Positions 1 to 64,000 of a DNA stretch of 64,000 nucleotides are shown here, piece by piece. The notes below the pieces were generated by a model that was given only the letters and a program-made list of their open reading frames with translations, was not told the DNA's origin and made no database searches. Each line of letters starts with the position of its first letter. Within the stretch, counting starts at the first letter, position 1. A program made the position numbers and the translations under genes. The stretch lies in contig NZ_VCHY01000010.1 in the NCBI RefSeq assembly GCF_005877885.1, forward strand, positions 1 through 64,000. The letters run 5' to 3'. This DNA is from Labilibacter sediminis (lineage in GTDB: Bacteria > Bacteroidota > Bacteroidia > Bacteroidales > Marinilabiliaceae).

Positions 1-221
1 CCCAAATGATAACATTTGGAGTGGTGAGCATCAAGAGCAATGATCAAATCTCTCAGACTTTCACGATTGGAAAATTGCCCGAACATCAATGCAAGCAGTT
101 GATTCCAACAAGTGAAATGTTTCACGTACTTCTCACCTTTATACATTGCTACAATACGATTGAATTTGCTTCTATTTAAAAAGGCGACCAGTTGAGCGAA
201 AACGTATTTGTCTTGAAACAT
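1..221 (-). mobile_element. IS4-type transposase, N-terminal part (cut by window edge)
   Basis: Reading leftward from an ATG at 221, 74 residues are open to the window edge. They begin MFQDKYVFAQLVAF and continue through KHFTCWNQLLALMFGQ and SNRESLRDL. This is the characteristic start of DUF4372-containing IS4-family transposases of Bacteroidota, usually about 385-410 aa. The DDE catalytic core lies outside the window, so intactness cannot be judged. The right end of the element should lie a short distance right of 221, but I could not identify the terminal inverted repeat without the other end. It marks a mobile boundary next to the GH117-like gene. Confidence 0.85.
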
Positions 222-548
222 ATGCTATCAGATTAATCTAACCCAAAGCTATAAATTCAAGTCCGTTCGCTCAGAAAACCTCTATAACAAACTAAATTTC
301 AAATATTTCAAAGAACTTTTTTAGACTTTAATGGGACATTAATGAAATAATATAATTCATCAATATGTACTGCCAAATTATCACCATCTCATTAAGTTCA
401 ACTTGCACTACACAACTCATGGAAAAGCAATTAACTGACAAATTAGGAATAAAGACATTATATCTCTTGTCACATTTGAACTAGTGATTGCTATCAATTT
501 ATGATTGTTTTGCATATAAATTCTATAAACATCTAAACATATTACACT
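222..548. other. Intergenic: insertion-element right end and upstream region of the GH117-like gene
   Basis: About 330 bp of AT-rich DNA with no convincing reading frame. It must hold the right terminal repeat of the insertion element and the promoter of the downstream lipoprotein gene. I see no clear match to the Bacteroidota -7 box TAnnTTTG and no strong hairpin. Confidence 0.5.
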
Positions 549-1856
549 ATGAATTTCATGAAAGACAAATTACTATTTGGCTTTACACTCACCCTTTTAT
601 GCTACTCCTGCCAAATAAACCCCGAGAAAGAAAGTAGCCAAGGAGCCTTCCCTGCAATATTACCTGATGAAAAGCCGACAGACAGGCCATTAAGTAAATC
701 CATGGAACGCCTTTACGATAAATGGGGGCCGCATGAAGACCGGGCTAATGAGTTGTATTCAAATTTTAAGTATACACCTCTTCCTAATCTGGGAAATATA
801 AAGGGCGTATCACGCAGAGATCCTTCGAAAATTATAAAAGTTGATGATACCTATTATGCATATTATACTTGCCGTAAAACACAATCAGAACCTGTTGGGG
901 TTGAAAATGCAAACGATAGCCTTCCGGCTTATGATTGGGATTTAGCTGATATTTGGTATGCTACCAGTAAAGATGGTTTTACCTGGGAAGAGCAAGGGAT
1001 TGCTGTTGGGCGAAATCCAAAGAAAGGTGAATATGGTGACCGATCGGCTACCACAACCGACATTTTGGTGGTGAATAACAAATACTATCTCTACTATCAG
1101 GCTTTTACAGGTAAGATGGGTAATGCCGACCCTGCCGATGTAACTGTGGCCTGGGCCGATGCACCCCAGGGCCCCTGGGTTAAACTTGGCAAACCGGTTA
1201 TTGAGAGAGGTGCCAAAGGTGAGTGGGATGAGGCAGCCATTCACGACCCGAACCCGATGGTGTTCAATGGTAAAGTATATCTGTATTATAAAGGACAAAA
1301 CTATAGCATGAGAGATCCTAAAGGACTCATTCGTGCTCATGGGCTTGCTGTTGCAGAAAATCCGCTTGGACCTTTTGTAAAATCTGCCTACAACCCGGTA
1401 ACCAACTCAGGCCACGAAACAAATTATTTTCCTTTTAAAGATGGTATAGCAGGTACGGTTAGTATTGATGGTCCGGAAAAAAATACGGTGCAGTTCTCTC
1501 CTGATGGTATTAATTTCGATGTTGTGTCGCATATACAGATGGTACCGGTATCACCAGGCCCTTTTATCCCGGATGCTTTCAGTTCAAATGGTAAGGGTAA
1601 AGGTTTTACCTGGGGACTATGTCATATAAATGCAAAAGGCGGTGGTGGACAAAACTATTGCTTTCTGGCACGATTTGATTGTGATTTAAGTACTGAAGCC
1701 GATATGCCCGCTTTTAAGAAAAACAATTTACGATTTGACGAAAACACCTATTTTCAAAAAGAAATGAGGTTGAAATGGGAGCATAAAAAGCAAGCGCTTA
1801 AAGCAGCTGAAGATTATAGCTTGGAAACTATTTCAGGCAAAACAGAAAAAAAATGA
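549..1856 (+). CDS. GH117-like glycoside hydrolase, lipoprotein
   Basis: 435 aa. The N-terminus is an SPII signal with lipobox LCYSC (Cys21). The rest is a five-bladed beta-propeller of the GH117 type. The family hallmarks are present in order: RRDP (Asp91), DIWYATSKDG near 134-143, HDP (Asp233) and SGHE (His289, Glu290). In characterised GH117 enzymes the equivalent Asp acts as base and the His of SGHE as acid, releasing 3,6-anhydro-L-galactose from neoagaro-oligosaccharides. It is one of three GH117-like paralogues here (also 25000-26205 and 36370-37644). It is the only one outside the PULs and the most divergent: the usual DDRSVFTP is GDRSATTT. It would sit in the outer membrane or periplasm. 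Family assignment is fairly sure, the substrate is not. It is followed by its own terminator. Confidence 0.8.
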   Translation: MNFMKDKLLFGFTLTLLCYSCQINPEKESSQGAFPAILPDEKPTDRPLSKSMERLYDKWGPHEDRANELYSNFKYTPLPNLGNIKGVSRRDPSKIIKVDDTYYAYYTCRKTQSEPVGVENANDSLPAYDWDLADIWYATSKDGFTWEEQGIAVGRNPKKGEYGDRSATTTDILVVNNKYYLYYQAFTGKMGNADPADVTVAWADAPQGPWVKLGKPVIERGAKGEWDEAAIHDPNPMVFNGKVYLYYKGQNYSMRDPKGLIRAHGLAVAENPLGPFVKSAYNPVTNSGHETNYFPFKDGIAGTVSIDGPEKNTVQFSPDGINFDVVSHIQMVPVSPGPFIPDAFSSNGKGKGFTWGLCHINAKGGGGQNYCFLARFDCDLSTEADMPAFKKNNLRFDENTYFQKEMRLKWEHKKQALKAAEDYSLETISGKTEKK

Positions 1857-1930
1857 TAGGACAAAACTCCTGTCCCAAAGAACAAACAAGTTTATAGTGA
1901 TCCGGATTGAAAGATACAGCATATAAAAAA

Positions 1931-1965
1931 GCAAAAGTGGATGATGTTATCCACTTCTGCTTTTT
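1931..1965 (+). terminator. Rho-independent terminator after GH117-like gene
   Basis: Hairpin with arms GCAaaAGTGGAT (1931-1942) and ATCCACTtcTGC (1949-1960), a 6-nt loop and a following run of five T. It lies 75 bp after the stop of the 549-1856 gene and makes that gene a single transcription unit. Confidence 0.8.
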
Positions 1966-2696
1966 GCAAATTTTGTTTTAGAAATTATAGTTTCAATTAA
2001 AAGTTAAGGGAATTACTCTAACATACTTAACTGCTTTACCTGATAACGTATTTTCTTCCTGTCGTATGATTTAACAGAGCGTTTAAAATTAAAATTGATT
2101 AGAACTCAACTTTAGGACAGGATTAAACTCTCGTGCGTTGAAGTATGCTTTTATTGCTTAAGCCTACGGCCAATTCTATCTCCTGAATCCTTTCACCTTT
2201 CATGCTTTCGCTGTTTTCATCCTGATGATATTGCCAGATTGCTTGTATTGTGGAGTATTTGAATATCAAACCTTAACGTAGTATGACATAAGTCAACCTT
2301 AAAATAACTTAATTTTAGATACCTCTTGTACTTTATCTTTACATTTGAGCACTCGCTCAATACTATTTTCTTTCAATGAGACTAGTCCTATTGGGCAATT
2401 ATTAGTGTCGTTAATATCAGCTAGGACCAAATCTAATGCTATTTATCAAGCCTTTAAGGCAGCGACACCCCCATTACTTTATTTAAGCCCATTCACGCCG
2501 CTTAAAAATGTATATTCAATGTCAAATGAAAAATATACATTGAGCATAACTAATATCTACATCTAATAAGGTTAATTTTATATACTAAATAGTATAGCAT
2601 GAAACAAGCATTAGTTTAAGCGTTCTAAAATACACTCAAGAGAATAATTAAAATGCATTGCGAGTTCCATGTGGCAACTGAAAGAAAATTAAACAC
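1966..2696. other. Long gene-poor spacer, possibly decayed
   Basis: About 730 bp without a supportable gene. On the minus strand a short open stretch ending at 2123-2125 reads like coding sequence (it includes RIQEIELAVGLSNKS) but has no good start and no recognised domain, so it may be a gene remnant. A hairpin with 10-bp arms AATGTATATT (2507-2516) and AATATACATT (2532-2541) lies within the spacer. TACATTTG at 2340-2347 matches the Bacteroidota -7 consensus but lacks a clear -33 box. The downstream gene at 2697 should have its promoter here. Confidence 0.4.
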
Positions 2697-3830
2697 ATGA
2701 CATTGAAGGAATCATTCATATTTCAGGGGCAGTCTAGCCAGGAAATATATTTCACCATCAAACCAGATCGAAAAACAGACTTTTTAAATCAATTAAGTCA
2801 GGTGGTAGAAAAAGCAAGCAAAACTCTGCAAGAGCATATGCTTAACAAAGAAGACATCATCACTATTAAGATATGCCTTAGTGATTACTTAAATCAGGAA
2901 AAAACACTACTTGCACACAAATTATTAACCGATATTTCAAAAAACTGCGCTATTAGTATTATTGAAGAACCTCCTGCAGATGGAACAAAAATAAATGTTC
3001 TCTTCTATTGTATTAAAAGAAAAAACACCTCCAAAATAATTAACAATGGACACTTGATATATCAAACCCCAAACTATAGGCATATATTTCACAATTCTAA
3101 AATGGCATCACAAAGCCACTTATCAATTAAAAAGCAAACATCTGACATATTTCAAAATTATATTAATTCCATTAAAGAGTACAAACTAAACATTAAAGAG
3201 CATTGCATACGAACATGGCTCTACATTAGAGACATAGACAAAATGTACGGTGATGTTGTAGAAGCACGTAAAGACTTTTTTTACGACAATAACTTGACCG
3301 AAAAGACACATTATATCACATCAACAGGCATTGAAGGCAAAGGAAATAATTTGTGCAAAGATGTGTGTATTGACTTTTATACGGTGGGGGGAATAAAACA
3401 AGAACAAATTAAACATCTGCATGCCTTGGACTATTTAAATCCAACCTATGAGTATGGCGTTACTTTTGAACGTGGCACGAGTGTAACATATGGGGATCGA
3501 AAACATGTGTTTATATCCGGAACAGCCAGCATTGACAACAAAGGCAATACTATATTTTTGGGTGATGTTAACAAACAACTCATTCGCCTTATGCAAAATA
3601 TTAAAGCTTTACTTGCCGACGCTGAAGCACAAATGGGTGACATAGCAAACATGACAGTTTATTTGCGTGATTATTCTGATTACGACACCGTTACTAAATT
3701 CTTTGCTGTTCATTTTGCCAACATACCTAAGCTAATTGTTATTGGTAAAGTTTGTCGCCCTAATTGGTTGATAGAGGTTGAATGTATTGCTATTTCACAT
3801 TGTAACTCAAATCAATTTCCGGAATTTTAA
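2697..3830 (+). CDS. RidA/YjgF-fold protein, chorismatase-like
   Basis: 377 aa, no signal peptide, so probably cytoplasmic. The C-terminal third (about 255-370) reads as a Rid/YjgF domain: FISGTASIDNKGN, then QLIRLMQNIKALLADA, a MTVYLRDYSDY strand, and a final CRPNWLIEVECIAI segment whose Arg lies where Rid proteins bind the substrate carboxylate. The N-terminal two thirds is divergent and could be a second, degenerate copy of the same fold. This two-domain plan is that of chorismatases (FkbO/Hyg5/XanB2), and similar proteins are often annotated as translation initiation inhibitor/YjgF. It lies 135 bp before the DUF1549 gene on the same strand and may belong to that cassette. Fold level is fairly confident; a chorismate-hydrolysing function is only a suggestion. 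Confidence 0.6.
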   Translation: MTLKESFIFQGQSSQEIYFTIKPDRKTDFLNQLSQVVEKASKTLQEHMLNKEDIITIKICLSDYLNQEKTLLAHKLLTDISKNCAISIIEEPPADGTKINVLFYCIKRKNTSKIINNGHLIYQTPNYRHIFHNSKMASQSHLSIKKQTSDIFQNYINSIKEYKLNIKEHCIRTWLYIRDIDKMYGDVVEARKDFFYDNNLTEKTHYITSTGIEGKGNNLCKDVCIDFYTVGGIKQEQIKHLHALDYLNPTYEYGVTFERGTSVTYGDRKHVFISGTASIDNKGNTIFLGDVNKQLIRLMQNIKALLADAEAQMGDIANMTVYLRDYSDYDTVTKFFAVHFANIPKLIVIGKVCRPNWLIEVECIAISHCNSNQFPEF

Positions 3831-3965
3831 TCCAATGAACTGAAAAGAATTCACTTTCATGTTTATTGACACTTAAAAAAGAATAGATGACACCTAATAC
3901 TTACGCTATTTTAATAAATAGCATTTATCCATTACCTATGTTTTAAAAGCTAACTTTCATATTGT

Positions 3966-6125
3966 ATGCGCCTTACACACTATCTTTTTCTAACCACAAT
4001 ATTACTCCAATTTACAGGCAGTATTGCACAAAAAGTTAGTATTCCTGTAATTGATTTTCGTAATTCCATCCACCCTCAGCTATATAAACAAGGGTGTAGC
4101 ACGATTGCTTGTCATGGTAATACTTATAATAATTTTAAGCTTTCCATGTTTTCCGCATCACCTATGGAAGATTACGAATCCTTATACAAATCATCAGGAG
4201 GAAGATATTGCAATATTTTTGAACCTAACAAAAGCCTAATAATCCGAACATTAAAAGGATACAACAAATCAATACCGAACCATTACAAGGCCAATACTGC
4301 TTTCCTGGAGCAAATTGAAAGGTGGTTGAATGCAGGTGCGCCTTATGAAAGTAGTAAAAGCATTAAGCTGAAAAAGATAACCCTAAATATTGCTAAATCA
4401 AGTAAAATTGCCAAAGGAAGTACTGTAGAACTTGTGACATTAGCCTACTACGATAATAATACTATAGATACAATAACTTCATTTTGTACCTATGAAAGTT
4501 TAAACAAACAATTAATTGCCATCAATAGAAACTTAGCCACTCCACTACAATACGGTGAGGCTAACATTGTGGCCAGGTACATGCATCAATTTGCCAGTAT
4601 AAAAATTAGTATTCCTCAACCACAACTGAGCTATATTCCTGATGGTAAAAGCAAAATTGATCAATTTGTAATCAATAAACTAAAAAAACTAAATATCCCA
4701 CCATCAGAAGTATGTAGCGATGAAGTATTTATAAGAAGATTATATCTGGATATTACCGGACGGATACCTACCCCTGAACAAACTAGAACTTTCTTAAACA
4801 ACACTGCTGATTATAAAAGAGACGAAATAATTAATGAACTTTTATATTCAGAAGCCTTTGCCGATTATCAAACCTTAAAATGGGGAGACCTGTTGAGGGT
4901 AAAATCTGAATTCCCCAGTAACCTTTGGCCAAACGCTGTGCAAGCCTACAACAAGTGGATAAAAACCAGTATAGTTAATAACAAACCATACAATTTATTT
5001 GCACAAGAACTAATCCTGTCTACTGGAAGTAACTTTAGAGAACCAACCGTGAACTTTTATCGTGCCTATCAAAAACGAGAACCAAAATTAATAGGAGAAA
5101 CAGCTGGGCTTATTTTTATGGGGATGCGTTTTGAATGTGCTCGATGCCACGCACATCCCCAAACGAGCATCACTGAAAGACATGCTAATGATATGTCTTT
5201 ATTTTTCAATCAACTTGAATATAAGAAAACAGCCGAGTGGAAAGAAGAAATTGTATATGTCAATTTAGATAAACATCAAGCCAATTCTATAACAATGGTA
5301 AACGGCGATCGCTTATCGTTGGATCAATATCAGGACTCCAGAGCAGCCTTCGCTGAGTGGCTCACCTCCAAAAACAATCCGTATTTTGCCAAAGTGATAT
5401 GTAATCGCATTTGGTATTGGCTAATGGGTAAAGGAATTGTACACGAACCCGATGATTTCAGAATAACCAATCCTCCTTCCAACCCGGAATTATTGGATTA
5501 TCTAACATCTGAATTAATTAAAAATGATTTCGACCTAAAGCACATTTTTGCACTTATCCTTAAATCGGAGACCTATCAACGTTCCTCTGTTTCCAGCTCC
5601 TTAAATATAAACGATGAAACATTCTTTAGCCACCGGCTTTTAAAACGTCTGGAAGCTGAACAACTTATCGATGCTATATGCGACATCACCGGTGTGCCCG
5701 AAAAATATATGAGCAAAGTACCAGAACCTTTTACTTTTCTACCTAAAAATCACCGAGCGGTTTTACTTGAAGATGGAACCATAAGTACTCCATTCTTAGA
5801 AATGTTTGGAAGGCCGTCTCGCGATATATCAAACGAAAATGACCGTAATAATCAATTAAATATGAAGCAAACTTTGCATCTCCTGAATTCTGATCATCTC
5901 CTGAATAAAATAAGACAAAGTCAGAAAATAGCTAACTTACAAAGAACAGCCCAAAACAAAGAAGAATTAATTGATGAACTCTACCTTTTAATATTAAACA
6001 GGTTTGCTTCAACCAACGAAAAAAAAATCGCCTTGTCATATATGGATCAGACTCAGCAAAAGGAAAAAATAGAAGATTTTATTTGGGCATTAATCAATAG
6101 TTCAGAATTTATTTTTAATCATTAA
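3966..6125 (+). CDS. DUF1549/DUF1553 protein with cytochrome-type motifs
   Basis: 719 aa with an N-terminal signal peptide (about 1-21). An N-terminal segment carries GCSTIACHG with Cys44, Cys49 and His50, the CX4CH variant typical of this family. It is followed by a probable bacterial Ig-like stretch (about 140-220), DUF1549/PSCyt2 (about 230-420, with LDITGRIPTPEQ) and DUF1553/PSD1 (about 455-710, with NRIWYWLMGKG). Inside DUF1549 is CARCHAHP (Cys391, Cys394, His395), a canonical CXXCH heme-attachment motif. These proteins are very numerous in Planctomycetota, almost always paired with DUF1501 proteins as here (56 bp downstream). Their biochemical role is not established; an exported multi-domain cytochrome linked to polymer breakdown is a common guess. 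In a Bacteroidota genome it is likely an acquisition. Confidence 0.85.
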   Translation: MRLTHYLFLTTILLQFTGSIAQKVSIPVIDFRNSIHPQLYKQGCSTIACHGNTYNNFKLSMFSASPMEDYESLYKSSGGRYCNIFEPNKSLIIRTLKGYNKSIPNHYKANTAFLEQIERWLNAGAPYESSKSIKLKKITLNIAKSSKIAKGSTVELVTLAYYDNNTIDTITSFCTYESLNKQLIAINRNLATPLQYGEANIVARYMHQFASIKISIPQPQLSYIPDGKSKIDQFVINKLKKLNIPPSEVCSDEVFIRRLYLDITGRIPTPEQTRTFLNNTADYKRDEIINELLYSEAFADYQTLKWGDLLRVKSEFPSNLWPNAVQAYNKWIKTSIVNNKPYNLFAQELILSTGSNFREPTVNFYRAYQKREPKLIGETAGLIFMGMRFECARCHAHPQTSITERHANDMSLFFNQLEYKKTAEWKEEIVYVNLDKHQANSITMVNGDRLSLDQYQDSRAAFAEWLTSKNNPYFAKVICNRIWYWLMGKGIVHEPDDFRITNPPSNPELLDYLTSELIKNDFDLKHIFALILKSETYQRSSVSSSLNINDETFFSHRLLKRLEAEQLIDAICDITGVPEKYMSKVPEPFTFLPKNHRAVLLEDGTISTPFLEMFGRPSRDISNENDRNNQLNMKQTLHLLNSDHLLNKIRQSQKIANLQRTAQNKEELIDELYLLILNRFASTNEKKIALSYMDQTQQKEKIEDFIWALINSSEFIFNH

Positions 6126-6155
6126 TTCTTATCCTGAAAAGGAATTAATGATTAA
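6115..6155 (+). promoter_or_regulatory. Intercistronic hairpin overlapping the DUF1549 stop codon
   Basis: Perfect 14-bp arms TTAATCATTAATTC (6115-6128) and GAATTAATGATTAA (6142-6155) around a 13-nt loop. The left arm includes the TAA stop at 6123-6125. There is no clean T-run, so it looks more like an RNA-stability or processing element inside an operon than a full terminator. Confidence 0.55.
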
Positions 6156-6181
6156 TATTTAATACACTTAGAATAGATAAG

Positions 6182-7522
6182 ATGAGTGATTCAAATAGTA
6201 AAAATAAACCTTCAAACATTGGGCGTCGTCAGTTTCTAAAACGCATGGCCATTGGAATAGGAGCTGTTTCATTTAGTAATTGGCAACTGATGAATGCGAT
6301 GCCATTATCAGCTGTTTCCAAAGCCAAGTCTGTTATTTTTATTTGGTTGGCAGGTGGTCCCAGTCACCTGGACACCTTTGACCCTAAGCCAAAAGCCGGA
6401 AAAGATTATTCTGGACCGTACCGTAAACCTGTTGCAACAACGGTAGATGATGTTTTTATTGGCCAAAAATTACCATTATTAGCACAACAAGCCAGAAAAT
6501 TCACAATAATCAGAAGCATGACGCATGGCCATTTTGGTCATGAAACAGCTTCATATGTAATGCAAACAGGTACTCTTCCCGGGGGGCAATTGGTTTACCC
6601 TTCAATGGGAGCGGTTATATCGTACAAAAAAGAAGGTGTTTATCAGGGTAATATTCCCCCATACATCTCGCTTACATCTCACTCTAAGCGATTTAACGAA
6701 GGTGGTTTTCTTGGGCCTCAATATAAATCTTTTGCAACCGGTGGCGATCCCAATAAAGCCGACTTTGTAGTTGAAGGTTTAGGTAAACAATCCATAAATC
6801 CCAATCACCTTCATGATAAAAAGGCATTGCTAAAATCCATTGATTCATTCTCTAAAAAAATGGAACAAGAGTCATTGATCAATGAACTTTCTATTTATCA
6901 GGAACAAGCCTTTTCTCTTATTACCGGCGATGCAAAAAAAGCCTTCGATCTTTCTTCTGAAAGTGAAAAAACGAAGTCACGTTATGGCAATACAACACTA
7001 GGTCAATCCTGTTTATTAGCTCGAAAACTGGCTGAGCAGAAAGTGCCATTTATTACCGTTCGTTCTGGCGGCTGGGATACACATAAACTGCATTTTGAAC
7101 GCATGGAAGAAAAACTGCCGGAACTCGACAAAGGATTATCGGCACTGCTAGAAGACCTGGACCAAAGAGGAATGCTCGAAGAAACACTTGTTGTTTGCGG
7201 TGGTGAATTTGGGAGGACTCCCAAGGTATTATGGGAACCTCCTTGGAATGGTGGGCGAGGTCATTTTGGGGCAGCATTTAGCTATTTGGTTGCTGGCGGT
7301 GGATTTAAAGGAGGTGAAGTATACGGCAAAACCAATCTGCGTGGCGAAAGCATTATAGAAAATCCTGTTTACCCATGGGACTTAACGGCTACTATATATC
7401 ACCAATTAGGCATTAATCCCAAAGGAACACTGCCTCACCCACGTGGAGGTTTGGCCTATGTGTTGCCCGAAATAAACCATAACAAATCATCTAATGGGAT
7501 TCTAACCAATATTTTAAAATGA
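6182..7522 (+). CDS. DUF1501 protein, Tat-exported, sulfatase-like fold
   Basis: 446 aa. The N-terminus carries a twin-arginine motif GRRQFLKRM (Arg15-Arg16) followed by a hydrophobic stretch, which predicts folded export by the Tat system. The body has the DUF1501 landmarks: FIWLAGGPSHLDTFDPKP near 53-70, MTHGHFGHE, SGGWDTH and CGGEFGRTP, ending with HQLGINPKGTLPHPRGG. DUF1501 belongs to the alkaline phosphatase/sulfatase superfamily, but no formylglycine motif is present, so it should not be called a sulfatase. It follows the DUF1549/DUF1553 gene by 56 bp and precedes the WD40 gene by 13 bp, the standard Planctomycetota order. Tat export suggests a cofactor or metal loaded in the cytoplasm. 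The substrate is unknown. Confidence 0.88.
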   Translation: MSDSNSKNKPSNIGRRQFLKRMAIGIGAVSFSNWQLMNAMPLSAVSKAKSVIFIWLAGGPSHLDTFDPKPKAGKDYSGPYRKPVATTVDDVFIGQKLPLLAQQARKFTIIRSMTHGHFGHETASYVMQTGTLPGGQLVYPSMGAVISYKKEGVYQGNIPPYISLTSHSKRFNEGGFLGPQYKSFATGGDPNKADFVVEGLGKQSINPNHLHDKKALLKSIDSFSKKMEQESLINELSIYQEQAFSLITGDAKKAFDLSSESEKTKSRYGNTTLGQSCLLARKLAEQKVPFITVRSGGWDTHKLHFERMEEKLPELDKGLSALLEDLDQRGMLEETLVVCGGEFGRTPKVLWEPPWNGGRGHFGAAFSYLVAGGGFKGGEVYGKTNLRGESIIENPVYPWDLTATIYHQLGINPKGTLPHPRGGLAYVLPEINHNKSSNGILTNILK

Positions 7523-7535
7523 TACAAATAGTAAC

Positions 7536-8825
7536 ATGGTCGGTACATTGATTAAATACCTAGGCATCATCATAATGACATCAACGCTGTATGTCAATAG
7601 CTTTGCTCAAACGATAAGTTCTCCTAAAAACATTAGAGTTCCTGTTACTTTTGGCAATAAAAGTAAAGCTACAGCCTTGGTTCATACGGGCCTCAAAGCA
7701 CAAATTACCGGATTAACTTTTAGTAAAGATGACAAATGGCTTGCTGCTGGTGGCTATGGCGAAATAATTATTTGGAATATTGATCAACCACAAATACAAA
7801 AAATATTTCGCTCTCCCGCCATCAAAGGTCATGTACGCTCATTGCAGTTTTTGAATAAATACACATTGGTGATTGGATGCGGTAATCCTGGATCGTTTGG
7901 ACAGGTACATATTATTGATCTCAATAGCAACATGATTACATATAGCTTTGCTAAAACTAAAGATATCATAACAAAAGTGGCCATATCTCCAGATAAAAAT
8001 ACAGTTGCTGCCGGCGATGCTTCAGGGCAAGTGTACATATACAACTTAAAAGAAAATCAACTTATTAAGCACATTGACAAGCTACAAAAAGAGATTACGG
8101 GCTTGGCTTTTCGCCACGATACTACCAAACTGGGAATGTGCTCCATAGATGGACACATGCTTGTATGGAATTTAAATGATCACTCCTCTTTTTTTGCAGA
8201 TAAATTTTCATCACAGTTAATGGGATTCAGCTTTTTAAAAAATGGAAATTCTGCTGCTATAGCTATCAGTAGTAAAGAATCTAATTCTATCAAACCAATT
8301 GCTATTTACTCTAACCAAAGTGCAATTAAAAAAATAAAGAAAAATGGCAACAATCAGAAAATATTCAATCTGGAACAACACCGTCCATTGACGTTAGAAA
8401 TAATGAACCAAGGCAAATATGCCTTTATAGGATGTACAGATGGTTCTTTAATGGTTAAGCCTACGAACAATGCTAATGCCCACAAAATTATAAGGGCACA
8501 TCATGATTGGATTACCTCTATTCGACTCTCCAATAACGAATCAAAGCTTGCTACGGCCGATGCCCTAGGAGTAATTAAAATATGGAGTACAGCTGATAAC
8601 CGGCTAGTCATCACATTAATTCAACTGTGTAACGGCGTTGAGGATTGGCTTGCTGTAACTCCTCGCGGTTTCTACTGTAGCTCAACTCCTGACCTACTTG
8701 AATGGGAGGATAAAGAGGATGTACCCACACACCTTATTAACCAACTCAATAACCCCAATAAAGTATATGAACTTATGCTAAGGCAGCCATTTAAAAAATC
8801 AAGGAATAATAAAAGACAGAAGTAA
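7536..8825 (+). CDS. Exported WD40-repeat beta-propeller protein
   Basis: 429 aa with a signal-like N-terminus ending SFAQ; an internal Met14 is an alternative start. At least six WD40-type blades are visible by their GH/aspartate-x-W pattern, for example TGLTFSKDDKWLAAGG then IIIWNI near 60-85, VAISPDKNTVAAGDASG, and TSIRLSNNESKLATADALG then IKIWS near 330-350. WD40 proteins of this kind usually accompany DUF1549/DUF1553 and DUF1501 genes and are thought to be scaffolds. The gene is 13 bp after DUF1501 and 30 bp before the PPC gene, so co-transcription is very likely. An AT-rich inverted repeat (8821-8842) with a later T-run overlaps the stop and might dampen expression of the next gene. Confidence 0.82.
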   Translation: MVGTLIKYLGIIIMTSTLYVNSFAQTISSPKNIRVPVTFGNKSKATALVHTGLKAQITGLTFSKDDKWLAAGGYGEIIIWNIDQPQIQKIFRSPAIKGHVRSLQFLNKYTLVIGCGNPGSFGQVHIIDLNSNMITYSFAKTKDIITKVAISPDKNTVAAGDASGQVYIYNLKENQLIKHIDKLQKEITGLAFRHDTTKLGMCSIDGHMLVWNLNDHSSFFADKFSSQLMGFSFLKNGNSAAIAISSKESNSIKPIAIYSNQSAIKKIKKNGNNQKIFNLEQHRPLTLEIMNQGKYAFIGCTDGSLMVKPTNNANAHKIIRAHHDWITSIRLSNNESKLATADALGVIKIWSTADNRLVITLIQLCNGVEDWLAVTPRGFYCSSTPDLLEWEDKEDVPTHLINQLNNPNKVYELMLRQPFKKSRNNKRQK

Positions 8826-8855
8826 TTTCAAAAAAAATTACTCAGCTTTTTTTAA

Positions 8856-10955
8856 ATGATAAACAAAAGTCAAATGCGATTACTACAAATACTATTTCTA
8901 AGTTTTTTCAGTTTCTTCTGTTCTATATTAATGGCCACTCCCCATATTGGATACATTTACCCATCTGGTGGACAAAGGGGCACTACGTTTGACATTACAA
9001 TTGGTGGCCAGAATATGGATGAAATAACCGGTTTATTTATCAGTGGAGAAGGTGTTAATGGCCAATTCATTAAGATACTACCCAAACTTAATAGGGATAA
9101 AAAAGATGTGAACCGCGAACAGGAAAATGAACAAATCTCGGAAAGAGTAATTTTTACCATTAGAATTGATAAAAAAGCTAAGTTAGGAATGCGAGATCTT
9201 CGTATTCAAACTAAAAATGGTTTCTCTAACCGCTTATTTTTTGAAGTCGGTGAACTAACTGAAACTATCGAACCTGCATACGTTGAGAGTATTCAACCAA
9301 TTGCTACTCCATTTATTGCCAATGGACAGATATTTCCAGGTAAAACCGATAAAATAAAATTTAAAGCAAACAAAGGAGAAACCATCGTTTGTCATACCAA
9401 AGCTCGTGCATTAATCCCGTATTTGGCAGATGCTGTACCTGGCTGGTTTCAGGCAGTATTAACATTAAAAGATAAAAATGGCAATGAGGTCGCTTTTAAC
9501 GATGATTATATGCTCAGTCCGGATCCTGTGATTATCTATAAGATACCCCAAACACAGCATTACACGCTTGAAATTAGAGATGCCATTTACAGAGGCAGGG
9601 CAGATTTTGTTTATCGCATAGCAATAGGTGCCTTACCCTATGTCACCTCTTTTTTTCCCCTTGGAGGACAAAAAGGCAAGAGTGTTAAAGTTGACTTAAA
9701 AGGTGTTAACCTGACTAAGAATCAGCTTCAAGTAAAAATACCTCTATCAAATGAAAATAAAATTCAACTATCTGCCGAAGGTAATCAACATATTGCCTCT
9801 AATTCTTTTATGTTCGCAACAAGCAACTATAGGGAATATACATCTTCAAAAAAGCACCTGACAAAAAAAGATGCACTACCCATTTCCTTAAAAACAATTA
9901 TGAATGGTCAAATGAACAGTAACGAACAGTATCATTGGTTTAAGTTTGAGGCTGAAAGGAAAGAGCAAATAATGGTTGAAGTAAATGCCCGCCGCCTGGG
10001 TTCTCCATTGGATGCACAAATAACAATATTCAACAGCAACAATCAAATCATTGCGCAGAACGACGATTTTGCAGATAAAAGTGAAGGCATGGTGACCCAT
10101 CATGCTGACGCTAAAGTGATTTTTAAAACCTGGAAAACCGATACCTATTACATCAGGTTACGCAATCTGCAAGGTACTGGTAGTGTACACCACAACTATC
10201 GTTTGCTGCTAGATAGACCTAAACCTGATTTTTCGTTACGTATTGAACCATCCAACTTAACTATTAACCGTGGTAACACAGCTGCATTTACTGTTCATGC
10301 TTTGCGTAAAAATGGTTTTAAAGGCAATATAGAACTTGACTTTAAAGCGTTACCCAAAGGGTATACATACAGCAACAACATCATTAAAAAAGGTAACAAT
10401 AAATTAATGATGACTATCACAGCTCCTTCCAATGCAAAATTAGGAATACTTAACCTTCAAATGGAAGGATGGGCAAATTACAAAGGCGAGAGAATTGTTC
10501 GAAAGGCTGAGCCTGCTGAGGAACTTATGCAAGCATTTCTTTATCTACATTTACTACCTGCTAAAGATTTTTTAGCTACTGTAGTTCCTTCTCTTCCATA
10601 CAGAATATCCACAGGTATTGAAAATACAATTGCTATGGGAGAAAATGACTCCATTCGTATAAAAGTTAAGCTGGATCGTAATGATAATTTCTCAATACCT
10701 GTCCGGGTATTTCTTAGCAGTTATAATAAAGGTATCAAAGCAAAACCTATTGTTTTTAAAGATGATATGCGTGAAGTGAGTTTTAAAATAGAAACCTATA
10801 ATGCAAAACCCGGCTCCCAATACGCTGTTTCAATCAAAGGAATCGCTAAGAAAGCAGCAATAAAAAAAGGGAAAAAGAAAAAAGGGAAAAAGAATAAAGC
10901 TGAATTTATTACAGTACTATCACCAGCTTTTGAACTGGAAATAAAAGATGATTAA
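8856..10955 (+). CDS. Exported TIG/IPT and PPC-domain protein with Lys-rich tail
   Basis: 699 aa with signal peptide (about 1-27). It opens with a TIG-like domain, IGYIYPSGGQRGTTFDITI, then a PPC (bacterial pre-peptidase C-terminal) beta-sandwich, a second TIG-like segment VTSFFPLGGQKGKSVKVDL near 265, a second PPC-like domain with QIMVEVNARRLGSPLDAQI near 375, and Ig-like domains after 460. Near the C-terminus (about 666-683) is a strikingly lysine-rich tract. Such proteins are the usual fourth member of the Planctomycetota DUF1549/DUF1501/WD40 cassette and are presumed adhesion or substrate-binding partners. No catalytic domain is seen. No Shine-Dalgarno precedes the ATG at 8856; Met7 (8874) is an alternative start. 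It ends the rightward cassette. Confidence 0.78.
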   Translation: MINKSQMRLLQILFLSFFSFFCSILMATPHIGYIYPSGGQRGTTFDITIGGQNMDEITGLFISGEGVNGQFIKILPKLNRDKKDVNREQENEQISERVIFTIRIDKKAKLGMRDLRIQTKNGFSNRLFFEVGELTETIEPAYVESIQPIATPFIANGQIFPGKTDKIKFKANKGETIVCHTKARALIPYLADAVPGWFQAVLTLKDKNGNEVAFNDDYMLSPDPVIIYKIPQTQHYTLEIRDAIYRGRADFVYRIAIGALPYVTSFFPLGGQKGKSVKVDLKGVNLTKNQLQVKIPLSNENKIQLSAEGNQHIASNSFMFATSNYREYTSSKKHLTKKDALPISLKTIMNGQMNSNEQYHWFKFEAERKEQIMVEVNARRLGSPLDAQITIFNSNNQIIAQNDDFADKSEGMVTHHADAKVIFKTWKTDTYYIRLRNLQGTGSVHHNYRLLLDRPKPDFSLRIEPSNLTINRGNTAAFTVHALRKNGFKGNIELDFKALPKGYTYSNNIIKKGNNKLMMTITAPSNAKLGILNLQMEGWANYKGERIVRKAEPAEELMQAFLYLHLLPAKDFLATVVPSLPYRISTGIENTIAMGENDSIRIKVKLDRNDNFSIPVRVFLSSYNKGIKAKPIVFKDDMREVSFKIETYNAKPGSQYAVSIKGIAKKAAIKKGKKKKGKKNKAEFITVLSPAFELEIKDD

Positions 10956-10972
10956 AGATTTCATACCGTTTA

Positions 10973-11026
10973 GAGGGGTAGTATTACAGATTAAATGCTC
11001 CATTAATCAACATAAAACTACCCCTC
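10973..11026. terminator. Hairpin between convergent PPC and sulfatase genes
   Basis: Perfect 10-bp arms GAGGGGTAGT (10973-10982) and ACTACCCCTC (11017-11026), followed on the plus strand by GAAAAAAATT. The loop is long (34 nt) and there is no U-run after it on the plus strand, so it may work mainly as a 3'-end stabiliser for the cassette mRNA. Confidence 0.5.
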
Positions 11027-11099
11027 GAAAAAAATTATAATACCAATTGCGTAATCTGATAAGCTTAAATAATTTAATGAGACTATTGCTATTACATTT

Positions 11100-12908
11100 C
11101 TATAACTTACGCAAATACAAATAGAACGCGGCAAATTCTATTCCATCCGTATCAGTAAAAAAAGCCTTCATTTGTTTACGTCCTTCAGGCAGATATGCTC
11201 TAAAAGTGATGTCTTTCTTGCTCATATCTAATTTTTGCTCCATATAAAGTCCTTCAATACTCAGTGTGGCTTTTTCAATATCCAGCACAATACCTGCTGG
11301 CATGGCATCATAATAATTCGATTCAACGCCCAGTTTGGGTGTTGTATCACCAAAGCCCAATCCTGATTCACGAGGCCAGCGACTCATAGTGATTTCGTAT
11401 TCTCCCGCTTCTTGCACATCTATCATCCAATAGCCATTTGATAATGCTGACTTTTTACCTCGCTTAGGGTTACGAACATGCGACTGAAACCATGGCACTT
11501 GAGTAAAGGTATGTAAATCGTGTACCGTGATAATATGCTCATCAATTTGAGGTAGGCCAATTTTATAAGCTTCGAAATGGCCAAAATCGCGTGAGGTATA
11601 ATCCCACCATTGCTCGTAGGCTTCACGCATCTCCGCAACTTTTTCGGGGTGTTGATCGGCTATATCATTCTCCTGCCCTATGTCTTTACAAATATTGTAA
11701 AGCGCTTTTCCATCAATTAAACGCCATTCATCATCCATTACGGCACACATGCGCCATTTTTTAGGTTGTTGCTGACGATTATTATCCACCACACAATAGC
11801 GATGGGGCCATTCTTTCACTTCTTTGCTCAATAAGGGAGCGAGACTGATTCCATCCATCATTGGTCCATCTACTTTAGTCAATTTACACAAATCCATCAG
11901 TGTTGGCATTACATCAAAGTTCATTGCCAGTTGATGCACATCGTGTCCACCAAGCAGCTGACCATCTTTCCAACGGATAAAGAAGGGGACGCGATGACCA
12001 CCTTCGTATTGAGAACTTTTTTTGCCCTTCATACCGGCATTATATCCATTTTTTTGTCCATTTCTGTATTCAATACCAGAAGCTGTTCCGTTATCAGTTG
12101 TAAAAATGAGTATGGTATTATCCTTCAATCCTAATTCTTCCAACTTCTTATCCAGGATGGCCATATTGTCGTCAATATTGGTAATCATTCCATAAAAAGT
12201 CTTTTGCCTTTCCGTAATTGATATTTCATCTTTGTAGATGTCGTAATATTTCTTCTCGACATTAAAAGGACCGTGTGGTGCATTGGTAGAGAGGTAGATA
12301 AAGAATGGCTTATCCTTCTTACGTTCAAGAAAATCCATGGCCTCACGGAAAAATACATCGGTACAATAGCCTTCAAATTTTTCAGGAACTCCATTTCTAA
12401 AGTAGGTATCATCGAAGTAATCGTTTTCCCAGTAATCTGGTGTTTGTCCAACACCACCAGCTCCATGATAAACCGTTTCGTCAAATCCACGGTCTTCTGG
12501 TAGGTAGGGATATGCATCACCCAAATGCCATTTTCCATACATGGCTGTTGCATAGCCATTAGCTTTAAATACATCGGGCATGGTCACAAATTTTTCACGC
12601 AAGATATTACAACCTCCTATAGTATGCCATACCCCTGCCCGATTACCATCAGCACCGGTCATCAGACCGGAACGGCTGGGGGCGCACGTTGTTCCTGAAT
12701 GGAAATTGGTCAGACGAATTCCTTCGTTATATAACTTATCCATATTAGGTGTTTGGATAATTTTGTTGCCATGCGCAGCAATGTCCCCATAGCCTTGGTC
12801 ATCGGTGATGATAAGAATGACATTGGGTTTTCTTTTACTATCTGCTTTTGATAAGAAACTATTAAACACAAGGCATAGAGCCAATAACAGTACATTAAGT
12901 TTATTCAT
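11100..12908 (-). CDS. S1-family sulfatase (formylglycine type)
   Basis: 602 aa with signal peptide (about 1-23). The core has NVILIITDDQGYGD (metal-binding Asp36-Asp37), the formylglycine motif C-A-P-S-R with Cys75 followed by GLMTG, GKWHLGD, and FTTDNG near 270. A C-terminal extension after about 480 (NGYWMIDVQEAGEYEI and SRWPRE) is a beta-sandwich found in several algal-polysaccharide sulfatases. It has no T9SS tail, so it is predicted to be periplasmic. It requires the formylglycine-generating or anaerobic maturase enzyme, not in this window. It lies 21 bp downstream of a paralogous sulfatase and clearly arose by tandem duplication. It removes sulfate esters from a polysaccharide or oligosaccharide; the position attacked cannot be read from sequence. 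Confidence 0.92.
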   Translation of the reverse strand: MNKLNVLLLALCLVFNSFLSKADSKRKPNVILIITDDQGYGDIAAHGNKIIQTPNMDKLYNEGIRLTNFHSGTTCAPSRSGLMTGADGNRAGVWHTIGGCNILREKFVTMPDVFKANGYATAMYGKWHLGDAYPYLPEDRGFDETVYHGAGGVGQTPDYWENDYFDDTYFRNGVPEKFEGYCTDVFFREAMDFLERKKDKPFFIYLSTNAPHGPFNVEKKYYDIYKDEISITERQKTFYGMITNIDDNMAILDKKLEELGLKDNTILIFTTDNGTASGIEYRNGQKNGYNAGMKGKKSSQYEGGHRVPFFIRWKDGQLLGGHDVHQLAMNFDVMPTLMDLCKLTKVDGPMMDGISLAPLLSKEVKEWPHRYCVVDNNRQQQPKKWRMCAVMDDEWRLIDGKALYNICKDIGQENDIADQHPEKVAEMREAYEQWWDYTSRDFGHFEAYKIGLPQIDEHIITVHDLHTFTQVPWFQSHVRNPKRGKKSALSNGYWMIDVQEAGEYEITMSRWPRESGLGFGDTTPKLGVESNYYDAMPAGIVLDIEKATLSIEGLYMEQKLDMSKKDITFRAYLPEGRKQMKAFFTDTDGIEFAAFYLYLRKL

Positions 12909-12929
12909 ATTGGGATTTTTTTCAAACTA

Positions 12930-14705
12930 TTATTTTATTAATTCGATATAAGCGTAATAAGCACCACGTTCAACACCATCACTGTCAAGCATAGTTGTTT
13001 GCATTTTATAAGAACCCTTCTTTAAATCAACAATAAAGTCAATTTCATAATCTTCATCGCTCACTTGTTGACTTTGGCTGAACTCTCCAATATTAAGGCT
13101 CATTGATTCTATTTGTAAAGCTTTTCCTTCCGGTCTATCCTCAACAAAAGGAATACCTTTTAAGGCAGGAATACCCGAACAAATGGGCGTTTTAGCTTCT
13201 CTTGGCCAGCGTGATAAAGATACTTTATATTTACCCAATTTAACTACTTCAACAGGCCAGAAACCGTTATCAATTACACCGGGTCGAATATGTTTTTGAT
13301 TGTAGGTAAACTCCTTTGTATCATGCCACGAATGAGCTGTTAGTAACACTGGATTTTCAGGTCCGCCAATGTAGTTGGGCACCATGTCATCATAACGATC
13401 TGAAATATGACTCCACCAATGCTCATATTCCTCCATCAACTGTTTGGCAATCTCAGGATACTTTTCAATAATGTTATTTCTTTGTCCTTTATCCTTTTTG
13501 ATGTCAGTTAAGGTTAACACCTTATTTTTCGAAGATTTAGTTAAGCGATATTGTGAGCTCATGACCTGCATATCCTTATACTTTTCAGGTTCATACAGTT
13601 GCTGATTATGAACGGTAATCACTCTGTTATAATCATGGTCTGTCTTTTTACCTGTCATCAGATCTAAAATATTGATACCATCCATATCCTTATGTTTCGG
13701 ATGCTTCAAATCGCATAGTTTAATAAAGGTTGGCAACAAATCGATATGTGAGCAAAGTGCATCTACATCTTTTCCTCCTTGAACATTTCCATCAGGCCAA
13801 TAGGCCATAAAAAATGTACGATTGGCTCCATCATATGCCTGTCCTTTATGGTCTCGCATACCGGCATTATACACTTTCCATCCGGTTGTGGCACCGTTGT
13901 CTCCCATTACAATAAGTAAGGTATTTTCCGCCAGACCGTTTTCTTGTAAATAAGCTCGTAAACGAGCTATATTTTCATCAATTTTTTCGATTAGTCCGTA
14001 CTGCTTTGCAGCTTTTTCAGGCACGCCGGTTTCTAAATAATGCCGATAATATTTGTCCTCAACCTCCATAGGACCATGGGGTGCATTACAAGCCAGGTAT
14101 ATAAAAAATGGTTTTTCCTTATGCTTTTCCGCAAACAGAATAGTCTGATCAAACCAAAAGTCAGTGCAATAACGCTTATATATTTCCGGAATGCCATTAT
14201 GAAAAAATTTACCCCCAAAATAATGGTTATTCCAATAATCAGGTGTTTCACCAATTACGCCACCTCCATGATGAAATGCTTCATCAAAACCACGGTCTAT
14301 AGGACGATAGGGCCATGAATCACCTAAGTGCCATTTGCCAAACATAGCTGTTTTGTACCCGCCAGTCTTAAAACACTCTGCCATGGTCACTTCATCCTTA
14401 TGCATGATGTTACGCCCTTTGATGGTTGCCCATACACCAGTACGTGCTGAATATTTGCCTGTCATTAAAGCAGCACGTGTTGGTGCACACATGGCATCCA
14501 CGTGAAAATCGGTAAACCTTACCCCATCCTTATATAACTGATCTAAGTAGGGTGTTTTTATATATGGATTTCCTGTGCAAGCTAAATCACCATAACCCTG
14601 ATCATCGGTTATAATTAAAATAACGTTAGGTATACTGTTGGGAGCCGCGAAAGTAGTGCATGAAAACAGGACCATATAAGCGGCCAACAAATTAATGATT
14701 CTCAT
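12930..14705 (-). CDS. S1-family sulfatase (formylglycine type), tandem paralogue
   Basis: 591 aa with signal peptide (about 1-20, ending TFAA). It has NVILIITDDQGYGD (Asp34-Asp35), the modification motif C-A-P-T-R with Cys73, GKWHLGDSWPYRP, and a GDNG metal site near 267. The C-terminal extension (NGFWPVEVVKLGKYKV and SRWPREAK) matches that of the neighbouring sulfatase at 11100-12908. The two differ at the specificity-determining C-terminal half, so they may hydrolyse different sulfate positions of one glycan. This is the first gene of the leftward two-sulfatase unit; its upstream side is insulated by the terminator of the next gene at about 14850. No T9SS tail, so probably periplasmic. Confidence 0.92.
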   Translation of the reverse strand: MRIINLLAAYMVLFSCTTFAAPNSIPNVILIITDDQGYGDLACTGNPYIKTPYLDQLYKDGVRFTDFHVDAMCAPTRAALMTGKYSARTGVWATIKGRNIMHKDEVTMAECFKTGGYKTAMFGKWHLGDSWPYRPIDRGFDEAFHHGGGVIGETPDYWNNHYFGGKFFHNGIPEIYKRYCTDFWFDQTILFAEKHKEKPFFIYLACNAPHGPMEVEDKYYRHYLETGVPEKAAKQYGLIEKIDENIARLRAYLQENGLAENTLLIVMGDNGATTGWKVYNAGMRDHKGQAYDGANRTFFMAYWPDGNVQGGKDVDALCSHIDLLPTFIKLCDLKHPKHKDMDGINILDLMTGKKTDHDYNRVITVHNQQLYEPEKYKDMQVMSSQYRLTKSSKNKVLTLTDIKKDKGQRNNIIEKYPEIAKQLMEEYEHWWSHISDRYDDMVPNYIGGPENPVLLTAHSWHDTKEFTYNQKHIRPGVIDNGFWPVEVVKLGKYKVSLSRWPREAKTPICSGIPALKGIPFVEDRPEGKALQIESMSLNIGEFSQSQQVSDEDYEIDFIVDLKKGSYKMQTTMLDSDGVERGAYYAYIELIK

Positions 14706-14831
14706 TACTCATTTTTAATTAATTGCAGTTATTACCATATTCTGAAACAATTGATAAAGCCGCAATTAGCTAAAAACATATTACAATAACTGATACAAAT
14801 CTCACAAATTCTATACTTTATTCTATAAATC

Positions 14832-14866
14832 AAAAAAAGGCTGTCCTAATTAAGGGCAGCCTTTTA
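14832..14866 (-). terminator. Rho-independent terminator of the 14888-16927 gene
   Basis: On the minus strand, arms AAAAGGCTG and CAGCCTTTT (with a nearly paired GGGC/GTCC extension) are followed by a run of seven T. It lies just after the stop at 14888 and separates the beta-helix gene from the sulfatase pair. Confidence 0.8.
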
Positions 14867-14887
14867 AATCATCATTAATGAGTATGA

Positions 14888-16927
14888 TTATTTAATGCTT
14901 ACTAATCTATTTCCCTTTCCTTCATTTGTTGTTATTGTAATTACATACATGCCTGGGGTTAAATCAGCCACATTAATTTTAGCAATTGCCTGATTTGAGA
15001 TATCAGAATAAACAATTCGTCCGCTTAATGTTACAATTTGGATAGTTGCTTTATTTACATTTCCCGTATTCACATACAACCAATTGTCACAAGGATTAGG
15101 ATATGTCGAGAATACTATTTGATCCTTATCAACAGGTGCAATATCCGTAGGGGTGCCATCAAACTCATAAGCTCCAACATCCGGAAGTTCGTCACGATTA
15201 TATGTTCTGCCATCAGTAAGCGGGATTGTAGCCAGTGGGCTTGAGGCTAATCCTGCATCAATAGCCGGACTGACGGTAATTAAGGCATAGGTCATTAATG
15301 GACCACCATTATCAGCTAATGCACCCTCTAATGTAGTAGCAGGGACAGCATCGAGAATATTGCCATTTTCAACCGTGAAATTTAACAAGTTGTTTGTATT
15401 TATTACCTCTGTAATGTTATTTTGCGTCGTATCAACAGCAAATTTTGTTCTAAAATTATTATTGGCTGCTATGTCATTGCTACCATTTGCAGCATTACGT
15501 AGCAATAGGTTATTTATTAAGGCTACCTGCATTCCGCCGTCCGACATAAATAATCCTCCGGCTCCATTAACACCCGTTTTTTGAGCACTATTATCTGCCA
15601 GAGTACAGTTTATTACTTTATATTTAATATTCTCTTTTGGATTATTATTATGGGTATCTAACCTTAAGCCACCAGAAGTTACTCCATGGTTATTTGAGAA
15701 TGTGGTGTTCTCAATGAATACATTAATCTTAAATAAAGCTCCATTGGTCTTACTCGTCATATCACCAACTCCAATATTAACACCTCCACAGGTTCCATTT
15801 TTATATGTGCTTAATCGTGTTTCATCTATATGCTGGGTTTGATTATTATAGATCAGACAATTTTTAATGGTGACATCAGATATAAGGGCATCATTAGGAC
15901 TTGGCGCATAATGAAGAGCTGCGCCATCGCCCAAATTGGGAATACCATTATTAAATGCATTACATGTTAGCACTGTACCGGATATTTCACATCCATCCAT
16001 TAAAAAGCTACGAGCACCTGCACTAATATTTACGGCTCCACCACTTTTTCTTCCGGTAAAATGAGTGGCAGTATTGTTCATAAACTTACAGTTAGTCAGA
16101 TGTATATTACCATCAACCACAGATGCAGCACCAATACCTCCTTGACCAAAGCATTCTTTTACTACAATATCATTCAAATTTAAATGAGAGTTTGAATTAA
16201 ATCCAACTCCATTACCATAAAATACAAAGTACTGGATGGTTAAACCACTTATATTAACGACAGATGATGTATCTCTTGAATATAAAAAGCGATGCCCTAT
16301 ATCCGCTTCAAGTCCGTTATCGGGGTTGTTTGTATTAAAAACAGCCTCTGCAGCGGTTAATGACTCATTACCTTTTAATATGGTGGAAGCCGAACCATCT
16401 CCTATAATATCAATACTTGCTTTTGCAACGGTTTGTTCTGTTACAAGATATTCACCAGCTGCTACATAAACTTTATCATCTGGGCCTGCATAACGAACAG
16501 CCCGGGTTATATATTTTATTGGATCCTCTTGTGTTGCCCAACCTGTTTCTGCCCCATTGGCATCCACATAAAACTCAGACTGATCTTCCCCTGTTATATT
16601 AACGGTTACCGTATCTGCAATTGTATTGTCATCTCTAAATTTAATAATCAGATCAACCTCCCCGGTTGTAACGAATGAGTTAAACTGAACAGTGGATGTA
16701 TCTGCAGCAATAACGATTTCTCCAAAATAATTGGGTGTAACGGTAAAACTAACATTTTGCGTTGCTGTTGGGGGAAGTCCACTTGGATTTCTCGTCCATT
16801 CAATTAATGTGGTGCTTTTAGTGGTGAGCGTTGCTCCTTCGGTTGGAGAAGTGATACTTACAGACTGGGCATTTATCCCAAAGGAAAGGATGAACAATGC
16901 CAATAAAAGAGTAGCTAATTTTTTCAT
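14888..16927 (-). CDS. T9SS-secreted right-handed beta-helix protein
   Basis: 679 aa with signal peptide (about 1-20, ending GINAQ). After an Ig-like N-terminal domain (about 22-120) comes a parallel beta-helix domain starting at YVDANGAETGWATQEDPIKY, which continues as Asn-rich coils to about 560 and ends with PAIDAG and DVGAYEFDG. This DUF1565/choice-of-anchor-Q pattern is shared by polysaccharide lyase-like and adhesin-like proteins. The last 75 residues are a T9SS type A sorting domain, TYPNPCDNWLYV to the end, so it is delivered to the cell surface. No catalytic residues can be assigned, and it lacks the ARWPN motif of the other beta-helix proteins in this window. A role in binding or cutting the sulfated glycan is inferred from its neighbours. 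Confidence 0.75.
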   Translation of the reverse strand: MKKLATLLLALFILSFGINAQSVSITSPTEGATLTTKSTTLIEWTRNPSGLPPTATQNVSFTVTPNYFGEIVIAADTSTVQFNSFVTTGEVDLIIKFRDDNTIADTVTVNITGEDQSEFYVDANGAETGWATQEDPIKYITRAVRYAGPDDKVYVAAGEYLVTEQTVAKASIDIIGDGSASTILKGNESLTAAEAVFNTNNPDNGLEADIGHRFLYSRDTSSVVNISGLTIQYFVFYGNGVGFNSNSHLNLNDIVVKECFGQGGIGAASVVDGNIHLTNCKFMNNTATHFTGRKSGGAVNISAGARSFLMDGCEISGTVLTCNAFNNGIPNLGDGAALHYAPSPNDALISDVTIKNCLIYNNQTQHIDETRLSTYKNGTCGGVNIGVGDMTSKTNGALFKINVFIENTTFSNNHGVTSGGLRLDTHNNNPKENIKYKVINCTLADNSAQKTGVNGAGGLFMSDGGMQVALINNLLLRNAANGSNDIAANNNFRTKFAVDTTQNNITEVINTNNLLNFTVENGNILDAVPATTLEGALADNGGPLMTYALITVSPAIDAGLASSPLATIPLTDGRTYNRDELPDVGAYEFDGTPTDIAPVDKDQIVFSTYPNPCDNWLYVNTGNVNKATIQIVTLSGRIVYSDISNQAIAKINVADLTPGMYVITITTNEGKGNRLVSIK

Positions 16928-17367
16928 ACTGATTAATTTTAGTAGGATACTATAAGACTATACACCTAAATACAAACACCTTAGACGTAAATTTTCCTAT
17001 TAAATTTAAGACTATCTATTCAATATGTCAATTTAAATAAACGCATTGCACATGAGAAGTCTTACTGAAGAATATGGATAAATCTTACACAGAACAATCC
17101 GGTGTATTAAATTATTTATTAAGCCGGATTACTGATCCTCACTACAAATTCAAGAATTGCATGTAACTTTATTTCATGTATAGCTCACTTATTTCATGAA
17201 AAGCATTTCCTCTCCAGTTATTTGCCATTCGGGAACTGATAACATTGGTTGAAAAATTCTATAAGCATACAAGGCAATTATTGTAACATCGGAAACATTA
17301 ACCTGTACTCACTAAAGGAAAAGAGCAGATTACTTACCTTAATATTTGCAAAGAGCATTGTATTGTT

Positions 17368-17381
17368 ACTACTTTTATAGT
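17368..17381. promoter_or_regulatory. BlaI/MecI-type operator, distal copy
   Basis: ACTACTTTTATAGT fits the dyad ACTA-N6-TAGT, close to the TACA/TGTA-type dyads bound by BlaI/MecI repressors. The centre is 40 bp upstream of the centre of the second copy, so both lie on the same face of the helix. Confidence 0.5.
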
Positions 17382-17407
17382 CATAAAACTATTAAAATAA
17401 TTTGACG

Positions 17408-17421
17408 ACTATATTTATAGT
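17408..17421. promoter_or_regulatory. BlaI/MecI-type operator, proximal copy
   Basis: ACTATATTTATAGT is a perfect dyad (ACTATA, TT, TATAGT) ending 29 bp before the ATG of the BlaI-type gene at 17451. Its position at the start region of the repressor gene suggests autorepression. Confidence 0.6.
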
Positions 17422-17450
17422 TGTATGTTTGTGACAAACATTTTGGAAAA

Positions 17451-17825
17451 ATGATAGAATTAACGAAAGCAGAAGAACAGGTAATGCAATACCTGTGGGA
17501 TATTGATAGAGGATTTTTAAAAGATATTGTTGAACAGTATCCAGAACCAAAGCCTGCTTACACAACCGTTTCCACTGTTGTACGCGTACTGGTTAAGAAA
17601 AAAGCTATCGGTTTTAATACTTATGGGAAAGTCAATGAATATTTCCCACTAATTAAAAAAGCTGCTTATTCTAAACGATACATAAGTAAGCTGGTTCAAA
17701 ACTTTTTCAATAACTCACAGAAGCAATTCGCCTCTTTCTTTACGAAAGAAAGCGATCTATCAGTTTCTGAATTGGAAGAACTTAAAGCATTGATTGACCA
17801 TCAAATATCGAAAAAAAAGAAATGA
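17451..17825 (+). CDS. BlaI/MecI/CopY-family transcriptional repressor
   Basis: 124 aa. The N-terminal winged helix begins MIELTKAEEQVMQYLWDIDRG and includes AYTTVSTVVRVLVKKKAI (recognition helix region, about 36-53); the C-terminal helices (about 75-124) are the dimerisation and protease-cleavage region. I chose the ATG at 17451 rather than the in-frame TTG at 17421 because the shorter form starts at the family consensus and leaves the operator outside the gene. The stop overlaps the next ATG by 4 bp (ATGA), so repressor and sensor were translationally coupled. In this family an M56 membrane peptidase senses a ligand and cleaves the repressor; here that partner is broken, so the repressor may be constitutive or orphaned. 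Confidence 0.88.
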   Translation: MIELTKAEEQVMQYLWDIDRGFLKDIVEQYPEPKPAYTTVSTVVRVLVKKKAIGFNTYGKVNEYFPLIKKAAYSKRYISKLVQNFFNNSQKQFASFFTKESDLSVSELEELKALIDHQISKKKK

Positions 17826-18231
17826 TGGAAGCATTGGGTTTATATCTATTGAAAAGTAGTATTGTATCAGGTATTTTTATCTTGATATACTTTTTATTGC
17901 TTCGTAAAGAGTCGTTTTTTTTACTTAGTCGTTTTTATCTGTTACTGAGCGTGTTGTTTGGGTATATTTTCCCTTTTATAAAGATAAATATTACTCATAG
18001 AGTCACAGAGCATATTGCAATTATTAATACTTTACAGTCGACTGTCAATCAATTTAGTTTCGTTGAAGAGCAGAACTTTAATGCAGAAGTAATACAAAAT
18101 CAATCATTTATGATTATCTGTGGTTAATACCTCTCATATTAGTTTCATCTGTTTTCTTTTTCAGATTTCTTAAAAACATTATTCAATTATTGAAAACCAT
18201 TGATTTGTTTATGCGGTTAAACTGCTTGTAA
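17822..18231 (+). pseudogene. BlaR1/MecR1-type M56 peptidase, frameshifted and truncated
   Basis: The gene starts with two hydrophobic segments typical of M56 sensors (LYLLKSSIVSGIFILIYFLL and FYLLLSVLFGYIFPF). The frame closes at 18127, but an alternative frame from about 18100 restores the third membrane segment (WLIPLILVSSVFFFRFL, then NIIQLLKTIDLF) before stopping at 18231. Intact family members run to 400-600 aa and carry a zinc HEXXH motif; everything after the third helix is missing. The break coincides with the start of the 21-bp tandem array, suggesting a deletion or recombination there. The intact repressor upstream has lost its inducer. Confidence 0.8.
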
Positions 18232-18371
18232 AGCCAAATATATTGTGTAAAGACGTGGGTATTGCCCCGGGGAGGGTCATTATGGTGTGTAAAGCTTAAA
18301 AAACTGCGTGCAAAGGTAGTATATATGCTTGTAAAGGTCTTTTTATGGCGTGTAAAGCCAAAAAAAATCCC
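18227..18371. repeat. Degenerate 21-bp tandem repeat array
   Basis: The core TGTAAAG (once TGCAAAG) occurs at 18227, 18246, 18288, 18309, 18330 and 18351. The spacings are 19, 42, 21, 21 and 21 bp, so a 21-bp unit has been repeated about seven times. The part between cores is variable. Read in one frame the last units encode a heptad-like ACKGxxx pattern. It is not a CRISPR: there are no constant-length unique spacers. Confidence 0.7.
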
Positions 18372-18400
18372 CCGGGGATGGTATAAACCTCCCGGGGGAT
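18367..18400. repeat. GC-rich hairpin beside the tandem array
   Basis: ATCCCCCGGGGA (18367-18378) and TCCCGGGGGAT (18390-18400) form a very GC-rich stem in otherwise AT-rich DNA. A third related block, CCCCGGGGAGGG, lies inside the array near 18265-18276. It may act as a terminator for the minus-strand fragment at 18440, or be part of a repeat element. Confidence 0.5.
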
Positions 18401-18439
18401 AGTAAAATCAAGGGTTTTACCTCGGCTTACAAAAACAAA

Positions 18440-18900
18440 TTAGTCACGATGATAATCGCTGGCATATTTTTCTTTACGTTCCTCGTTACGTAAAAAAACA
18501 TAGCATCCGCATTCGGGTATGGTATTTATTTTATCGCTCAGCGAAGTAAAGGACTTGTCGCGCATGAGCTTGTTCATGCTGCCCTCGTCTTTTGAGCCGT
18601 TGGCCAAAGTCAGCAGGTTAGCCATGTTACCGCGGGTGTTAATGCCTTTGTCGTTTAAACTGACGTCGTAGTTAATTTTCACCAATGGTTCGGGGTTATT
18701 TTGGGCCAGCACACCCAGCTCCAGTAAATCCTGATTCATATCGGCATGTTCACTCCCCTGTCGTATGCGGCTCATCTTTTTAGCATATGGCTACCATCTC
18801 TGTAGGCATAGGTAAAATGATGTAAAAGTTCGTTACACATGTCGTAAGCCCCGGGCGATAATTCGGATCACGCCGGCCAGGTCTATTGCTCTGGCCTTCG
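18440..18900 (-). pseudogene. Broken conserved hypothetical gene (C-terminal remnant)
   Basis: The clean reading frame is 111 codons, from ATG at 18775 to a stop at 18440 (it includes SEHADMNQDLLELGVLAQN and ECGCYVFLRNEERK). Upstream sequence continues the protein in other frames: SPGAYDMCNELLHHFTYAYR near 18790-18860 and KARAIDLAGVIR near 18865-18900. At least two frameshifts are therefore needed to restore it, one near an A5 run at about 18775-18785. The sense resembles a widespread Bacteroidota family of about 230-250 aa hypothetical proteins, often near repeats; I cannot name a domain. Treat it as a pseudogene in a decaying stretch. Confidence 0.6.
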
Positions 18901-18934
18901 CTTCTTGAGTGTTCTGAATATTGAATCCCTTCAA

Positions 18935-19055
18935 AATTCTATTGCTCTCTATCCACTAATTTCACCAATTAGCCGAATTAGTTTTGCTTCTAAAAACAAC
19001 CAATCACTAAGCTGTTTTTTAATTCGTTAAATTCGAGTAATTCGTGGACAACAAA
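18935..19055. repeat. Dispersed MITE-like intergenic repeat, copy A
   Basis: About 120 bp that aligns almost end to end with 43205-43324 in the same orientation. Both begin AATTCTAT, contain ATCCACTAATTTCAC and AGCCGAATTAG, and end TTCGTGGACAACAA. Internal inverted segments (AATTTCACNAATTAG against AATTCGNNNAATTCGTGG) allow an imperfect hairpin. This copy lacks the right-hand inverted end that is seen in copy B. Confidence 0.75.
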
Positions 19056-19080
19056 ATAGGAAGTAACAATACTGATGACT

Positions 19081-19135
19081 GATTCATTAACCATTGAAAC
19101 AACCTTGCTTTGGTTCACCAACTGAGGCTGTTGAG
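19081..19135. repeat. Second dispersed repeat, copy A
   Basis: About 55 bp matching 55151-55206 in the same orientation. Shared cores are AAACAACCTTG and CTGAGGC followed by CGTT/TGTT. It follows the MITE-like repeat by 25 bp. No coding sense is evident. Confidence 0.5.
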
Positions 19136-19145
19136 AATTGAAATA

Positions 19146-22100
19146 TTAATTATTTCTTATTTCTCTTAAAAAATCACCAGGCGTTTTTCCATAACGCGCT
19201 TTAAAGCATTTACTATAATACGATGGTGTAGAAAAACCTACCGAAAAGAGTATTTCATTAATACGCAGGTTTGTAGAATGCATCATATCAACAGATCTTT
19301 TTAAACGGTGATTACGCATAAATTCGATGGCTGAAATGCCGCTTATGGATTTCACTTTCCTGTATAACTGCATTCGACTGTATCCGAGAGCATTTTCTAT
19401 ATCCACCACGGTATACTCTGAGTTGGAAAGATTTTCTTCTATTAATTCTTCTAACTGACTTAGGAATTCTTTATCGGCAGCATTTATATCCAGGTCTTTA
19501 AGCTGCATATCTCCTGATAGATCTACATACTTTTCTTTTAATGTTAAACGCAGTTCCAATAATTTTTGAATCCTCACTTTCAGGTGCTCTACGTTAAATG
19601 GTTTTGGAATGTATGAATCGGCACCACACTTCAATCCTTCAATCCGGTGCTCCAGATGCGCATTTGCGGTCAATAATATTATCGGTATATGATTTGTTTT
19701 TTCTTGTGTTTTTAACTGATTACACATTTCCAGTCCATCCATAACGGGCATCATTACATCCGATATTATTAAATCAGGCATTAATGATATGGCTTTTTCT
19801 AATCCCTCTTTACCGTCTTTGGCTTCATGAATCTTATAATGTGGGCTTAAAAATTCCTTAACAAACTTCCTTATTTCATCGTTATCCTCAACAATCAATA
19901 TCTCCTGATCATAAAATATCACTTCACCGTTAATATCTTCAGCAGGTGCTAATACAAAGGCATCATCAGGTGCATATTCTTGCCTGGCTCTTTCTGTTAC
20001 ATCTGAAACGAGCCCTTCATGGCCTTCATATTTATCCACATCAACTCCTTGTTGAATAAGAGGCAGTAGCACAAAAAAGCTACTGCCTTTTTTAAGCTCT
20101 GAGGTCACAAATATATTTCCTTTATGCAATTCAACCAGCATCTTTGTGAAAGACAGACCTATCCCTACCCCTTCTGCGGTATTGGTCAGAATCTTCTCTG
20201 GTGATGACTGGTAAAACTGCTCAAAGATATGTTCCAGGTCATCGGATGAGATTCCCGCTCCGGTATCGGTTACTTTTAAGGTAATATAATCATCGGACTT
20301 ACCGGATAAGCCTTTTAAAATCCATTGTGGTGTTTCAGCACACAAACCTTTTGAAACATTTATCGCTATAGCACCACCCTCGGGAGTATGCTTTAACGCA
20401 TTTGACAATAAATTACTAAGTATCTTCTCCAACTTATCCGGATCAAAAACCATCGCTAATTCTTTGGATTCAGAACGAAAAGTAAGTTCCACATTTTTTT
20501 TAGATGCATATACTTCAAAAGGCTCATACAGTTCATTTAAAAAATCAACCACATTGTCTTTAACCCAGTATAGCGGCATATGTCCAGTATTAATTTTTCT
20601 GAAATCGAGCAGTTGAGATACCAAACGCAACATTCGACGTGTATTCTTATTAATTACATAAAAATCTCTCTTCTCTACAATCAGCTGACCTGTGTTTATC
20701 TTATGCTCCAGGATACCCGAAATAATGGTTAAAGGGGTTTTAATTTCGTGCGATATGTTCGTAAAAAAATTAAGCTTGGTTTGGTTGAGCTTCATCGTAT
20801 TCTCGCGTTCTACTCTTTCCATCTTTAACGCATTTTGCAATTCATGTCTTCTTTTCTGATATTGCATCCATCCTACAATACTCGCCAGTATAGCCGCCAC
20901 AAATAATAATTTAGCCCACCAGGTTTCATACCAATGCGGCAATATTTTTATATTCATTGCTACTGCTTTGGTCGACCATTTCCCGTCTCCGTTTGATACC
21001 CTTACCTTAAAGCAATAATCACCGGCTTTAATAAACGAATATCCGGCATAGCGACGTGCTACATTTGTTTTCTTCCACCCCTCGTCGATGCCTTCCAACA
21101 TATATTCATATTCATTTTTTTCAGGACTCTGAAAATGCAATGCGGCAAACTCAAATGAAAAGCTATTTTGATTGGGTTTTAAGACATAAGGTTGCTGATC
21201 CGATTTGCCATCAAAATGGTATACGAAGGCCTGATGAATGGCCTCTTCTTCTTCAACTTTAAATCGGGTTATGTCAACCTGTGGTAAAAAGGGATTATCT
21301 TGTATCTCATTGGGCTTAAAAAAGGTTAGGCCCATATTACCCCCAAAATACAATGTTCCATCCTTACTTTGATATGATGACCATTTGCGAAAGGTATTGT
21401 TTTTAAAACCATCGGCTGTATTATAATTTCTAAAAACCTCAGTGTCACGATCAAATTTAGAAATACCTTCATCCGTACTTATCCACAAAAAGCCTTGTTC
21501 ATCTTCCAATATAGCATACACAGCATCATCTGCCAGACCATCAGCCCTCCTGTAAAATTTAAATGATTCTTTATCCTTTAAGCTGTTCTTAACGAGACTT
21601 ATGATGCCTCCTCCAAAAGTACCAATCCACATCCGCCCTGTATCATCCTGATGAAAAGTAAATATGGAGTTGTTATCCGCCCCTTGCGCCTCTTGCGGCA
21701 TCTTAATACTTTTAAGAGACTTCACACTTAAATCTTCATCCAATTCTGCCAGGTAAATACCATCATTACTTGTTCCAATCCACATATCACCTTCATCATC
21801 TCTGAATAATGCCGAAATAGATATATCTTCAAGAATTGGCTTTTTACTTTTACTATCAAACAGAAGTTCAAACTGCCCGTTTTTATTATAGGCTATACCT
21901 CCCCCAATAAAAGAACCCGTCCATATTACGAGGCTATCAGAATAAAAAAAGGATGCTTGTTTCAAGGGTAATTTCAAGGCATTTGCCTTTCCCATACGAC
22001 CATCTTCTTTAACAACAGAACTATAAACAGCATTACCTTTACCTCCATAGAATATTTTTCCCTGATGATACAATACCGGAAAAATAACAGGATCAGATTC

Positions 22101-23351
22101 TGCCGTATGCTGATATGAACTGATTGAAGTCAGGGTTCGTCCATCCTTATGAAAACTATTTAATCCTCCATAATAGGTTCCAATCCAAATATGCCCTTTC
22201 CCATCGCCACTCATTTGATTCACCAGGTTATCCGTTAATAGGGTATGTTGGTTATCGTAGGCATCCAATGAATAGAATTTTTTACTGTATAGATTTGTTT
22301 TAAATAATCCTCCCCGAAATGACCCAAACCACAATACACCACTTCTGTCAATCATTGCTGAACTAAAGTCAGCCCGGGTCATCCTTTTTTCAGACTTAAA
22401 TACAGGATAGTAGATTTGTTCACCTCCCATGGGTATACGCAATAAACCATCTCCCCAGATAACCGCCCACACATCCCCATAAGGATCTATACACAAATTA
22501 TCAATACTTAGCTTATTCGGATGGCTATATATAATTTTTCGGGAAGTAGTTTTATCATTTTTGATGTATAATTCGTGTAGCCTATTATTGGCTGCCATAT
22601 AATATTTATCTGGCGAAACCTGTATGAAGTCATCTACGAATACATCACGACTTATTATCCTGGCTTTATAATCACCATCAATTTGAGACAGTTTTAGGAA
22701 CATCCTATTTGCAGACAACCATATATCCCCACGCGCATCCTGAAATATATTGGAAACTGACAACTGCTTAATTCTTGCATCTCTTTTGAAGTTAATAAGT
22801 GGGGACTTAATGGATACGACATCACCTGACTGAGGATCAAATGTGAGTAAACTAATATTTTTTTGGGTTCCCAACCATATGTTGTTTGAATTATGCTTGT
22901 CAATTTTAAATGATGTAAAGGTTTGGATGCCCAGATCAGGTAAACGATAGTGTCTGAACAGGTTAGTAGCAGGATTGTAAACACTTAAAGCCTTACGGTT
23001 CAGTATCCATATCTTTCCTTGCATATCTTCTTCCACTTTAAGCACTTCGTTATATAACAGACCTTCGCGTTCATCAGGGAGGTTACGGAAAACTACAAAC
23101 TCATAACCATCATAGCGAAACAGACCATTTGGTGTTCCAAACCAGATATAACCTTTAGAGTCCTGATAAATGTCGAAGATAGAGTTTTGAGAAAAACCTT
23201 TATCCGAGCCAATCGACTCCAAATTAAATTCAGGCAACTGATAAACAGAACCATCTGATGCGAAAATGTTTACAGACAGGATAAATGCAATTACAAAGCT
23301 AAATAACCTGTTGATTCGACCACCTAATTTGTTCTGTTTTACATTAGACAT
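19146..23351 (-). CDS. Hybrid two-component system regulator (HTCS) of the PUL
   Basis: 1401 aa single-polypeptide sensor-regulator. After a signal sequence come about 14 Reg_prop propeller repeats (such as GYIWFGTPNGLFRYDG near 68-83) and a Y_Y_Y domain (about 710-790) forming the periplasmic sensor. A membrane helix follows at about 806-828, then HisKA with FFTNISHEIKTPL (phosphorylated His868), HATPase with LSNALKHTPEGG, a receiver domain with ISDVMMPVMDG (Asp1198), and an AraC-type DNA-binding domain (about 1295-1398). HTCS proteins bind an oligosaccharide directly and activate the SusCD operon of their locus. It is the last gene of the leftward cluster that starts with SusC at 36129, so it most likely regulates PUL 1. 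A strong terminator 48 bp upstream separates it from that operon, implying its own promoter. Confidence 0.95.
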   Translation of the reverse strand: MSNVKQNKLGGRINRLFSFVIAFILSVNIFASDGSVYQLPEFNLESIGSDKGFSQNSIFDIYQDSKGYIWFGTPNGLFRYDGYEFVVFRNLPDEREGLLYNEVLKVEEDMQGKIWILNRKALSVYNPATNLFRHYRLPDLGIQTFTSFKIDKHNSNNIWLGTQKNISLLTFDPQSGDVVSIKSPLINFKRDARIKQLSVSNIFQDARGDIWLSANRMFLKLSQIDGDYKARIISRDVFVDDFIQVSPDKYYMAANNRLHELYIKNDKTTSRKIIYSHPNKLSIDNLCIDPYGDVWAVIWGDGLLRIPMGGEQIYYPVFKSEKRMTRADFSSAMIDRSGVLWFGSFRGGLFKTNLYSKKFYSLDAYDNQHTLLTDNLVNQMSGDGKGHIWIGTYYGGLNSFHKDGRTLTSISSYQHTAESDPVIFPVLYHQGKIFYGGKGNAVYSSVVKEDGRMGKANALKLPLKQASFFYSDSLVIWTGSFIGGGIAYNKNGQFELLFDSKSKKPILEDISISALFRDDEGDMWIGTSNDGIYLAELDEDLSVKSLKSIKMPQEAQGADNNSIFTFHQDDTGRMWIGTFGGGIISLVKNSLKDKESFKFYRRADGLADDAVYAILEDEQGFLWISTDEGISKFDRDTEVFRNYNTADGFKNNTFRKWSSYQSKDGTLYFGGNMGLTFFKPNEIQDNPFLPQVDITRFKVEEEEAIHQAFVYHFDGKSDQQPYVLKPNQNSFSFEFAALHFQSPEKNEYEYMLEGIDEGWKKTNVARRYAGYSFIKAGDYCFKVRVSNGDGKWSTKAVAMNIKILPHWYETWWAKLLFVAAILASIVGWMQYQKRRHELQNALKMERVERENTMKLNQTKLNFFTNISHEIKTPLTIISGILEHKINTGQLIVEKRDFYVINKNTRRMLRLVSQLLDFRKINTGHMPLYWVKDNVVDFLNELYEPFEVYASKKNVELTFRSESKELAMVFDPDKLEKILSNLLSNALKHTPEGGAIAINVSKGLCAETPQWILKGLSGKSDDYITLKVTDTGAGISSDDLEHIFEQFYQSSPEKILTNTAEGVGIGLSFTKMLVELHKGNIFVTSELKKGSSFFVLLPLIQQGVDVDKYEGHEGLVSDVTERARQEYAPDDAFVLAPAEDINGEVIFYDQEILIVEDNDEIRKFVKEFLSPHYKIHEAKDGKEGLEKAISLMPDLIISDVMMPVMDGLEMCNQLKTQEKTNHIPIILLTANAHLEHRIEGLKCGADSYIPKPFNVEHLKVRIQKLLELRLTLKEKYVDLSGDMQLKDLDINAADKEFLSQLEELIEENLSNSEYTVVDIENALGYSRMQLYRKVKSISGISAIEFMRNHRLKRSVDMMHSTNLRINEILFSVGFSTPSYYSKCFKARYGKTPGDFLREIRNN

Positions 23352-23398
23352 TTTCCTATCCTTTACTGTTCTTAAAACACCCTTTTATAAACCACAAA

Positions 23399-23437
23399 AA
23401 CTGTAAAACCTAAATTAACAATTTAAGTTTTACAGTT
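23399..23437 (-). terminator. Strong terminator between the CBM-like gene and the HTCS gene
   Basis: Near-perfect 18-bp arms AACTGTAAAACTTAAATT and AATTTAGGTTTTACAGTT (minus strand, one mismatch) around a 3-nt loop, followed by TTTTTG. It ends the PUL 1 structural operon and leaves the regulator under separate control. Confidence 0.85.
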
Positions 23438-23478
23438 GATATTATTATAAGATACCGATACGTATCCTGAGGCCCTAT

Positions 23479-24339
23479 CTACTTAACGAACTTAGCCGTT
23501 TTATTATTGATTTTTACAATGTACATTCCTGATTGTAAACCGGCAATTGAAACAGACTGTCCGCCTTCAACCTGTTGTTGCTTTACCAAGCTACCTGAAA
23601 GATTGTAGATTTCAGCAGTTCCTCTTTCGTCAGTCAAAATAACAAGTTGTGACTTATCCGGTGATATCGTAATGTTCAGCTTCTGTATTTTTGTTGAACC
23701 AATAGCTGTAGCATCATCATCACCTATAAATTCAAAATTATCGAAATAGATAGTCTTTCCGGAATTGTCATAGATGTAAGCACCAGTACCATCAGTATTA
23801 GAACCACAATTCACCCTTACCATCACATTATCAACATCTAAACCCGCTGCATCAATATTGATATAGTCAATACTGATTAATTGCCAGCTAGATGTCAGAT
23901 CTATGAGGGCTGATTTTACCTTTGCGTCCTGAACCTCAGAATTATCAGTTTTTCTACCTATTCCAAAAAGCATAACCTTTCCTGCTCCTTTTGCCCAAAC
24001 ACTCAGCGTTCCTTTATCATTTGTACCATCACCATTTACCCTGCCAACCGGAATTGAGGCACCCAAGGCCGGGTATAAATCCCAAGGTTTTTTACCACCT
24101 CCTCCATTATCGGCAATGGTAATCTTTAAAGATGCGTTGCCATCTTGATATTCGTCGGTCGCTTGCGTAAATGTTGCATCTACCCCGTTTGCAGTCTTCG
24201 TGTAGGTAGTCCAGTTATCTGCCATTCCATTTGCATCCGTCCATGTTTCAAACGACGCATTAGGTATAACATTTACCAATTGTGCACTTGCTGTAACATA
24301 AGCTACAACAGCAAAAATTAATAGTAATCCTTTTTTCAT
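23479..24339 (-). CDS. T9SS-secreted carbohydrate-binding-type protein
   Basis: 286 aa with signal peptide (about 1-19). Residues about 22-215 form a beta-sandwich typical of CBM4/9/22-like modules: it opens NVIPNASFETW, has DGNASLKITIADNGG in the middle, and closes with YFDNFEFIGDD. The rest (about 220-286) is a T9SS sorting domain with IYNLSGSLVKQQ and GMYIVKI. No catalytic module is attached, so it is best seen as a stand-alone surface glycan-binding protein, perhaps replacing SusE/F in PUL 1. It follows the small helical protein gene by 184 bp with a hairpin in between. Confidence 0.75.
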   Translation of the reverse strand: MKKGLLLIFAVVAYVTASAQLVNVIPNASFETWTDANGMADNWTTYTKTANGVDATFTQATDEYQDGNASLKITIADNGGGGKKPWDLYPALGASIPVGRVNGDGTNDKGTLSVWAKGAGKVMLFGIGRKTDNSEVQDAKVKSALIDLTSSWQLISIDYINIDAAGLDVDNVMVRVNCGSNTDGTGAYIYDNSGKTIYFDNFEFIGDDDATAIGSTKIQKLNITISPDKSQLVILTDERGTAEIYNLSGSLVKQQQVEGGQSVSIAGLQSGMYIVKINNKTAKFVK

Positions 24340-24421
24340 AATACTTGATTTTAATAGGGTTATTTAATTATTCAGTCTTTGTAGAAAACACCAAACACAG
24401 CATCATTCTCGTTTTTAAAAC

Positions 24422-24446
24422 AGTTGTTTACACACTGTAAACAACT
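24422..24446 (-). terminator. Intercistronic hairpin after the small helical protein gene
   Basis: Perfect 11-bp arms AGTTGTTTACA and TGTAAACAACT with a 3-nt loop, followed on the minus strand by GTTTTA. It may be a partial terminator that lowers expression of the CBM-like gene relative to the enzymes. Confidence 0.6.
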
Positions 24447-24523
24447 TAGTTTCAAAAACTTTAAAAGCCTTATCTTAGTGTCTTCTCATCAAAGACTTGA
24501 AAAAGGTAGTTTTCTTACAGCCA

Positions 24524-24862
24524 TTATTTATTTTGTTGAGCTTTCCAATACTCATTCATCTTCTGAACATTCTCTGAACCTACAACTGCAACAATTTTTT
24601 TATGGTACTTTTTACCAATTTCTCTATTTGCAGATTGAATTGTTGCTGCTTTTCCTTCATATTTTTTTCTGACTTCACTTAGTTCTTTTTGCTTCTCAAC
24701 CATAACTGGTAAAAGAGCATTCGACTGTTCTTGCGATAGGTCACAAACCTCAACCCATGTACTCACAACTTTTTCTGCAGTTTTTTCGTAATTCGATTTT
24801 TTTTGAGCCATTACAGGCAAGGCCATAATGATCACTAATAGTAGTAATGTATACTTCTTCAT
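24524..24862 (-). CDS. Small secreted helical protein with VCDLSxxQ motif
   Basis: 112 aa with a clear signal peptide (about 1-19, ending VMAQ). The mature part is highly charged and predicted alpha-helical: EKVVSTWVEVCDLSQEQ near 31-47, then KQKELSEVRKKYEGK and GSENVQKMNEYWK at the end. It resembles the LTxxQ-type (Spy/CpxP-like) layout only loosely. A paralogue with the same VCDL[ST]xxQ motif and the same ending (GEENMKKMESH) lies at 43385-43747. Placed inside the PUL 1 operon after the GH117-like gene. Function unknown; a periplasmic chaperone or enzyme-associated factor is possible. Confidence 0.75.
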   Translation of the reverse strand: MKKYTLLLLVIIMALPVMAQKKSNYEKTAEKVVSTWVEVCDLSQEQSNALLPVMVEKQKELSEVRKKYEGKAATIQSANREIGKKYHKKIVAVVGSENVQKMNEYWKAQQNK

Positions 24863-24999
24863 AATAAAAAATGTAATTTAAATAATGATTGATTTTTTCA
24901 CTGTTTCAAAAATGGGCAAACCTTCTAAATTTCAGTATAACATATATCCCAATCACTATCACTCTTTACAAAAGCATTGATAACAGAGCGTTTCCTGCA

Positions 25000-26205
25000 C
25001 TACTTCTTTTTACGTCTTCCAAGCAGAGCCTCTGGTGTTACTCCAAATTTTTCAGGCTCAAGCATTACATCTCGAATAGTACTGTAGTGCTTAAAATGCT
25101 TCCAGCCAATTTGCTTTTCTGCATCACGTGTAAGATCACATTCGAAACGCACTAAAAAGGTCCAATCGGAACGCCCGTAGTGACATAAACCCCAAGAGAA
25201 TCCTTGTCCGTCCTTGTTATCCAAAAACTTATCGGCAATATATGCGCCTCCAGCCGGCGGAATATCTTCAAGAATTGTTTCCACCTCGAAATTAATACCA
25301 TCTTCTGAGTATTGAATGGTTCCTTTTTCGGGACCGGCCCAATCCACGATAGCAGCCATACCGGTTTTCCATGGGAAAACCCAAATCTCATGCCCACTGT
25401 TGCATACCGGGTTATAAGGTGATTTAACGTAAGGTCCTTCGGGCTTATCGGCTATGGCCACTCCCCATTTTGAGTCGGAATACATTTTTTCACCCACCGG
25501 ATGACCTTTGTAGTACAGCATATACTTGCCATTAAAAACGATTACACCAGGATCGTGAATGGCTCCACTATCCCATGAACCCGGCTCCAGGGTAGCACCT
25601 TCCAATACATTCGTAAATCCACTTTTATGCTCATTCTTTAACTTCCCATCCGGTGTGGTTCTTAAGATGGGTTCATCCAGTTTTGTCCATGGCCCATCAG
25701 GACTATCAGCCCAGGCCATGCCAATTACATTACGCTGTACATCTTTTTTACGTGCCTGATAAGTTAAATAGTATTTTCCCTCTGCAACCAGAATATTGGT
25801 GGTAAACACACTGTAATCGTCCCAGGCTCCTTCCGGTCCTCGCTCTACTGCAGGCCCTTGTTCTTCCCAGTTAATACCATCCTTACTGGTAGCATACCAA
25901 ATATCGGCAAGTAACCAGCTTGATTTTGTATCCTTGGTGTAGGTATACCAGACATAGTAAAGACTGTCGACCTTAATGATGGTACTTGGGTCACGTCGGT
26001 TAACACCCTCTTCGTAACCCAGACCATTAACCGGCTTATACCTGAAACGAGTGTAAAGTTCATTATCACTATCATTACACTTAAAGCGCTTCATGGCAGC
26101 ACTTTTCAACTCCTCTTTTTCGTTGCTGCTTTGCGTACATGATGCTGCTGATAATATTATAATCAGAAGCATGACTCCCAAATTGTTTATTTTACTTTTC
26201 ATCAC
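25000..26205 (-). CDS. GH117-like glycoside hydrolase, lipoprotein
   Basis: 401 aa with SPII signal and lipobox SAASC (Cys23). GH117 landmarks: NRRDPSTIIKVD (Asp72), ADIWYATSKDGINWEEQG, HDPG (Asp218) and NSGHE (His272). The putative base and acid residues of the family are all present. The gene follows the T9SS beta-helix gene by 22 bp and is part of the SusCD operon of PUL 1, so it should act on oligosaccharides imported or released by that system. Known GH117 enzymes take 3,6-anhydro-L-galactose off neoagaro-oligosaccharides, but the family is broad and many clades are uncharacterised. Divergent residues around the active site (DDYSVFTT in place of DDRSVFTP) argue against assuming that activity. 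Confidence 0.85.
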   Translation of the reverse strand: MMKSKINNLGVMLLIIILSAASCTQSSNEKEELKSAAMKRFKCNDSDNELYTRFRYKPVNGLGYEEGVNRRDPSTIIKVDSLYYVWYTYTKDTKSSWLLADIWYATSKDGINWEEQGPAVERGPEGAWDDYSVFTTNILVAEGKYYLTYQARKKDVQRNVIGMAWADSPDGPWTKLDEPILRTTPDGKLKNEHKSGFTNVLEGATLEPGSWDSGAIHDPGVIVFNGKYMLYYKGHPVGEKMYSDSKWGVAIADKPEGPYVKSPYNPVCNSGHEIWVFPWKTGMAAIVDWAGPEKGTIQYSEDGINFEVETILEDIPPAGGAYIADKFLDNKDGQGFSWGLCHYGRSDWTFLVRFECDLTRDAEKQIGWKHFKHYSTIRDVMLEPEKFGVTPEALLGRRKKK

Positions 26206-26227
26206 TTAAGTTTATATATAATTAGCT

Positions 26228-28648
26228 TTAATGTTTTATTGTTAATAAGAATCCTTGAGCCTGTTTTTTTGTTTGACATTGAATCATATACATACCATTC
26301 CTCAAGGAAGAGATGTCAATTTGACCTTCGGTGGCTTCAAGTTGATATTGTTCCATTAGCTGACCATTCATATTAAATATCCGAACAAGACTAATGACCT
26401 CATCACTATGAATGAAAACAGTTTTTTTGGCCGGATTTGGATAGAATGAGAACAACTTTACTTCTGCATTTTCTATTGCTGTAACAGTATCCATATGAAA
26501 GACACTGAAATCGCCCGGCTGAAAACCGTTGATATTATCAAAAGCCGGCGAGTTCTCATCCAGAAGAAAATTAAGACCGGAAAAGTTCTTAAAACCCGGA
26601 TCTTCGCTTGGATTCCAGGTATCTGAGACAATGATTTTGCTTTTATCATTATGGTATCCGGAAGGGTTATTAGCACTAGCCTCCAACCGAACATTTCGAT
26701 TATAAATCAGATTACGGGAAGCATAACTTACGGGCCATTTGAATTCATCATAGTCGTTGGCCGGTGACAAAGCCAAAAACTCTTTAAATGTGGGGTACTT
26801 GTTATAGGGTGTTGACTCTACTTTTCCGTTGCCATATTGGGCTATAACATCATTCCAAATTTCCTGAACCTCCGGTTTGTTTTTATAAACCTGATGATAA
26901 CCGCCGGTCCCATACCGAACAGGTATGGGGCAATCAACAAAAATATTGTCATTAATTCGGTTTTGACCACCGGTATTCAACATCACTGCACCAAAGCCCC
27001 ACTCACCAATGAGGTAGCCCACATTGTACAGGTAGTTCTGCTCAATAAACACGCCCATGGCATAGTTATCGGCATAAATACCGTTTGTGGGTACATTGTA
27101 TAAGAAATTATTCTTCACAATATTCCCTCTGTTCTGTGGTTCTTTGGGCTCGGTATACACATATACAGCACCACCATCAAACATATGGTAGGTCGGCAAA
27201 TCATGAATACGATTGTTTTCCATGGTACAATCGTTGGTTCGATTCATGCGTATTGCAAAATGCGGACAATCAAATATTTCATTGTTACGGGCATGATTAC
27301 CTACTCCTCTATTGAGAAAAACACCCGGCATTTGTGATTTTTGATCCCATCCTAAACTATGAATCCTACAGAAATCAGCAATATTATTTTCTGCGATCAG
27401 ATTGCCTTTTGCACTTCCTTGTATTTGAACGCCAAATGCCCCGACATCGTGAATGTGAGATTGTGTTACACGATTGTTTTTACCCTTCATATAGACACCT
27501 CCCATGGAAACATTTCGGACTTCACACGCTTCAATGGTCACATTTTCGCAACGATTCAGATAAAATCCGTTTTTCCGACCGGCATCCACGGTCAGGTCTT
27601 TAAAGGTAATGTACTTACTTTGCTGACAATTGAACACATCAGCTGCCAATGATGACAAAAAGATGGATTTGTTTTCAAAATCAGCAGGCGGGTATACATA
27701 CAGTAAACCATTTTCTCTGTCGATGTAATACTCTCCCGGCTGATCAATTTCTTCCGGTATATTTTCGAAGTAGAAGTGACTTACCCGCTCCAGTCGTCCA
27801 CCTAAACCATTGAGCTCTCCATGAGCCAACGTGATTGTTTTCGCACCTACATCCACCGAAGCAACCTTATTATAAGTCCACTCCCAGGTTGTACCCAGTA
27901 CGCCGTCAAGCCATACTTTATCAGGCAGATTCCAGTATTTCATTCGATCAAAATCAACAGAAAAAGTACCGCCGCTTCCCATGAAAACCGGATCATTATA
28001 CCAATCAGAGCTGGTTTTAACCGGTCCCGGATCAATAATGGATGTATACGAAACCATCCCTTTCAGGCCTTCATTAGCAGCCATTTCATCTAAATACGGC
28101 AGTTCCTCATCCTTATTGGGCCAACGAGCTAATTCCATACGCTCACCGCCAATTACCAAGCCAACCGGCGCTACACGCGTTGGCGGTTCCAACATCCATC
28201 CATGTCGCGATATTTCGCCAAAATCAGTTATTCCATGCGCTTTTAGGTTTGCTACCAAAATATAATCTGCTGCATCGGCATCTGTAAGCTTGCTAATAAA
28301 GTTTTGATCACTTACAGGCGCAAACCAATCATTGCTTAAATATTCTCCTCCGAACAGCACCACTTCCTCACCTTCTGCAGCTTTTACAATTAAAGGATTG
28401 GCACTTGTTCCTGAATGTAAACTTGTAAGGTTATATCCCGATCCTACTTTATATTCGCCTCCGCTCAATATAATTTCAACACCCCCGGACGGGTATTGAC
28501 CCGAGTTATTCAGTTGCTGTACCTGATCAAATGCCTGTTGTAAGGTAGTACCATTACTCACTTTAACATTTATAATGGTTTTTTGTGAGATTGCTACCTG
28601 TGAAGCAACAAAGTATAAAGAAAGTAATGATATGAACATTACCCTCAT
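26228..28648 (-). CDS. T9SS-secreted beta-helix enzyme (GH141-like), paralogue B
   Basis: About 806 aa from the ATG at 28648. A GTG at 28675 would add nine residues, but the shorter form starts directly at the signal peptide MRVMFISLLSLYFVASQ and has AGGTGGAAATAGG upstream. An N-terminal right-handed beta-helix contains GGEYKV, the ERMELARWPNKDE motif (about 178-190) and repeated Asn-rich coils with GVFLNRGVGNHARNNEIFD. The last 75 residues are a T9SS sorting domain (FYPNPAKKTVFI to the end). It is about two-thirds identical to the upstream gene at 28678-30921, which has no sorting domain. Family GH141 (alpha-fucosidase/xylanase) or a neighbouring beta-helix family is plausible; catalytic residues are not assigned. 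It should be exposed on the cell surface. Confidence 0.75.
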   Translation of the reverse strand: MRVMFISLLSLYFVASQVAISQKTIINVKVSNGTTLQQAFDQVQQLNNSGQYPSGGVEIILSGGEYKVGSGYNLTSLHSGTSANPLIVKAAEGEEVVLFGGEYLSNDWFAPVSDQNFISKLTDADAADYILVANLKAHGITDFGEISRHGWMLEPPTRVAPVGLVIGGERMELARWPNKDEELPYLDEMAANEGLKGMVSYTSIIDPGPVKTSSDWYNDPVFMGSGGTFSVDFDRMKYWNLPDKVWLDGVLGTTWEWTYNKVASVDVGAKTITLAHGELNGLGGRLERVSHFYFENIPEEIDQPGEYYIDRENGLLYVYPPADFENKSIFLSSLAADVFNCQQSKYITFKDLTVDAGRKNGFYLNRCENVTIEACEVRNVSMGGVYMKGKNNRVTQSHIHDVGAFGVQIQGSAKGNLIAENNIADFCRIHSLGWDQKSQMPGVFLNRGVGNHARNNEIFDCPHFAIRMNRTNDCTMENNRIHDLPTYHMFDGGAVYVYTEPKEPQNRGNIVKNNFLYNVPTNGIYADNYAMGVFIEQNYLYNVGYLIGEWGFGAVMLNTGGQNRINDNIFVDCPIPVRYGTGGYHQVYKNKPEVQEIWNDVIAQYGNGKVESTPYNKYPTFKEFLALSPANDYDEFKWPVSYASRNLIYNRNVRLEASANNPSGYHNDKSKIIVSDTWNPSEDPGFKNFSGLNFLLDENSPAFDNINGFQPGDFSVFHMDTVTAIENAEVKLFSFYPNPAKKTVFIHSDEVISLVRIFNMNGQLMEQYQLEATEGQIDISSLRNGMYMIQCQTKKQAQGFLLTIKH

Positions 28649-28677
28649 TCTGTAACCTATTTCCACCTGATTCACGG

Positions 28678-30921
28678 CTATTCTTTATATTGTGATTTAA
28701 ACTCTTTAAAATTACCGGGATTAAAACCTTTAATATTTTCGAATGCAGGAGAATCAGGACTTAACTCAAAATTGAGTTTTTCCATATTTTTAAATCCGGG
28801 ATCATCAGATGGGTTCCAGTTATCAGTAACTTTCACCTTATTCTTACGGTTAAAAAAACCTGCAGGATTGTTGGCATTTTCTTTTAAAGGCACATTGGGA
28901 TTATACACCAGATTGCGAGCTGCATAGCTAAGCGGCCATTTGAACTCATCGTAGTCATCTTTAGGCGATAACTTTAAAAATTCTTTAAATGTAGGGTACT
29001 TACTGTAAACCGTTGACTCAATTTTTCCGTTACCATATTTTTCAACCGATTTATTCCATGCTTCCTGAATATCCGGATTACGTTTATAGGCATTATAGTA
29101 TCCACCACGTCCCCATAGCACAGGTATTTTACAATCTACAAAAACGTTGTCGTTCATGTAATTCTGCCCGCCTGTATTCAGCATAATGGCTCCAAATCCC
29201 CACTCTCCGTCAAGGTAAGACACATTGTAGAAATAGTTTTGCTCGATATAAACTCCCATGGCATAGTTATCGGCATAAATACCATTGGTTGGTACGTTGT
29301 ACAGGAAGTTGTTTCGAACAACATTCCCCCTATTTTCCGGCTCACGTGGTCCGGTATACACATACACGGCTCCTCCGTCAAACATATGATAGGTCGGTAA
29401 GTCATAAATGCGATTGTTTTCCATGGTACAGTCGCTGGTATAATTCATGCGTACAGCAAAATGCGGACAATCGAAAATCTCATTATTACGTGCATGGTTA
29501 CCTACACCACGGTTCATATATATCCCTGGCATCTGCGATTTCTGATCCCATGCCAGACTATGAATTTTATTGTACTCGGCCACATTATTACCGGGTGCCA
29601 GTGTTTTCTTATTTCCACCTTCGAGCTGAACACCGAAAGAACCCACATGGTGAATGTGACAATGTGCAACCAGGTTGTTTTTACCATTAATATAGGCTCC
29701 TCCCATAGACACATTACGAATCTCACAATCTTCAATGGTTATACTTTCTGATCGCTTGATATAAAAACCATTTTTACGGCCTGCATCAATGGTAAGGCCT
29801 TTAAAGGTTATGTGTTTACTTTCGAAACAGCTAAACACATCATCGGCCAATGATGAAAGAAATACTGACTTTTTATTGAAAGCTACAGGTGGATAAAGGT
29901 ATAGTAAGCCATTTTTACGATCGATAAAATACTCTCCCGGCTGATCAATTTCCTCAGGAATATTTTCAAAGTAGAAATGACTACAACGATGAAGGCCGCC
30001 ACCCAAAGCATTTAGCTCACCATGGGCCATGGTGATGGTCTTTTTTTCAACATCTACCGATGCAATCTTATTATAGGTCCATTCCCAGGTTGTACCCAAT
30101 ACGCCATCCAGCCATACTTTATCGGGTTGGTTCCAGTATTTCATGCGGTCAAAGTCAACGGCAAAAGTTCCTCCTTTGCCCATAAATTCAGGGTCTTCGT
30201 ACCAATTATACTTTCGTGGTTTGCGGGGTCCTTTTTCAATAATTTCAGTAAATGAAACCATGCCTTTTAATCCTTCGCCGGCTGACATTTCATCCAGGTA
30301 CTCCGATTGCTCATCTTTGTTGGGCCAGCGACTCAACTCCATACGCTCACCACCAATAACCAACCCAACAGGTGCAACTCGTGTATGTGGTTCCAACATC
30401 CAACCATGGCGTGATATCTCACCAAAGTCTTTAATACCATGAGCTTTTAAATCGGCTACCAAAATATGATCTGCCGCAGCAGGATCAGTCAGCTTTGAGG
30501 TAAATCCTTTATCTGCAACCGGGTTGAACCACTTTTTTTGCAGGTACTCGCCTCCAAACAACACCACTTCTTCGCCTTTTTGAGCTTTGATAACTAAAGG
30601 TGCTTCAGCTGTTCCCGAATGCATAGCATGCAGTTTAAAACCTTTGGAGACTTTATACTCTCCTCCATTAAGAATAATCTCAACACCATTAGCAGGGTAC
30701 TTGCCCGCTTTATTTAGCTTTTTCACCTCTTCCAAAGCATCTTCCAGCGTGGTTCCTTTTTTCTCATCAACCTCAATAATGTGCTTTTCCGATGATGTCT
30801 TTTTTCGCTTGGCCAAACTGAGATCTTCTGCATTTGCTGCAAATGATTGACCCCCAATTAGCATTGATGTCAATGTAATAATAATAATAGCGTATGATAG
30901 TAATTTCCTCCTTGATTTCAT
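28678..30921 (-). CDS. Beta-helix enzyme (GH141-like), paralogue A without sorting domain
   Basis: 747 aa with signal peptide (about 1-28, ending SFAA). The organisation matches the downstream paralogue: GGEYKV, ERMELSRWPNKDE, GTTWEWTYNKIASVDV, FYFENIPEEIDQPGEY and the coil region MPGIYMNRGVGNHARNNEIFD. It ends shortly after FNPGNFKEF, at the point where the paralogue continues into a T9SS tail, so it is predicted to stay in the periplasm. It is the first enzyme gene after SusD, separated by 87 bp containing a perfect 16-bp hairpin. Likely a retaining or inverting hydrolase on the PUL substrate; exact family and linkage are uncertain. Confidence 0.75.
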   Translation of the reverse strand: MKSRRKLLSYAIIIITLTSMLIGGQSFAANAEDLSLAKRKKTSSEKHIIEVDEKKGTTLEDALEEVKKLNKAGKYPANGVEIILNGGEYKVSKGFKLHAMHSGTAEAPLVIKAQKGEEVVLFGGEYLQKKWFNPVADKGFTSKLTDPAAADHILVADLKAHGIKDFGEISRHGWMLEPHTRVAPVGLVIGGERMELSRWPNKDEQSEYLDEMSAGEGLKGMVSFTEIIEKGPRKPRKYNWYEDPEFMGKGGTFAVDFDRMKYWNQPDKVWLDGVLGTTWEWTYNKIASVDVEKKTITMAHGELNALGGGLHRCSHFYFENIPEEIDQPGEYFIDRKNGLLYLYPPVAFNKKSVFLSSLADDVFSCFESKHITFKGLTIDAGRKNGFYIKRSESITIEDCEIRNVSMGGAYINGKNNLVAHCHIHHVGSFGVQLEGGNKKTLAPGNNVAEYNKIHSLAWDQKSQMPGIYMNRGVGNHARNNEIFDCPHFAVRMNYTSDCTMENNRIYDLPTYHMFDGGAVYVYTGPREPENRGNVVRNNFLYNVPTNGIYADNYAMGVYIEQNYFYNVSYLDGEWGFGAIMLNTGGQNYMNDNVFVDCKIPVLWGRGGYYNAYKRNPDIQEAWNKSVEKYGNGKIESTVYSKYPTFKEFLKLSPKDDYDEFKWPLSYAARNLVYNPNVPLKENANNPAGFFNRKNKVKVTDNWNPSDDPGFKNMEKLNFELSPDSPAFENIKGFNPGNFKEFKSQYKE

Positions 30922-30964
30922 TTCCCTTATTTTTCTTATTACTATTTCTTTTTATTGAATATAT

Positions 30965-31001
30965 AAACCGTTAATGCATTGTGTTAATGCATTAACGGTT
31001 T
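30965..31001 (-). promoter_or_regulatory. Perfect 16-bp hairpin between SusD and the enzyme genes
   Basis: Arms AAACCGTTAATGCATT (30965-30980) and AATGCATTAACGGTTT (30986-31001) with a 5-nt loop. On the minus strand it is followed by ATATAT rather than a T-run, so it is more likely an mRNA processing or stability element that keeps SusCD transcript above the enzyme transcript than a full stop. Confidence 0.7.
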
Positions 31002-31008
31002 TTGAGTT

Positions 31009-32820
31009 CTAGTATCCTGCATTCTGATCAATCAGGTTAGGGTTTACCATCATTTCTGTTTGCGGGATCGGCAAATAGCGATGGTGAGGTTTTAGTTCGG
31101 TATGGATCACCAAATTAAAAAACAGGTTTGTGTGTGCCTGATTAGTTTTATCCAATGGATCACTCACATTGGCTAATTTATTCCAGCATTTCATAATTTT
31201 AATGGCGCGCTCATATTGTATTCCCCAACGTTTCAAATCGAACCAACGATGACGCTCGAAACACATTTCCCAGGCTCTTTCCATTTGCAAGGCGTCTCTG
31301 AACAAGTCTTGGTATTGCCCTGTTAAAGTTCCGTCGTTGTAATAGCGATGACGCTTTGTGTAATTTGGTAAGCTCGTAAACATGTTGCTCTGATACAACC
31401 AGCCAAATTGATCTTTCGGTGTATCACCGGCTAACTGAGCCGGATTGACAGCATCCAGGAAAGCATCGTCCATTGTTTCTATCTGCGCTCTGCTTCGTAC
31501 ATCATTAATGTATTCGTAAGCTGTTCTTGATGTTAATCCGTTATCAGCAGAGGTAAAAGTAGCAGAAGGACCATTACCCAACTCATTAATAACTTCAGCC
31601 AACATCAGCAATACATCTGCATAACGATACACCGGTGCGTTTTGTGATTTATCAGTTGATTGAGTACGAAACTTAGCATGCGTCCACTGACCGGAACCAA
31701 TTGAATTACGTTGGCGTGTATTTTTATTTAGCTTATAAGCTCCTGTATTCCATTTAAAGCGCACATCATCATCATGGTAAGCCATTGTTATCTCACAACC
31801 TACCTGACCTTGCCCCCACATATAGTAGAACCCTTCTTCCGGGTAATAAGTATTTCCACCGGAGATGGAACGAAATCCCCAGTTACCGGAACGATCCGGA
31901 CCCATAAACTGAATGTCAAATATCAATTCTTTCCCAACTTCACCGCGTGAAGAATTTAAAAATATTTGACCATAGCCCATAAAATCATTGCTATTGGCTA
32001 CACTTACCAATCCATGCCAACTGTTTTGTTCAACATCTAATAAGTAAGTTGCTGCTTTTTCCAACGATGGTATTGCTTTAGCCTCATCTCCATTCGCAAA
32101 ATATGCATCGGGCTGCTCTGATACAGCATCTATGTAGTGCCCGGCTTTAGCCATATATACCTTTGCCAATAAGGTGGCTGCTGCCCAACGAGACGCCCTG
32201 CCACCCAAATCATCGCCGGATGCCGGCAGGTGGTTATAGGCAAATGTAGCATCTGAAATAATTGTATCCATTACTTCGGCTACAGATGTTCGGCCCACAT
32301 AAAAATCTTCCGTGAATCCCTGTGCATCCTTTAGGTACAAAGGTACAGCGCCGTATAAACGAACTAAATCGAAATAGGTAAATGCACGTAAGAATTTGGC
32401 TTCTGCAATCAACTTTTGTTTCGTTTGTTCTTCCTCCTCGCTTAATGCTTCAATACCCGGTATGTTTTCAACACAAGCGTTGGCATCTGCTATCACTTTA
32501 TAGGATTGTTGCCACAACTTATACACATCATCAGAAGCTGAAGTGTATTGTCCCACAATAGTTGAGAAAAAAGCAGATGTTCCTTTCCAACTGGCATAAG
32601 CTTCGTCGGTTGCATAATTACCGATATAGGGATAAAACTGCCCCCATGGGATAGATGCATCATAGTAAACACCCAACACCGCCATATCTGCGTTGGCTGT
32701 AGAGTTAAACAATACTCCTTTATGAAGTGCTGATCGTGGTTCTTCAATTAGAAAATCTTCACAACCTGAAAGCAGTAGCAGAACAAATAAGCTTGCGATT
32801 ATATATTTAAAATTTTTCAT
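31009..32820 (-). CDS. susD: SusD-like glycan-binding lipoprotein, PUL 1
   Basis: 603 aa with SPII signal and lipobox LSGC (Cys20). The RagB/SusD architecture is visible: the N-terminal TPR-like helices (QKLIAEAKFLRAFTYFDLVRLYG near 133-155, GRTSVAEVMDTIISD), RYADVLLMLAEVINE near 395-410, and the C-terminal FERHRWFDLKRWG and YLPIPQTEM signatures. Such proteins lid the cognate SusC transporter and bind the oligosaccharide at the cell surface. The gene is 21 bp downstream of SusC and certainly co-transcribed. Confidence 0.97.
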   Translation of the reverse strand: MKNFKYIIASLFVLLLLSGCEDFLIEEPRSALHKGVLFNSTANADMAVLGVYYDASIPWGQFYPYIGNYATDEAYASWKGTSAFFSTIVGQYTSASDDVYKLWQQSYKVIADANACVENIPGIEALSEEEEQTKQKLIAEAKFLRAFTYFDLVRLYGAVPLYLKDAQGFTEDFYVGRTSVAEVMDTIISDATFAYNHLPASGDDLGGRASRWAAATLLAKVYMAKAGHYIDAVSEQPDAYFANGDEAKAIPSLEKAATYLLDVEQNSWHGLVSVANSNDFMGYGQIFLNSSRGEVGKELIFDIQFMGPDRSGNWGFRSISGGNTYYPEEGFYYMWGQGQVGCEITMAYHDDDVRFKWNTGAYKLNKNTRQRNSIGSGQWTHAKFRTQSTDKSQNAPVYRYADVLLMLAEVINELGNGPSATFTSADNGLTSRTAYEYINDVRSRAQIETMDDAFLDAVNPAQLAGDTPKDQFGWLYQSNMFTSLPNYTKRHRYYNDGTLTGQYQDLFRDALQMERAWEMCFERHRWFDLKRWGIQYERAIKIMKCWNKLANVSDPLDKTNQAHTNLFFNLVIHTELKPHHRYLPIPQTEMMVNPNLIDQNAGY

Positions 32821-32841
32821 TTCTTAGTTGATTTTTGTGGT

Positions 32842-35800
32842 TTAGAAATTAAGGTTTAAACCGAAAGTAATGGTTTTCGTTAAGGGGTATGCACTGTAAT
32901 CATATCCCGGACGTAATCCATTTAAAGAGGATGTATTAACAGCCGGATCGTAGCCGGTATATCCTGTTAATGTCCATAAATTTGTTCCGCTCACATAAAA
33001 ACGCATTTTATTAATTCCGTATTTACGTGTTATTTTTGATGGCAATGAATAACCGAGCGTTAGTGATTTCAATCTCAGATACGAACCATCTTCAATATAA
33101 GTGTCGTTAAGGTTTTCGGTGTGGTCTCCTGTTCCGATGTATATATTTTCATTCGAGGGGTTACCCTCAACCAGTACTACATCTTTATTTTCCCGAATAG
33201 GTCTATTGTTTTCATCAAAAATTATTTCATACTCTGTAGCACGCCAATAGTCTGCATTTAATTTGTTATGAAAACTTGTATTTGGTTGTACTAAATGCCA
33301 CTTGGTACCATGAAAAATCTCTTTCCCGTAACTAAACTCTAGAAGAAAATTCATATCAAAGTTTTTATACATGATACTATTGCTGAAACTTCCTGTAAAA
33401 TCAGGTTGTGAAACGCCAACAATCGTTCGGTCATCGGCATCAATATCACCATCTCCATCCAAATCACGGAATCGACGCTTTCCGGGTTGATCACCTGATC
33501 TGAAAGCCGGATACTCCCCGTTTTCATCAGCATTTAAATGCCATCCCGGAGCTAATGGATTACCATCAATACCCTGAGGTCCTTCAGCATGCCCAAAACT
33601 ATAGGTAAAATCATCCTGCTGCCAAATACCGGCACTTTCCCAACCCCACCAAATACCAATGGGTTGTCCTTCAATCAGCATAGTTTGATTAGGTCCTCGT
33701 GTGCCAGCTACCTGAATCGTATCATTATCGCCAAGGTCTGTAACCATATTACGATTCATTGCAATGGTAAAAGTAGAAGTCCATTTAACTTTCTTATCGA
33801 TATTCACCGTATTTAAAGCAAGCTCAACGCCTTTGTTCTCCATCTTACCCATGTTTTTATACATGGTACCTCCTTGCACACCAGCTGTTGATGGAACAAT
33901 AGCATTTAATAGCAAGTCTTTCGTATTCTTTTGGTAGACATCAACCGATCCGGAGATGCGATTATTGAAGAAACCAAAATCAATACCGACATTATATGCC
34001 TCTGTCGTTTCCCATTTCAAATCATTATTTGGCAATTGTTGTATGGAAGAAGAAGGCGTTAGGTTTCCTCCAATCACAGCATCGTTGAGGCTATAGGTAT
34101 CATATGGCTGATAGGCCGGGATATTTTGGTTACCAGTTACCCCATAACCCAACCTAACCTTCAGGTTAGATACTGCTTCGGCCGACTCCATAAATCCTTC
34201 TTCGGATATACGCCACGAAGCTGCTGCCGATGGGAAATAGCCCCAACGGTTATTATATGCCACCCTGGATGAACCATCAGCCCTGACAGAAGCTGTTAAA
34301 CTGTATTTATCATCAAAAGAGTAGAATGCACGTCCTAAATACGACATTAATGTCCATCCATCAGCGTATGAAGACGGTTTTGTAGGGTCCATCCCAATCT
34401 GAATGGCATCATTCCCTAAGTTCTCGATACTATAATTCTGGTTGATAGTCGTTAAGCTGTATGAATCAAATTGATTGGCCGTTGTTCCTACCAATGCATT
34501 TAATTTGTGCTTGCCGTTGAATGTTTTATTGTATGTAAGTAACAAATCGCTTACCCATTTTGTAGTTGTACGGTTACGAATGAATGATTTACCTTGCGTA
34601 CTTAATCCCCATGAAGTTGTTGAAGGGAAGAAGTTAGATATTTTCATGTCGTTCATATTACCACCGGCTGACGCCTTAACGTCCAAACCTTTGCCAATAT
34701 TAATTTTCACAAAAGCATTCACATTAAAGTAGGTGCTTTTAGTATTCATATCCACTCCTGTAGCCGTAAGGTAAGGACTAAATGCTGATGATTCATTCTC
34801 TTCATCGTCTAATACATAATTCCCATCTTCATCTGTTAATGGGTTAAGCGGGCTATAACGCAGGGCCTGTAGTAATATACCGGCGTTCTGATCACCACTA
34901 CTAGCATTACTGGTAAGCATACCATTATTTACCAGGTATGAACCAAACATATTAATACCAAACTGAACGCGTTTCTTGGCATCTGTTCTAAGGCTGAAGT
35001 TAAGGGTATATCTATCCATTTCGGTATTTTGCAAAATACCTTTGTTATTATAATACCCCATACCCACATTAAAGTTATTACCATTGGCACCACCGTTTAT
35101 ACCAACATGGTAGTCCTGTACAACGCCTTGACGGGTTACTGCATCCATCCAATCTGTTGTAGTTGTATCTTTAAATGCGCTGGTATCCCAGTACTTGCCA
35201 TAACCGGTGTTTTGAATATCTTCCTCGGTCATTAAGCTTTTCTGAGGGTATCTGAAATGGTAGCCATTTTTAAAATTAGCAAACTCATAGGAGTCCATCA
35301 TATCGTAAACATCTGTATCGGCAAATTGCACACCTCCCGAGGTATTTACAGAAATATTTAGGCTCCCGCTCTTTCCCTTTTTGGTAGTGATCATGATCAC
35401 CCCATTAGCTCCCTGAGCACCGTATATAGCTGTTGCCGATGCATCTTTTAATATATCTACCGATTCAATATCATTAGGCGAAAGACCGGCAATAGGACTC
35501 AAAGCCTGAGCTTGTTCATTTCCACCACTGTCTGAGTTATTCATTACCGGAACACCATCGATCACAAACAGCGGTTCACTGCTTCCGCTAATTGAGTTGG
35601 CTCCACGAATCCGAATTGATGTTGCTCCTCCCGGTGAATTATCCCCGGTTTCAATAACAACACCTGCTGCACGCCCTATTAATGCCTGCTCTAATGTTGG
35701 GGCTCCACTTTCCACTAACTGGGCAGCACTTACCGAAGATACGGATCCCGTCAAGTCACTTTTTTTCATGGTACCATATCCTACAGCAACCACCTCATTA

Positions 35801-36129
35801 AGGCTAACCACATCGTAAGGTAACACTATTTTAAGCGCCTCATTGGATGCTACAGTTACTTCCTGAGATACCATACCTATAAAGGAAACCAACAATACAT
35901 CACCTATATTCGCTTTCAAATTAAAATTACCTTTGATATCGGTAATTGTTCCGGTTGATGTTCCTTTTATTGTTACTGTTACTCCAGGTAACGGTTCTTT
36001 TCTATCATCAGTTACATGACCACTTACACTTAATTGCTGAGCATGGACCAAAGGAATAAAAAGCATCATAATTAACAATGCCATCAACTTTTGTTTAATG
36101 ACTAGATGCATTTTTCTTTTCTTTTTCAT
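32842..36129 (-). CDS. susC: SusC-like TonB-dependent transporter, PUL 1
   Basis: 1095 aa. A signal peptide (about 1-30) is followed by a carboxypeptidase-D-type beta-sandwich (VSGHVTDDRKEPLPGVTV, about 34-110), the TonB-box/plug region with NEVVAVGYGTMKKSDLTGS near 111-130, and a large barrel ending FGLNLNF. It forms the outer-membrane import pore with SusD for oligosaccharides of the PUL 1 substrate, powered by TonB. It is the first gene of the operon. In the 240-bp leader a small hairpin TGGAGG-N9-CCTCCA (36172-36192) is present; the HTCS is expected to bind upstream, but I could not define an operator. Confidence 0.97.
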   Translation of the reverse strand: MKKKRKMHLVIKQKLMALLIMMLFIPLVHAQQLSVSGHVTDDRKEPLPGVTVTIKGTSTGTITDIKGNFNLKANIGDVLLVSFIGMVSQEVTVASNEALKIVLPYDVVSLNEVVAVGYGTMKKSDLTGSVSSVSAAQLVESGAPTLEQALIGRAAGVVIETGDNSPGGATSIRIRGANSISGSSEPLFVIDGVPVMNNSDSGGNEQAQALSPIAGLSPNDIESVDILKDASATAIYGAQGANGVIMITTKKGKSGSLNISVNTSGGVQFADTDVYDMMDSYEFANFKNGYHFRYPQKSLMTEEDIQNTGYGKYWDTSAFKDTTTTDWMDAVTRQGVVQDYHVGINGGANGNNFNVGMGYYNNKGILQNTEMDRYTLNFSLRTDAKKRVQFGINMFGSYLVNNGMLTSNASSGDQNAGILLQALRYSPLNPLTDEDGNYVLDDEENESSAFSPYLTATGVDMNTKSTYFNVNAFVKINIGKGLDVKASAGGNMNDMKISNFFPSTTSWGLSTQGKSFIRNRTTTKWVSDLLLTYNKTFNGKHKLNALVGTTANQFDSYSLTTINQNYSIENLGNDAIQIGMDPTKPSSYADGWTLMSYLGRAFYSFDDKYSLTASVRADGSSRVAYNNRWGYFPSAAASWRISEEGFMESAEAVSNLKVRLGYGVTGNQNIPAYQPYDTYSLNDAVIGGNLTPSSSIQQLPNNDLKWETTEAYNVGIDFGFFNNRISGSVDVYQKNTKDLLLNAIVPSTAGVQGGTMYKNMGKMENKGVELALNTVNIDKKVKWTSTFTIAMNRNMVTDLGDNDTIQVAGTRGPNQTMLIEGQPIGIWWGWESAGIWQQDDFTYSFGHAEGPQGIDGNPLAPGWHLNADENGEYPAFRSGDQPGKRRFRDLDGDGDIDADDRTIVGVSQPDFTGSFSNSIMYKNFDMNFLLEFSYGKEIFHGTKWHLVQPNTSFHNKLNADYWRATEYEIIFDENNRPIRENKDVVLVEGNPSNENIYIGTGDHTENLNDTYIEDGSYLRLKSLTLGYSLPSKITRKYGINKMRFYVSGTNLWTLTGYTGYDPAVNTSSLNGLRPGYDYSAYPLTKTITFGLNLNF

Positions 36130-36369
36130 AATACTAAATTTAGATTCTTGATTTTTTGTAACATAAGCTGCTGGAGGCAGGTGTATCCTCCATCTTTTAC
36201 TTCTTATTTATTGAGATTCAAATATTATTCTCCAATTCCAACAATGGATTTACTTGTCTAATACCCTTCGTACCAGGGATACAATCAAGGCTGAATAAAA
36301 AAAGGAGGATTATTACATGCCATCATAGCAAAAACTACAATAACCCTAAGCCTATTTTTCGTTTGGATT

Positions 36370-37644
36370 TTACCTTGTTGGATGTGTTTTTTGATTGTTC
36401 TTATTAAAGGATCTGTTTGAATTCAACCTCGAATACTCATCAAATCGTATATTTTCTTTTTTATACTGAGGTCTATCTATAACACTACTTAAATCACACT
36501 CAAAACCAATTAAGTATGCCCAAGGGCGATCTGGCCGTTGAGCAATATGACAAAGCCCCCAAGTAAACCCCCTACCATTCTTTATATCATCATATTTATC
36601 AGGACAATATAATCCTGCTGCATCTGGAGGTAAAACAATGTGTGCTTTCACCTCGAAATTTAATCCATCACTTGCCCACTGAACGGTATTCTTTTCTGGC
36701 CCATTGGCAGTAATAAGCGATGCTACACCATCTTTATAAGGCCAAACCAGCGCTTCGTGCCCACTTGCAGAAATCGGGTTCAAGGGATGCTTTTCGAAAG
36801 GTCCTTCTGGAGTTTCGGACAGAGCTACACCCATAGAAAAATCAGGATAAGGTTTTTTCAACTTACTCTGCACACCCATTGGATGAGCTTTGTAATACAT
36901 CCATATCTTGCCATCACGTACTATTAAATTTGGATCGTGTACTTTGTGACTGTCGAATGCTCCGTAAGATTTAATCTTACGACGATCATCTTCGTCACCT
37001 TCCCATTCCCCCATTTCGCCAGGCTCAAGCACTGGTGAAGGGTGACGATGCCATGGTCCTTCAGGAGAATCGGCCCAGGACATACCAATTACGTTACGTG
37101 TACGCTGCTTATATGGCGCCTTTACTGCCTGGTAGTATAAATAATACTTTCCTTTATACACCATAATATCAGGCGTAAATACACTTCTGTCATCAAATTC
37201 ACCTTTAGGTCCACGAGGAACTGCCACGCCTTGTTCTTCCCACGTTTCACCATCGGTAGATGTTGCGTAATAGATATCGCACAAATCCCATGTGTTGGCA
37301 GGCAACTTATCCGTTGCTCTTTTATACCCCACTGGAGGTGGTGTTTTTGGGCTTCGTGTATAATATACATAATACTTATCTCCAACTTTAATTATTGAAC
37401 TAGGATCGCGTCTGCTAATCCCCTCTTCATACCCCAATCCATTAATTTTCTTATAGGCGAAACAAGTAAAAAACTCATTTTCACGAGGTTCTTTATCCTC
37501 CCACTGAGTTTTATATCGCTTCATAGAAGCACTCAAATTAATATGTTCCTCTTCTGTATATTTTTTTTTACCATTCGAATGGCAAGCTGTGACTAATATT
37601 AGGACTGCTAATCCAATTCCCGACTGATATTTTCTAAAATTCAT
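36370..37644 (-). CDS. GH117-like glycoside hydrolase, lipoprotein (most canonical copy)
   Basis: 424 aa with SPII signal and lipobox LVTAC (Cys21). It matches characterised GH117 enzymes best of the three copies: SRRDPSSIIKVG (Asp80), CDIYYATSTDG, FDDRSVFTPDI near 150-160, SHKVHDPN (Asp237) and ASGHE (His296). The residues that act as base and acid in the family are in place. It lies upstream of SusC on the same strand with 240 bp between, so it may be in the same regulon but on its own promoter or on a read-through transcript. Predicted activity is removal of a terminal anhydro-sugar or a related non-reducing residue; the substrate is not certain. Confidence 0.87.
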   Translation of the reverse strand: MNFRKYQSGIGLAVLILVTACHSNGKKKYTEEEHINLSASMKRYKTQWEDKEPRENEFFTCFAYKKINGLGYEEGISRRDPSSIIKVGDKYYVYYTRSPKTPPPVGYKRATDKLPANTWDLCDIYYATSTDGETWEEQGVAVPRGPKGEFDDRSVFTPDIMVYKGKYYLYYQAVKAPYKQRTRNVIGMSWADSPEGPWHRHPSPVLEPGEMGEWEGDEDDRRKIKSYGAFDSHKVHDPNLIVRDGKIWMYYKAHPMGVQSKLKKPYPDFSMGVALSETPEGPFEKHPLNPISASGHEALVWPYKDGVASLITANGPEKNTVQWASDGLNFEVKAHIVLPPDAAGLYCPDKYDDIKNGRGFTWGLCHIAQRPDRPWAYLIGFECDLSSVIDRPQYKKENIRFDEYSRLNSNRSFNKNNQKTHPTR

Positions 37645-38149
37645 TTCTTAATTTTTTTGTAACTATTTTTTCGATCTCTACCCAAAACAAAATTTTCAGG
37701 AACCAATGTGTCCGAACAGCAACGAAATTAAATTAAGACGTACTTTATACATACCTTGAATATCCCAAACCCTACCACAAAACAACATCACACTATATAT
37801 CAACACATTATTGCAATTACAGTAATTTGATAAAAGTTATTTTTTTGAAGATGCCTAATTGGCAGGTAATGAACTTTGGTGAACTTTTTTCTAATATGAG
37901 CCTTAGAAAGTAATCTCCAATCTATATAACACTCATATTCAATTGATGCATTTATCCCACTATCTCACCATTTGCAAAGTATTTGAGAGGCAATGAATTT
38001 TGGAGAGACATAATTATGGTAATAAACGAAAGTAGTGCATATTGTAGCTTACTATATCAAATAGAGCATAGCTACGATGAAATTTTATAATGCAGAATGA
38101 ATTCCTAATAATAAAATCATATCAGCCATTATGGATTGGAATTGGCATT
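37645..38149. other. Intergenic region upstream of the GH117-like gene
   Basis: About 500 bp. It must contain the promoter for the leftward GH117-like gene. Two similar 15-bp blocks, AATGAACTTTGGTGA (37868-37882) and AATGAATTTTGGAGA (37992-38006), are 124 bp apart. A 24-codon frame on the plus strand (38016-38090, begins MVINESSAYC) has a GGAGAG ribosome site 8 bp before its ATG but no other support. No domain-bearing gene is present. Confidence 0.4.
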
Positions 38150-38188
38150 AAATGATAAGAGCTCAGTAAAACTGAGCTCTTATCATTT
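38150..38188 (-). terminator. Terminator of the GH29 gene
   Basis: Perfect 18-bp arms AAATGATAAGAGCTCAGT (38150-38167) and ACTGAGCTCTTATCATTT (38171-38188) with a 3-nt loop, immediately after the GH29 stop at 38203. The T-tail is weak but the stem is long. Confidence 0.75.
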
Positions 38189-38202
38189 AAATTTACAATA
38201 AA

Positions 38203-39846
38203 CTATTCTCCATCAACATCAATGGGCTCCATCTTTAGCAAAGGAAGTTCTGATGTCATACTATCCCAACCCTGGGTTTCTATTTTAAAACAAATGGCTG
38301 TTTTATTGGACGCCCGAAAGGGCGTTTTCACCAATAAACCTTCTTTGGTAACGCTCCATTCTATTTTTTCAGGGGAGTCAAGCACCGATACATTGGTAAT
38401 CTTTGTCTTATTTAACTTGCCTTCTGCAAAGGTTTTGATCAATACTTCTTTTTCACTTCCTGCCCATCCCATTTGAATGGCATACACGGCATTACCCTTC
38501 GTTGTAAACCTGATATTTTCTTCGTTGTATGGTTGGGTCATGGCTACAAAATGACCATTCCCTTTCAATCTTTTGGGGCCCTCGCCATAGGTAACAAAAG
38601 GTCGAGTACCATAAATGGCTTCCCCATTGGCACGTAACCATTCACCCATCTCCAATAAGCTCTTTTGCTGCGCTTCAGGGATAAGACCTTCTGCTGTTGG
38701 AGATATATTAAGTAAAAAGTTTCCGTTCTTACTTACAATATCAATGAGTATATGCAATAGGGTTTTTGACGATTTTATATCTAACTCTTCTGTATAAGAC
38801 CAGCTACCTGTCGTTGTCCATGTTCCGTCGCTTATAGTTCCATCTGTGAGCCAGGTATAATCCGTGAGCTCATCCATTCTGCCTTTTTCAAAATCGATGA
38901 CTCCAACATTTTGCGGTAAGTCTTTTTGCTTATAGGTAATCACCACTTCTTTTCCCCAGCTTTGGGCTGCATTGAGGTAGTATGCAGCAAACTCTTTCCT
39001 GTTTTTTTGAGGAAGTCTGTCCAACCAGGAATCAAACCAAATAATATCAGGTTTATAATTGTCTATCACCTCTTCTAACAGGTCATTCCACATGCCACAG
39101 AAATCTTGCCAAGGCATAGTTCCATATAACTTCTGTAGCTCTTTACTATCTTTGTTAACTCTTTCGGGCATTTCACGCTCCAAATACTTTTCACGGCCAT
39201 AATAATGCCACCTGCGTGCTGTGTTTAAGTCAGCCCCTTCAGGGTAACGACCAACCTTGGCATGGTGAAAGGTAGTTACCAACTTCATGTCCCTCTTGCG
39301 AATAGCGAGGGCCAACTCTCCAAGGACATCCATTCTTGGACCTGTTTTCACCGTATTCCATGGCGTTATCTTTGAATCCCACATAGCATAACCATCATGA
39401 TGCATGGTTACCGGACCAGCAAATTTAGCTCCTGACAATAAAAATAGGTCGGCCCATTTTTCAGCATTAAAAGCTGAAGCGCTAAACATGGGTATCAAAT
39501 CGTGGTATTCAAAATCTTTTGGTTCCCCATACTTTTTCTTATGAAAATCATGCTCTCTGTAAGTCTGAAAGCCTACTCCAACACCTTCATCTGAAACACC
39601 TTTGGGCTTTGGTTTACGGCCACTCACATGACCATACATCGTCCGTGGATAATGTTCGTTTCCATAGGCAGGCACGGAATAAGGCCCCCAATGAAAATAT
39701 ATTCCAAATTTAGCATCCTTAAACCATTCTGGCGATTCATTGTGTTTCCCTAACGCAGCCCAGTCTGTTTCATATTCTTGTGCCATACTTGTTATACCTG
39801 ATAACAACAGTAAACTCAAGCACACCATTCTTAAATTATTCATCAT
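38203..39846 (-). CDS. GH29 alpha-L-fucosidase
   Basis: 547 aa with signal peptide (about 1-23, ending SMAQ). The GH29 catalytic barrel is clear: WFKDAKFGIYFHWGPYSVPAY near 41-61, MHHDGYAMWDS near 148-158, TTFHHAKVGRYPEG, and PDIIWFDSWLD with the family nucleophile Asp272. A C-terminal beta-sandwich follows (about 440-530). It cleaves terminal alpha-L-fucose, often after desulfation, from a fucan or fucosylated glycan. No T9SS tail or lipobox, so it is likely periplasmic. It lies leftward between the beta-helix gene (295 bp upstream) and the GH117-like gene (558 bp downstream). Confidence 0.93.
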   Translation of the reverse strand: MMNNLRMVCLSLLLLSGITSMAQEYETDWAALGKHNESPEWFKDAKFGIYFHWGPYSVPAYGNEHYPRTMYGHVSGRKPKPKGVSDEGVGVGFQTYREHDFHKKKYGEPKDFEYHDLIPMFSASAFNAEKWADLFLLSGAKFAGPVTMHHDGYAMWDSKITPWNTVKTGPRMDVLGELALAIRKRDMKLVTTFHHAKVGRYPEGADLNTARRWHYYGREKYLEREMPERVNKDSKELQKLYGTMPWQDFCGMWNDLLEEVIDNYKPDIIWFDSWLDRLPQKNRKEFAAYYLNAAQSWGKEVVITYKQKDLPQNVGVIDFEKGRMDELTDYTWLTDGTISDGTWTTTGSWSYTEELDIKSSKTLLHILIDIVSKNGNFLLNISPTAEGLIPEAQQKSLLEMGEWLRANGEAIYGTRPFVTYGEGPKRLKGNGHFVAMTQPYNEENIRFTTKGNAVYAIQMGWAGSEKEVLIKTFAEGKLNKTKITNVSVLDSPEKIEWSVTKEGLLVKTPFRASNKTAICFKIETQGWDSMTSELPLLKMEPIDVDGE

Positions 39847-40141
39847 TAGAATCAGTATTTTCGATTATTTTTTTCCCTAAAGAAAACTCGCATTGTGCTT
39901 AATAAGCACCGACTTTTCTTTTTATTCATAAAGCAAATATTGTCTTTTATTGTTATTTGGGCTACACCGTATCTCTCAAAAACTACAACACTTCTTCTTA
40001 TCTGTCATATGGCTTCCGCCATTTTATTTAAAACCAGTCTGAGGTATAGCGCATTATTCTATAAAACTTAACCTGCCTCACTCCTTTGGCCAATTGAGCT
40101 GGTGTTTTGCTGTATTTCTTTTTGGCCCCCTTTATTTTATT
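39847..40141. other. Spacer between beta-helix gene and GH29 gene
   Basis: 295 bp, AT-rich, with no gene. It holds only a short inverted repeat ATGGCttccGCCAT near 40010-40023. Expected to contain the GH29 promoter; I see no clear consensus box. Confidence 0.4.
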
Positions 40142-42604
40142 CTACTGCTCAACTGTAAAGCTCCAAACTTCACCCTTTATAACATCATTATTCCTAATAG
40201 CATCTACTCTCCAGAAGATAGTTTCTCCTGGTCTCAAATCATGATTAAATGAGTAGATGTTATTATCGCCAACAAAGACCTTCCCTCCCTCTTTAGCATT
40301 TTCAATGTCAGATTGTGAACGACCTACATAAACAATGTGTTTATCGGTATCATAAGCACTAAGCCACATTAAATCGCAATCTTTTTTTGCTGTTATAGTT
40401 CCGTTCATTGGAACTGGTGTAGATGCATATGGAAACTTAAAGCCAGGAATCCAATAGTGTTTATCATTAGCTTCGTACGGACCAATATCAGGCTGATTAA
40501 TCCATGTATCAGCTCCTGTAAATACCACATCTTTCCAAGGTACATCTTTGTAGGTCATGGTATATCCGCCATCAATCAAACTTATACCCTCCCTTAAACG
40601 GAAGTCGAGGTTAGCCGGATCCCTCAATACTATTGATGGATCATCGTGATAATTGTTTCTTTGAATAGCCAATAAGGGTGATTTTCTTCTACCTCTTTGA
40701 TTGCCATCATCAAACACCTGTATATCTTTACCCACAATAGTAGGATGATCAGATGAAACCTCGGTTTCTTTTAGCCAATAGTCCTCCACCTGCTCATACT
40801 TGCCAGTGGCATTATTTTTTCTGGTTCCTGTCTTTTTCCAATCATACCCTCCTGCCGAAAGGTTAGCCACAATATTATTGGTCACAAATGTACATTCGTT
40901 TTTACTGGCCCATTGTTTCATATTAAACAATTCAAAACCTCCATCACCAATAATCAGATTATTATGTATTAAGTGGTCATCTCCTTTTATGGCAAAGCCT
41001 CCGGGAGTATTCCATGCTACATTGTAACTCATCTCACCAAAAGCATTGGCATAAGTTGGGTAACCACCCGCATCAAAACGATACGAACGTTTAGGATGGT
41101 CGTGCGACCAATTATAACGATAAATCACTTTATCACGCCCTCCCATTTGGAGTGAGGCTCCATCATATTGCAAACCTCCGAAGTGCATAATATTATTAAA
41201 CTCATATACAGAGGCTATTCCACCACCTTTAATACCAACGGAGGCACCCACATCATCAATGGTGACCCTACGTACAACAGACGGCTTATTGATACTCATT
41301 GATCTGGAGTCCAAACCTAGTGTAGTTTGTTGTGTGCGATATATCAATACGTTATCAATAACTAAACCATTACTTCTGCCTTCAAAGGCATTACCATCTA
41401 AATAAGTAAACTGGCAATTGATTAAAGCATTTCCATATACTTTATCTCTTGTTTCTTTTCCGTTAGGGTTTTCGATACGTGTTGTAACCGGCATATCAAA
41501 ATTACCTACTGAAAACTTTTGACTTGCTGAGAAATAGAAGTTGCAATCCTCCAAGCTACTATTTTCGCAACCTTTTAAAAGTGCAGCACCACCATAAAAA
41601 TCAAAACCCTGAATATGCAAGTTCTTACAATTCGTTACTTCCAACAGGTAATCTCTACGCTTACCCTCTATCTCTCCCTCTGCAGGCTTTTTACCATCAG
41701 GAGTGATAAAATACAGCGTTTTTGTTTTTTCATCATACCACCATTCCTCCTGAATATCCAGGGCTGCCAATCCCATTAAAAAGAACTGAATACCTGCATG
41801 GCCACTCTTTTTAAATTTCCCGGTCCCTTTATGCCAACCAATTCTATTATTCAAAAAAGTATTGGCCTCTTTCTGGATTTTGCCACTACCTGTAAACTTA
41901 GTGTCGTAGTCAAAATGACTTTCGCCCGCCTTATGATTGGTGATTCTGGTAGCCCAACTTCCCCAGGTATGACTCATCACCACAATGCCATCCCTAAAAG
42001 ATATCCCCAGATCTCCTAACATTTCTTCACGGTGCTTGCATTGAGAACGATCATAATGTAACCACTTAGATGATTCAGTCAGAGTATTCTCCGTTGTTAA
42101 ACCATCATATAATGTTCCTTTGGTACTGCTTACCTCTGCCCTACGCAAAACATAATAACGATCCAGTCGCCAGGGATCATCCCAACGTGCATTGGGCCAG
42201 CGTGCATCGCTCATTAATCGTCCTTTATAAATTAAACTGTAGATAGGTACTTCTACCTTTAAACTGTATAGTTTACCTTCCAATCTTTTCCATTGGGCTT
42301 CCTGAATTAATTTTCCTTCGGGCGAAAATGGCGTTACCTCTTTCCATTCACCATCCAATGGATCCGTTCCATCAAATACCACTTTTTCTCCCGGCATAGC
42401 TTTTATCACTATTGGCTTTGAAGCGGTACCCCTTAAATTATTTAAATTGTAAACTCCTTTATACTTACCCCCTTTAAATAAAACTATATCGCCTGCTTTT
42501 ACATTCCGTAGTCCCGTTGGGTTATTGGGAGATATTATTATTTCTTTAGCAAACCCGCTGACTGCTATTGCCAATAAAATCATTATATGTATTGTCGCTC
42601 TCAT
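40142..42604 (-). CDS. Beta-helix enzyme (ARWPN type) with FN3-like C-terminus
   Basis: About 820 aa from the ATG at 42604, which starts a clean signal peptide (MRATIHIMILLAIAVSGFA); a longer frame to 42682 adds 26 unlikely residues. After IIISPNNPTGLRNVKAGD comes a right-handed beta-helix with LIYKGRLMSDARWPN, DIQEEWWYDEKTKTLYFI and many Asn-rich turns (NYHDDPSIVLRDPANLDFRLREG near the end of the helix). The last 90 residues resemble an FN3-like module (STPVPMNGTITAKKDCDLMW to GEVWSFTVEQ) also found in the 1135-aa protein at 44207-47614. No T9SS tail, so periplasmic or loosely secreted. It is probably a hydrolase of the sulfated polymer, family unassigned (GH141-like or a fucanase-type beta-helix family). 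Confidence 0.75.
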   Translation of the reverse strand: MRATIHIMILLAIAVSGFAKEIIISPNNPTGLRNVKAGDIVLFKGGKYKGVYNLNNLRGTASKPIVIKAMPGEKVVFDGTDPLDGEWKEVTPFSPEGKLIQEAQWKRLEGKLYSLKVEVPIYSLIYKGRLMSDARWPNARWDDPWRLDRYYVLRRAEVSSTKGTLYDGLTTENTLTESSKWLHYDRSQCKHREEMLGDLGISFRDGIVVMSHTWGSWATRITNHKAGESHFDYDTKFTGSGKIQKEANTFLNNRIGWHKGTGKFKKSGHAGIQFFLMGLAALDIQEEWWYDEKTKTLYFITPDGKKPAEGEIEGKRRDYLLEVTNCKNLHIQGFDFYGGAALLKGCENSSLEDCNFYFSASQKFSVGNFDMPVTTRIENPNGKETRDKVYGNALINCQFTYLDGNAFEGRSNGLVIDNVLIYRTQQTTLGLDSRSMSINKPSVVRRVTIDDVGASVGIKGGGIASVYEFNNIMHFGGLQYDGASLQMGGRDKVIYRYNWSHDHPKRSYRFDAGGYPTYANAFGEMSYNVAWNTPGGFAIKGDDHLIHNNLIIGDGGFELFNMKQWASKNECTFVTNNIVANLSAGGYDWKKTGTRKNNATGKYEQVEDYWLKETEVSSDHPTIVGKDIQVFDDGNQRGRRKSPLLAIQRNNYHDDPSIVLRDPANLDFRLREGISLIDGGYTMTYKDVPWKDVVFTGADTWINQPDIGPYEANDKHYWIPGFKFPYASTPVPMNGTITAKKDCDLMWLSAYDTDKHIVYVGRSQSDIENAKEGGKVFVGDNNIYSFNHDLRPGETIFWRVDAIRNNDVIKGEVWSFTVEQ

Positions 42605-43100
42605 TGAAATCTTATTTAATTTTCTAATTGTAAACACTAAAAAACAATGATTCAATGATAAGTAGTACACCATATTACTCAAAATGTATTACAAATATTC
42701 CCTTTAGATCTAAGATAACTCTATTTGAATATTTAAGCCTATATTAAAATTCTCTCAAGAGAATAGTATAAAACCGCTATGGTTCAGTGGTAATTGAAGG
42801 CATGATATCTTTGAAAGGTTCGGTATACATTTGTAACAGAAATAACACAGGACTCAAATACCTGTCTATAGCCCAAGCCATTGTCATTCAATTAAGAGTT
42901 TCTCCTTATGAATTGCTTAATAATGAACCCTGTCCGGATTCTTAATTTATGTCTTTTATATAACGTATAAATTCGTGGTTTTGATTGGTACAATCCAGAA
43001 GGGATCATGTATAAATAGCTCCGGGTTTCCTGTCACAGTCAGGCGAGATAACTCAAACATTTTATTTAGGTTAAAACTCATATAGACCTTGGTTCATATA

Positions 43101-43118
43101 CACGGGATAAATCCCGTG
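43101..43118. repeat. Perfect palindrome, REP-like
   Basis: CACGGGAT-AA-ATCCCGTG, 8-bp arms around a 2-nt centre. It stands inside repeat-rich intergenic DNA and may be part of a dispersed element or a transcription-related hairpin. Confidence 0.5.
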
Positions 43119-43204
43119 CTTAGTTATAAAAAAAGATTCGAATAAGCGTTTACTCTATACCGTTCAAACCTCTATAATTGTTCAATAAATAGTAATTGCT
43201 TCGC

Positions 43205-43351
43205 AATTCTATTTTTCTCTATCCACTAATTTCACGAATTAGCCGAATTAGTTTTTCTTCGAAAAACAACTAATAGCAAAGCTGTTTTTAATTAGTTAAA
43301 TTCGAGAAATTCGTGGACAACAATTTAAGAAACAGCGAAGCTGATAGAATT
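43205..43351. repeat. Dispersed MITE-like intergenic repeat, copy B
   Basis: 147 bp bounded by the inverted pair AATTCTAT (43205-43212) and ATAGAATT (43344-43351); GCTTCGC just outside the left end is mirrored by GCGAAGC just inside the right end. The body matches 18935-19055 (copy A) in the same orientation with a few substitutions. The paired ends and non-coding body fit a miniature transposable or palindromic element. Confidence 0.75.
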
Positions 43352-43384
43352 CCCAAAAATCATTTTTTTTACCGAACACCAATA

Positions 43385-43747
43385 TTATAAAACACCAACA
43401 TCCCAATTTTCTTTTATTTGAGAGCCCCTATGACTTTCCATTTTTTTCATATTCTCTTCACCAATGATGGCTTTTACTTTTGGACTATAAACTTTTTTTA
43501 ATTCTGCAGCATAATTACGCAAAGATTCTTTATCCTTTTTGTGTTCATTTTTAAAATCAGCGAAGGCCTCATGTCTATCATTAAGCACAACTAACAAATC
43601 CTTTTTTTGCACTTCTGTTAAATCACAAACAGTAAGATATTTGTTATAATTGTTTTCCACCCTTTTATACTTATGTTGTATTTGAGAAAAAACATTTATA
43701 GATAATAATCCTACAATTACGAATACCAATAATTTTTTCAAATCCAT
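43385..43747 (-). CDS. Small secreted helical protein with VCDLTxxQ motif (paralogue)
   Basis: 120 aa with signal peptide (about 1-21, ending VFSQ). The mature chain is charged and helical: NNYNKYLTVCDLTEVQKKDLL near 33-53, NEHKKDKESLRNYAAELKKVY, and GEENMKKMESHRG. It aligns with the 112-aa protein at 24524-24862 over most of its length, including the VCDL[ST]xxQ block and the G[SE]EN[VM][QK]KM ending. The gene is the upstream-most of the leftward enzyme group and diverges from the T9SS beta-helix gene at 44207. Unknown function; two copies in enzyme operons suggest a role tied to the secreted glycan machinery. Confidence 0.7.
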   Translation of the reverse strand: MDLKKLLVFVIVGLLSINVFSQIQHKYKRVENNYNKYLTVCDLTEVQKKDLLVVLNDRHEAFADFKNEHKKDKESLRNYAAELKKVYSPKVKAIIGEENMKKMESHRGSQIKENWDVGVL

Positions 43748-44206
43748 AACTCAAAAATTTAAAATAAAACAATCTTTAATTAATAACCTGTTATTCACAA
43801 GTACTATCATTCTTAATAACCTGAATTCAACTTAAAATTTTAGGTTCAGACCGCCTATAAATAATATGGTTTAATTATCGGAGATAATTAATCCACATAG
43901 GACGTTATTGCTCTAAAAAATTACATTTAATGCAAAGTAATTTTTTTTTTGAGATGAAAAATCTTCATTCCACAGCGATATGTCTCCCTACGCTTAATGA
44001 CACAAAAGAATCTTCACAGAGTTTAATGAAGAATATTACAACCCTGTGTAATATTTGTGTTAGTTGTTAACATCCAACACCCTGTCATTCTCCTCCCAAT
44101 TAACTTATTGATACTTCATTGATGCTTTATGAATACATCTTAATATAAAAATCCTCCATATTGCCCTAATAATAAAATTGACATCACCCACATAAAAAGA
44201 ATTACG
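43748..44206. promoter_or_regulatory. Divergent promoter region
   Basis: 459 bp between the leftward small protein gene and the rightward modular beta-helix gene. Contains a direct repeat TTAATAACCTG at 43780-43790 and 43813-43823 (33 bp apart, about three helical turns), which could be half-sites for an AraC-type regulator, and an inverted pair ATTATC/GATAAT near 43875. No gene is visible. Confidence 0.45.
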
Positions 44207-47200
44207 ATGAAAAAAATCTACTTTATTTTGATGATGCTCCTTGTTTCCCTGGTGGCTTTTACACAGGGTAATATTTATGTATCTCCTGGCGGTTCGAATA
44301 GTAGCCCCGGATCAAAAACAAACCCGATATCTACAGTTACCCATGCATTAAGTATACTCGAGGGCGATACCATCTTTTTGCTCCCTGGCACCTATTACGA
44401 GAATGTAATTATCAATGGTATTCAGCGTACATCCTCCAATCCATTGGTGATTACTGCCGCTGAAAAAGGCACGGTATTATTTGAAGGCGTAAAACGATTT
44501 AACTACAACTGGACAGAAACGGCAGATGGCTCAGGTATTTATGTATCTGATGTACCGGAAGATATCTGGCAGTTATTTGTGGATGAGAAAATGATGATTA
44601 ACGCACGTTGGCCTAATGCCGATCATCCTTTTGAGGATTTTGACAACTCTAACTGGTGGGATCGTCACGAGTCATGGTGCAAAGCCATAAAAGATGAGTC
44701 TGGTTTTGAAAAGCAGGCAGATGGTACTAAAATTGGATGGCTCACCGAAGATGGACATCAGGATATGGCTGCCACTGGCATCGATTTCAACGGGAAGGTA
44801 GCCGTACTAAATGTAAACTCTATGGAGAGTTATGCTGGTTTTATATACGACCATAGCGTAGGAAGCAACTACTTTAAATATCAGTTAAAGCAAGAGGTAC
44901 TGAATGGATTAAACGACAAAGAAGTGGGTGTTATTCATAAAAACAGGGGACATGCCTATTTCTTTTTTGAAAACGGACTGGACTTATTAGACGCCCCCGG
45001 TGAATGGTATTATGATAAGACAGATAAAAAGGTATATGTTATTCCGGTAGATGGAACTCATCCTAACCAACTGGAAGTGGCAGGAAAAACACAAAGTTTT
45101 GCTTTTGAAGTGAATAATTCAAAATACGTTTATATTAAGGGAATCAATTTCTTTGCGACTACAGTTGCTTATACTCAAAGTACCTTCTCAAAAATTGAGG
45201 ATTGCATTATGAACTATGCTTCCTATTCAAAACGAATCTTAAATTTATTGGATGAGATTGACCACACCATGATGGTGATAGAAACCAAACCTAACAAGGA
45301 CAATCCGGAATCTAATCCTATCACTGGTAATCTATTTGTTAATAATGAGGTGGCTTATACCGATGGTATGGCCTTTCACATGACAAGAGGAATTCGAGAT
45401 ACTATCTACAATAACTATTTTCACCATATTGATATTTCCGGGACCAGAGGAGGAAGTATTGGTGTAGATTATCGTGGAGGATATTATACTGCCTTTATCC
45501 GAAACACCTTTGAAAAAGGAGGTGGCTCAGCCGCTACCAAATCAGCTAACTTCCCATACAATGCACTAAATCGACTGTCGCAATGGGGTTATATTCAAGA
45601 TGATGGTGTAGCCTTCCAAGTAGCCAATGGAGGACAGATTGGGTCTATATCTACACAAAACTGGATTCACAACTCTGTAAAAGCGGGCTTACGATTTGAT
45701 GGACCTGAAGATACCGACCCGTGGATTAAAGCCGTTATGATTCAAGGAACATTTGTGCGTAATGTAGTATGGAATAACCCACTGGGTTACATGGTTAAAG
45801 GCGATGACCACAGAGTATACAATAATGTAGCCTTTAACAACAGTGCTACAGGAGCTAAAATTTTGGCTAGCACATATCACGAAAACGGCAATACCCATAC
45901 CATATCGCGCAATAACCTGATGGAAGATTGGTCAGGCGAAAGAAGTGGAGATCAGTTTACTGATCCTGTTCCTGGTATAGTTGATCATAACTGGCTGGCT
46001 AACCCAACTGAGAACAACATTTTTAAAGTACTCCGGGATCCGTACAATTTAGATTTTCGCCCTAAAAGTGATTTAATCATTGATCAGGGTATTGACATCC
46101 CTGCTGAAACCTTTGATGTAACCGGAGCTCAGATACCTGACTTTACATCTGAGTTTAAAACAGGTGATGCACCAGATATTGGAGCCTATGAAGCTGGTGC
46201 AGATAATTACTGGATTGCCGGTCGTATGCAACCTTTGGCTTCAACGCCTATCCCTCCTCACGAAACTCATACAGCTCAAGCTGATGCTGATTTAATGTGG
46301 TTACCCGCATACAAATCAAGCAATAATAGAGTTTATTTTGGCACATCAGAAGACCATCTTGAATTATTAGCCACACAACAAAACAACATATACGATCCGG
46401 GTGATTTAGATCCTTCACAAACTTATTTTTGGAGGGTAGATTGCTTAACTGAAGATGGCTGGCAAACTGGTGAAACATGGTCATTCCGCCCCAATGGACA
46501 GCCATACATCGAATGTGGAATGCCAACTTCCAAAGCCTACACCTTCCCTACTCCTAACGGCTCCGAAGATTATAACTCGGTACCATGGAACACCGGAGAC
46601 TCATTTATGGGGGAAATACACCTATTGTCTGATCAGCTATTAATTATGCAAAATGCTGTTGCCGACGGTGCAAACATTTGGAATAGCAATGGAATGACAG
46701 CAAAAGCAGAGGTTAAGATTAGAGATTATCCTTTCATAAGTTTTGATTACATGACACCTATGCGAAGCAGTGATTTTACATGGAGTACACAAGTTATTGG
46801 CGCTGGTAATGCCAAATCTGCAAGAGGTGCATCCAAAATTACTTTAACGCCAGCGAACAGTACATACAAAAAGGCACTTATCGACCTTACTCCTATGCTT
46901 GATAACTGGGATAGTAAATATGCCGATACAAAAGAGTGGGTATACCTCGAAAACCTTCACTTTACATTGAACGCTGATGGAAGCTGGGTGTATGAAACAG
47001 ATGGAGACTTTTGGTTAGATAACTTTAAAATGGGCTTTGCTGTAATTAAAGATGAAGTAGGTGATCCAACCATTGTTGGACAAGAAGAGATTGTTGTGGC
47101 TGAAAATGAAACGCATGTATTAACGTATAACAATTTAAAGATTGAGGTTCCTTATGATGGCAATAACTTCAGCTGGCCTATGTGTGAGGATACTCCTACA

Positions 47201-47614
47201 GACTGGGTAATTAAATTACAACCAGGAGATAATTACTCTTATTCTGAACAGGTAATCACCCCAGACAACGGGTATAATGGTAAGTTATATATACCCGTAA
47301 CTATTCAGTCGGATAGTTATGAAACACCTGTTTTTGTGGTCACTATAGCTGTAGGCGAATCTACGAATGGTATTTTCGATAACCTGGAGAGGAAACAACA
47401 TACTTTTCCAAATCCCGTTAAGGAAACTCTATATATCAAAGCTACGTCAAGCGTAAAAAGCATTCAGCTTTATTCAGCATCAGGAATACAGGTTAAAAAC
47501 GAAGACAATCCTAAAGGAAAAATCAATGTTTCTAACCTACCTTCCGGTATTTATCAACTTATTGGTGTAACCATGGATGGAAATAAATGGGTTGAAAAGA
47601 TTATTAAAATGTGA
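44207..47614 (+). CDS. Modular T9SS beta-helix enzyme (ARWPN type)
   Basis: 1135 aa with signal peptide (about 1-21). Domains in order: a right-handed beta-helix opening YVSPGGSNSSPGSKTNPIST, with LFVDEKMMINARWPNADHP near 121-140 and Asn-rich coils to about 660 (RDPYNLDFRPKSD, then PDIGAYEAG); an FN3-like module (about 680-765, shared with the protein at 40142-42604); a CBM-like beta-sandwich (about 770-945, ending DGDFWLDNFKMGF); an Ig-like stretch; and a T9SS sorting domain (FPNPVKETLYIK to the end). It should be a surface enzyme for the intact polymer, with attached binding modules. First gene of the rightward group; a strong terminator follows it. Confidence 0.78.
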   Translation: MKKIYFILMMLLVSLVAFTQGNIYVSPGGSNSSPGSKTNPISTVTHALSILEGDTIFLLPGTYYENVIINGIQRTSSNPLVITAAEKGTVLFEGVKRFNYNWTETADGSGIYVSDVPEDIWQLFVDEKMMINARWPNADHPFEDFDNSNWWDRHESWCKAIKDESGFEKQADGTKIGWLTEDGHQDMAATGIDFNGKVAVLNVNSMESYAGFIYDHSVGSNYFKYQLKQEVLNGLNDKEVGVIHKNRGHAYFFFENGLDLLDAPGEWYYDKTDKKVYVIPVDGTHPNQLEVAGKTQSFAFEVNNSKYVYIKGINFFATTVAYTQSTFSKIEDCIMNYASYSKRILNLLDEIDHTMMVIETKPNKDNPESNPITGNLFVNNEVAYTDGMAFHMTRGIRDTIYNNYFHHIDISGTRGGSIGVDYRGGYYTAFIRNTFEKGGGSAATKSANFPYNALNRLSQWGYIQDDGVAFQVANGGQIGSISTQNWIHNSVKAGLRFDGPEDTDPWIKAVMIQGTFVRNVVWNNPLGYMVKGDDHRVYNNVAFNNSATGAKILASTYHENGNTHTISRNNLMEDWSGERSGDQFTDPVPGIVDHNWLANPTENNIFKVLRDPYNLDFRPKSDLIIDQGIDIPAETFDVTGAQIPDFTSEFKTGDAPDIGAYEAGADNYWIAGRMQPLASTPIPPHETHTAQADADLMWLPAYKSSNNRVYFGTSEDHLELLATQQNNIYDPGDLDPSQTYFWRVDCLTEDGWQTGETWSFRPNGQPYIECGMPTSKAYTFPTPNGSEDYNSVPWNTGDSFMGEIHLLSDQLLIMQNAVADGANIWNSNGMTAKAEVKIRDYPFISFDYMTPMRSSDFTWSTQVIGAGNAKSARGASKITLTPANSTYKKALIDLTPMLDNWDSKYADTKEWVYLENLHFTLNADGSWVYETDGDFWLDNFKMGFAVIKDEVGDPTIVGQEEIVVAENETHVLTYNNLKIEVPYDGNNFSWPMCEDTPTDWVIKLQPGDNYSYSEQVITPDNGYNGKLYIPVTIQSDSYETPVFVVTIAVGESTNGIFDNLERKQHTFPNPVKETLYIKATSSVKSIQLYSASGIQVKNEDNPKGKINVSNLPSGIYQLIGVTMDGNKWVEKIIKM

Positions 47615-47637
47615 TTTGCTACTCCCAATCAATAATT

Positions 47638-47703
47638 AAAAATCACTATTCCCTATCCAGGTCATTGACAAGAATTATCCGGACAGGAATAGTGATTTTT
47701 TTT
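47638..47703 (+). terminator. Terminator after the modular beta-helix gene
   Basis: Perfect 15-bp arms AAAAATCACTATTCC (47638-47652) and GGAATAGTGATTTTT (47686-47700), followed by TTT to give a run of eight T. The loop is 33 nt and can form a smaller inner stem. Confidence 0.8.
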
Positions 47704-47902
47704 ATACAACCAATGCTCAACTCCCAAATTGCTTAACACGCTCATTATATCCTTCATACCAAGCCTAACTCCCTGTTCTATTCCTCTTAACTTGTACTTT
47801 AAAATTTAGTGACACGCCTATAAAAGCCGATTAGACTTAGGTATAATTAATTTTTATTCAATTTGTATTAGAAGAAAATACAAACTCAATAAATAAAATT
47901 AG

Positions 47903-49501
47903 ATGAAAAGAAAATACTTAATTACCGTTTTATTTTTTCTCGTTACTCTTTCTGCATTTGCACAGGATTTAGACTTGAATAACTTACCTTTTCCCACCGG
48001 AGGAAAAGATTGGGATGTTGAATATTCTCCAGACTGGAAAGACCTAAGGGAAAAAGAAATACCTGAATGGATGATAGATGCTAAATTTGGAATTTACACT
48101 CATTGGGGCGTATACTCAGTACCTGCTCACGGAGGGCCTGATTACGTGAATGAATTATACATGGCAAGAGATGAGGATGACAAAAAAGGAGTTAAGGAAT
48201 ATCACCGTAATAAATACGGCAAAATTGCCGATGTAGGTTATGCTGATTTAGTACCTATGTTCACAGCACCTAAGTTTAATGCTGATGAATGGGCTGGTCT
48301 TATGAAAGGTGCAGGAGCCAAATTTGGTGGAATATGTGTGGTACACCATGATGGCTTCTGCCTTTGGGACAGCAAAGCGACTCGTTGGAATGCAAAAAAC
48401 ATGGGACCACAAAGAGATATTTTTGGAGAGATTGCTACAGCAGTAAGAGATAAGGACATGAAGCTTATTGCAACATTTCACCATGCTCGAACTTATGGAT
48501 ATGCCATAGACAGAAAAAACTACGACAAGTATACTGATTATCAGAAGAAAAACTGGGATTTATTTGACCCTGAGTATGCTGATTTTTACAGAAACGACTA
48601 CGAAGAACCAATGGAAAGCTTCGGTAACGAGTGGTTCTTAAAGGTTCGTGAGGTAATGGATCAATACAATCCTGATGTTCTTTGGTTCGATGGTCTTTCA
48701 GGAGCCATGATAAAAGGCATGTTACCACAAGATAAGGTGATTAATATGTTTGAAGACCATTACAAAAAGAATAATGATAAATTAATATGCAACAAACTGC
48801 CAGGAAGCGGCGTATGGAACTTCCCTTCTGGTGTGGGCATCCGTTGTTATGAAGGTGGCCGTGATATGGAGCCTAATCCCAAAGGATATTGGATGATTGA
48901 CCGCGCCATTAGTTACCCTTGGTCCTATGTGAATAATAAAAAATACCGCGACCATGAAGACTTTCATATCCGTACTATTATTGATGTTACCAGTCGTGGT
49001 GGTGTTTACTTACTTTCATTAACCCCTAAGGGTGATGGTTCTATTTCCGATACGGAACAAAAAATTCTAAAAGGAATAGGTAACTGGATGGATATTAATG
49101 GGGAAGCCATTTTTGAAACGCGCAAGTGGAGAACCCATGGAGAAGGAGAAGCTAAAATTGTTCAGATTAAGCCGGAAAAAGAATTGGTTTGGTGGGATTT
49201 TAGAAGAATTCAGGATAAAGAAATCAGGTATACACGTAAAAAAGACAATTCTGCGGTATATGCCATTGTTACGGGCTGGAAAGAGAATGGTTCTGTAACC
49301 CTAAAGGACTTGGCTAAAGACCAAAAATTTGCCTCAAAGGGTATTAAGTCAATTGAATTGTTGGGATGTGATGAAGCCATAAACTGGGAAAGAACAGACG
49401 ATGGTCTTGTTTTACATTACCCAAGCACAAAACCTTGCGATCATGCATACACCTTTAAAATAACTCCAAAGGGTGATTTAGTGAATTTTGACAGGGAGTA
49501 A
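47903..49501 (+). CDS. GH29 alpha-L-fucosidase
   Basis: 532 aa with signal peptide (about 1-21, ending AFAQ). Barrel landmarks: WMIDAKFGIYTHWGVYSVPAH near 56-76, VVHHDGFCLWDSKATRWN near 147-163, ATFHHARTYGY, and PDVLWFDGLSG with the family nucleophile Asp263. The C-terminal beta-sandwich follows from about 425. It is clearly homologous to the GH29 at 38203-39846 but divergent, so linkage or sulfation preference may differ. It precedes the T9SS sulfatase gene by 82 bp with paired hairpins between. Predicted periplasmic alpha-L-fucosidase. Confidence 0.93.
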   Translation: MKRKYLITVLFFLVTLSAFAQDLDLNNLPFPTGGKDWDVEYSPDWKDLREKEIPEWMIDAKFGIYTHWGVYSVPAHGGPDYVNELYMARDEDDKKGVKEYHRNKYGKIADVGYADLVPMFTAPKFNADEWAGLMKGAGAKFGGICVVHHDGFCLWDSKATRWNAKNMGPQRDIFGEIATAVRDKDMKLIATFHHARTYGYAIDRKNYDKYTDYQKKNWDLFDPEYADFYRNDYEEPMESFGNEWFLKVREVMDQYNPDVLWFDGLSGAMIKGMLPQDKVINMFEDHYKKNNDKLICNKLPGSGVWNFPSGVGIRCYEGGRDMEPNPKGYWMIDRAISYPWSYVNNKKYRDHEDFHIRTIIDVTSRGGVYLLSLTPKGDGSISDTEQKILKGIGNWMDINGEAIFETRKWRTHGEGEAKIVQIKPEKELVWWDFRRIQDKEIRYTRKKDNSAVYAIVTGWKENGSVTLKDLAKDQKFASKGIKSIELLGCDEAINWERTDDGLVLHYPSTKPCDHAYTFKITPKGDLVNFDRE

Positions 49502-49505
49502 GAGA

Positions 49506-49563
49506 AACTGAATCCACACAATAAGTCTTATTATTCGGGATTCAGTTCTTTTAACTGAATCCC
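49506..49563 (+). promoter_or_regulatory. Mutually exclusive hairpins between GH29 and sulfatase genes
   Basis: Arm 1 AACTGAATCC (49506-49515) and arm 3 AACTGAATCCC (49553-49563) can each pair with the single complementary arm 2 GGGATTCAGTT (49537-49547). Only one stem can form at a time; the 1-2 stem is followed by CTTTT. The block ends 20 bp before the sulfatase ATG, an attenuator-like arrangement. Confidence 0.55.
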
Positions 49564-49583
49564 AAATATTAACTAAAATTCTT

Positions 49584-51389
49584 ATGAATATCTACAAAAC
49601 CAAGTGGCTTCTTGCCATGGTGATATCTTTTGCTACAACCCTTGCAATAGCACAAGACAACAAACCTAATATTATTTTCTTACTTACTGATGACCAACGT
49701 TTCGATGCAGTTGGTTTCATGGGTAATAACGAAATACAGACACCGGAGATAGATAAGCTGGCCAGTCAAGGTACGGTTTTTATGAACCACTATAACCCAA
49801 CGGCCATATGCATGGGGAGTCGTGCAGTGATTATGACAGGCATGTATGAGCATAAAACGGGCTGTAACTTTCAGCACGGACCGCTATCCACAGATAAGTT
49901 TCAGTTATCTTATCCAGTTTTATTGCGTAAAAATGGTTATTACACAGGGTTTGCCGGTAAATTTGGATATGCTGTCACGGAAAGTCCTGAAGACAAATCG
50001 ACCTATAATTCCAATGACGTGATGCCCATGGATGAATTTGACTGGTGGAGAGGATGGCCGGAACAGGGCTCTTATAAAACAGCAGAAAATGAATTTATGG
50101 TTGAATACGCCGCTGAGTACCCCCATGTTTCTACAGCATTAGGAGCGGCTGCCATTGATTTTTTGAATTCAGCAGCATCACAAAGCAAACCCTTTTGTTT
50201 ATCGGTGAGCTTTAAAGCGCCACATGGACCGGTATCACCCGATTCCCAATTTGATCATGTTTATGCAGGGAAATCATTTACCGCTCCCACCAATTATTGG
50301 ATGAATGGTGCTGAGCATCTTCCAATGCAACCTAAGCTGGGGCGACAATTCATGAACTTAGGCGACCATTGGCAGCCCAGTTCCTATAATAGTTCTCTGG
50401 CAAAATACTACCAACTTATCTATGGTGTAGATGTAGCAGTTGGAATGATTATGGCAGAATTAGAGCAACAAGGCTTAATGGATAATACCATTATTCTCTT
50501 CACAACGGATAATGGCTATTTCTGCGGATCACATGCTATGGGAGGTAAAGTTTTACCCTATGAAGAAGGATCGCGCGCTCCATTGATTATATATGACCCT
50601 AACTCAGATCTTAAAGGTCAGGTGATTGATCCATTAACAGGCAATCATGATATGGCACCTACCATGCTCGACTATGCCGGAATAACTACACCTGATAACA
50701 TGGATGGCATTAGTTTAAAATCAATCATGGATGGTGAAGTAACAAAAGTGAAAGATCACCAAATGGTGATTCAAGCCTGGGGAAGCAATCCGACACATGC
50801 CTTAACCGTAATGCAGGATGATTTTAAATATATGTACTGGTTCTATGGTGGGCTGGGGCTAACACCCCAGGAAGAGATGTATGATTTAAACAATGACCCA
50901 CAAGAGATGAACAACCTTGTGAATAATCCTACTTACAGCACACAACTTGAAATTATGCGGGAGCTCTACGACAGCTATGTAGAAAACTGGAAAGTTGAAT
51001 GTACCCAGGTGGCAAAAAATAATTATATTGAATATGGAACACTTTACGACCGACATATTGCCTGGTCAGAGAAAGTGGGTATCATGAAGGCTTCGCGCGA
51101 TCCGGAAATGCCTACTGGCTTGGTAGAACTTGCCGAACATGATGTGGCTATTAATGTTTATCCAAACCCTTGCAGTGAGATAGTAAAGGTTAAATTACAA
51201 AGTAGCAAAGAAATTCCTGTAACTATTGCTCTCAGAGATTTAAGAGGTGCGCTTATCGCAGAAATGTATAAAGGCTCTGTACAAGGTGAATTTCTGCAAT
51301 CTTATCAGGTACATTGGCCAGCTGGCATGTATTTAGTACATATCACGTTAGATGGTCAATCCTATACCGAACAAATCATTATTGAGTAA
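49584..51389 (+). CDS. T9SS-secreted sulfatase with C-x-G-S-R motif
   Basis: 601 aa with signal peptide (about 1-24, ending AIAQ). S1 sulfatase core: NIIFLLTDDQRFD (Asp36-Asp37), HYNPTAICMGSRAVIMTG with the modified residue at Cys76, FAGKFGY, SFKAPHGP, and FTTDNGYFCGSH. The formylglycine motif reads C-M-G-S-R: the usual Pro/Ala at the third position is Gly, which is atypical, though Cys76 and Arg80 are kept. The last 75 residues form a T9SS sorting domain (VYPNPCSEIVKVKL to the end), so this sulfatase works outside the cell, unlike the two at 11-15 kb. It follows GH29 and would strip sulfate from the intact polymer or large fragments. Confidence 0.9.
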   Translation: MNIYKTKWLLAMVISFATTLAIAQDNKPNIIFLLTDDQRFDAVGFMGNNEIQTPEIDKLASQGTVFMNHYNPTAICMGSRAVIMTGMYEHKTGCNFQHGPLSTDKFQLSYPVLLRKNGYYTGFAGKFGYAVTESPEDKSTYNSNDVMPMDEFDWWRGWPEQGSYKTAENEFMVEYAAEYPHVSTALGAAAIDFLNSAASQSKPFCLSVSFKAPHGPVSPDSQFDHVYAGKSFTAPTNYWMNGAEHLPMQPKLGRQFMNLGDHWQPSSYNSSLAKYYQLIYGVDVAVGMIMAELEQQGLMDNTIILFTTDNGYFCGSHAMGGKVLPYEEGSRAPLIIYDPNSDLKGQVIDPLTGNHDMAPTMLDYAGITTPDNMDGISLKSIMDGEVTKVKDHQMVIQAWGSNPTHALTVMQDDFKYMYWFYGGLGLTPQEEMYDLNNDPQEMNNLVNNPTYSTQLEIMRELYDSYVENWKVECTQVAKNNYIEYGTLYDRHIAWSEKVGIMKASRDPEMPTGLVELAEHDVAINVYPNPCSEIVKVKLQSSKEIPVTIALRDLRGALIAEMYKGSVQGEFLQSYQVHWPAGMYLVHITLDGQSYTEQIIIE

Positions 51390-51411
51390 GGTCAAAGCTT
51401 AAATAGTTTTA

Positions 51412-51454
51412 AACACAAAAAGGCTGCCAAACCTGTGCATCACCTTTTTGTGTT
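51412..51454. terminator. Bidirectional terminator between convergent genes
   Basis: Perfect 12-bp arms AACACAAAAAGG (51412-51423) and CCTTTTTGTGTT (51443-51454), T-rich on both sides. It serves the rightward sulfatase gene and the leftward gene ending at 51466. Confidence 0.8.
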
Positions 51455-51465
51455 TTTTATGTTAT

Positions 51466-52179
51466 TTATTCGACTACCACCTTAAATGTGGTCACTTTTC
51501 CCCTAACAGATATTTTTACAATATAGAGTCCGCTTTCTATAGCTACAGTGGCTTTATCCGCTATAAGCTGAGAAATGAGCAGTTCGCCTGCGATATCATA
51601 AACCCCTATTTCACCATTAGCTCCTCCACTGAGAATAACACGAATAGCACCCTGATTTGCCCAAACCTTCACTTCAGGTGCATCTACACCAGTTACTGCA
51701 GTTGTTACATACGGTGACCAAACCAAATCATCCATTTTACCATTGGCCTCAGCATTCATGTTCGCAATTTTTATTGCATAACTTCCTCCATGATTAATTT
51801 CTACTGGTGTTCCTGATGATAAAACCCATTCGTTATTACCGTCATTGCTAAAATCGCCATCTACATTAAAATCAACATAAAGAGTTATTGCATTTCCTCC
51901 TACATAAGTAGCCGAAAACTCCCCAATTCCACCAGAAAGAACAGGCGACTCTAACACTCCTGTTCCTTTTTTAATAGCTAAATTTGACCCATCCGATTCA
52001 TCACCGCTAAAAGTGTCGTGTTTACAGTCCGTAAACTTCCATTCAAAACCTTCATCGCCAATAAATGTACCATCACTATTGATAGTAGTAGGTACAATAT
52101 TGTCAAAACTTTCAGTTCTTTGGGCTGTTAAGACAGCGCTAAAAAACGATACAAATAAAAACAAGTAAGTTTTCTTCAT
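51466..52179 (-). CDS. Small T9SS-secreted protein of unknown function
   Basis: 237 aa with signal peptide (about 1-19, ending LTAQ). The N-terminal two-thirds is a compact beta-rich domain (SFDNIVPTTINSDGTFIGDEG, then YVDFNVDGDFSNDGNNEW) resembling the choice-of-anchor/beta-sandwich heads often joined to T9SS tails. The last 75 residues are a T9SS sorting domain (KVWANQGAIRVILSGG to VTTFKVVVE). No catalytic motif is seen. It lies convergent to the sulfatase and may be an accessory surface binder. Leftward single gene. Confidence 0.65.
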   Translation of the reverse strand: MKKTYLFLFVSFFSAVLTAQRTESFDNIVPTTINSDGTFIGDEGFEWKFTDCKHDTFSGDESDGSNLAIKKGTGVLESPVLSGGIGEFSATYVGGNAITLYVDFNVDGDFSNDGNNEWVLSSGTPVEINHGGSYAIKIANMNAEANGKMDDLVWSPYVTTAVTGVDAPEVKVWANQGAIRVILSGGANGEIGVYDIAGELLISQLIADKATVAIESGLYIVKISVRGKVTTFKVVVE

Positions 52180-52542
52180 AATTAATACATTAATTGGTAT
52201 AGTGTTTAAATATTAGATCAATATCCAGCTCTGTTATTTCCGTTCTATACCTATTAAACTATGTTTGATATAAAACCTGAGCTCTAAAAATTTTATTAGA
52301 ACCAAGGTTATTAATTATACAGCATCATTGATAAAAAATTCTCTTCAAACCTTACTACAAATTTCACTTTCTCACATAATAACTCGCTCTATACAACACT
52401 ATTGGTCATCTTTAACCACATAGACAGCCTCAACTACCCTTTTTTTCTTACCTACAATACTTACATTTGTGTTGATTAATAAAATGAAATGACTAGTAGT
52501 GATTACATATATATAATTAAGCCCTAAACAATAAGCGTAGCC
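52180..52542. promoter_or_regulatory. Divergent intergenic region
   Basis: 363 bp between the leftward small T9SS gene and the rightward Ycf48-like lipoprotein gene. TACATTTG at 52462-52469 matches the Bacteroidota -7 box TAnnTTTG, with a T-rich tract at the -33 distance (near 52440), 74 bp before the ATG at 52543. Otherwise no feature. Confidence 0.4.
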
Positions 52543-53583
52543 ATGCGATATTTACTTTTATTAGCACATTTTCTAATGCTCATTGGATGTAAAAAACACC
52601 CAATAGTATCCTTTTCCTTTGAAGAGAAAAAAACACCAGTCACAGCTTCCTTCCGTGGACTTCATGTAGTTAATGAAAACTGCATTTGGCTCTCAGGGAC
52701 AAATGGAACTATTCTTCGAAGTATTGATGGTGGAATATCGTGGTGTGACTGCTCTATCCTAGCGGAAAAAGAAAACGATTTTAGAAACATCCACGCTGTT
52801 GATTCATTAAAAGCCTTTGTTGTTGGTATTCATAATCCTGCTATAATCTATTCTACTATAGATGGAGGAAAGAAATGGACTGGTGTGGATACTATTTATG
52901 GTGAAAATATCTTCTTTAATTCCATGAAGTTTACCTCACCGGATAAGGCTATGGCATTAAGCGATCCAATGGATGGAAAATTTTTAGTGATGCAGTCTAA
53001 CGATGGAGGGATGTCATGGAGCAAAACGGGAACAATGCCCGATGCCTTATCTCTTGAAAGCAACTTTGCCGCATCAAACACGTGTATTGAATACCTTCCA
53101 AGCGGTCATGCCTGGTTTGCAACAGGAGGAGAAAAAGCGCGTATATTTTACACAAAAAACAATGGCCTAAATTGGGATGTAGTTAACACACCCATTATGG
53201 CCAATAATGAGATACAGGGAATTTTTTCGCTAGCCTTTAAAGATTCTCTTCATGGCGTTGCAGTAGGGGGGAATTTCGAGGAGACACACCTAAACGATAG
53301 TGTAGCTGCCTATACTGCAGATGGAGGATTGTCATGGCAGCTTTCTAAAAAAATGACCAGAGGATACAGATCTTGCGTGCAATATTGTACCAATGGTAAT
53401 AATGAAATGATTATAGCCTTAGGTAAAACTGGCTTCGACTATTCCAAAGATGAGGGTATCACCTGGCATAGGGGCATGGATTGTTCAGACTACTATACCA
53501 TCCGATCTGTACCTGGTAAATTAAAAGCATATGCCGCCGGAGCCTATGGACGCATTGCAAAAATAAACATCCACATTAATTAG
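52543..53583 (+). CDS. Ycf48/BNR-repeat beta-propeller lipoprotein
   Basis: 346 aa with SPII signal and lipobox LIGC (Cys16). Sialidase-type Asp-box repeats are regular: RSIDGGISW, STIDGGKKW, SNDGGMSW, TKNNGLNW, TADGGLSW and SKDEGITW, giving a six- or seven-bladed propeller like photosystem assembly factor Ycf48 and the WD40/YVTN/BNR oxidoreductase-annotated group. No sialidase catalytic arginines are apparent, so a binding or assembly role fits better than hydrolysis. It lies 119 bp before the GH18 gene on the same strand. Function in the locus is unclear. Confidence 0.75.
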   Translation: MRYLLLLAHFLMLIGCKKHPIVSFSFEEKKTPVTASFRGLHVVNENCIWLSGTNGTILRSIDGGISWCDCSILAEKENDFRNIHAVDSLKAFVVGIHNPAIIYSTIDGGKKWTGVDTIYGENIFFNSMKFTSPDKAMALSDPMDGKFLVMQSNDGGMSWSKTGTMPDALSLESNFAASNTCIEYLPSGHAWFATGGEKARIFYTKNNGLNWDVVNTPIMANNEIQGIFSLAFKDSLHGVAVGGNFEETHLNDSVAAYTADGGLSWQLSKKMTRGYRSCVQYCTNGNNEMIIALGKTGFDYSKDEGITWHRGMDCSDYYTIRSVPGKLKAYAAGAYGRIAKINIHIN

Positions 53584-53644
53584 AGCTACTAACTTGTGCA
53601 ATTTGTGACAGATTTTGAGATGAAGGTTATACTCTAGCCCTTCG

Positions 53645-53698
53645 CTTAAAGTTAAATTTGAATAAAAATATTTAGTCATAATTCGAATCAACTTTAAG
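53645..53698 (+). promoter_or_regulatory. Leader hairpin just before the GH18 start
   Basis: CTTAAAGTT (53645-53653) pairs with AACTTTAAG (53690-53698), and the stem extends inward through TTTGAAT against ATTCGAA with a G-T wobble. The right arm ends 4 bp before the ATG at 53703, so the ribosome-binding region is inside the stem. There is no T-tail, so translational control is more likely than termination. Confidence 0.5.
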
Positions 53699-53702
53699 TG
53701 AA

Positions 53703-54968
53703 ATGAAAAAATACTTCTTTCTTTTTTTATTATTGGGATATTTAACCAACATAGGAGCACAGGATGTTCCTATTACTTGTTTTTGGTGGAATGGCGGCTG
53801 GGATCACTACGATGGAGAAGCCATGGAATATCTCGATGAAGTCATCATTTTTGCCATTGCCCCGGATCCGGCTGATGGTGGATTACTGGAATATTCGAGA
53901 GATGAGGTTACCGGTGATGTTACTTATGTGAAGGGGAAAACACTTCCTGGTTTAACAACCACTATGGTAGAAACCATAGTAGCTGATTCCAAACCACATG
54001 GTGTTAAACTAACCTTAGGTATCAATGGCATGGGACGTAAAGACAAATATTTTAATCAGATGATAGATGACAGCTTACATCGTAATTTCGCCCATGAAGT
54101 AAAAGAATTCCTTTTAAAATACGACATGCACGGTGTAGATGTAGATTATGAACATCCTGATGATGCCTACGATATCCAAAACTTATCTCGTTTATTCATC
54201 GCTTTAAGGGATTCGCTTCACCCCCATGGGTTACATGTAAGTGGCGCTTTTGGTGTTAGTCGGCCTGGTACACAACAGTTTTTACAACAACACCATGAAT
54301 TGCTGGACATTATCAACATTATGGGGTACCACAACAGCACTGCGCAATACATCGAATACCTGGAAATGCTGCATGGGTATGGTATTCCAAAAAATAAGAT
54401 TGTTGGTGGACATGGTTTTTATTACAAGGACAAGAAAAATAGCGCCAATTACGATTTCAGAGATTTAGTAAACCTAACCACAGTTACTGGTGAGGAAGAT
54501 GTGATTATTATGCCTAAACCTGAAGACCCTTCAATTACACTAACATTAACAAATAACAATGGTAACACCAGCCTAAAAAACAAGGTAGATTACATCAGAG
54601 ACAATGGATATGCAGGTGTAATGGTATGGGCACTCAACCATGATTTACCGGTATCCGACTCTCGTTCAAGACTGCGCTATTTAAGGGGTATCACAAAAGA
54701 AGAAACAGGCATATTTGATAAAAAATCATATCAACCAATACATGTTCGTTACCATCATAAAAAACTAATCATACGTAATACTGATTTGCCTTCCGGGCAA
54801 TCTGCCAAATTTCGTGTAGTATCTATCGATGGAAAAGTAATTCATCAAAGTACGATAAATCCTCATGGTGACATAGAGCATTTCATAGACCTGAACAAAG
54901 GCTTTTATATTGTTTCCTTGTTCTATTCAAATAACCAATCTTTTACAGGTAAATTAATTGTTGAATAG
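53703..54968 (+). CDS. GH18-family protein, T9SS-secreted
   Basis: 421 aa with signal peptide (about 1-20). The GH18 barrel has LTLGINGMG near 103-111 and KYDMHGVDVDYEHPDD with catalytic Glu150 in the DxDxE core; the first Asp of the usual DGxDxDxE is His144. GVMVWALNHDLP near 305-316 is the typical last-strand tryptophan region. The last 65 residues are a T9SS-type tail (VVSIDGKVIHQ to KLIVE). GH18 members hydrolyse chitin or the chitobiose core of N-glycans, which would be off-theme in a sulfated-fucan locus unless it releases glycans from algal glycoproteins. A strong terminator follows. Confidence 0.85.
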   Translation: MKKYFFLFLLLGYLTNIGAQDVPITCFWWNGGWDHYDGEAMEYLDEVIIFAIAPDPADGGLLEYSRDEVTGDVTYVKGKTLPGLTTTMVETIVADSKPHGVKLTLGINGMGRKDKYFNQMIDDSLHRNFAHEVKEFLLKYDMHGVDVDYEHPDDAYDIQNLSRLFIALRDSLHPHGLHVSGAFGVSRPGTQQFLQQHHELLDIINIMGYHNSTAQYIEYLEMLHGYGIPKNKIVGGHGFYYKDKKNSANYDFRDLVNLTTVTGEEDVIIMPKPEDPSITLTLTNNNGNTSLKNKVDYIRDNGYAGVMVWALNHDLPVSDSRSRLRYLRGITKEETGIFDKKSYQPIHVRYHHKKLIIRNTDLPSGQSAKFRVVSIDGKVIHQSTINPHGDIEHFIDLNKGFYIVSLFYSNNQSFTGKLIVE

Positions 54969-54984
54969 TATTCACCCATAAGCA

Positions 54985-55033
54985 AAAATAACAAAGGCTG
55001 TCTTTTTTAATAGGAGACAGCCTTTGTTATTTT
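54985..55033 (+). terminator. Terminator after the GH18 gene
   Basis: Perfect 18-bp arms AAAATAACAAAGGCTGTC (54985-55002) and GACAGCCTTTGTTATTTT (55016-55033), with a 13-nt T-rich loop. It ends the rightward group. Confidence 0.85.
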
Positions 55034-55418
55034 ATAACCAGGGCTTATCTCTAAAGTCAACTAATTCATTGTATTCTTCATAAAATCAATCATCTGACTG
55101 AAATCGTTTAAAATCATCATTTTTGCCCCTCAAGGGATTCAAACAGAAAACGATTTTCAACCGTCAAAACAACCTTGTTTTTTTGACTCTCCAGCTGAGG
55201 CCGTTCATAAATAACTTATTACAGAGGGAATAAACAGCGTTTAGGACGCAATGATTCCAAGCCCCTACTTTATACCTATAAACTTGTAACAATACCCAAA
55301 TCAAAACTCATTTTCTCTGATTGCGCAATCATGGTAGCAATTTCATAAGAATAAAGAAACAAAGTAGATGATTGTTATGTATTTTCTAATTTAACGATAC
55401 TACAAATTTTAGATAAAA
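55034..55418. other. Spacer with second dispersed repeat
   Basis: Gene-poor. Contains a 19-codon frame on the minus strand (55061-55120, MMILNDFSQM...) preceded by GAGGGG at ribosome-site distance, which has no homology I can name, and the repeat at 55151-55206. No other structure is seen. Confidence 0.4.
55151..55206. repeat. Second dispersed repeat, copy B
   Basis: Matches 19081-19135 over about 55 bp, with cores AAACAACCTTG and CTGAGGCCGTT. Both copies sit in gene-poor spacers flanking PUL 1 and PUL 2 sides. Confidence 0.5.
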
Positions 55419-55447
55419 AAAGGTCAATCATTTTATGATTGACCTTT
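55419..55447 (-). terminator. Terminator of PUL 2
   Basis: On the minus strand, AAAGGTCAATCAT and ATGATTGACCTTT form a 12-13-bp stem followed by TTTTTTT. It lies about 90 bp after the stop of the 1106-aa gene. Confidence 0.8.
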
Positions 55448-55473
55448 CTAGTGTTTTTATTGATTTAAAAGCC

Positions 55474-55508
55474 ACCTGAATAGCCAGAGGGTATACTGCT
55501 ATTCAGGT
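55474..55508 (-). terminator. Second hairpin after the PUL 2 operon
   Basis: Perfect 11-bp arms ACCTGAATAGC (55474-55484) and GCTATTCAGGT (55498-55508), closer to the stop of the gene than the T-tailed terminator. Tandem hairpins here may stabilise the 3' end. Confidence 0.6.
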
Positions 55509-55536
55509 AAAACTTTTATTGGTGGGACTATTCAAA

Positions 55537-58500
55537 CTATTGTTTAACAAATTTTCCTACAAAGTCTTTCCTACTTTCAGAACCAGAAAGAATTACAAGA
55601 TACAACCCATTGTTGAGTTGTGATACAGGTATCGTTTCGTAAGTGGATGATAAATTAGTGTCAACTAAAATTTGACCTGACAGACTATATATCTTTATAT
55701 GATCAAACTCATCAGCATTATTCACATTTAGTGTTGAATAAGTAGGTGAAATAATTGGATAAACCTGTACATTCTCATCCTCCATTTCTTTTGTTGGCTC
55801 TATATTTTCTTCCAAATTACCTTCGGCCGCCTTAACAGCACCTTCAGGGATAACAAAGTCAAAACTAAAAGCCTGCACTTCACCTGAACGCATTCCTTGT
55901 TCAGAATATTTATAATCCATTTTCAATACCCAATAAGTATTATCATCCGTACTTACGCTATCCTTAAACACCGAACCGGCATAAATAGCAGGGGCAGAGA
56001 TTATCATGGTTACCGGGTCATACTGAGGCTTTTCACTTACCAAAGCAATAGAATCAGGAATAGTCAATACCTCATCAAATGCCTTTTCTACAGTTTTAAT
56101 TGCATTTACGCCAGGAGTATACGTAATGGAAATAGCATCACCTGCATTCCAATCAATTAAAGTAGAATCCGTCGACTGGTAAGTTGTATCCAAAATAGCA
56201 TTGTACATACCTTGTATATTATACTGTGCATCCAAGGTTCCAACAGGTACGTTTTTATTAGATGAAACAATAGTAGAGTCACCGTAGCTCCATGTGATAT
56301 CACCGCGCTTCATATACGACCTAAAGTTAGCAGTAATGGTATCTGCATGTGCCCACTCAATATACGTAGTGTCCTTAATCACAACAGTATCTAGCAATAT
56401 TTCAACGTCTTCACTAAATAAGCTAACTGTAAATAAAGTATCATTTTCAGGCACAAATCGACCGATAGCCTGACTCTCAACACCATTGTAATTCCAATTT
56501 ACTAAACCTGAATCAGTACGCGCTTCAAGAAGATTATCCCATTGTGGAATCCAAACACCATTTACATTTTCAGTGCGGTTCCAGTCATACTCTCCTTCTT
56601 CATTCTCATAGGTAGAAACATTGGTTACCATTGCACTATCACCAAACATCCAATTTATATACCCATTTTCTGTTTGAGTAGTCAATGTATCCCAATCTGT
56701 AATTTGATAAAAGTTAAGATCCAGATTCACAATTAAAGAATTTACATCATAAAAATATCTGGATACAAAAGTTGGGAAAGTACGTTTAGTAGGTAGAATA
56801 TCAGGATTTTCAATGCTATCATTGTCATTGATGGTGATCACAAAATCAGCAGGATCAATATTTACCTGTTGTGCATCCACATCTGCTGATTCATAATCAT
56901 CAAATACATAATTTACATCCAGCTCCTGCTCAAAGCTAACGAAAATTGATGTTGCATCATTTGCGATATTAGCCTCAATAGCATAAGCATTTGCTCCTGC
57001 TAACTGACTATGCACAATTCTATCGAACGGCAACACTACTCCTCTATCGAAACCTTGTAGTTCTGTTCCTGTGTAATAAAGATGCAAACTATCCGAATAA
57101 GCTACAGGCTTGGTGAAATCCATGGCCAGATGCTTCAAAGAATTTATCCACCTAAAATTCTCCACAGAGTCTTTCACTACAGTACCGTCATTTTTAATGA
57201 TCTCAATAACAAAATCTCCTTTTTTGATGTTGGAAATCGTTAAGTTTCTAAGCAATATATCAAACTCAACGACCGCAGCAATAGTATCACCGGCACCAAG
57301 TGTATTTGCAACTATTGAAACTGGCGGAACACCAGGACTTAAATTCCTCACTGGCATTAACTCAAACGGACGAATAGCAGAACCTTCTGTTGTGGTAAAT
57401 GTGCCCCCCTTAAACTTCACTTCTATTACATCAATATTAACCGTAGGTGTACTCAAATAAATATCCACTAAATCATCGTAACCTCCTTTTTGAATAGCTA
57501 CTAATGGGCGTCTCACACCATTTACATATACTTCAAAAGAGTCAATCTCATTAACAGGTAAAAGATCAATATCCTTACTAAAATCCATTCTTATATATTC
57601 TCCTAACAGGTCAGTTCTAGGGTCTAACTGTAACTCAGCGTCAGCCCCTGTCATTCCATTAACCAATGGAAAATCAGAAAATTCGGCCAAATAACCTTCA
57701 TCAGTTGATTGAATGGCTTCACCTGTATAACTCAAGACCAAAGACTCGCTTACATCTGCAGGAGTCACCAACTCCAATATGATTCTGTCTGCGTTATCTG
57801 GATGTGTATATAGAGATTCGATAGCCAATGAACCAGAAACAGAACCTCTCACTGTAAATCCACTTCCATCACTATAATTGTACACCTTCATATCCTTATC
57901 AAAAACAATAATTACCTGATCACCGGCTTCATTGGTTTGAACAGGCTTACGTAGTTCTGGAGGCAGAATAGGTGAATTGTTGGTAACAACTAACTGATCG
58001 TAGCTTTCAAGAGAGTTACCCTCACTATCAGCTATTGCAGACATATTACGGTCATAGCTCAATAATATATTGTGATGACGGTAGGTTGGGTTGGTAAAAA
58101 AGATAATTACTTTTTCACCATCCGATGAAGTAGTCACCTTTTCAATGCCTACTTCTTCTTCCCATGGCTTGGTATCTACAGCTACACTAAAACCATGATC
58201 TTTTGTCATGGTAGTATCCTTAGGTGCTAATGCCCTATCAAGAGGTAACTCCATTGATAAACCATCTTCTGATGTATAGGCAGAAGTAGCTTTTACCGGA
58301 GTCCATCCATTCACTATCATCTCTTTGATTTGTGCATTACCACCATCCTCAACACCTATTAACTCAATATCAAATGCACCTTCTACATCCATATTTTCAA
58401 TAACCACAGGCATGTTCTTATTAAAGGAATTAACTCCATATGAAACACCATTTATAAAGGTTTCAACTTTACGAGTTGCCTTACCACTGGCGATAAGTTC

Positions 58501-58857
58501 AATTCTGGAAATTCCCTTAATTGTGGGATGATTTATATTGGCCTTTAATGTTTGGTTGAATACCGGATTTACACCTACATAAGTTAAAGCTGAGTTTTTC
58601 TTATAATTATAAAGACTCGTATGCGGTTGATCCAGATTCTCGGTATAGCCAAACCATTCAATGCTTGCTCCTTCCAACGAAGGTAAAGATGATGTTACCT
58701 TCCATGTATATGAAGTTTCAGTTGTTTCCACATCTTCATAATCATTATAAAAAAGGCCAAAATTTTGTCTGTAACTTTCAGTTTCCTGCGCATTTAGGGT
58801 AGTACCCAAAAGCAGTGCTACTAAAAGCAGATTTATATAATTATATATTTTCTTCAT
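55537..58857 (-). CDS. Large T9SS surface protein in the SusE/F position of PUL 2
   Basis: About 1106 aa from the ATG at 58857, which begins the signal peptide MKKIYNYINLLLVALLLGTTLNAQ; an in-frame start at 58890 adds 11 residues and overlaps the SusD stop. The N-terminal half contains several SwmB/Ig-like beta domains (for example VIIVFDKDMKVYNYSDGSGFTV and VLSYTGEAIQSTDEGYLAEF). The region about 725-915 has at least five copies of an [IV]xWxxGD-like repeat (INWMFGDS, ITWSYGDS, IDWNAGDA and two weaker ones). The end is a T9SS sorting domain. Its place 32 bp after SusD is where surface glycan-binding lipoproteins usually are, so it is probably the binding protein of PUL 2 on a T9SS anchor. 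No enzyme domain. Confidence 0.7.
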   Translation of the reverse strand: MKKIYNYINLLLVALLLGTTLNAQETESYRQNFGLFYNDYEDVETTETSYTWKVTSSLPSLEGASIEWFGYTENLDQPHTSLYNYKKNSALTYVGVNPVFNQTLKANINHPTIKGISRIELIASGKATRKVETFINGVSYGVNSFNKNMPVVIENMDVEGAFDIELIGVEDGGNAQIKEMIVNGWTPVKATSAYTSEDGLSMELPLDRALAPKDTTMTKDHGFSVAVDTKPWEEEVGIEKVTTSSDGEKVIIFFTNPTYRHHNILLSYDRNMSAIADSEGNSLESYDQLVVTNNSPILPPELRKPVQTNEAGDQVIIVFDKDMKVYNYSDGSGFTVRGSVSGSLAIESLYTHPDNADRIILELVTPADVSESLVLSYTGEAIQSTDEGYLAEFSDFPLVNGMTGADAELQLDPRTDLLGEYIRMDFSKDIDLLPVNEIDSFEVYVNGVRRPLVAIQKGGYDDLVDIYLSTPTVNIDVIEVKFKGGTFTTTEGSAIRPFELMPVRNLSPGVPPVSIVANTLGAGDTIAAVVEFDILLRNLTISNIKKGDFVIEIIKNDGTVVKDSVENFRWINSLKHLAMDFTKPVAYSDSLHLYYTGTELQGFDRGVVLPFDRIVHSQLAGANAYAIEANIANDATSIFVSFEQELDVNYVFDDYESADVDAQQVNIDPADFVITINDNDSIENPDILPTKRTFPTFVSRYFYDVNSLIVNLDLNFYQITDWDTLTTQTENGYINWMFGDSAMVTNVSTYENEEGEYDWNRTENVNGVWIPQWDNLLEARTDSGLVNWNYNGVESQAIGRFVPENDTLFTVSLFSEDVEILLDTVVIKDTTYIEWAHADTITANFRSYMKRGDITWSYGDSTIVSSNKNVPVGTLDAQYNIQGMYNAILDTTYQSTDSTLIDWNAGDAISITYTPGVNAIKTVEKAFDEVLTIPDSIALVSEKPQYDPVTMIISAPAIYAGSVFKDSVSTDDNTYWVLKMDYKYSEQGMRSGEVQAFSFDFVIPEGAVKAAEGNLEENIEPTKEMEDENVQVYPIISPTYSTLNVNNADEFDHIKIYSLSGQILVDTNLSSTYETIPVSQLNNGLYLVILSGSESRKDFVGKFVKQ

Positions 58858-58889
58858 GTGATTATTTTTTATATTAATTATAACATCCA

Positions 58890-60620
58890 CTAATAACCCG
58901 GGTTCTGTCCCAAATCATAAATTTCATTTTCTCTTAAAGGAATCGGAAACAACCGATTGTGTTCCTGAACATTCTCAGAAATTACGGAAGGTTGAGCTTT
59001 ATCCCACAGCTCCGGATCAAATACATCTAAACCGGTTGCCGGCGTTTTAGTGTCCTGAATCTTCTCCATAAAGGTTCCTGTTCTTACCAGGTCAAAGAAA
59101 GAGTATCCTTCAAACCCCAGTTCTCTTTTTCTTTCATCCCAAATTTCCTTCCTAAACTCAACTTGCGTCATACCGTATAAGTCGGTTGGAACTGTTGCAT
59201 TTACGTTATAATTAGCATTTCTGGCCCGAGCCCTTACCTGATTTACATAGTCATAAGCTCTACCTGGTCCTTCTAATTCATTCAAAGCTTCTGCCAACAT
59301 TAATAGCACGTCAGCATAACGTATTACTGGAAAATTAACAGGGTTTTGAAAGTTATCCGTCCAGTTTTCAAAAACTAAATGTGCAGGTGTACCACTAGGT
59401 GTATTGCCAACCTTAGTACCGAATTTCCTAACCCTTAAATTTGGATCCTTATCAGCTTTATTTAATGTAACAGTATGAGATAATCTGGCATCAGTAAGGC
59501 TATCTGTAAAAAGTTTTGTTCCTTCTGGTACGTCATGATCAAACAAAAGTGCATATTGAGCAGTAGCTCCAATTGCTCCCCTATCATGCCAGTACCCCCA
59601 AATACCACCATTATCCTCATTGGATATATGCTGTATTTCAAAAATATTTTCCGCGTTAAATTCATTCTCTGTAGAGAAAAGTTCATTAAAACTATCTACC
59701 AAATTATAATTACCTGCATTTACAACACGTTGACAATATTGAATGGTCTTACTATAGGATAAATAATCATCCACCCAGCTATATCCCTCAACATTTCCGT
59801 GCTTTTTCATTGATGCCAGGAAGATATGTACTCGAGCTAACAATGAACGGGCTGCTCCTATAGTGGCTCTACCATTATCTAACTGATCCAACTGCTTAAT
59901 CACATAGTCTCCATCCTCTTCTGTACCTGAGATTAAACTATATGCTTCCTCTGGTAATAACAAGATATCATCAGTTGCAAAAGAACCACTCTTAAAATAA
60001 AGCGACTTTTCTGCAAATTCTAAATCTGATATGATTACTTCAAAAACATCCTCAATTGAACTCCTACCTAATTGAATATTCTCAGGCTCAAAGTCTACTG
60101 TTTCCTCAACATGTAAAGGAACATCGCCCCAAAGTCTCACTAAATTAAAATAAGAGAAAGCCCTTAAAAATTTAGCTTCACCCAGTATGCGTTGTTGAAG
60201 TGTTGAATCCATTACAATACCAGGTACATTGGCCAGTACGTTATTGGCTCTATTTATGATTAAATAACTCAACATCCATACATTTTGAGTTACGTATTCA
60301 TTTTCGTTATGCGTAGCATTAGCAATGTTTACACCATATTTCTCATTTGTTCCTCCATAATAACCAATATCACTCAATTGGTCCATTTGCATCAGGTTAC
60401 CAGAGTATCCGTAATTACCTTGTTCTGTATAATATGCATCTCTGGTTATCATTGCACTATACACTCCATTCACAGCGTTTAATGCGTGAACATCTGTATT
60501 GTAGAAATTTTCGTCTGTCAAATTTGAAAAGGATTTCTCCTTTAGCATGTCTTCACAACTAACAAGAAGTAAAAGACCTAATGACAATATTAATAATCTG
60601 TTGAAAAAAGTATTTTTCAT
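58890..60620 (-). CDS. susD: SusD-like glycan-binding lipoprotein, PUL 2
   Basis: 576 aa with SPII signal and lipobox LVSC (Cys22). RagB/SusD signatures: ILGEAKFLRAFSYFNLVRLWGDVPLH near 144-170, RYADVLLMLAEALNE near 443-457, and the C-terminal KRELGFEGYSFFDLVRTG and RLFPIPLRENEI. It is 24 bp downstream of SusC and pairs with it. It is a different lineage from the PUL 1 SusD, so the two systems probably take different substrates or fragments. Confidence 0.97.
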   Translation of the reverse strand: MKNTFFNRLLILSLGLLLLVSCEDMLKEKSFSNLTDENFYNTDVHALNAVNGVYSAMITRDAYYTEQGNYGYSGNLMQMDQLSDIGYYGGTNEKYGVNIANATHNENEYVTQNVWMLSYLIINRANNVLANVPGIVMDSTLQQRILGEAKFLRAFSYFNLVRLWGDVPLHVEETVDFEPENIQLGRSSIEDVFEVIISDLEFAEKSLYFKSGSFATDDILLLPEEAYSLISGTEEDGDYVIKQLDQLDNGRATIGAARSLLARVHIFLASMKKHGNVEGYSWVDDYLSYSKTIQYCQRVVNAGNYNLVDSFNELFSTENEFNAENIFEIQHISNEDNGGIWGYWHDRGAIGATAQYALLFDHDVPEGTKLFTDSLTDARLSHTVTLNKADKDPNLRVRKFGTKVGNTPSGTPAHLVFENWTDNFQNPVNFPVIRYADVLLMLAEALNELEGPGRAYDYVNQVRARARNANYNVNATVPTDLYGMTQVEFRKEIWDERKRELGFEGYSFFDLVRTGTFMEKIQDTKTPATGLDVFDPELWDKAQPSVISENVQEHNRLFPIPLRENEIYDLGQNPGY

Positions 60621-60644
60621 TATTTCGATCTTATTTAGTTCATA

Positions 60645-63600
60645 TTAGAATTTAGCACTGATGCCAAAAGTTGCAATTAAAGGAGCAGGTGCTCCCGCAC
60701 TGTCTAAACCAGGTTTTAGTCCTTTATTTTTACTCATACTTACTTCTGGATTATATCCAGAATAACTTGTCCAAGTATAAATATTCTCAAACGTTGTACG
60801 AACACTTAATTTTTTCAAACCCATTTTTCGTACAATATTATTTGATAAGTGATATTGTAAACTAACACTCCTAAATTTAATAAAGTCTCCACTTTCTAAA
60901 TAAGCAGTATGGTGCAACTGTTGTTTATATGCTATACCAGGAAGAGATCCTTGCAAATTCCCAGGATCTCCTGGATAGTATGAATCTGCTGGACGCCAGC
61001 GATCATTAATTGTTGCTAATTTGTTTTTAGTAGGTTTAGCTTGCATATCCTCAAGCTTCTCACGAGTTGCATTATATATATCATTGCCATGACGGAATGT
61101 AAACATTGCCCTTAACTCAAGTCCTTTATAATTGAAGGTATTGGAGAAACTACCAAATCCTTCAGGGTGTCCCTGACCAATAATTATTTTATCCAGGTTA
61201 TTAATATATCCATCATCATTCATGTCAACAAAACGTCTATATCCGGGACGTGCAGCTTTACCTACTTCATGAGGCCCCATAGCAGCATCCTCTTCTGTCC
61301 AGAAAATACCATCAGCTACATAACCGTAATGAGAACCTACAGCCTGTCCTTCCTGAAGAATATAATCCTCATCAATAATCATTGATTCTTTGTCCGCTAA
61401 TTCTAGTACCGTGTTTTCATTTTTGGCATAATTAGCTGAGATACTCCAACCATAGTCTCTGTTTCGTAAAACATGTCCGGTTATACTTATTTCAAAACCT
61501 CGGTTACGCATTTTTCCAATATTGGTCCAATCTTTTGGAAATCCTGTTTCTGAAGGCACTGAGGATTCCAATAACATGTCAAAGGTCTCTTTATTGTATA
61601 CATCGAAGGTAAGATTTAAACGTTGATTTAACGCCACAAAATCAATACCTGCATCTACCATACTACTTGTTTCCCACTTTAAATAAGGGTCAGCAACATT
61701 ATGTATAATGGATGAACTGTTTTCAACATTATTGAAATTATAATAGCTGGTATTATAAGTCCACTTAGCCAATCCATTTGGAACACCCTGGTTACCAGAA
61801 ACACCGTAACTGGCTCTCAACTTTAGGTTATCCAGCCATTCCTGACTTTTTAAGAAAGTCTCTTCACTAGCTCTCCATGAAATAGCTCCCGAAGGGAAAT
61901 AGGCAAACTTATTACCTGCACCAAACTTACTGGAACCATCCACCCTAAAGGCAAAGGTAACCAAATATCGATTGTCGTAATTATAATTCAATCTTCCAAG
62001 AGTTGATTGTAGCTTTGACTCAAAATACTCACTATTGGGTTTTTCAGGTACAACACCCCCACCCATATTATAAACACCCAGGTCATTAATTACAAACCCT
62101 GTGTTAGTGGCGTCATTGTACCAATCTGTTCTATTGTTATAAGAAACCCCTGCAACAGCATTAATACTATGCTTATTAAAAGATTTCATATAAGTAAGTG
62201 TCGACTCAGCTAATAAATTGGTTTTATTATTGTTTGAATAAATATTAAGACCATTCTTTTTACTTCCTCTACTTGTGTAACCTGGATAAAACTGTCTTCT
62301 ATCGGCATAACTGATAGTATATCCTCCACGTACCATAAAAGTCAATGCAGGCGTAATATTAAATAAGAACCTGGTATTAACCATCATATCAGTGTTCTTC
62401 TTTACGTTCTTAACATTATTTATATCAGTAAGCGGGTTATGTGGATTTTCTTCATCCTCTAAATCCTCTTGGCTATCCTTACTTTCTGGAGATTTAGTAG
62501 GTGCATAAGAAAGAGCCTTTAAAACTGAACCATATGATGTATGGGTTCCACCTGTACCACCTGTAGCTGAGGCATTATTACCAGCAGTCCCTAATTTTAA
62601 ATCAACAAACATATTCATCCATTTGCCGGCCTTATGGTTTAACTTAAAGGCTCCACTGAATTTTTGTAACGATGAGTTTTTTACAATTCCCGATTCATCA
62701 GTATAATTGAAATTCGTACGGAAAGTCGTCTGTTTAGTTCCACCGCCAATAGCTAAATCATAACTCTGAGAAAAGGCATAACCATCTCCATAAATTTCTT
62801 CCTGCCAATTGGTATTGGTAGAGTCCTTATAAGATGCAGGATCCATCCAGTCCTCATGATCTGGATAATGTTCGTGTTGATAGAATGCATAATCAACAGA
62901 TTCAAGCACATCCATCTGATCTCTGGCAAGGAGCTTTTTAACACCATAACGCACATTTAATGAAATATCTGTTTTACCAGCCTCACCTTTCTTGGTTGTA
63001 ATAATAATAACACCATTTGCTCCTCTGGCACCATATATAGAGGTTGCTGATGCATCCTTTAACACCTCAATAGATTCAATATCATCGGGGTTAATGTTTA
63101 CCAAAGGATCCAAGTGACCTTCCTCACCTAATACTGTCTTTTCTTTATCGTAGCTATATTCAATAGGAAATCCATCAATAACATATAAAGGTTGAGTATT
63201 TGAATTGATGGATCCAACACCACGAATGAAAATTTCAGATGCTCCACCCACACTACCATCACCTGACGATACCTGCAGCCCAGCTACACGACCTTCCAAA
63301 GCCTGATCCAGTGTTACATTTTCAGTCATTTTAAACTGCTCAACACCTACAGATGCAACACTACCTGTTAAATCACTCTTTTTCATTACACCATAACCTA
63401 CTGCGATTACCTCATCAAGCTCAGTAATATCTTGCTTTAAAAGAATATTAAGCTCTGACTTTTCTCCAACTTTAAGTTTCTTTTGCTCGTAGCCTATAAA
63501 GGAAATGACCAATACATCGCCTGTTTTTACATTTGATAATCTAAAAGCACCTTCCATATCGGTAATTGTACCAGAGCTGGTATTTTGTATGACAATATTC

Positions 63601-63719
63601 ACACCCGGAATAGATTCTCGTGTATCTGAATCCACAACTCTTCCTGTCACGGTTCGCTCTTGTGCGAGCGCCACCACAGGCAAAATTGTACACAGTAAAT
63701 AAATTAAGACTTTCTTCAT
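60645..63719 (-). CDS. susC: SusC-like TonB-dependent transporter, PUL 2
   Basis: 1024 aa with signal peptide (about 1-20, ending ALAQ). Carboxypeptidase-D-type domain with TGRVVDSDTRESIPGVNIVI (about 25-44), plug start LDEVIAVGYGVMKKSDLTGSV near 100-120, and a barrel ending TFGISAKF. It imports an oligosaccharide with its SusD partner. First gene of a three-gene operon with no regulator in the window. Its 5' region runs into the window edge, so the cognate sensor is probably beyond 64000. Confidence 0.97.
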   Translation of the reverse strand: MKKVLIYLLCTILPVVALAQERTVTGRVVDSDTRESIPGVNIVIQNTSSGTITDMEGAFRLSNVKTGDVLVISFIGYEQKKLKVGEKSELNILLKQDITELDEVIAVGYGVMKKSDLTGSVASVGVEQFKMTENVTLDQALEGRVAGLQVSSGDGSVGGASEIFIRGVGSINSNTQPLYVIDGFPIEYSYDKEKTVLGEEGHLDPLVNINPDDIESIEVLKDASATSIYGARGANGVIIITTKKGEAGKTDISLNVRYGVKKLLARDQMDVLESVDYAFYQHEHYPDHEDWMDPASYKDSTNTNWQEEIYGDGYAFSQSYDLAIGGGTKQTTFRTNFNYTDESGIVKNSSLQKFSGAFKLNHKAGKWMNMFVDLKLGTAGNNASATGGTGGTHTSYGSVLKALSYAPTKSPESKDSQEDLEDEENPHNPLTDINNVKNVKKNTDMMVNTRFLFNITPALTFMVRGGYTISYADRRQFYPGYTSRGSKKNGLNIYSNNNKTNLLAESTLTYMKSFNKHSINAVAGVSYNNRTDWYNDATNTGFVINDLGVYNMGGGVVPEKPNSEYFESKLQSTLGRLNYNYDNRYLVTFAFRVDGSSKFGAGNKFAYFPSGAISWRASEETFLKSQEWLDNLKLRASYGVSGNQGVPNGLAKWTYNTSYYNFNNVENSSSIIHNVADPYLKWETSSMVDAGIDFVALNQRLNLTFDVYNKETFDMLLESSVPSETGFPKDWTNIGKMRNRGFEISITGHVLRNRDYGWSISANYAKNENTVLELADKESMIIDEDYILQEGQAVGSHYGYVADGIFWTEEDAAMGPHEVGKAARPGYRRFVDMNDDGYINNLDKIIIGQGHPEGFGSFSNTFNYKGLELRAMFTFRHGNDIYNATREKLEDMQAKPTKNKLATINDRWRPADSYYPGDPGNLQGSLPGIAYKQQLHHTAYLESGDFIKFRSVSLQYHLSNNIVRKMGLKKLSVRTTFENIYTWTSYSGYNPEVSMSKNKGLKPGLDSAGAPAPLIATFGISAKF

Positions 63720-64000
63720 AGATTTTTTTTTAAGCTATTTTCAATTTAAATTTTGATTAAATGTACTTAAGGAATATTTACAATTATTAACAATTAACCC
63801 AATAAGGTTTTATGGAAATCAATCCTTGTACCAATGCTTTTTGATACCTGAATTTGACCTTACATTTTGAACGGGAAGAATTAATTTTAAACTTCAAACA
63901 TAAACTCCCTACTTTTTTTTTCGGAACAATATCTCTTTAGCCTATTCGCCATTCATAATTATCAAAACGAAAGTATCAAAAGAGCATACAATACATGCAT
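63720..64000. promoter_or_regulatory. Upstream region of PUL 2 SusC
   Basis: 281 bp to the window edge. On the minus strand TATGTTTG (63895-63902) matches the Bacteroidota -7 box about 175 bp before the ATG; a -33 box is unclear. No gene begins here. Confidence 0.3.

Follow-up and report, generated by a model that had tools for sequence, protein, structure and literature searches.

A probable lateral gain of a DUF1549/DUF1553–DUF1501 gene cassette in Labilibacter sediminis

Described relatives of the cassette

Planctomycetota and Verrucomicrobiota carry amplified sets of proteins with the domains DUF1549, DUF1553 and DUF1501, which are uncharacterised. The PVC genomic clusters of DUF1501 genes (Kamneva et al., 2012, as related in the accessible text of PMC4452313 and PMC4960237) combine, like the cassette described here, a DUF1501 gene with neighbours bearing signal peptides and are given as of unknown function, but the present cassette lies in a Bacteroidota host. 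Rhodopirellula baltica has 41 copies each of the PSD1 and PSC2 domains, according to the available portion of PMC2754498. As far as the accessible part of PMC5615132 goes, PSCyt/PSD genes of freshwater Verrucomicrobia are likewise of the PSCyt2/PSD1 type, often with sulfatases nearby; there, however, they reach a high frequency in some genomes and are predicted to be periplasmic or cytoplasmic, whereas the window (the whole stretch of 64,000 nucleotides analysed) holds a single copy, to which the sulfatases are convergent. DUF1800-DUF1501 pairs (for example in the text available for PMC5122149) likewise place a DUF1501 protein with a Tat motif beside a large partner, and differ in that the partner is DUF1800 and that all 30 examined have N, M or S at position 64 of DUF1501.

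The closest relative found is a cassette of Ignavibacteriales UBA1304 (L032), which has the same gene order, with identities of 49% for DUF1549/DUF1553, 50% for DUF1501 and 35% for the PPC protein, but lacks the WD40 gene, the N-terminal domain and the haem motifs and has no sulfatase in the 21 kb of sequence examined. A literature search by title and abstract found nothing on the fold of DUF1501 or on a DUF1549-DUF1800 relation, and a term search in the available text of PMC7356697 and PMC8857213 found nothing on the module. New here are the profile match of DUF1501 to sulfatases with its invariant residues, the apparent kinship of DUF1549/DUF1553 with DUF1800, and the DUF1501 arrays and pairs of viral contigs.

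Genes, setting and origin of the cassette

The original prediction of four same-strand genes with gaps of 56, 13 and 30 bp is confirmed by the open reading frames, all on the forward strand, and by Pfam. The first gene (3966–6125) encodes a protein of 719 aa with DUF1549 (PSCyt2; 1.4e-38, 133.4 bits, cut-off 29.8) and DUF1553 (PSD1; 2.2e-48, 165.2 bits, cut-off 28.5), the second (6182–7522) a DUF1501 protein of 446 aa (4.6e-96, 322.8 bits, cut-off 27), the third (7536–8825) a WD40 beta-propeller protein of 429 aa (PF00400, 3.3e-19, together with propeller models) and the fourth (8856–10955) a protein of 699 aa with a PPC domain at residues 358–436 (9927–10163; 1.3e-6). Judged by eye, the N-termini predict export of all four, three being Sec-like and that of the DUF1501 protein carrying a twin-arginine motif. 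Por_Secre_tail (T9SS) domains were detected in 6 of 28 scanned window proteins and in none of the four cassette proteins, which fits a periplasmic location, and the host genome encodes TatC and a cytochrome c assembly protein.

Two sulfatase genes with the motifs CAPSR and CAPTR (11100–14705, reverse strand) are convergent with the cassette, so that no transcript can be common to both. The nearest susD/susC pair (31009–36129, reverse strand) is separated from the cassette by an HTCS regulator and other genes; the description of the cassette as lying beside Sus loci is therefore loose, as the pair is present in the window but about 20 kb away and on the opposite strand. Nor is this setting unique, since susC/D-like genes were also found near 2 of 34 Bacteroidota DUF1549 loci and on a Haliscomenobacter plasmid. 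Regarding the sulfatases, one sulfatase query has 201 matches in the host genome and a sulfatase near the cassette is thus expected, and sulfatases were detected near 5 of the 34 Bacteroidota and none of the ten Ignavibacteria loci (L032 included). The adjacent sulfatase finds its best matches (64–66%) in three of the eight same-genus genomes, all without cassette genes. Taken with the convergent orientation, this does not support the proposed partnership with the neighbouring sulfatases. At the three same-genus loci (L091–L093) none of the cassette genes, the GH43 gene (549–1856) or the gene at 2697–3830 was found, so that the ends of an insertion cannot be placed.

Among the host and 60 relatives, eight of them of the same genus, the DUF1549 gene and the DUF1501 gene (E up to 1e-10) were each detected in one of 61 genomes, that of the host, and the PPC gene is likewise limited to the window's own genome among nine of the genus. 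A scan of 84,980 species genomes, which needs exact short peptide matches and thus reaches close relatives only, not distant Planctomycetota or Verrucomicrobiota, returned one close relative, the Ignavibacteriales cassette. DUF1549 itself is present in 49 of 395 Bacteroidota genomes and is therefore not a Planctomycete-only domain. At the 44 other DUF1549 loci of the window's phylum (34 labelled Bacteroidota, nine Ignavibacteria and L032), a WD40 gene like that of the window was found at none and a PPC gene at one, L032 (phmmer, E up to 1e-5). No relative turned up when viral contigs were scanned with the PPC alignment or with WD40, and a plasmid search returned only short Thermus matches for PPC and generic propellers for WD40.

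In trees from quick searches, with long branches, SH-aLRT support only and clade-test groups picked after the tree was seen, a clade of the window DUF1549 with 15 short-type Bacteroidota rows was rejected (AU p 1.57e-6), as was one with all 36 Bacteroidota-labelled rows (AU p 2.82e-7), while the test of a DUF1501 clade with Bacteroidota was marginal (AU p 0.0496; 60 of 195 rows, the DUF1501 tree holding 103 of 195). Rows with fewer than 300 matched residues were dropped, and two Singulisphaera plasmid rows fell elsewhere in the tree than the window protein. The separation from Bacteroidota lineages implied by the idea of a transferred unit is thus found for DUF1549 and is marginal for DUF1501; with the absence from 60 relatives and the position of DUF1549 apart from the 36 Bacteroidota rows, the cassette was likely gained laterally, and this gain is likely to be old, a Planctomycetota or Verrucomicrobiota donor being a conjecture. 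A separate comparison of composition rejected a foreign signature, the 4-mer distance being 0.113 where 57 windows of 7 kb average 0.127. This native composition and the 64–66% sulfatase matches within the genus also make it unlikely that the assembly contains a foreign contig here.

The DUF1501 protein and its partner

DUF1501 was detected directly downstream of 40 of 43 DUF1549/DUF1553 ORFs (counted by script; 46 less three at locus edges), and one of the three exceptions (L035:4461-6794) has DUF1501 on both sides. A Singulisphaera plasmid, the single planctomycete record examined, also contains DUF1549/DUF1553-DUF1501 pairs, with no WD40 or PPC gene annotated beside them. Similarly, a DUF1501-like gene flanks all 30 DUF1800 loci studied, which were taken by best score from 85 matching genomes, and is downstream and on the same strand by coordinates. 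DUF1549/DUF1553 looks distantly related to DUF1800, the two profiles matching with a score of 66.1, where 60 shuffles reached no more than 30.8, but confidently over 43 columns only.

On profile comparison, the DUF1501 protein looks like a member of the sulfatase/alkaline-phosphatase superfamily, with a fold and a metal site presumed to match. Alignment of DUF1501 with sulfatases by hhalign gave 95.9% and a score of 77.2, 40 column shuffles giving at most 21.5, and 18 of 23 PDB matches of the DUF1501 profile (E up to 10) are sulfatases, with a best E of 0.0033, although these matches are weak and include several near-copies. The match of DUF1800-partnered DUF1501 to sulfatases is weak (12%, score 35.6). 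The C-terminal portion of DUF1501 falls on the central stretch of the sulfatase profile (PF00884), with E342 (7205–7207) on the Asp of the T-D-N-G stretch; DUF1501 differs in that no conserved nucleophile motif C/S-x-P-x-R was detected, the only such sequence being SGPYR at 77, for whose R the L032 protein has N.

Among 195 aligned DUF1501 rows, about 147 from viral contigs and many of them near-copies, H120 (6539–6541), D299 and H301 of D299-T300-H301 (7076–7084) and H361 (7262–7264) are invariant, position 64 (D64, 6371–6373) is D or E in all, and the twin-arginine pair R15-R16 (6224–6229) and E342 are each conserved in 194, all these positions being on the forward strand. D64, D299, H301 and H361 are candidate metal ligands and H120 is a candidate active-site residue. 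Except for the acid at position 64, all these residues, and R15-R16 and E342 as well, are conserved in 30 of 30 DUF1800-partnered proteins. Structure models from two-sequence alignments (window and L032) reached a pLDDT of 33.1 for DUF1501, which is unusable, and of 31.2 for DUF1549, too low for a fold search, and a single-sequence PDB search with the window DUF1549, DUF1501 and PPC proteins gave no match at E up to 1.

Possible roles of the module

Our preferred reading, offered as a possibility and not yet as a probability, is that the cassette is a laterally gained member of a DUF1501 module, in which a periplasmic metallohydrolase-like protein and a haem-motif partner act in ester removal or transfer on an anionic glycan. 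The core would be the regular pair of DUF1501, as a Tat-exported relative of sulfatases with metal-site-like residues, and DUF1549/DUF1553, as a Sec-exported partner normally carrying c-type haem motifs, while the WD40 propeller and the PPC protein may provide accessory binding or scaffold parts. In the periplasm, the complex would bind an anionic glycan or glycan fragment, and a metal-dependent reaction would remove or transfer a sulfate or phosphate ester group; the haem partner would adjust or sense the redox state and would not itself carry out the core chemistry. The glycan contexts of some relatives count in favour of this reading, a fucose permease gene adjoining the Catenovulum pair and two GH88 genes the Saccharobesus pair. 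Against it count the lack of a conserved nucleophile motif in DUF1501, the orientation of the cassette relative to the sulfatases and susCD, which leaves it without a transcript common to either, the absence of sulfatases near the ten Ignavibacteria loci, a consensus scan in which promoter- and terminator-like sites showed no excess over shuffles, the weakness and redundancy of the PDB matches, the weak sulfatase match and missing acid at position 64 of DUF1800-partnered DUF1501, and the 43-column extent of the DUF1549-DUF1800 match. A slightly more speculative extension is that DUF1549/DUF1553 and DUF1800 may form one exported superfamily pairing with a sulfatase-fold metal enzyme, DUF1501, in a widespread two-component glycan- or envelope-modifying system, also present in bacterial viruses and with haem optional. 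The sulfatase-like profile, the invariant residues and the haem-motif-free relative make specific tests of function possible for proteins listed as of unknown function, and deletion tests would be cleaner in this Bacteroidota host, with its one copy of the cassette, than in a genome with dozens.

Somewhat unlikely, in our estimate, is a role in envelope biogenesis, in which the module would modify the surface polymer of its own host and not a food polysaccharide. Sulfatase proximity would then be incidental, as the 201 matches in the host genome lead one to expect and as the Ignavibacteria pairs, which lie away from sulfatases, also suggest, and DUF1501-DUF1800 genes are found in company with genes for bacterial chitin synthase (accessible text of PMC5122149). 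Uncultivated viral contigs, of which the best 80 of 174 loci were taken, carry DUF1501 arrays and DUF1549-DUF1501 pairs, as might suit alteration of a host surface; PHROGs gave no match for the four window proteins, and isolate phage genomes gave none to the window DUF1549 or DUF1501 protein used as queries (E up to 1e-4), while a 61-residue Pseudomonas phage ORF with a weak DUF1501 match is mentioned in the available part of PMC5418858. However, the scanned window neighbours are catabolic (sulfatases, GH29, GH43, GH141-like and susCD), and no glycosyltransferase or capsule gene adjoining the cassette was found among them.

It is improbable that c-type haems carry out the chemistry, by oxidative glycan cleavage or electron transfer, with DUF1501 structural. 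The DUF1549/DUF1553 protein has two candidate haem sites on the forward strand, an N-terminal CX4CH at residues 44–50 (4095–4115), a motif also present in the L175 DUF1549 protein (at 138), and a core CxxCH at residues 391–395 (5136–5150). At least one CxxCH was detected in 68 of 69 DUF1549 rows, the family is interpreted as redox proteins in the accessible text of PMC2754498, and the five weak PDB matches of the DUF1549 profile (best E 0.038) include three cytochromes c and hydrazine synthase alpha. The exception among the 69 is L032, which has neither CxxCH nor CX4CH and yet retains DUF1549/DUF1553, DUF1501 and PPC, so that haem seems dispensable there; moreover, DUF1800, the apparent relative of DUF1549, pairs with DUF1501 likewise, and the invariant metal-site-like residues are in DUF1501.

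Least probable of all is a passenger cassette of little use to its host and heading to decay, as its absence from 60 relatives and the second PPC gene of the host genome (G000:C144), a relic interrupted by four stops and lying close to an IS4 transposase, might suggest, since the four genes are open and compositionally native and keep their conserved motifs, which argues for long selection.

Organization and surroundings of the cassette

The four cassette genes lie on the forward strand and encode, according to open reading frames and Pfam matches, a DUF1549/DUF1553 protein (3966-6125), a DUF1501 protein (6182-7522), a WD40 protein (7536-8825) and a PPC protein (8856-10955), separated by 56, 13 and 30 bp. 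Judged by eye, the N-termini of the DUF1549/DUF1553, WD40 and PPC proteins are Sec-like and the DUF1501 protein carries a twin-arginine motif, in line with the original observation of closely spaced same-strand proteins of exported type. In the DUF1549/DUF1553 protein, haem-type motifs occur at residues 44 (CX4CH) and 391 (CxxCH). A T9SS sorting tail was detected in none of the four cassette proteins, compared with six of the 28 window proteins scanned.

Directly upstream is a RidA-domain gene (2697-3830), whose product weakly resembles FkbO/Hyg5 chorismatases (43 bits against a cut-off of 325), and further upstream a GH43 gene (549-1856). Downstream are two convergent sulfatase genes (11100-14705; motifs CAPSR and CAPTR), past which a large HTCS regulator, GH43, GH29, beta-helix and GH141-like proteins and two susC/susD pairs are encoded. 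The nearest susD is about 20 kb from the cassette on the opposite strand. The regions 25000-36129 and 38203-51389, encoding GH29, GH43, GH141-like, sulfatase and beta-helix proteins together with susCD, are possibly a fucose-containing sulfated glycan locus. Endo-fucanases are reported in GH141 (PMC12786026), and a fucoidan-like substrate is therefore plausible for the enzymes of the window. The most atypical 4-mer composition in the window was found in 7-kb windows starting at 25001-29001.

Distribution, phylogeny and lateral gain

The genome (6.36 Mb, 372 contigs) has a single DUF1549 gene, and among 61 genomes, comprising this one and 60 relatives (eight of the genus), both DUF1549 and DUF1501 (E up to 1e-10) were detected only here, as was the PPC gene among nine genomes of the genus. 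In a phylum sample of 395 genomes DUF1549 was present in 49, and searching with the window's DUF1549/DUF1553 protein (E up to 1e-20) gave matches in 18. A scan of 84,980 species genomes from all phyla, which detects close relatives only, returned one relative, Ignavibacteriales UBA1304 (locus L032), with identical gene order and identities of 49% (DUF1549/1553), 50% (DUF1501) and 35% (PPC); no WD40 gene was found at this locus. Matches to the DUF1549/DUF1553 protein were present in 11 of 294 genomes of the class of L032, its own and ten others, nine of which form a separate lineage in the DUF1549 tree; G331 and G366 are common to the class and phylum samples, with the same coordinates, and on this ground the sampled phylum is taken to be Bacteroidota.

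In the DUF1549/1553 protein of L032 (L032:9875-11467) both the N-terminal domain and the segment with CxxCH are missing, and it contains neither CxxCH nor CX4CH; at least one CxxCH is present in 68 of 69 DUF1549 rows. This haem-motif-free protein is still accompanied by DUF1501 and PPC partners. A further DUF1549 relative (37%), on the IMG/VR contig L175, includes the N-terminal part, retains CX4CH and lies a few kb from a gene for a phage major head protein.

In the DUF1549 tree (69 rows) the window groups with L032 (SH-aLRT 99) and next with L175 (97), and all 36 Bacteroidota-labelled rows fall in other groups. Approximately unbiased tests, for groups picked after the tree was seen and on trees with long branches, rejected clades joining the window to 15 short-type Bacteroidota rows (p 1.57e-6) or to all 36 (p 2.82e-7), and L032 to the nine other Ignavibacteria rows (p 8.44e-6). 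The window likewise groups with L032 in the DUF1501 tree (99), where the test of a clade with 15 Bacteroidota rows, likewise picked afterwards and with long branches, was marginal (p 0.0496). The trees and the occurrence of DUF1549 and DUF1501 in one of 61 genomes indicate that the cassette was likely gained laterally; its partnership with the adjoining sulfatases, part of the original proposal, is a hypothesis. The gain is read as old because the 4-mer composition of the cassette is native and because a second PPC gene (L119:9136-9780, equivalent to G000:C144:107138-107785 in the same genome), 42-46% identical across some 225 residues of the C-terminal part, has decayed and carries four stops. 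This decayed gene has an IS4-family transposase nearby, and a GH43-like gene 40% identical to that at 549-1856 lies about 2.7 kb from it.

Genomic context of related loci

Regarding synteny with susC/susD, susC/D-like genes were found in two of 34 Bacteroidota DUF1549 loci and sulfatases in five, and neither was found in ten Ignavibacteria loci, including L032, as rough counts from loci of about 7 to 21 kb. In one DUF1549 locus (L035:2986-15438) susC and susD are followed on the same strand by two DUF1549-DUF1501 pairs, a real SusCD-linked case. Gammaproteobacterial plasmid pairs adjoin a fucose permease gene (Catenovulum) or GH88 genes (Saccharobesus), and on a Haliscomenobacter plasmid DUF1501 precedes DUF1553, with susC/susD near.

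Published work reports that in freshwater Verrucomicrobia PSCyt genes often have sulfatases in their vicinity, are inversely correlated with GH density and encode predicted periplasmic or cytoplasmic proteins of unknown function (PMC5615132), that DUF1501 often adjoins WD40 genes in Planctomycetes (PMC5587647), that compartmentalised PVC species have a DUF1501 module (PMC4960237, PMC4452313), that chitin synthase genes are accompanied by DUF1501-DUF1800 (PMC5122149), and that PSD1 and PSC2 may have a redox function (PMC2754498).

The DUF1501 protein, its partners and viral relatives

The value of the cassette lies in its single copy and in the testable predictions for DUF1501 that come from the comparison. 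Over its C-terminal part, the DUF1501 profile aligns with the middle of sulfatases (score 77.2, against at most 21.5 in 40 column shuffles), and E342 falls on the Asp within T-D-N-G of sulfatases. At E up to 10 the PDB gave 23 matches, 18 of them to sulfatases, several being near-copies (best E 0.0033). Every one of the 195 DUF1501 rows has H120, D299, H301 and H361, as have all 30 DUF1800-partnered proteins; about 147 of the 195 rows are viral and many are near-copies, hence not independent. E342 is kept in 194 of 195 and 30 of 30, respectively, and position 64 is D/E in the 195 rows and N/M/S in the 30. Their arrangement along the chain, D ... H ... D-x-H ... E ... H, presumably resembles the order of metal ligands in the alkaline-phosphatase superfamily. 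DUF1501 shows no conservation of the nucleophile motif of sulfatases, and the 30 DUF1800-partnered proteins match sulfatases only weakly (12%, score 35.6).

By scripted count, 40 of 43 DUF1549/1553 genes are immediately followed by DUF1501, and a DUF1501-like neighbour is beside DUF1800 in all 30 fetched loci (L121-L150). Homology of DUF1549/1553 and DUF1800 appears likely from profile comparison: the score (66.1) is above those of 60 shuffles (at most 30.8) and the reversed profile (14.7), with a confident span of 43 columns. The DUF1549 and DUF1800 profiles matched neither sulfatase nor DUF1501 profiles.

The DUF1501 profile detected 174 relatives in IMG/VR, and the best 80 of these 174 loci (L176-L255) were retained, with at least two DUF1501 ORFs in 37, at least three in 23 and at least four in eight. 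Within these best 80, RR occurs in the first 35 residues of 139 of 148 DUF1501 ORFs, and 18 loci have a DUF1549 match, 16 strong enough for the tree and mostly adjoining DUF1501, the other two at 40 and 46 bits. The window's DUF1549/DUF1553 and DUF1501 proteins had no match in isolate phages, nor did three viral DUF1501 proteins match PHROGs, where six neighbouring proteins sampled from three viral contigs matched UvsX, DnaB, primase, exonuclease, DNA polymerase and ribonucleotide reductase. The twin-arginine DUF1501 proteins of the best 80 viral contigs are often encoded two to four per locus amid replication genes, examples being L176:6772-12448 and L221:5706-9281.
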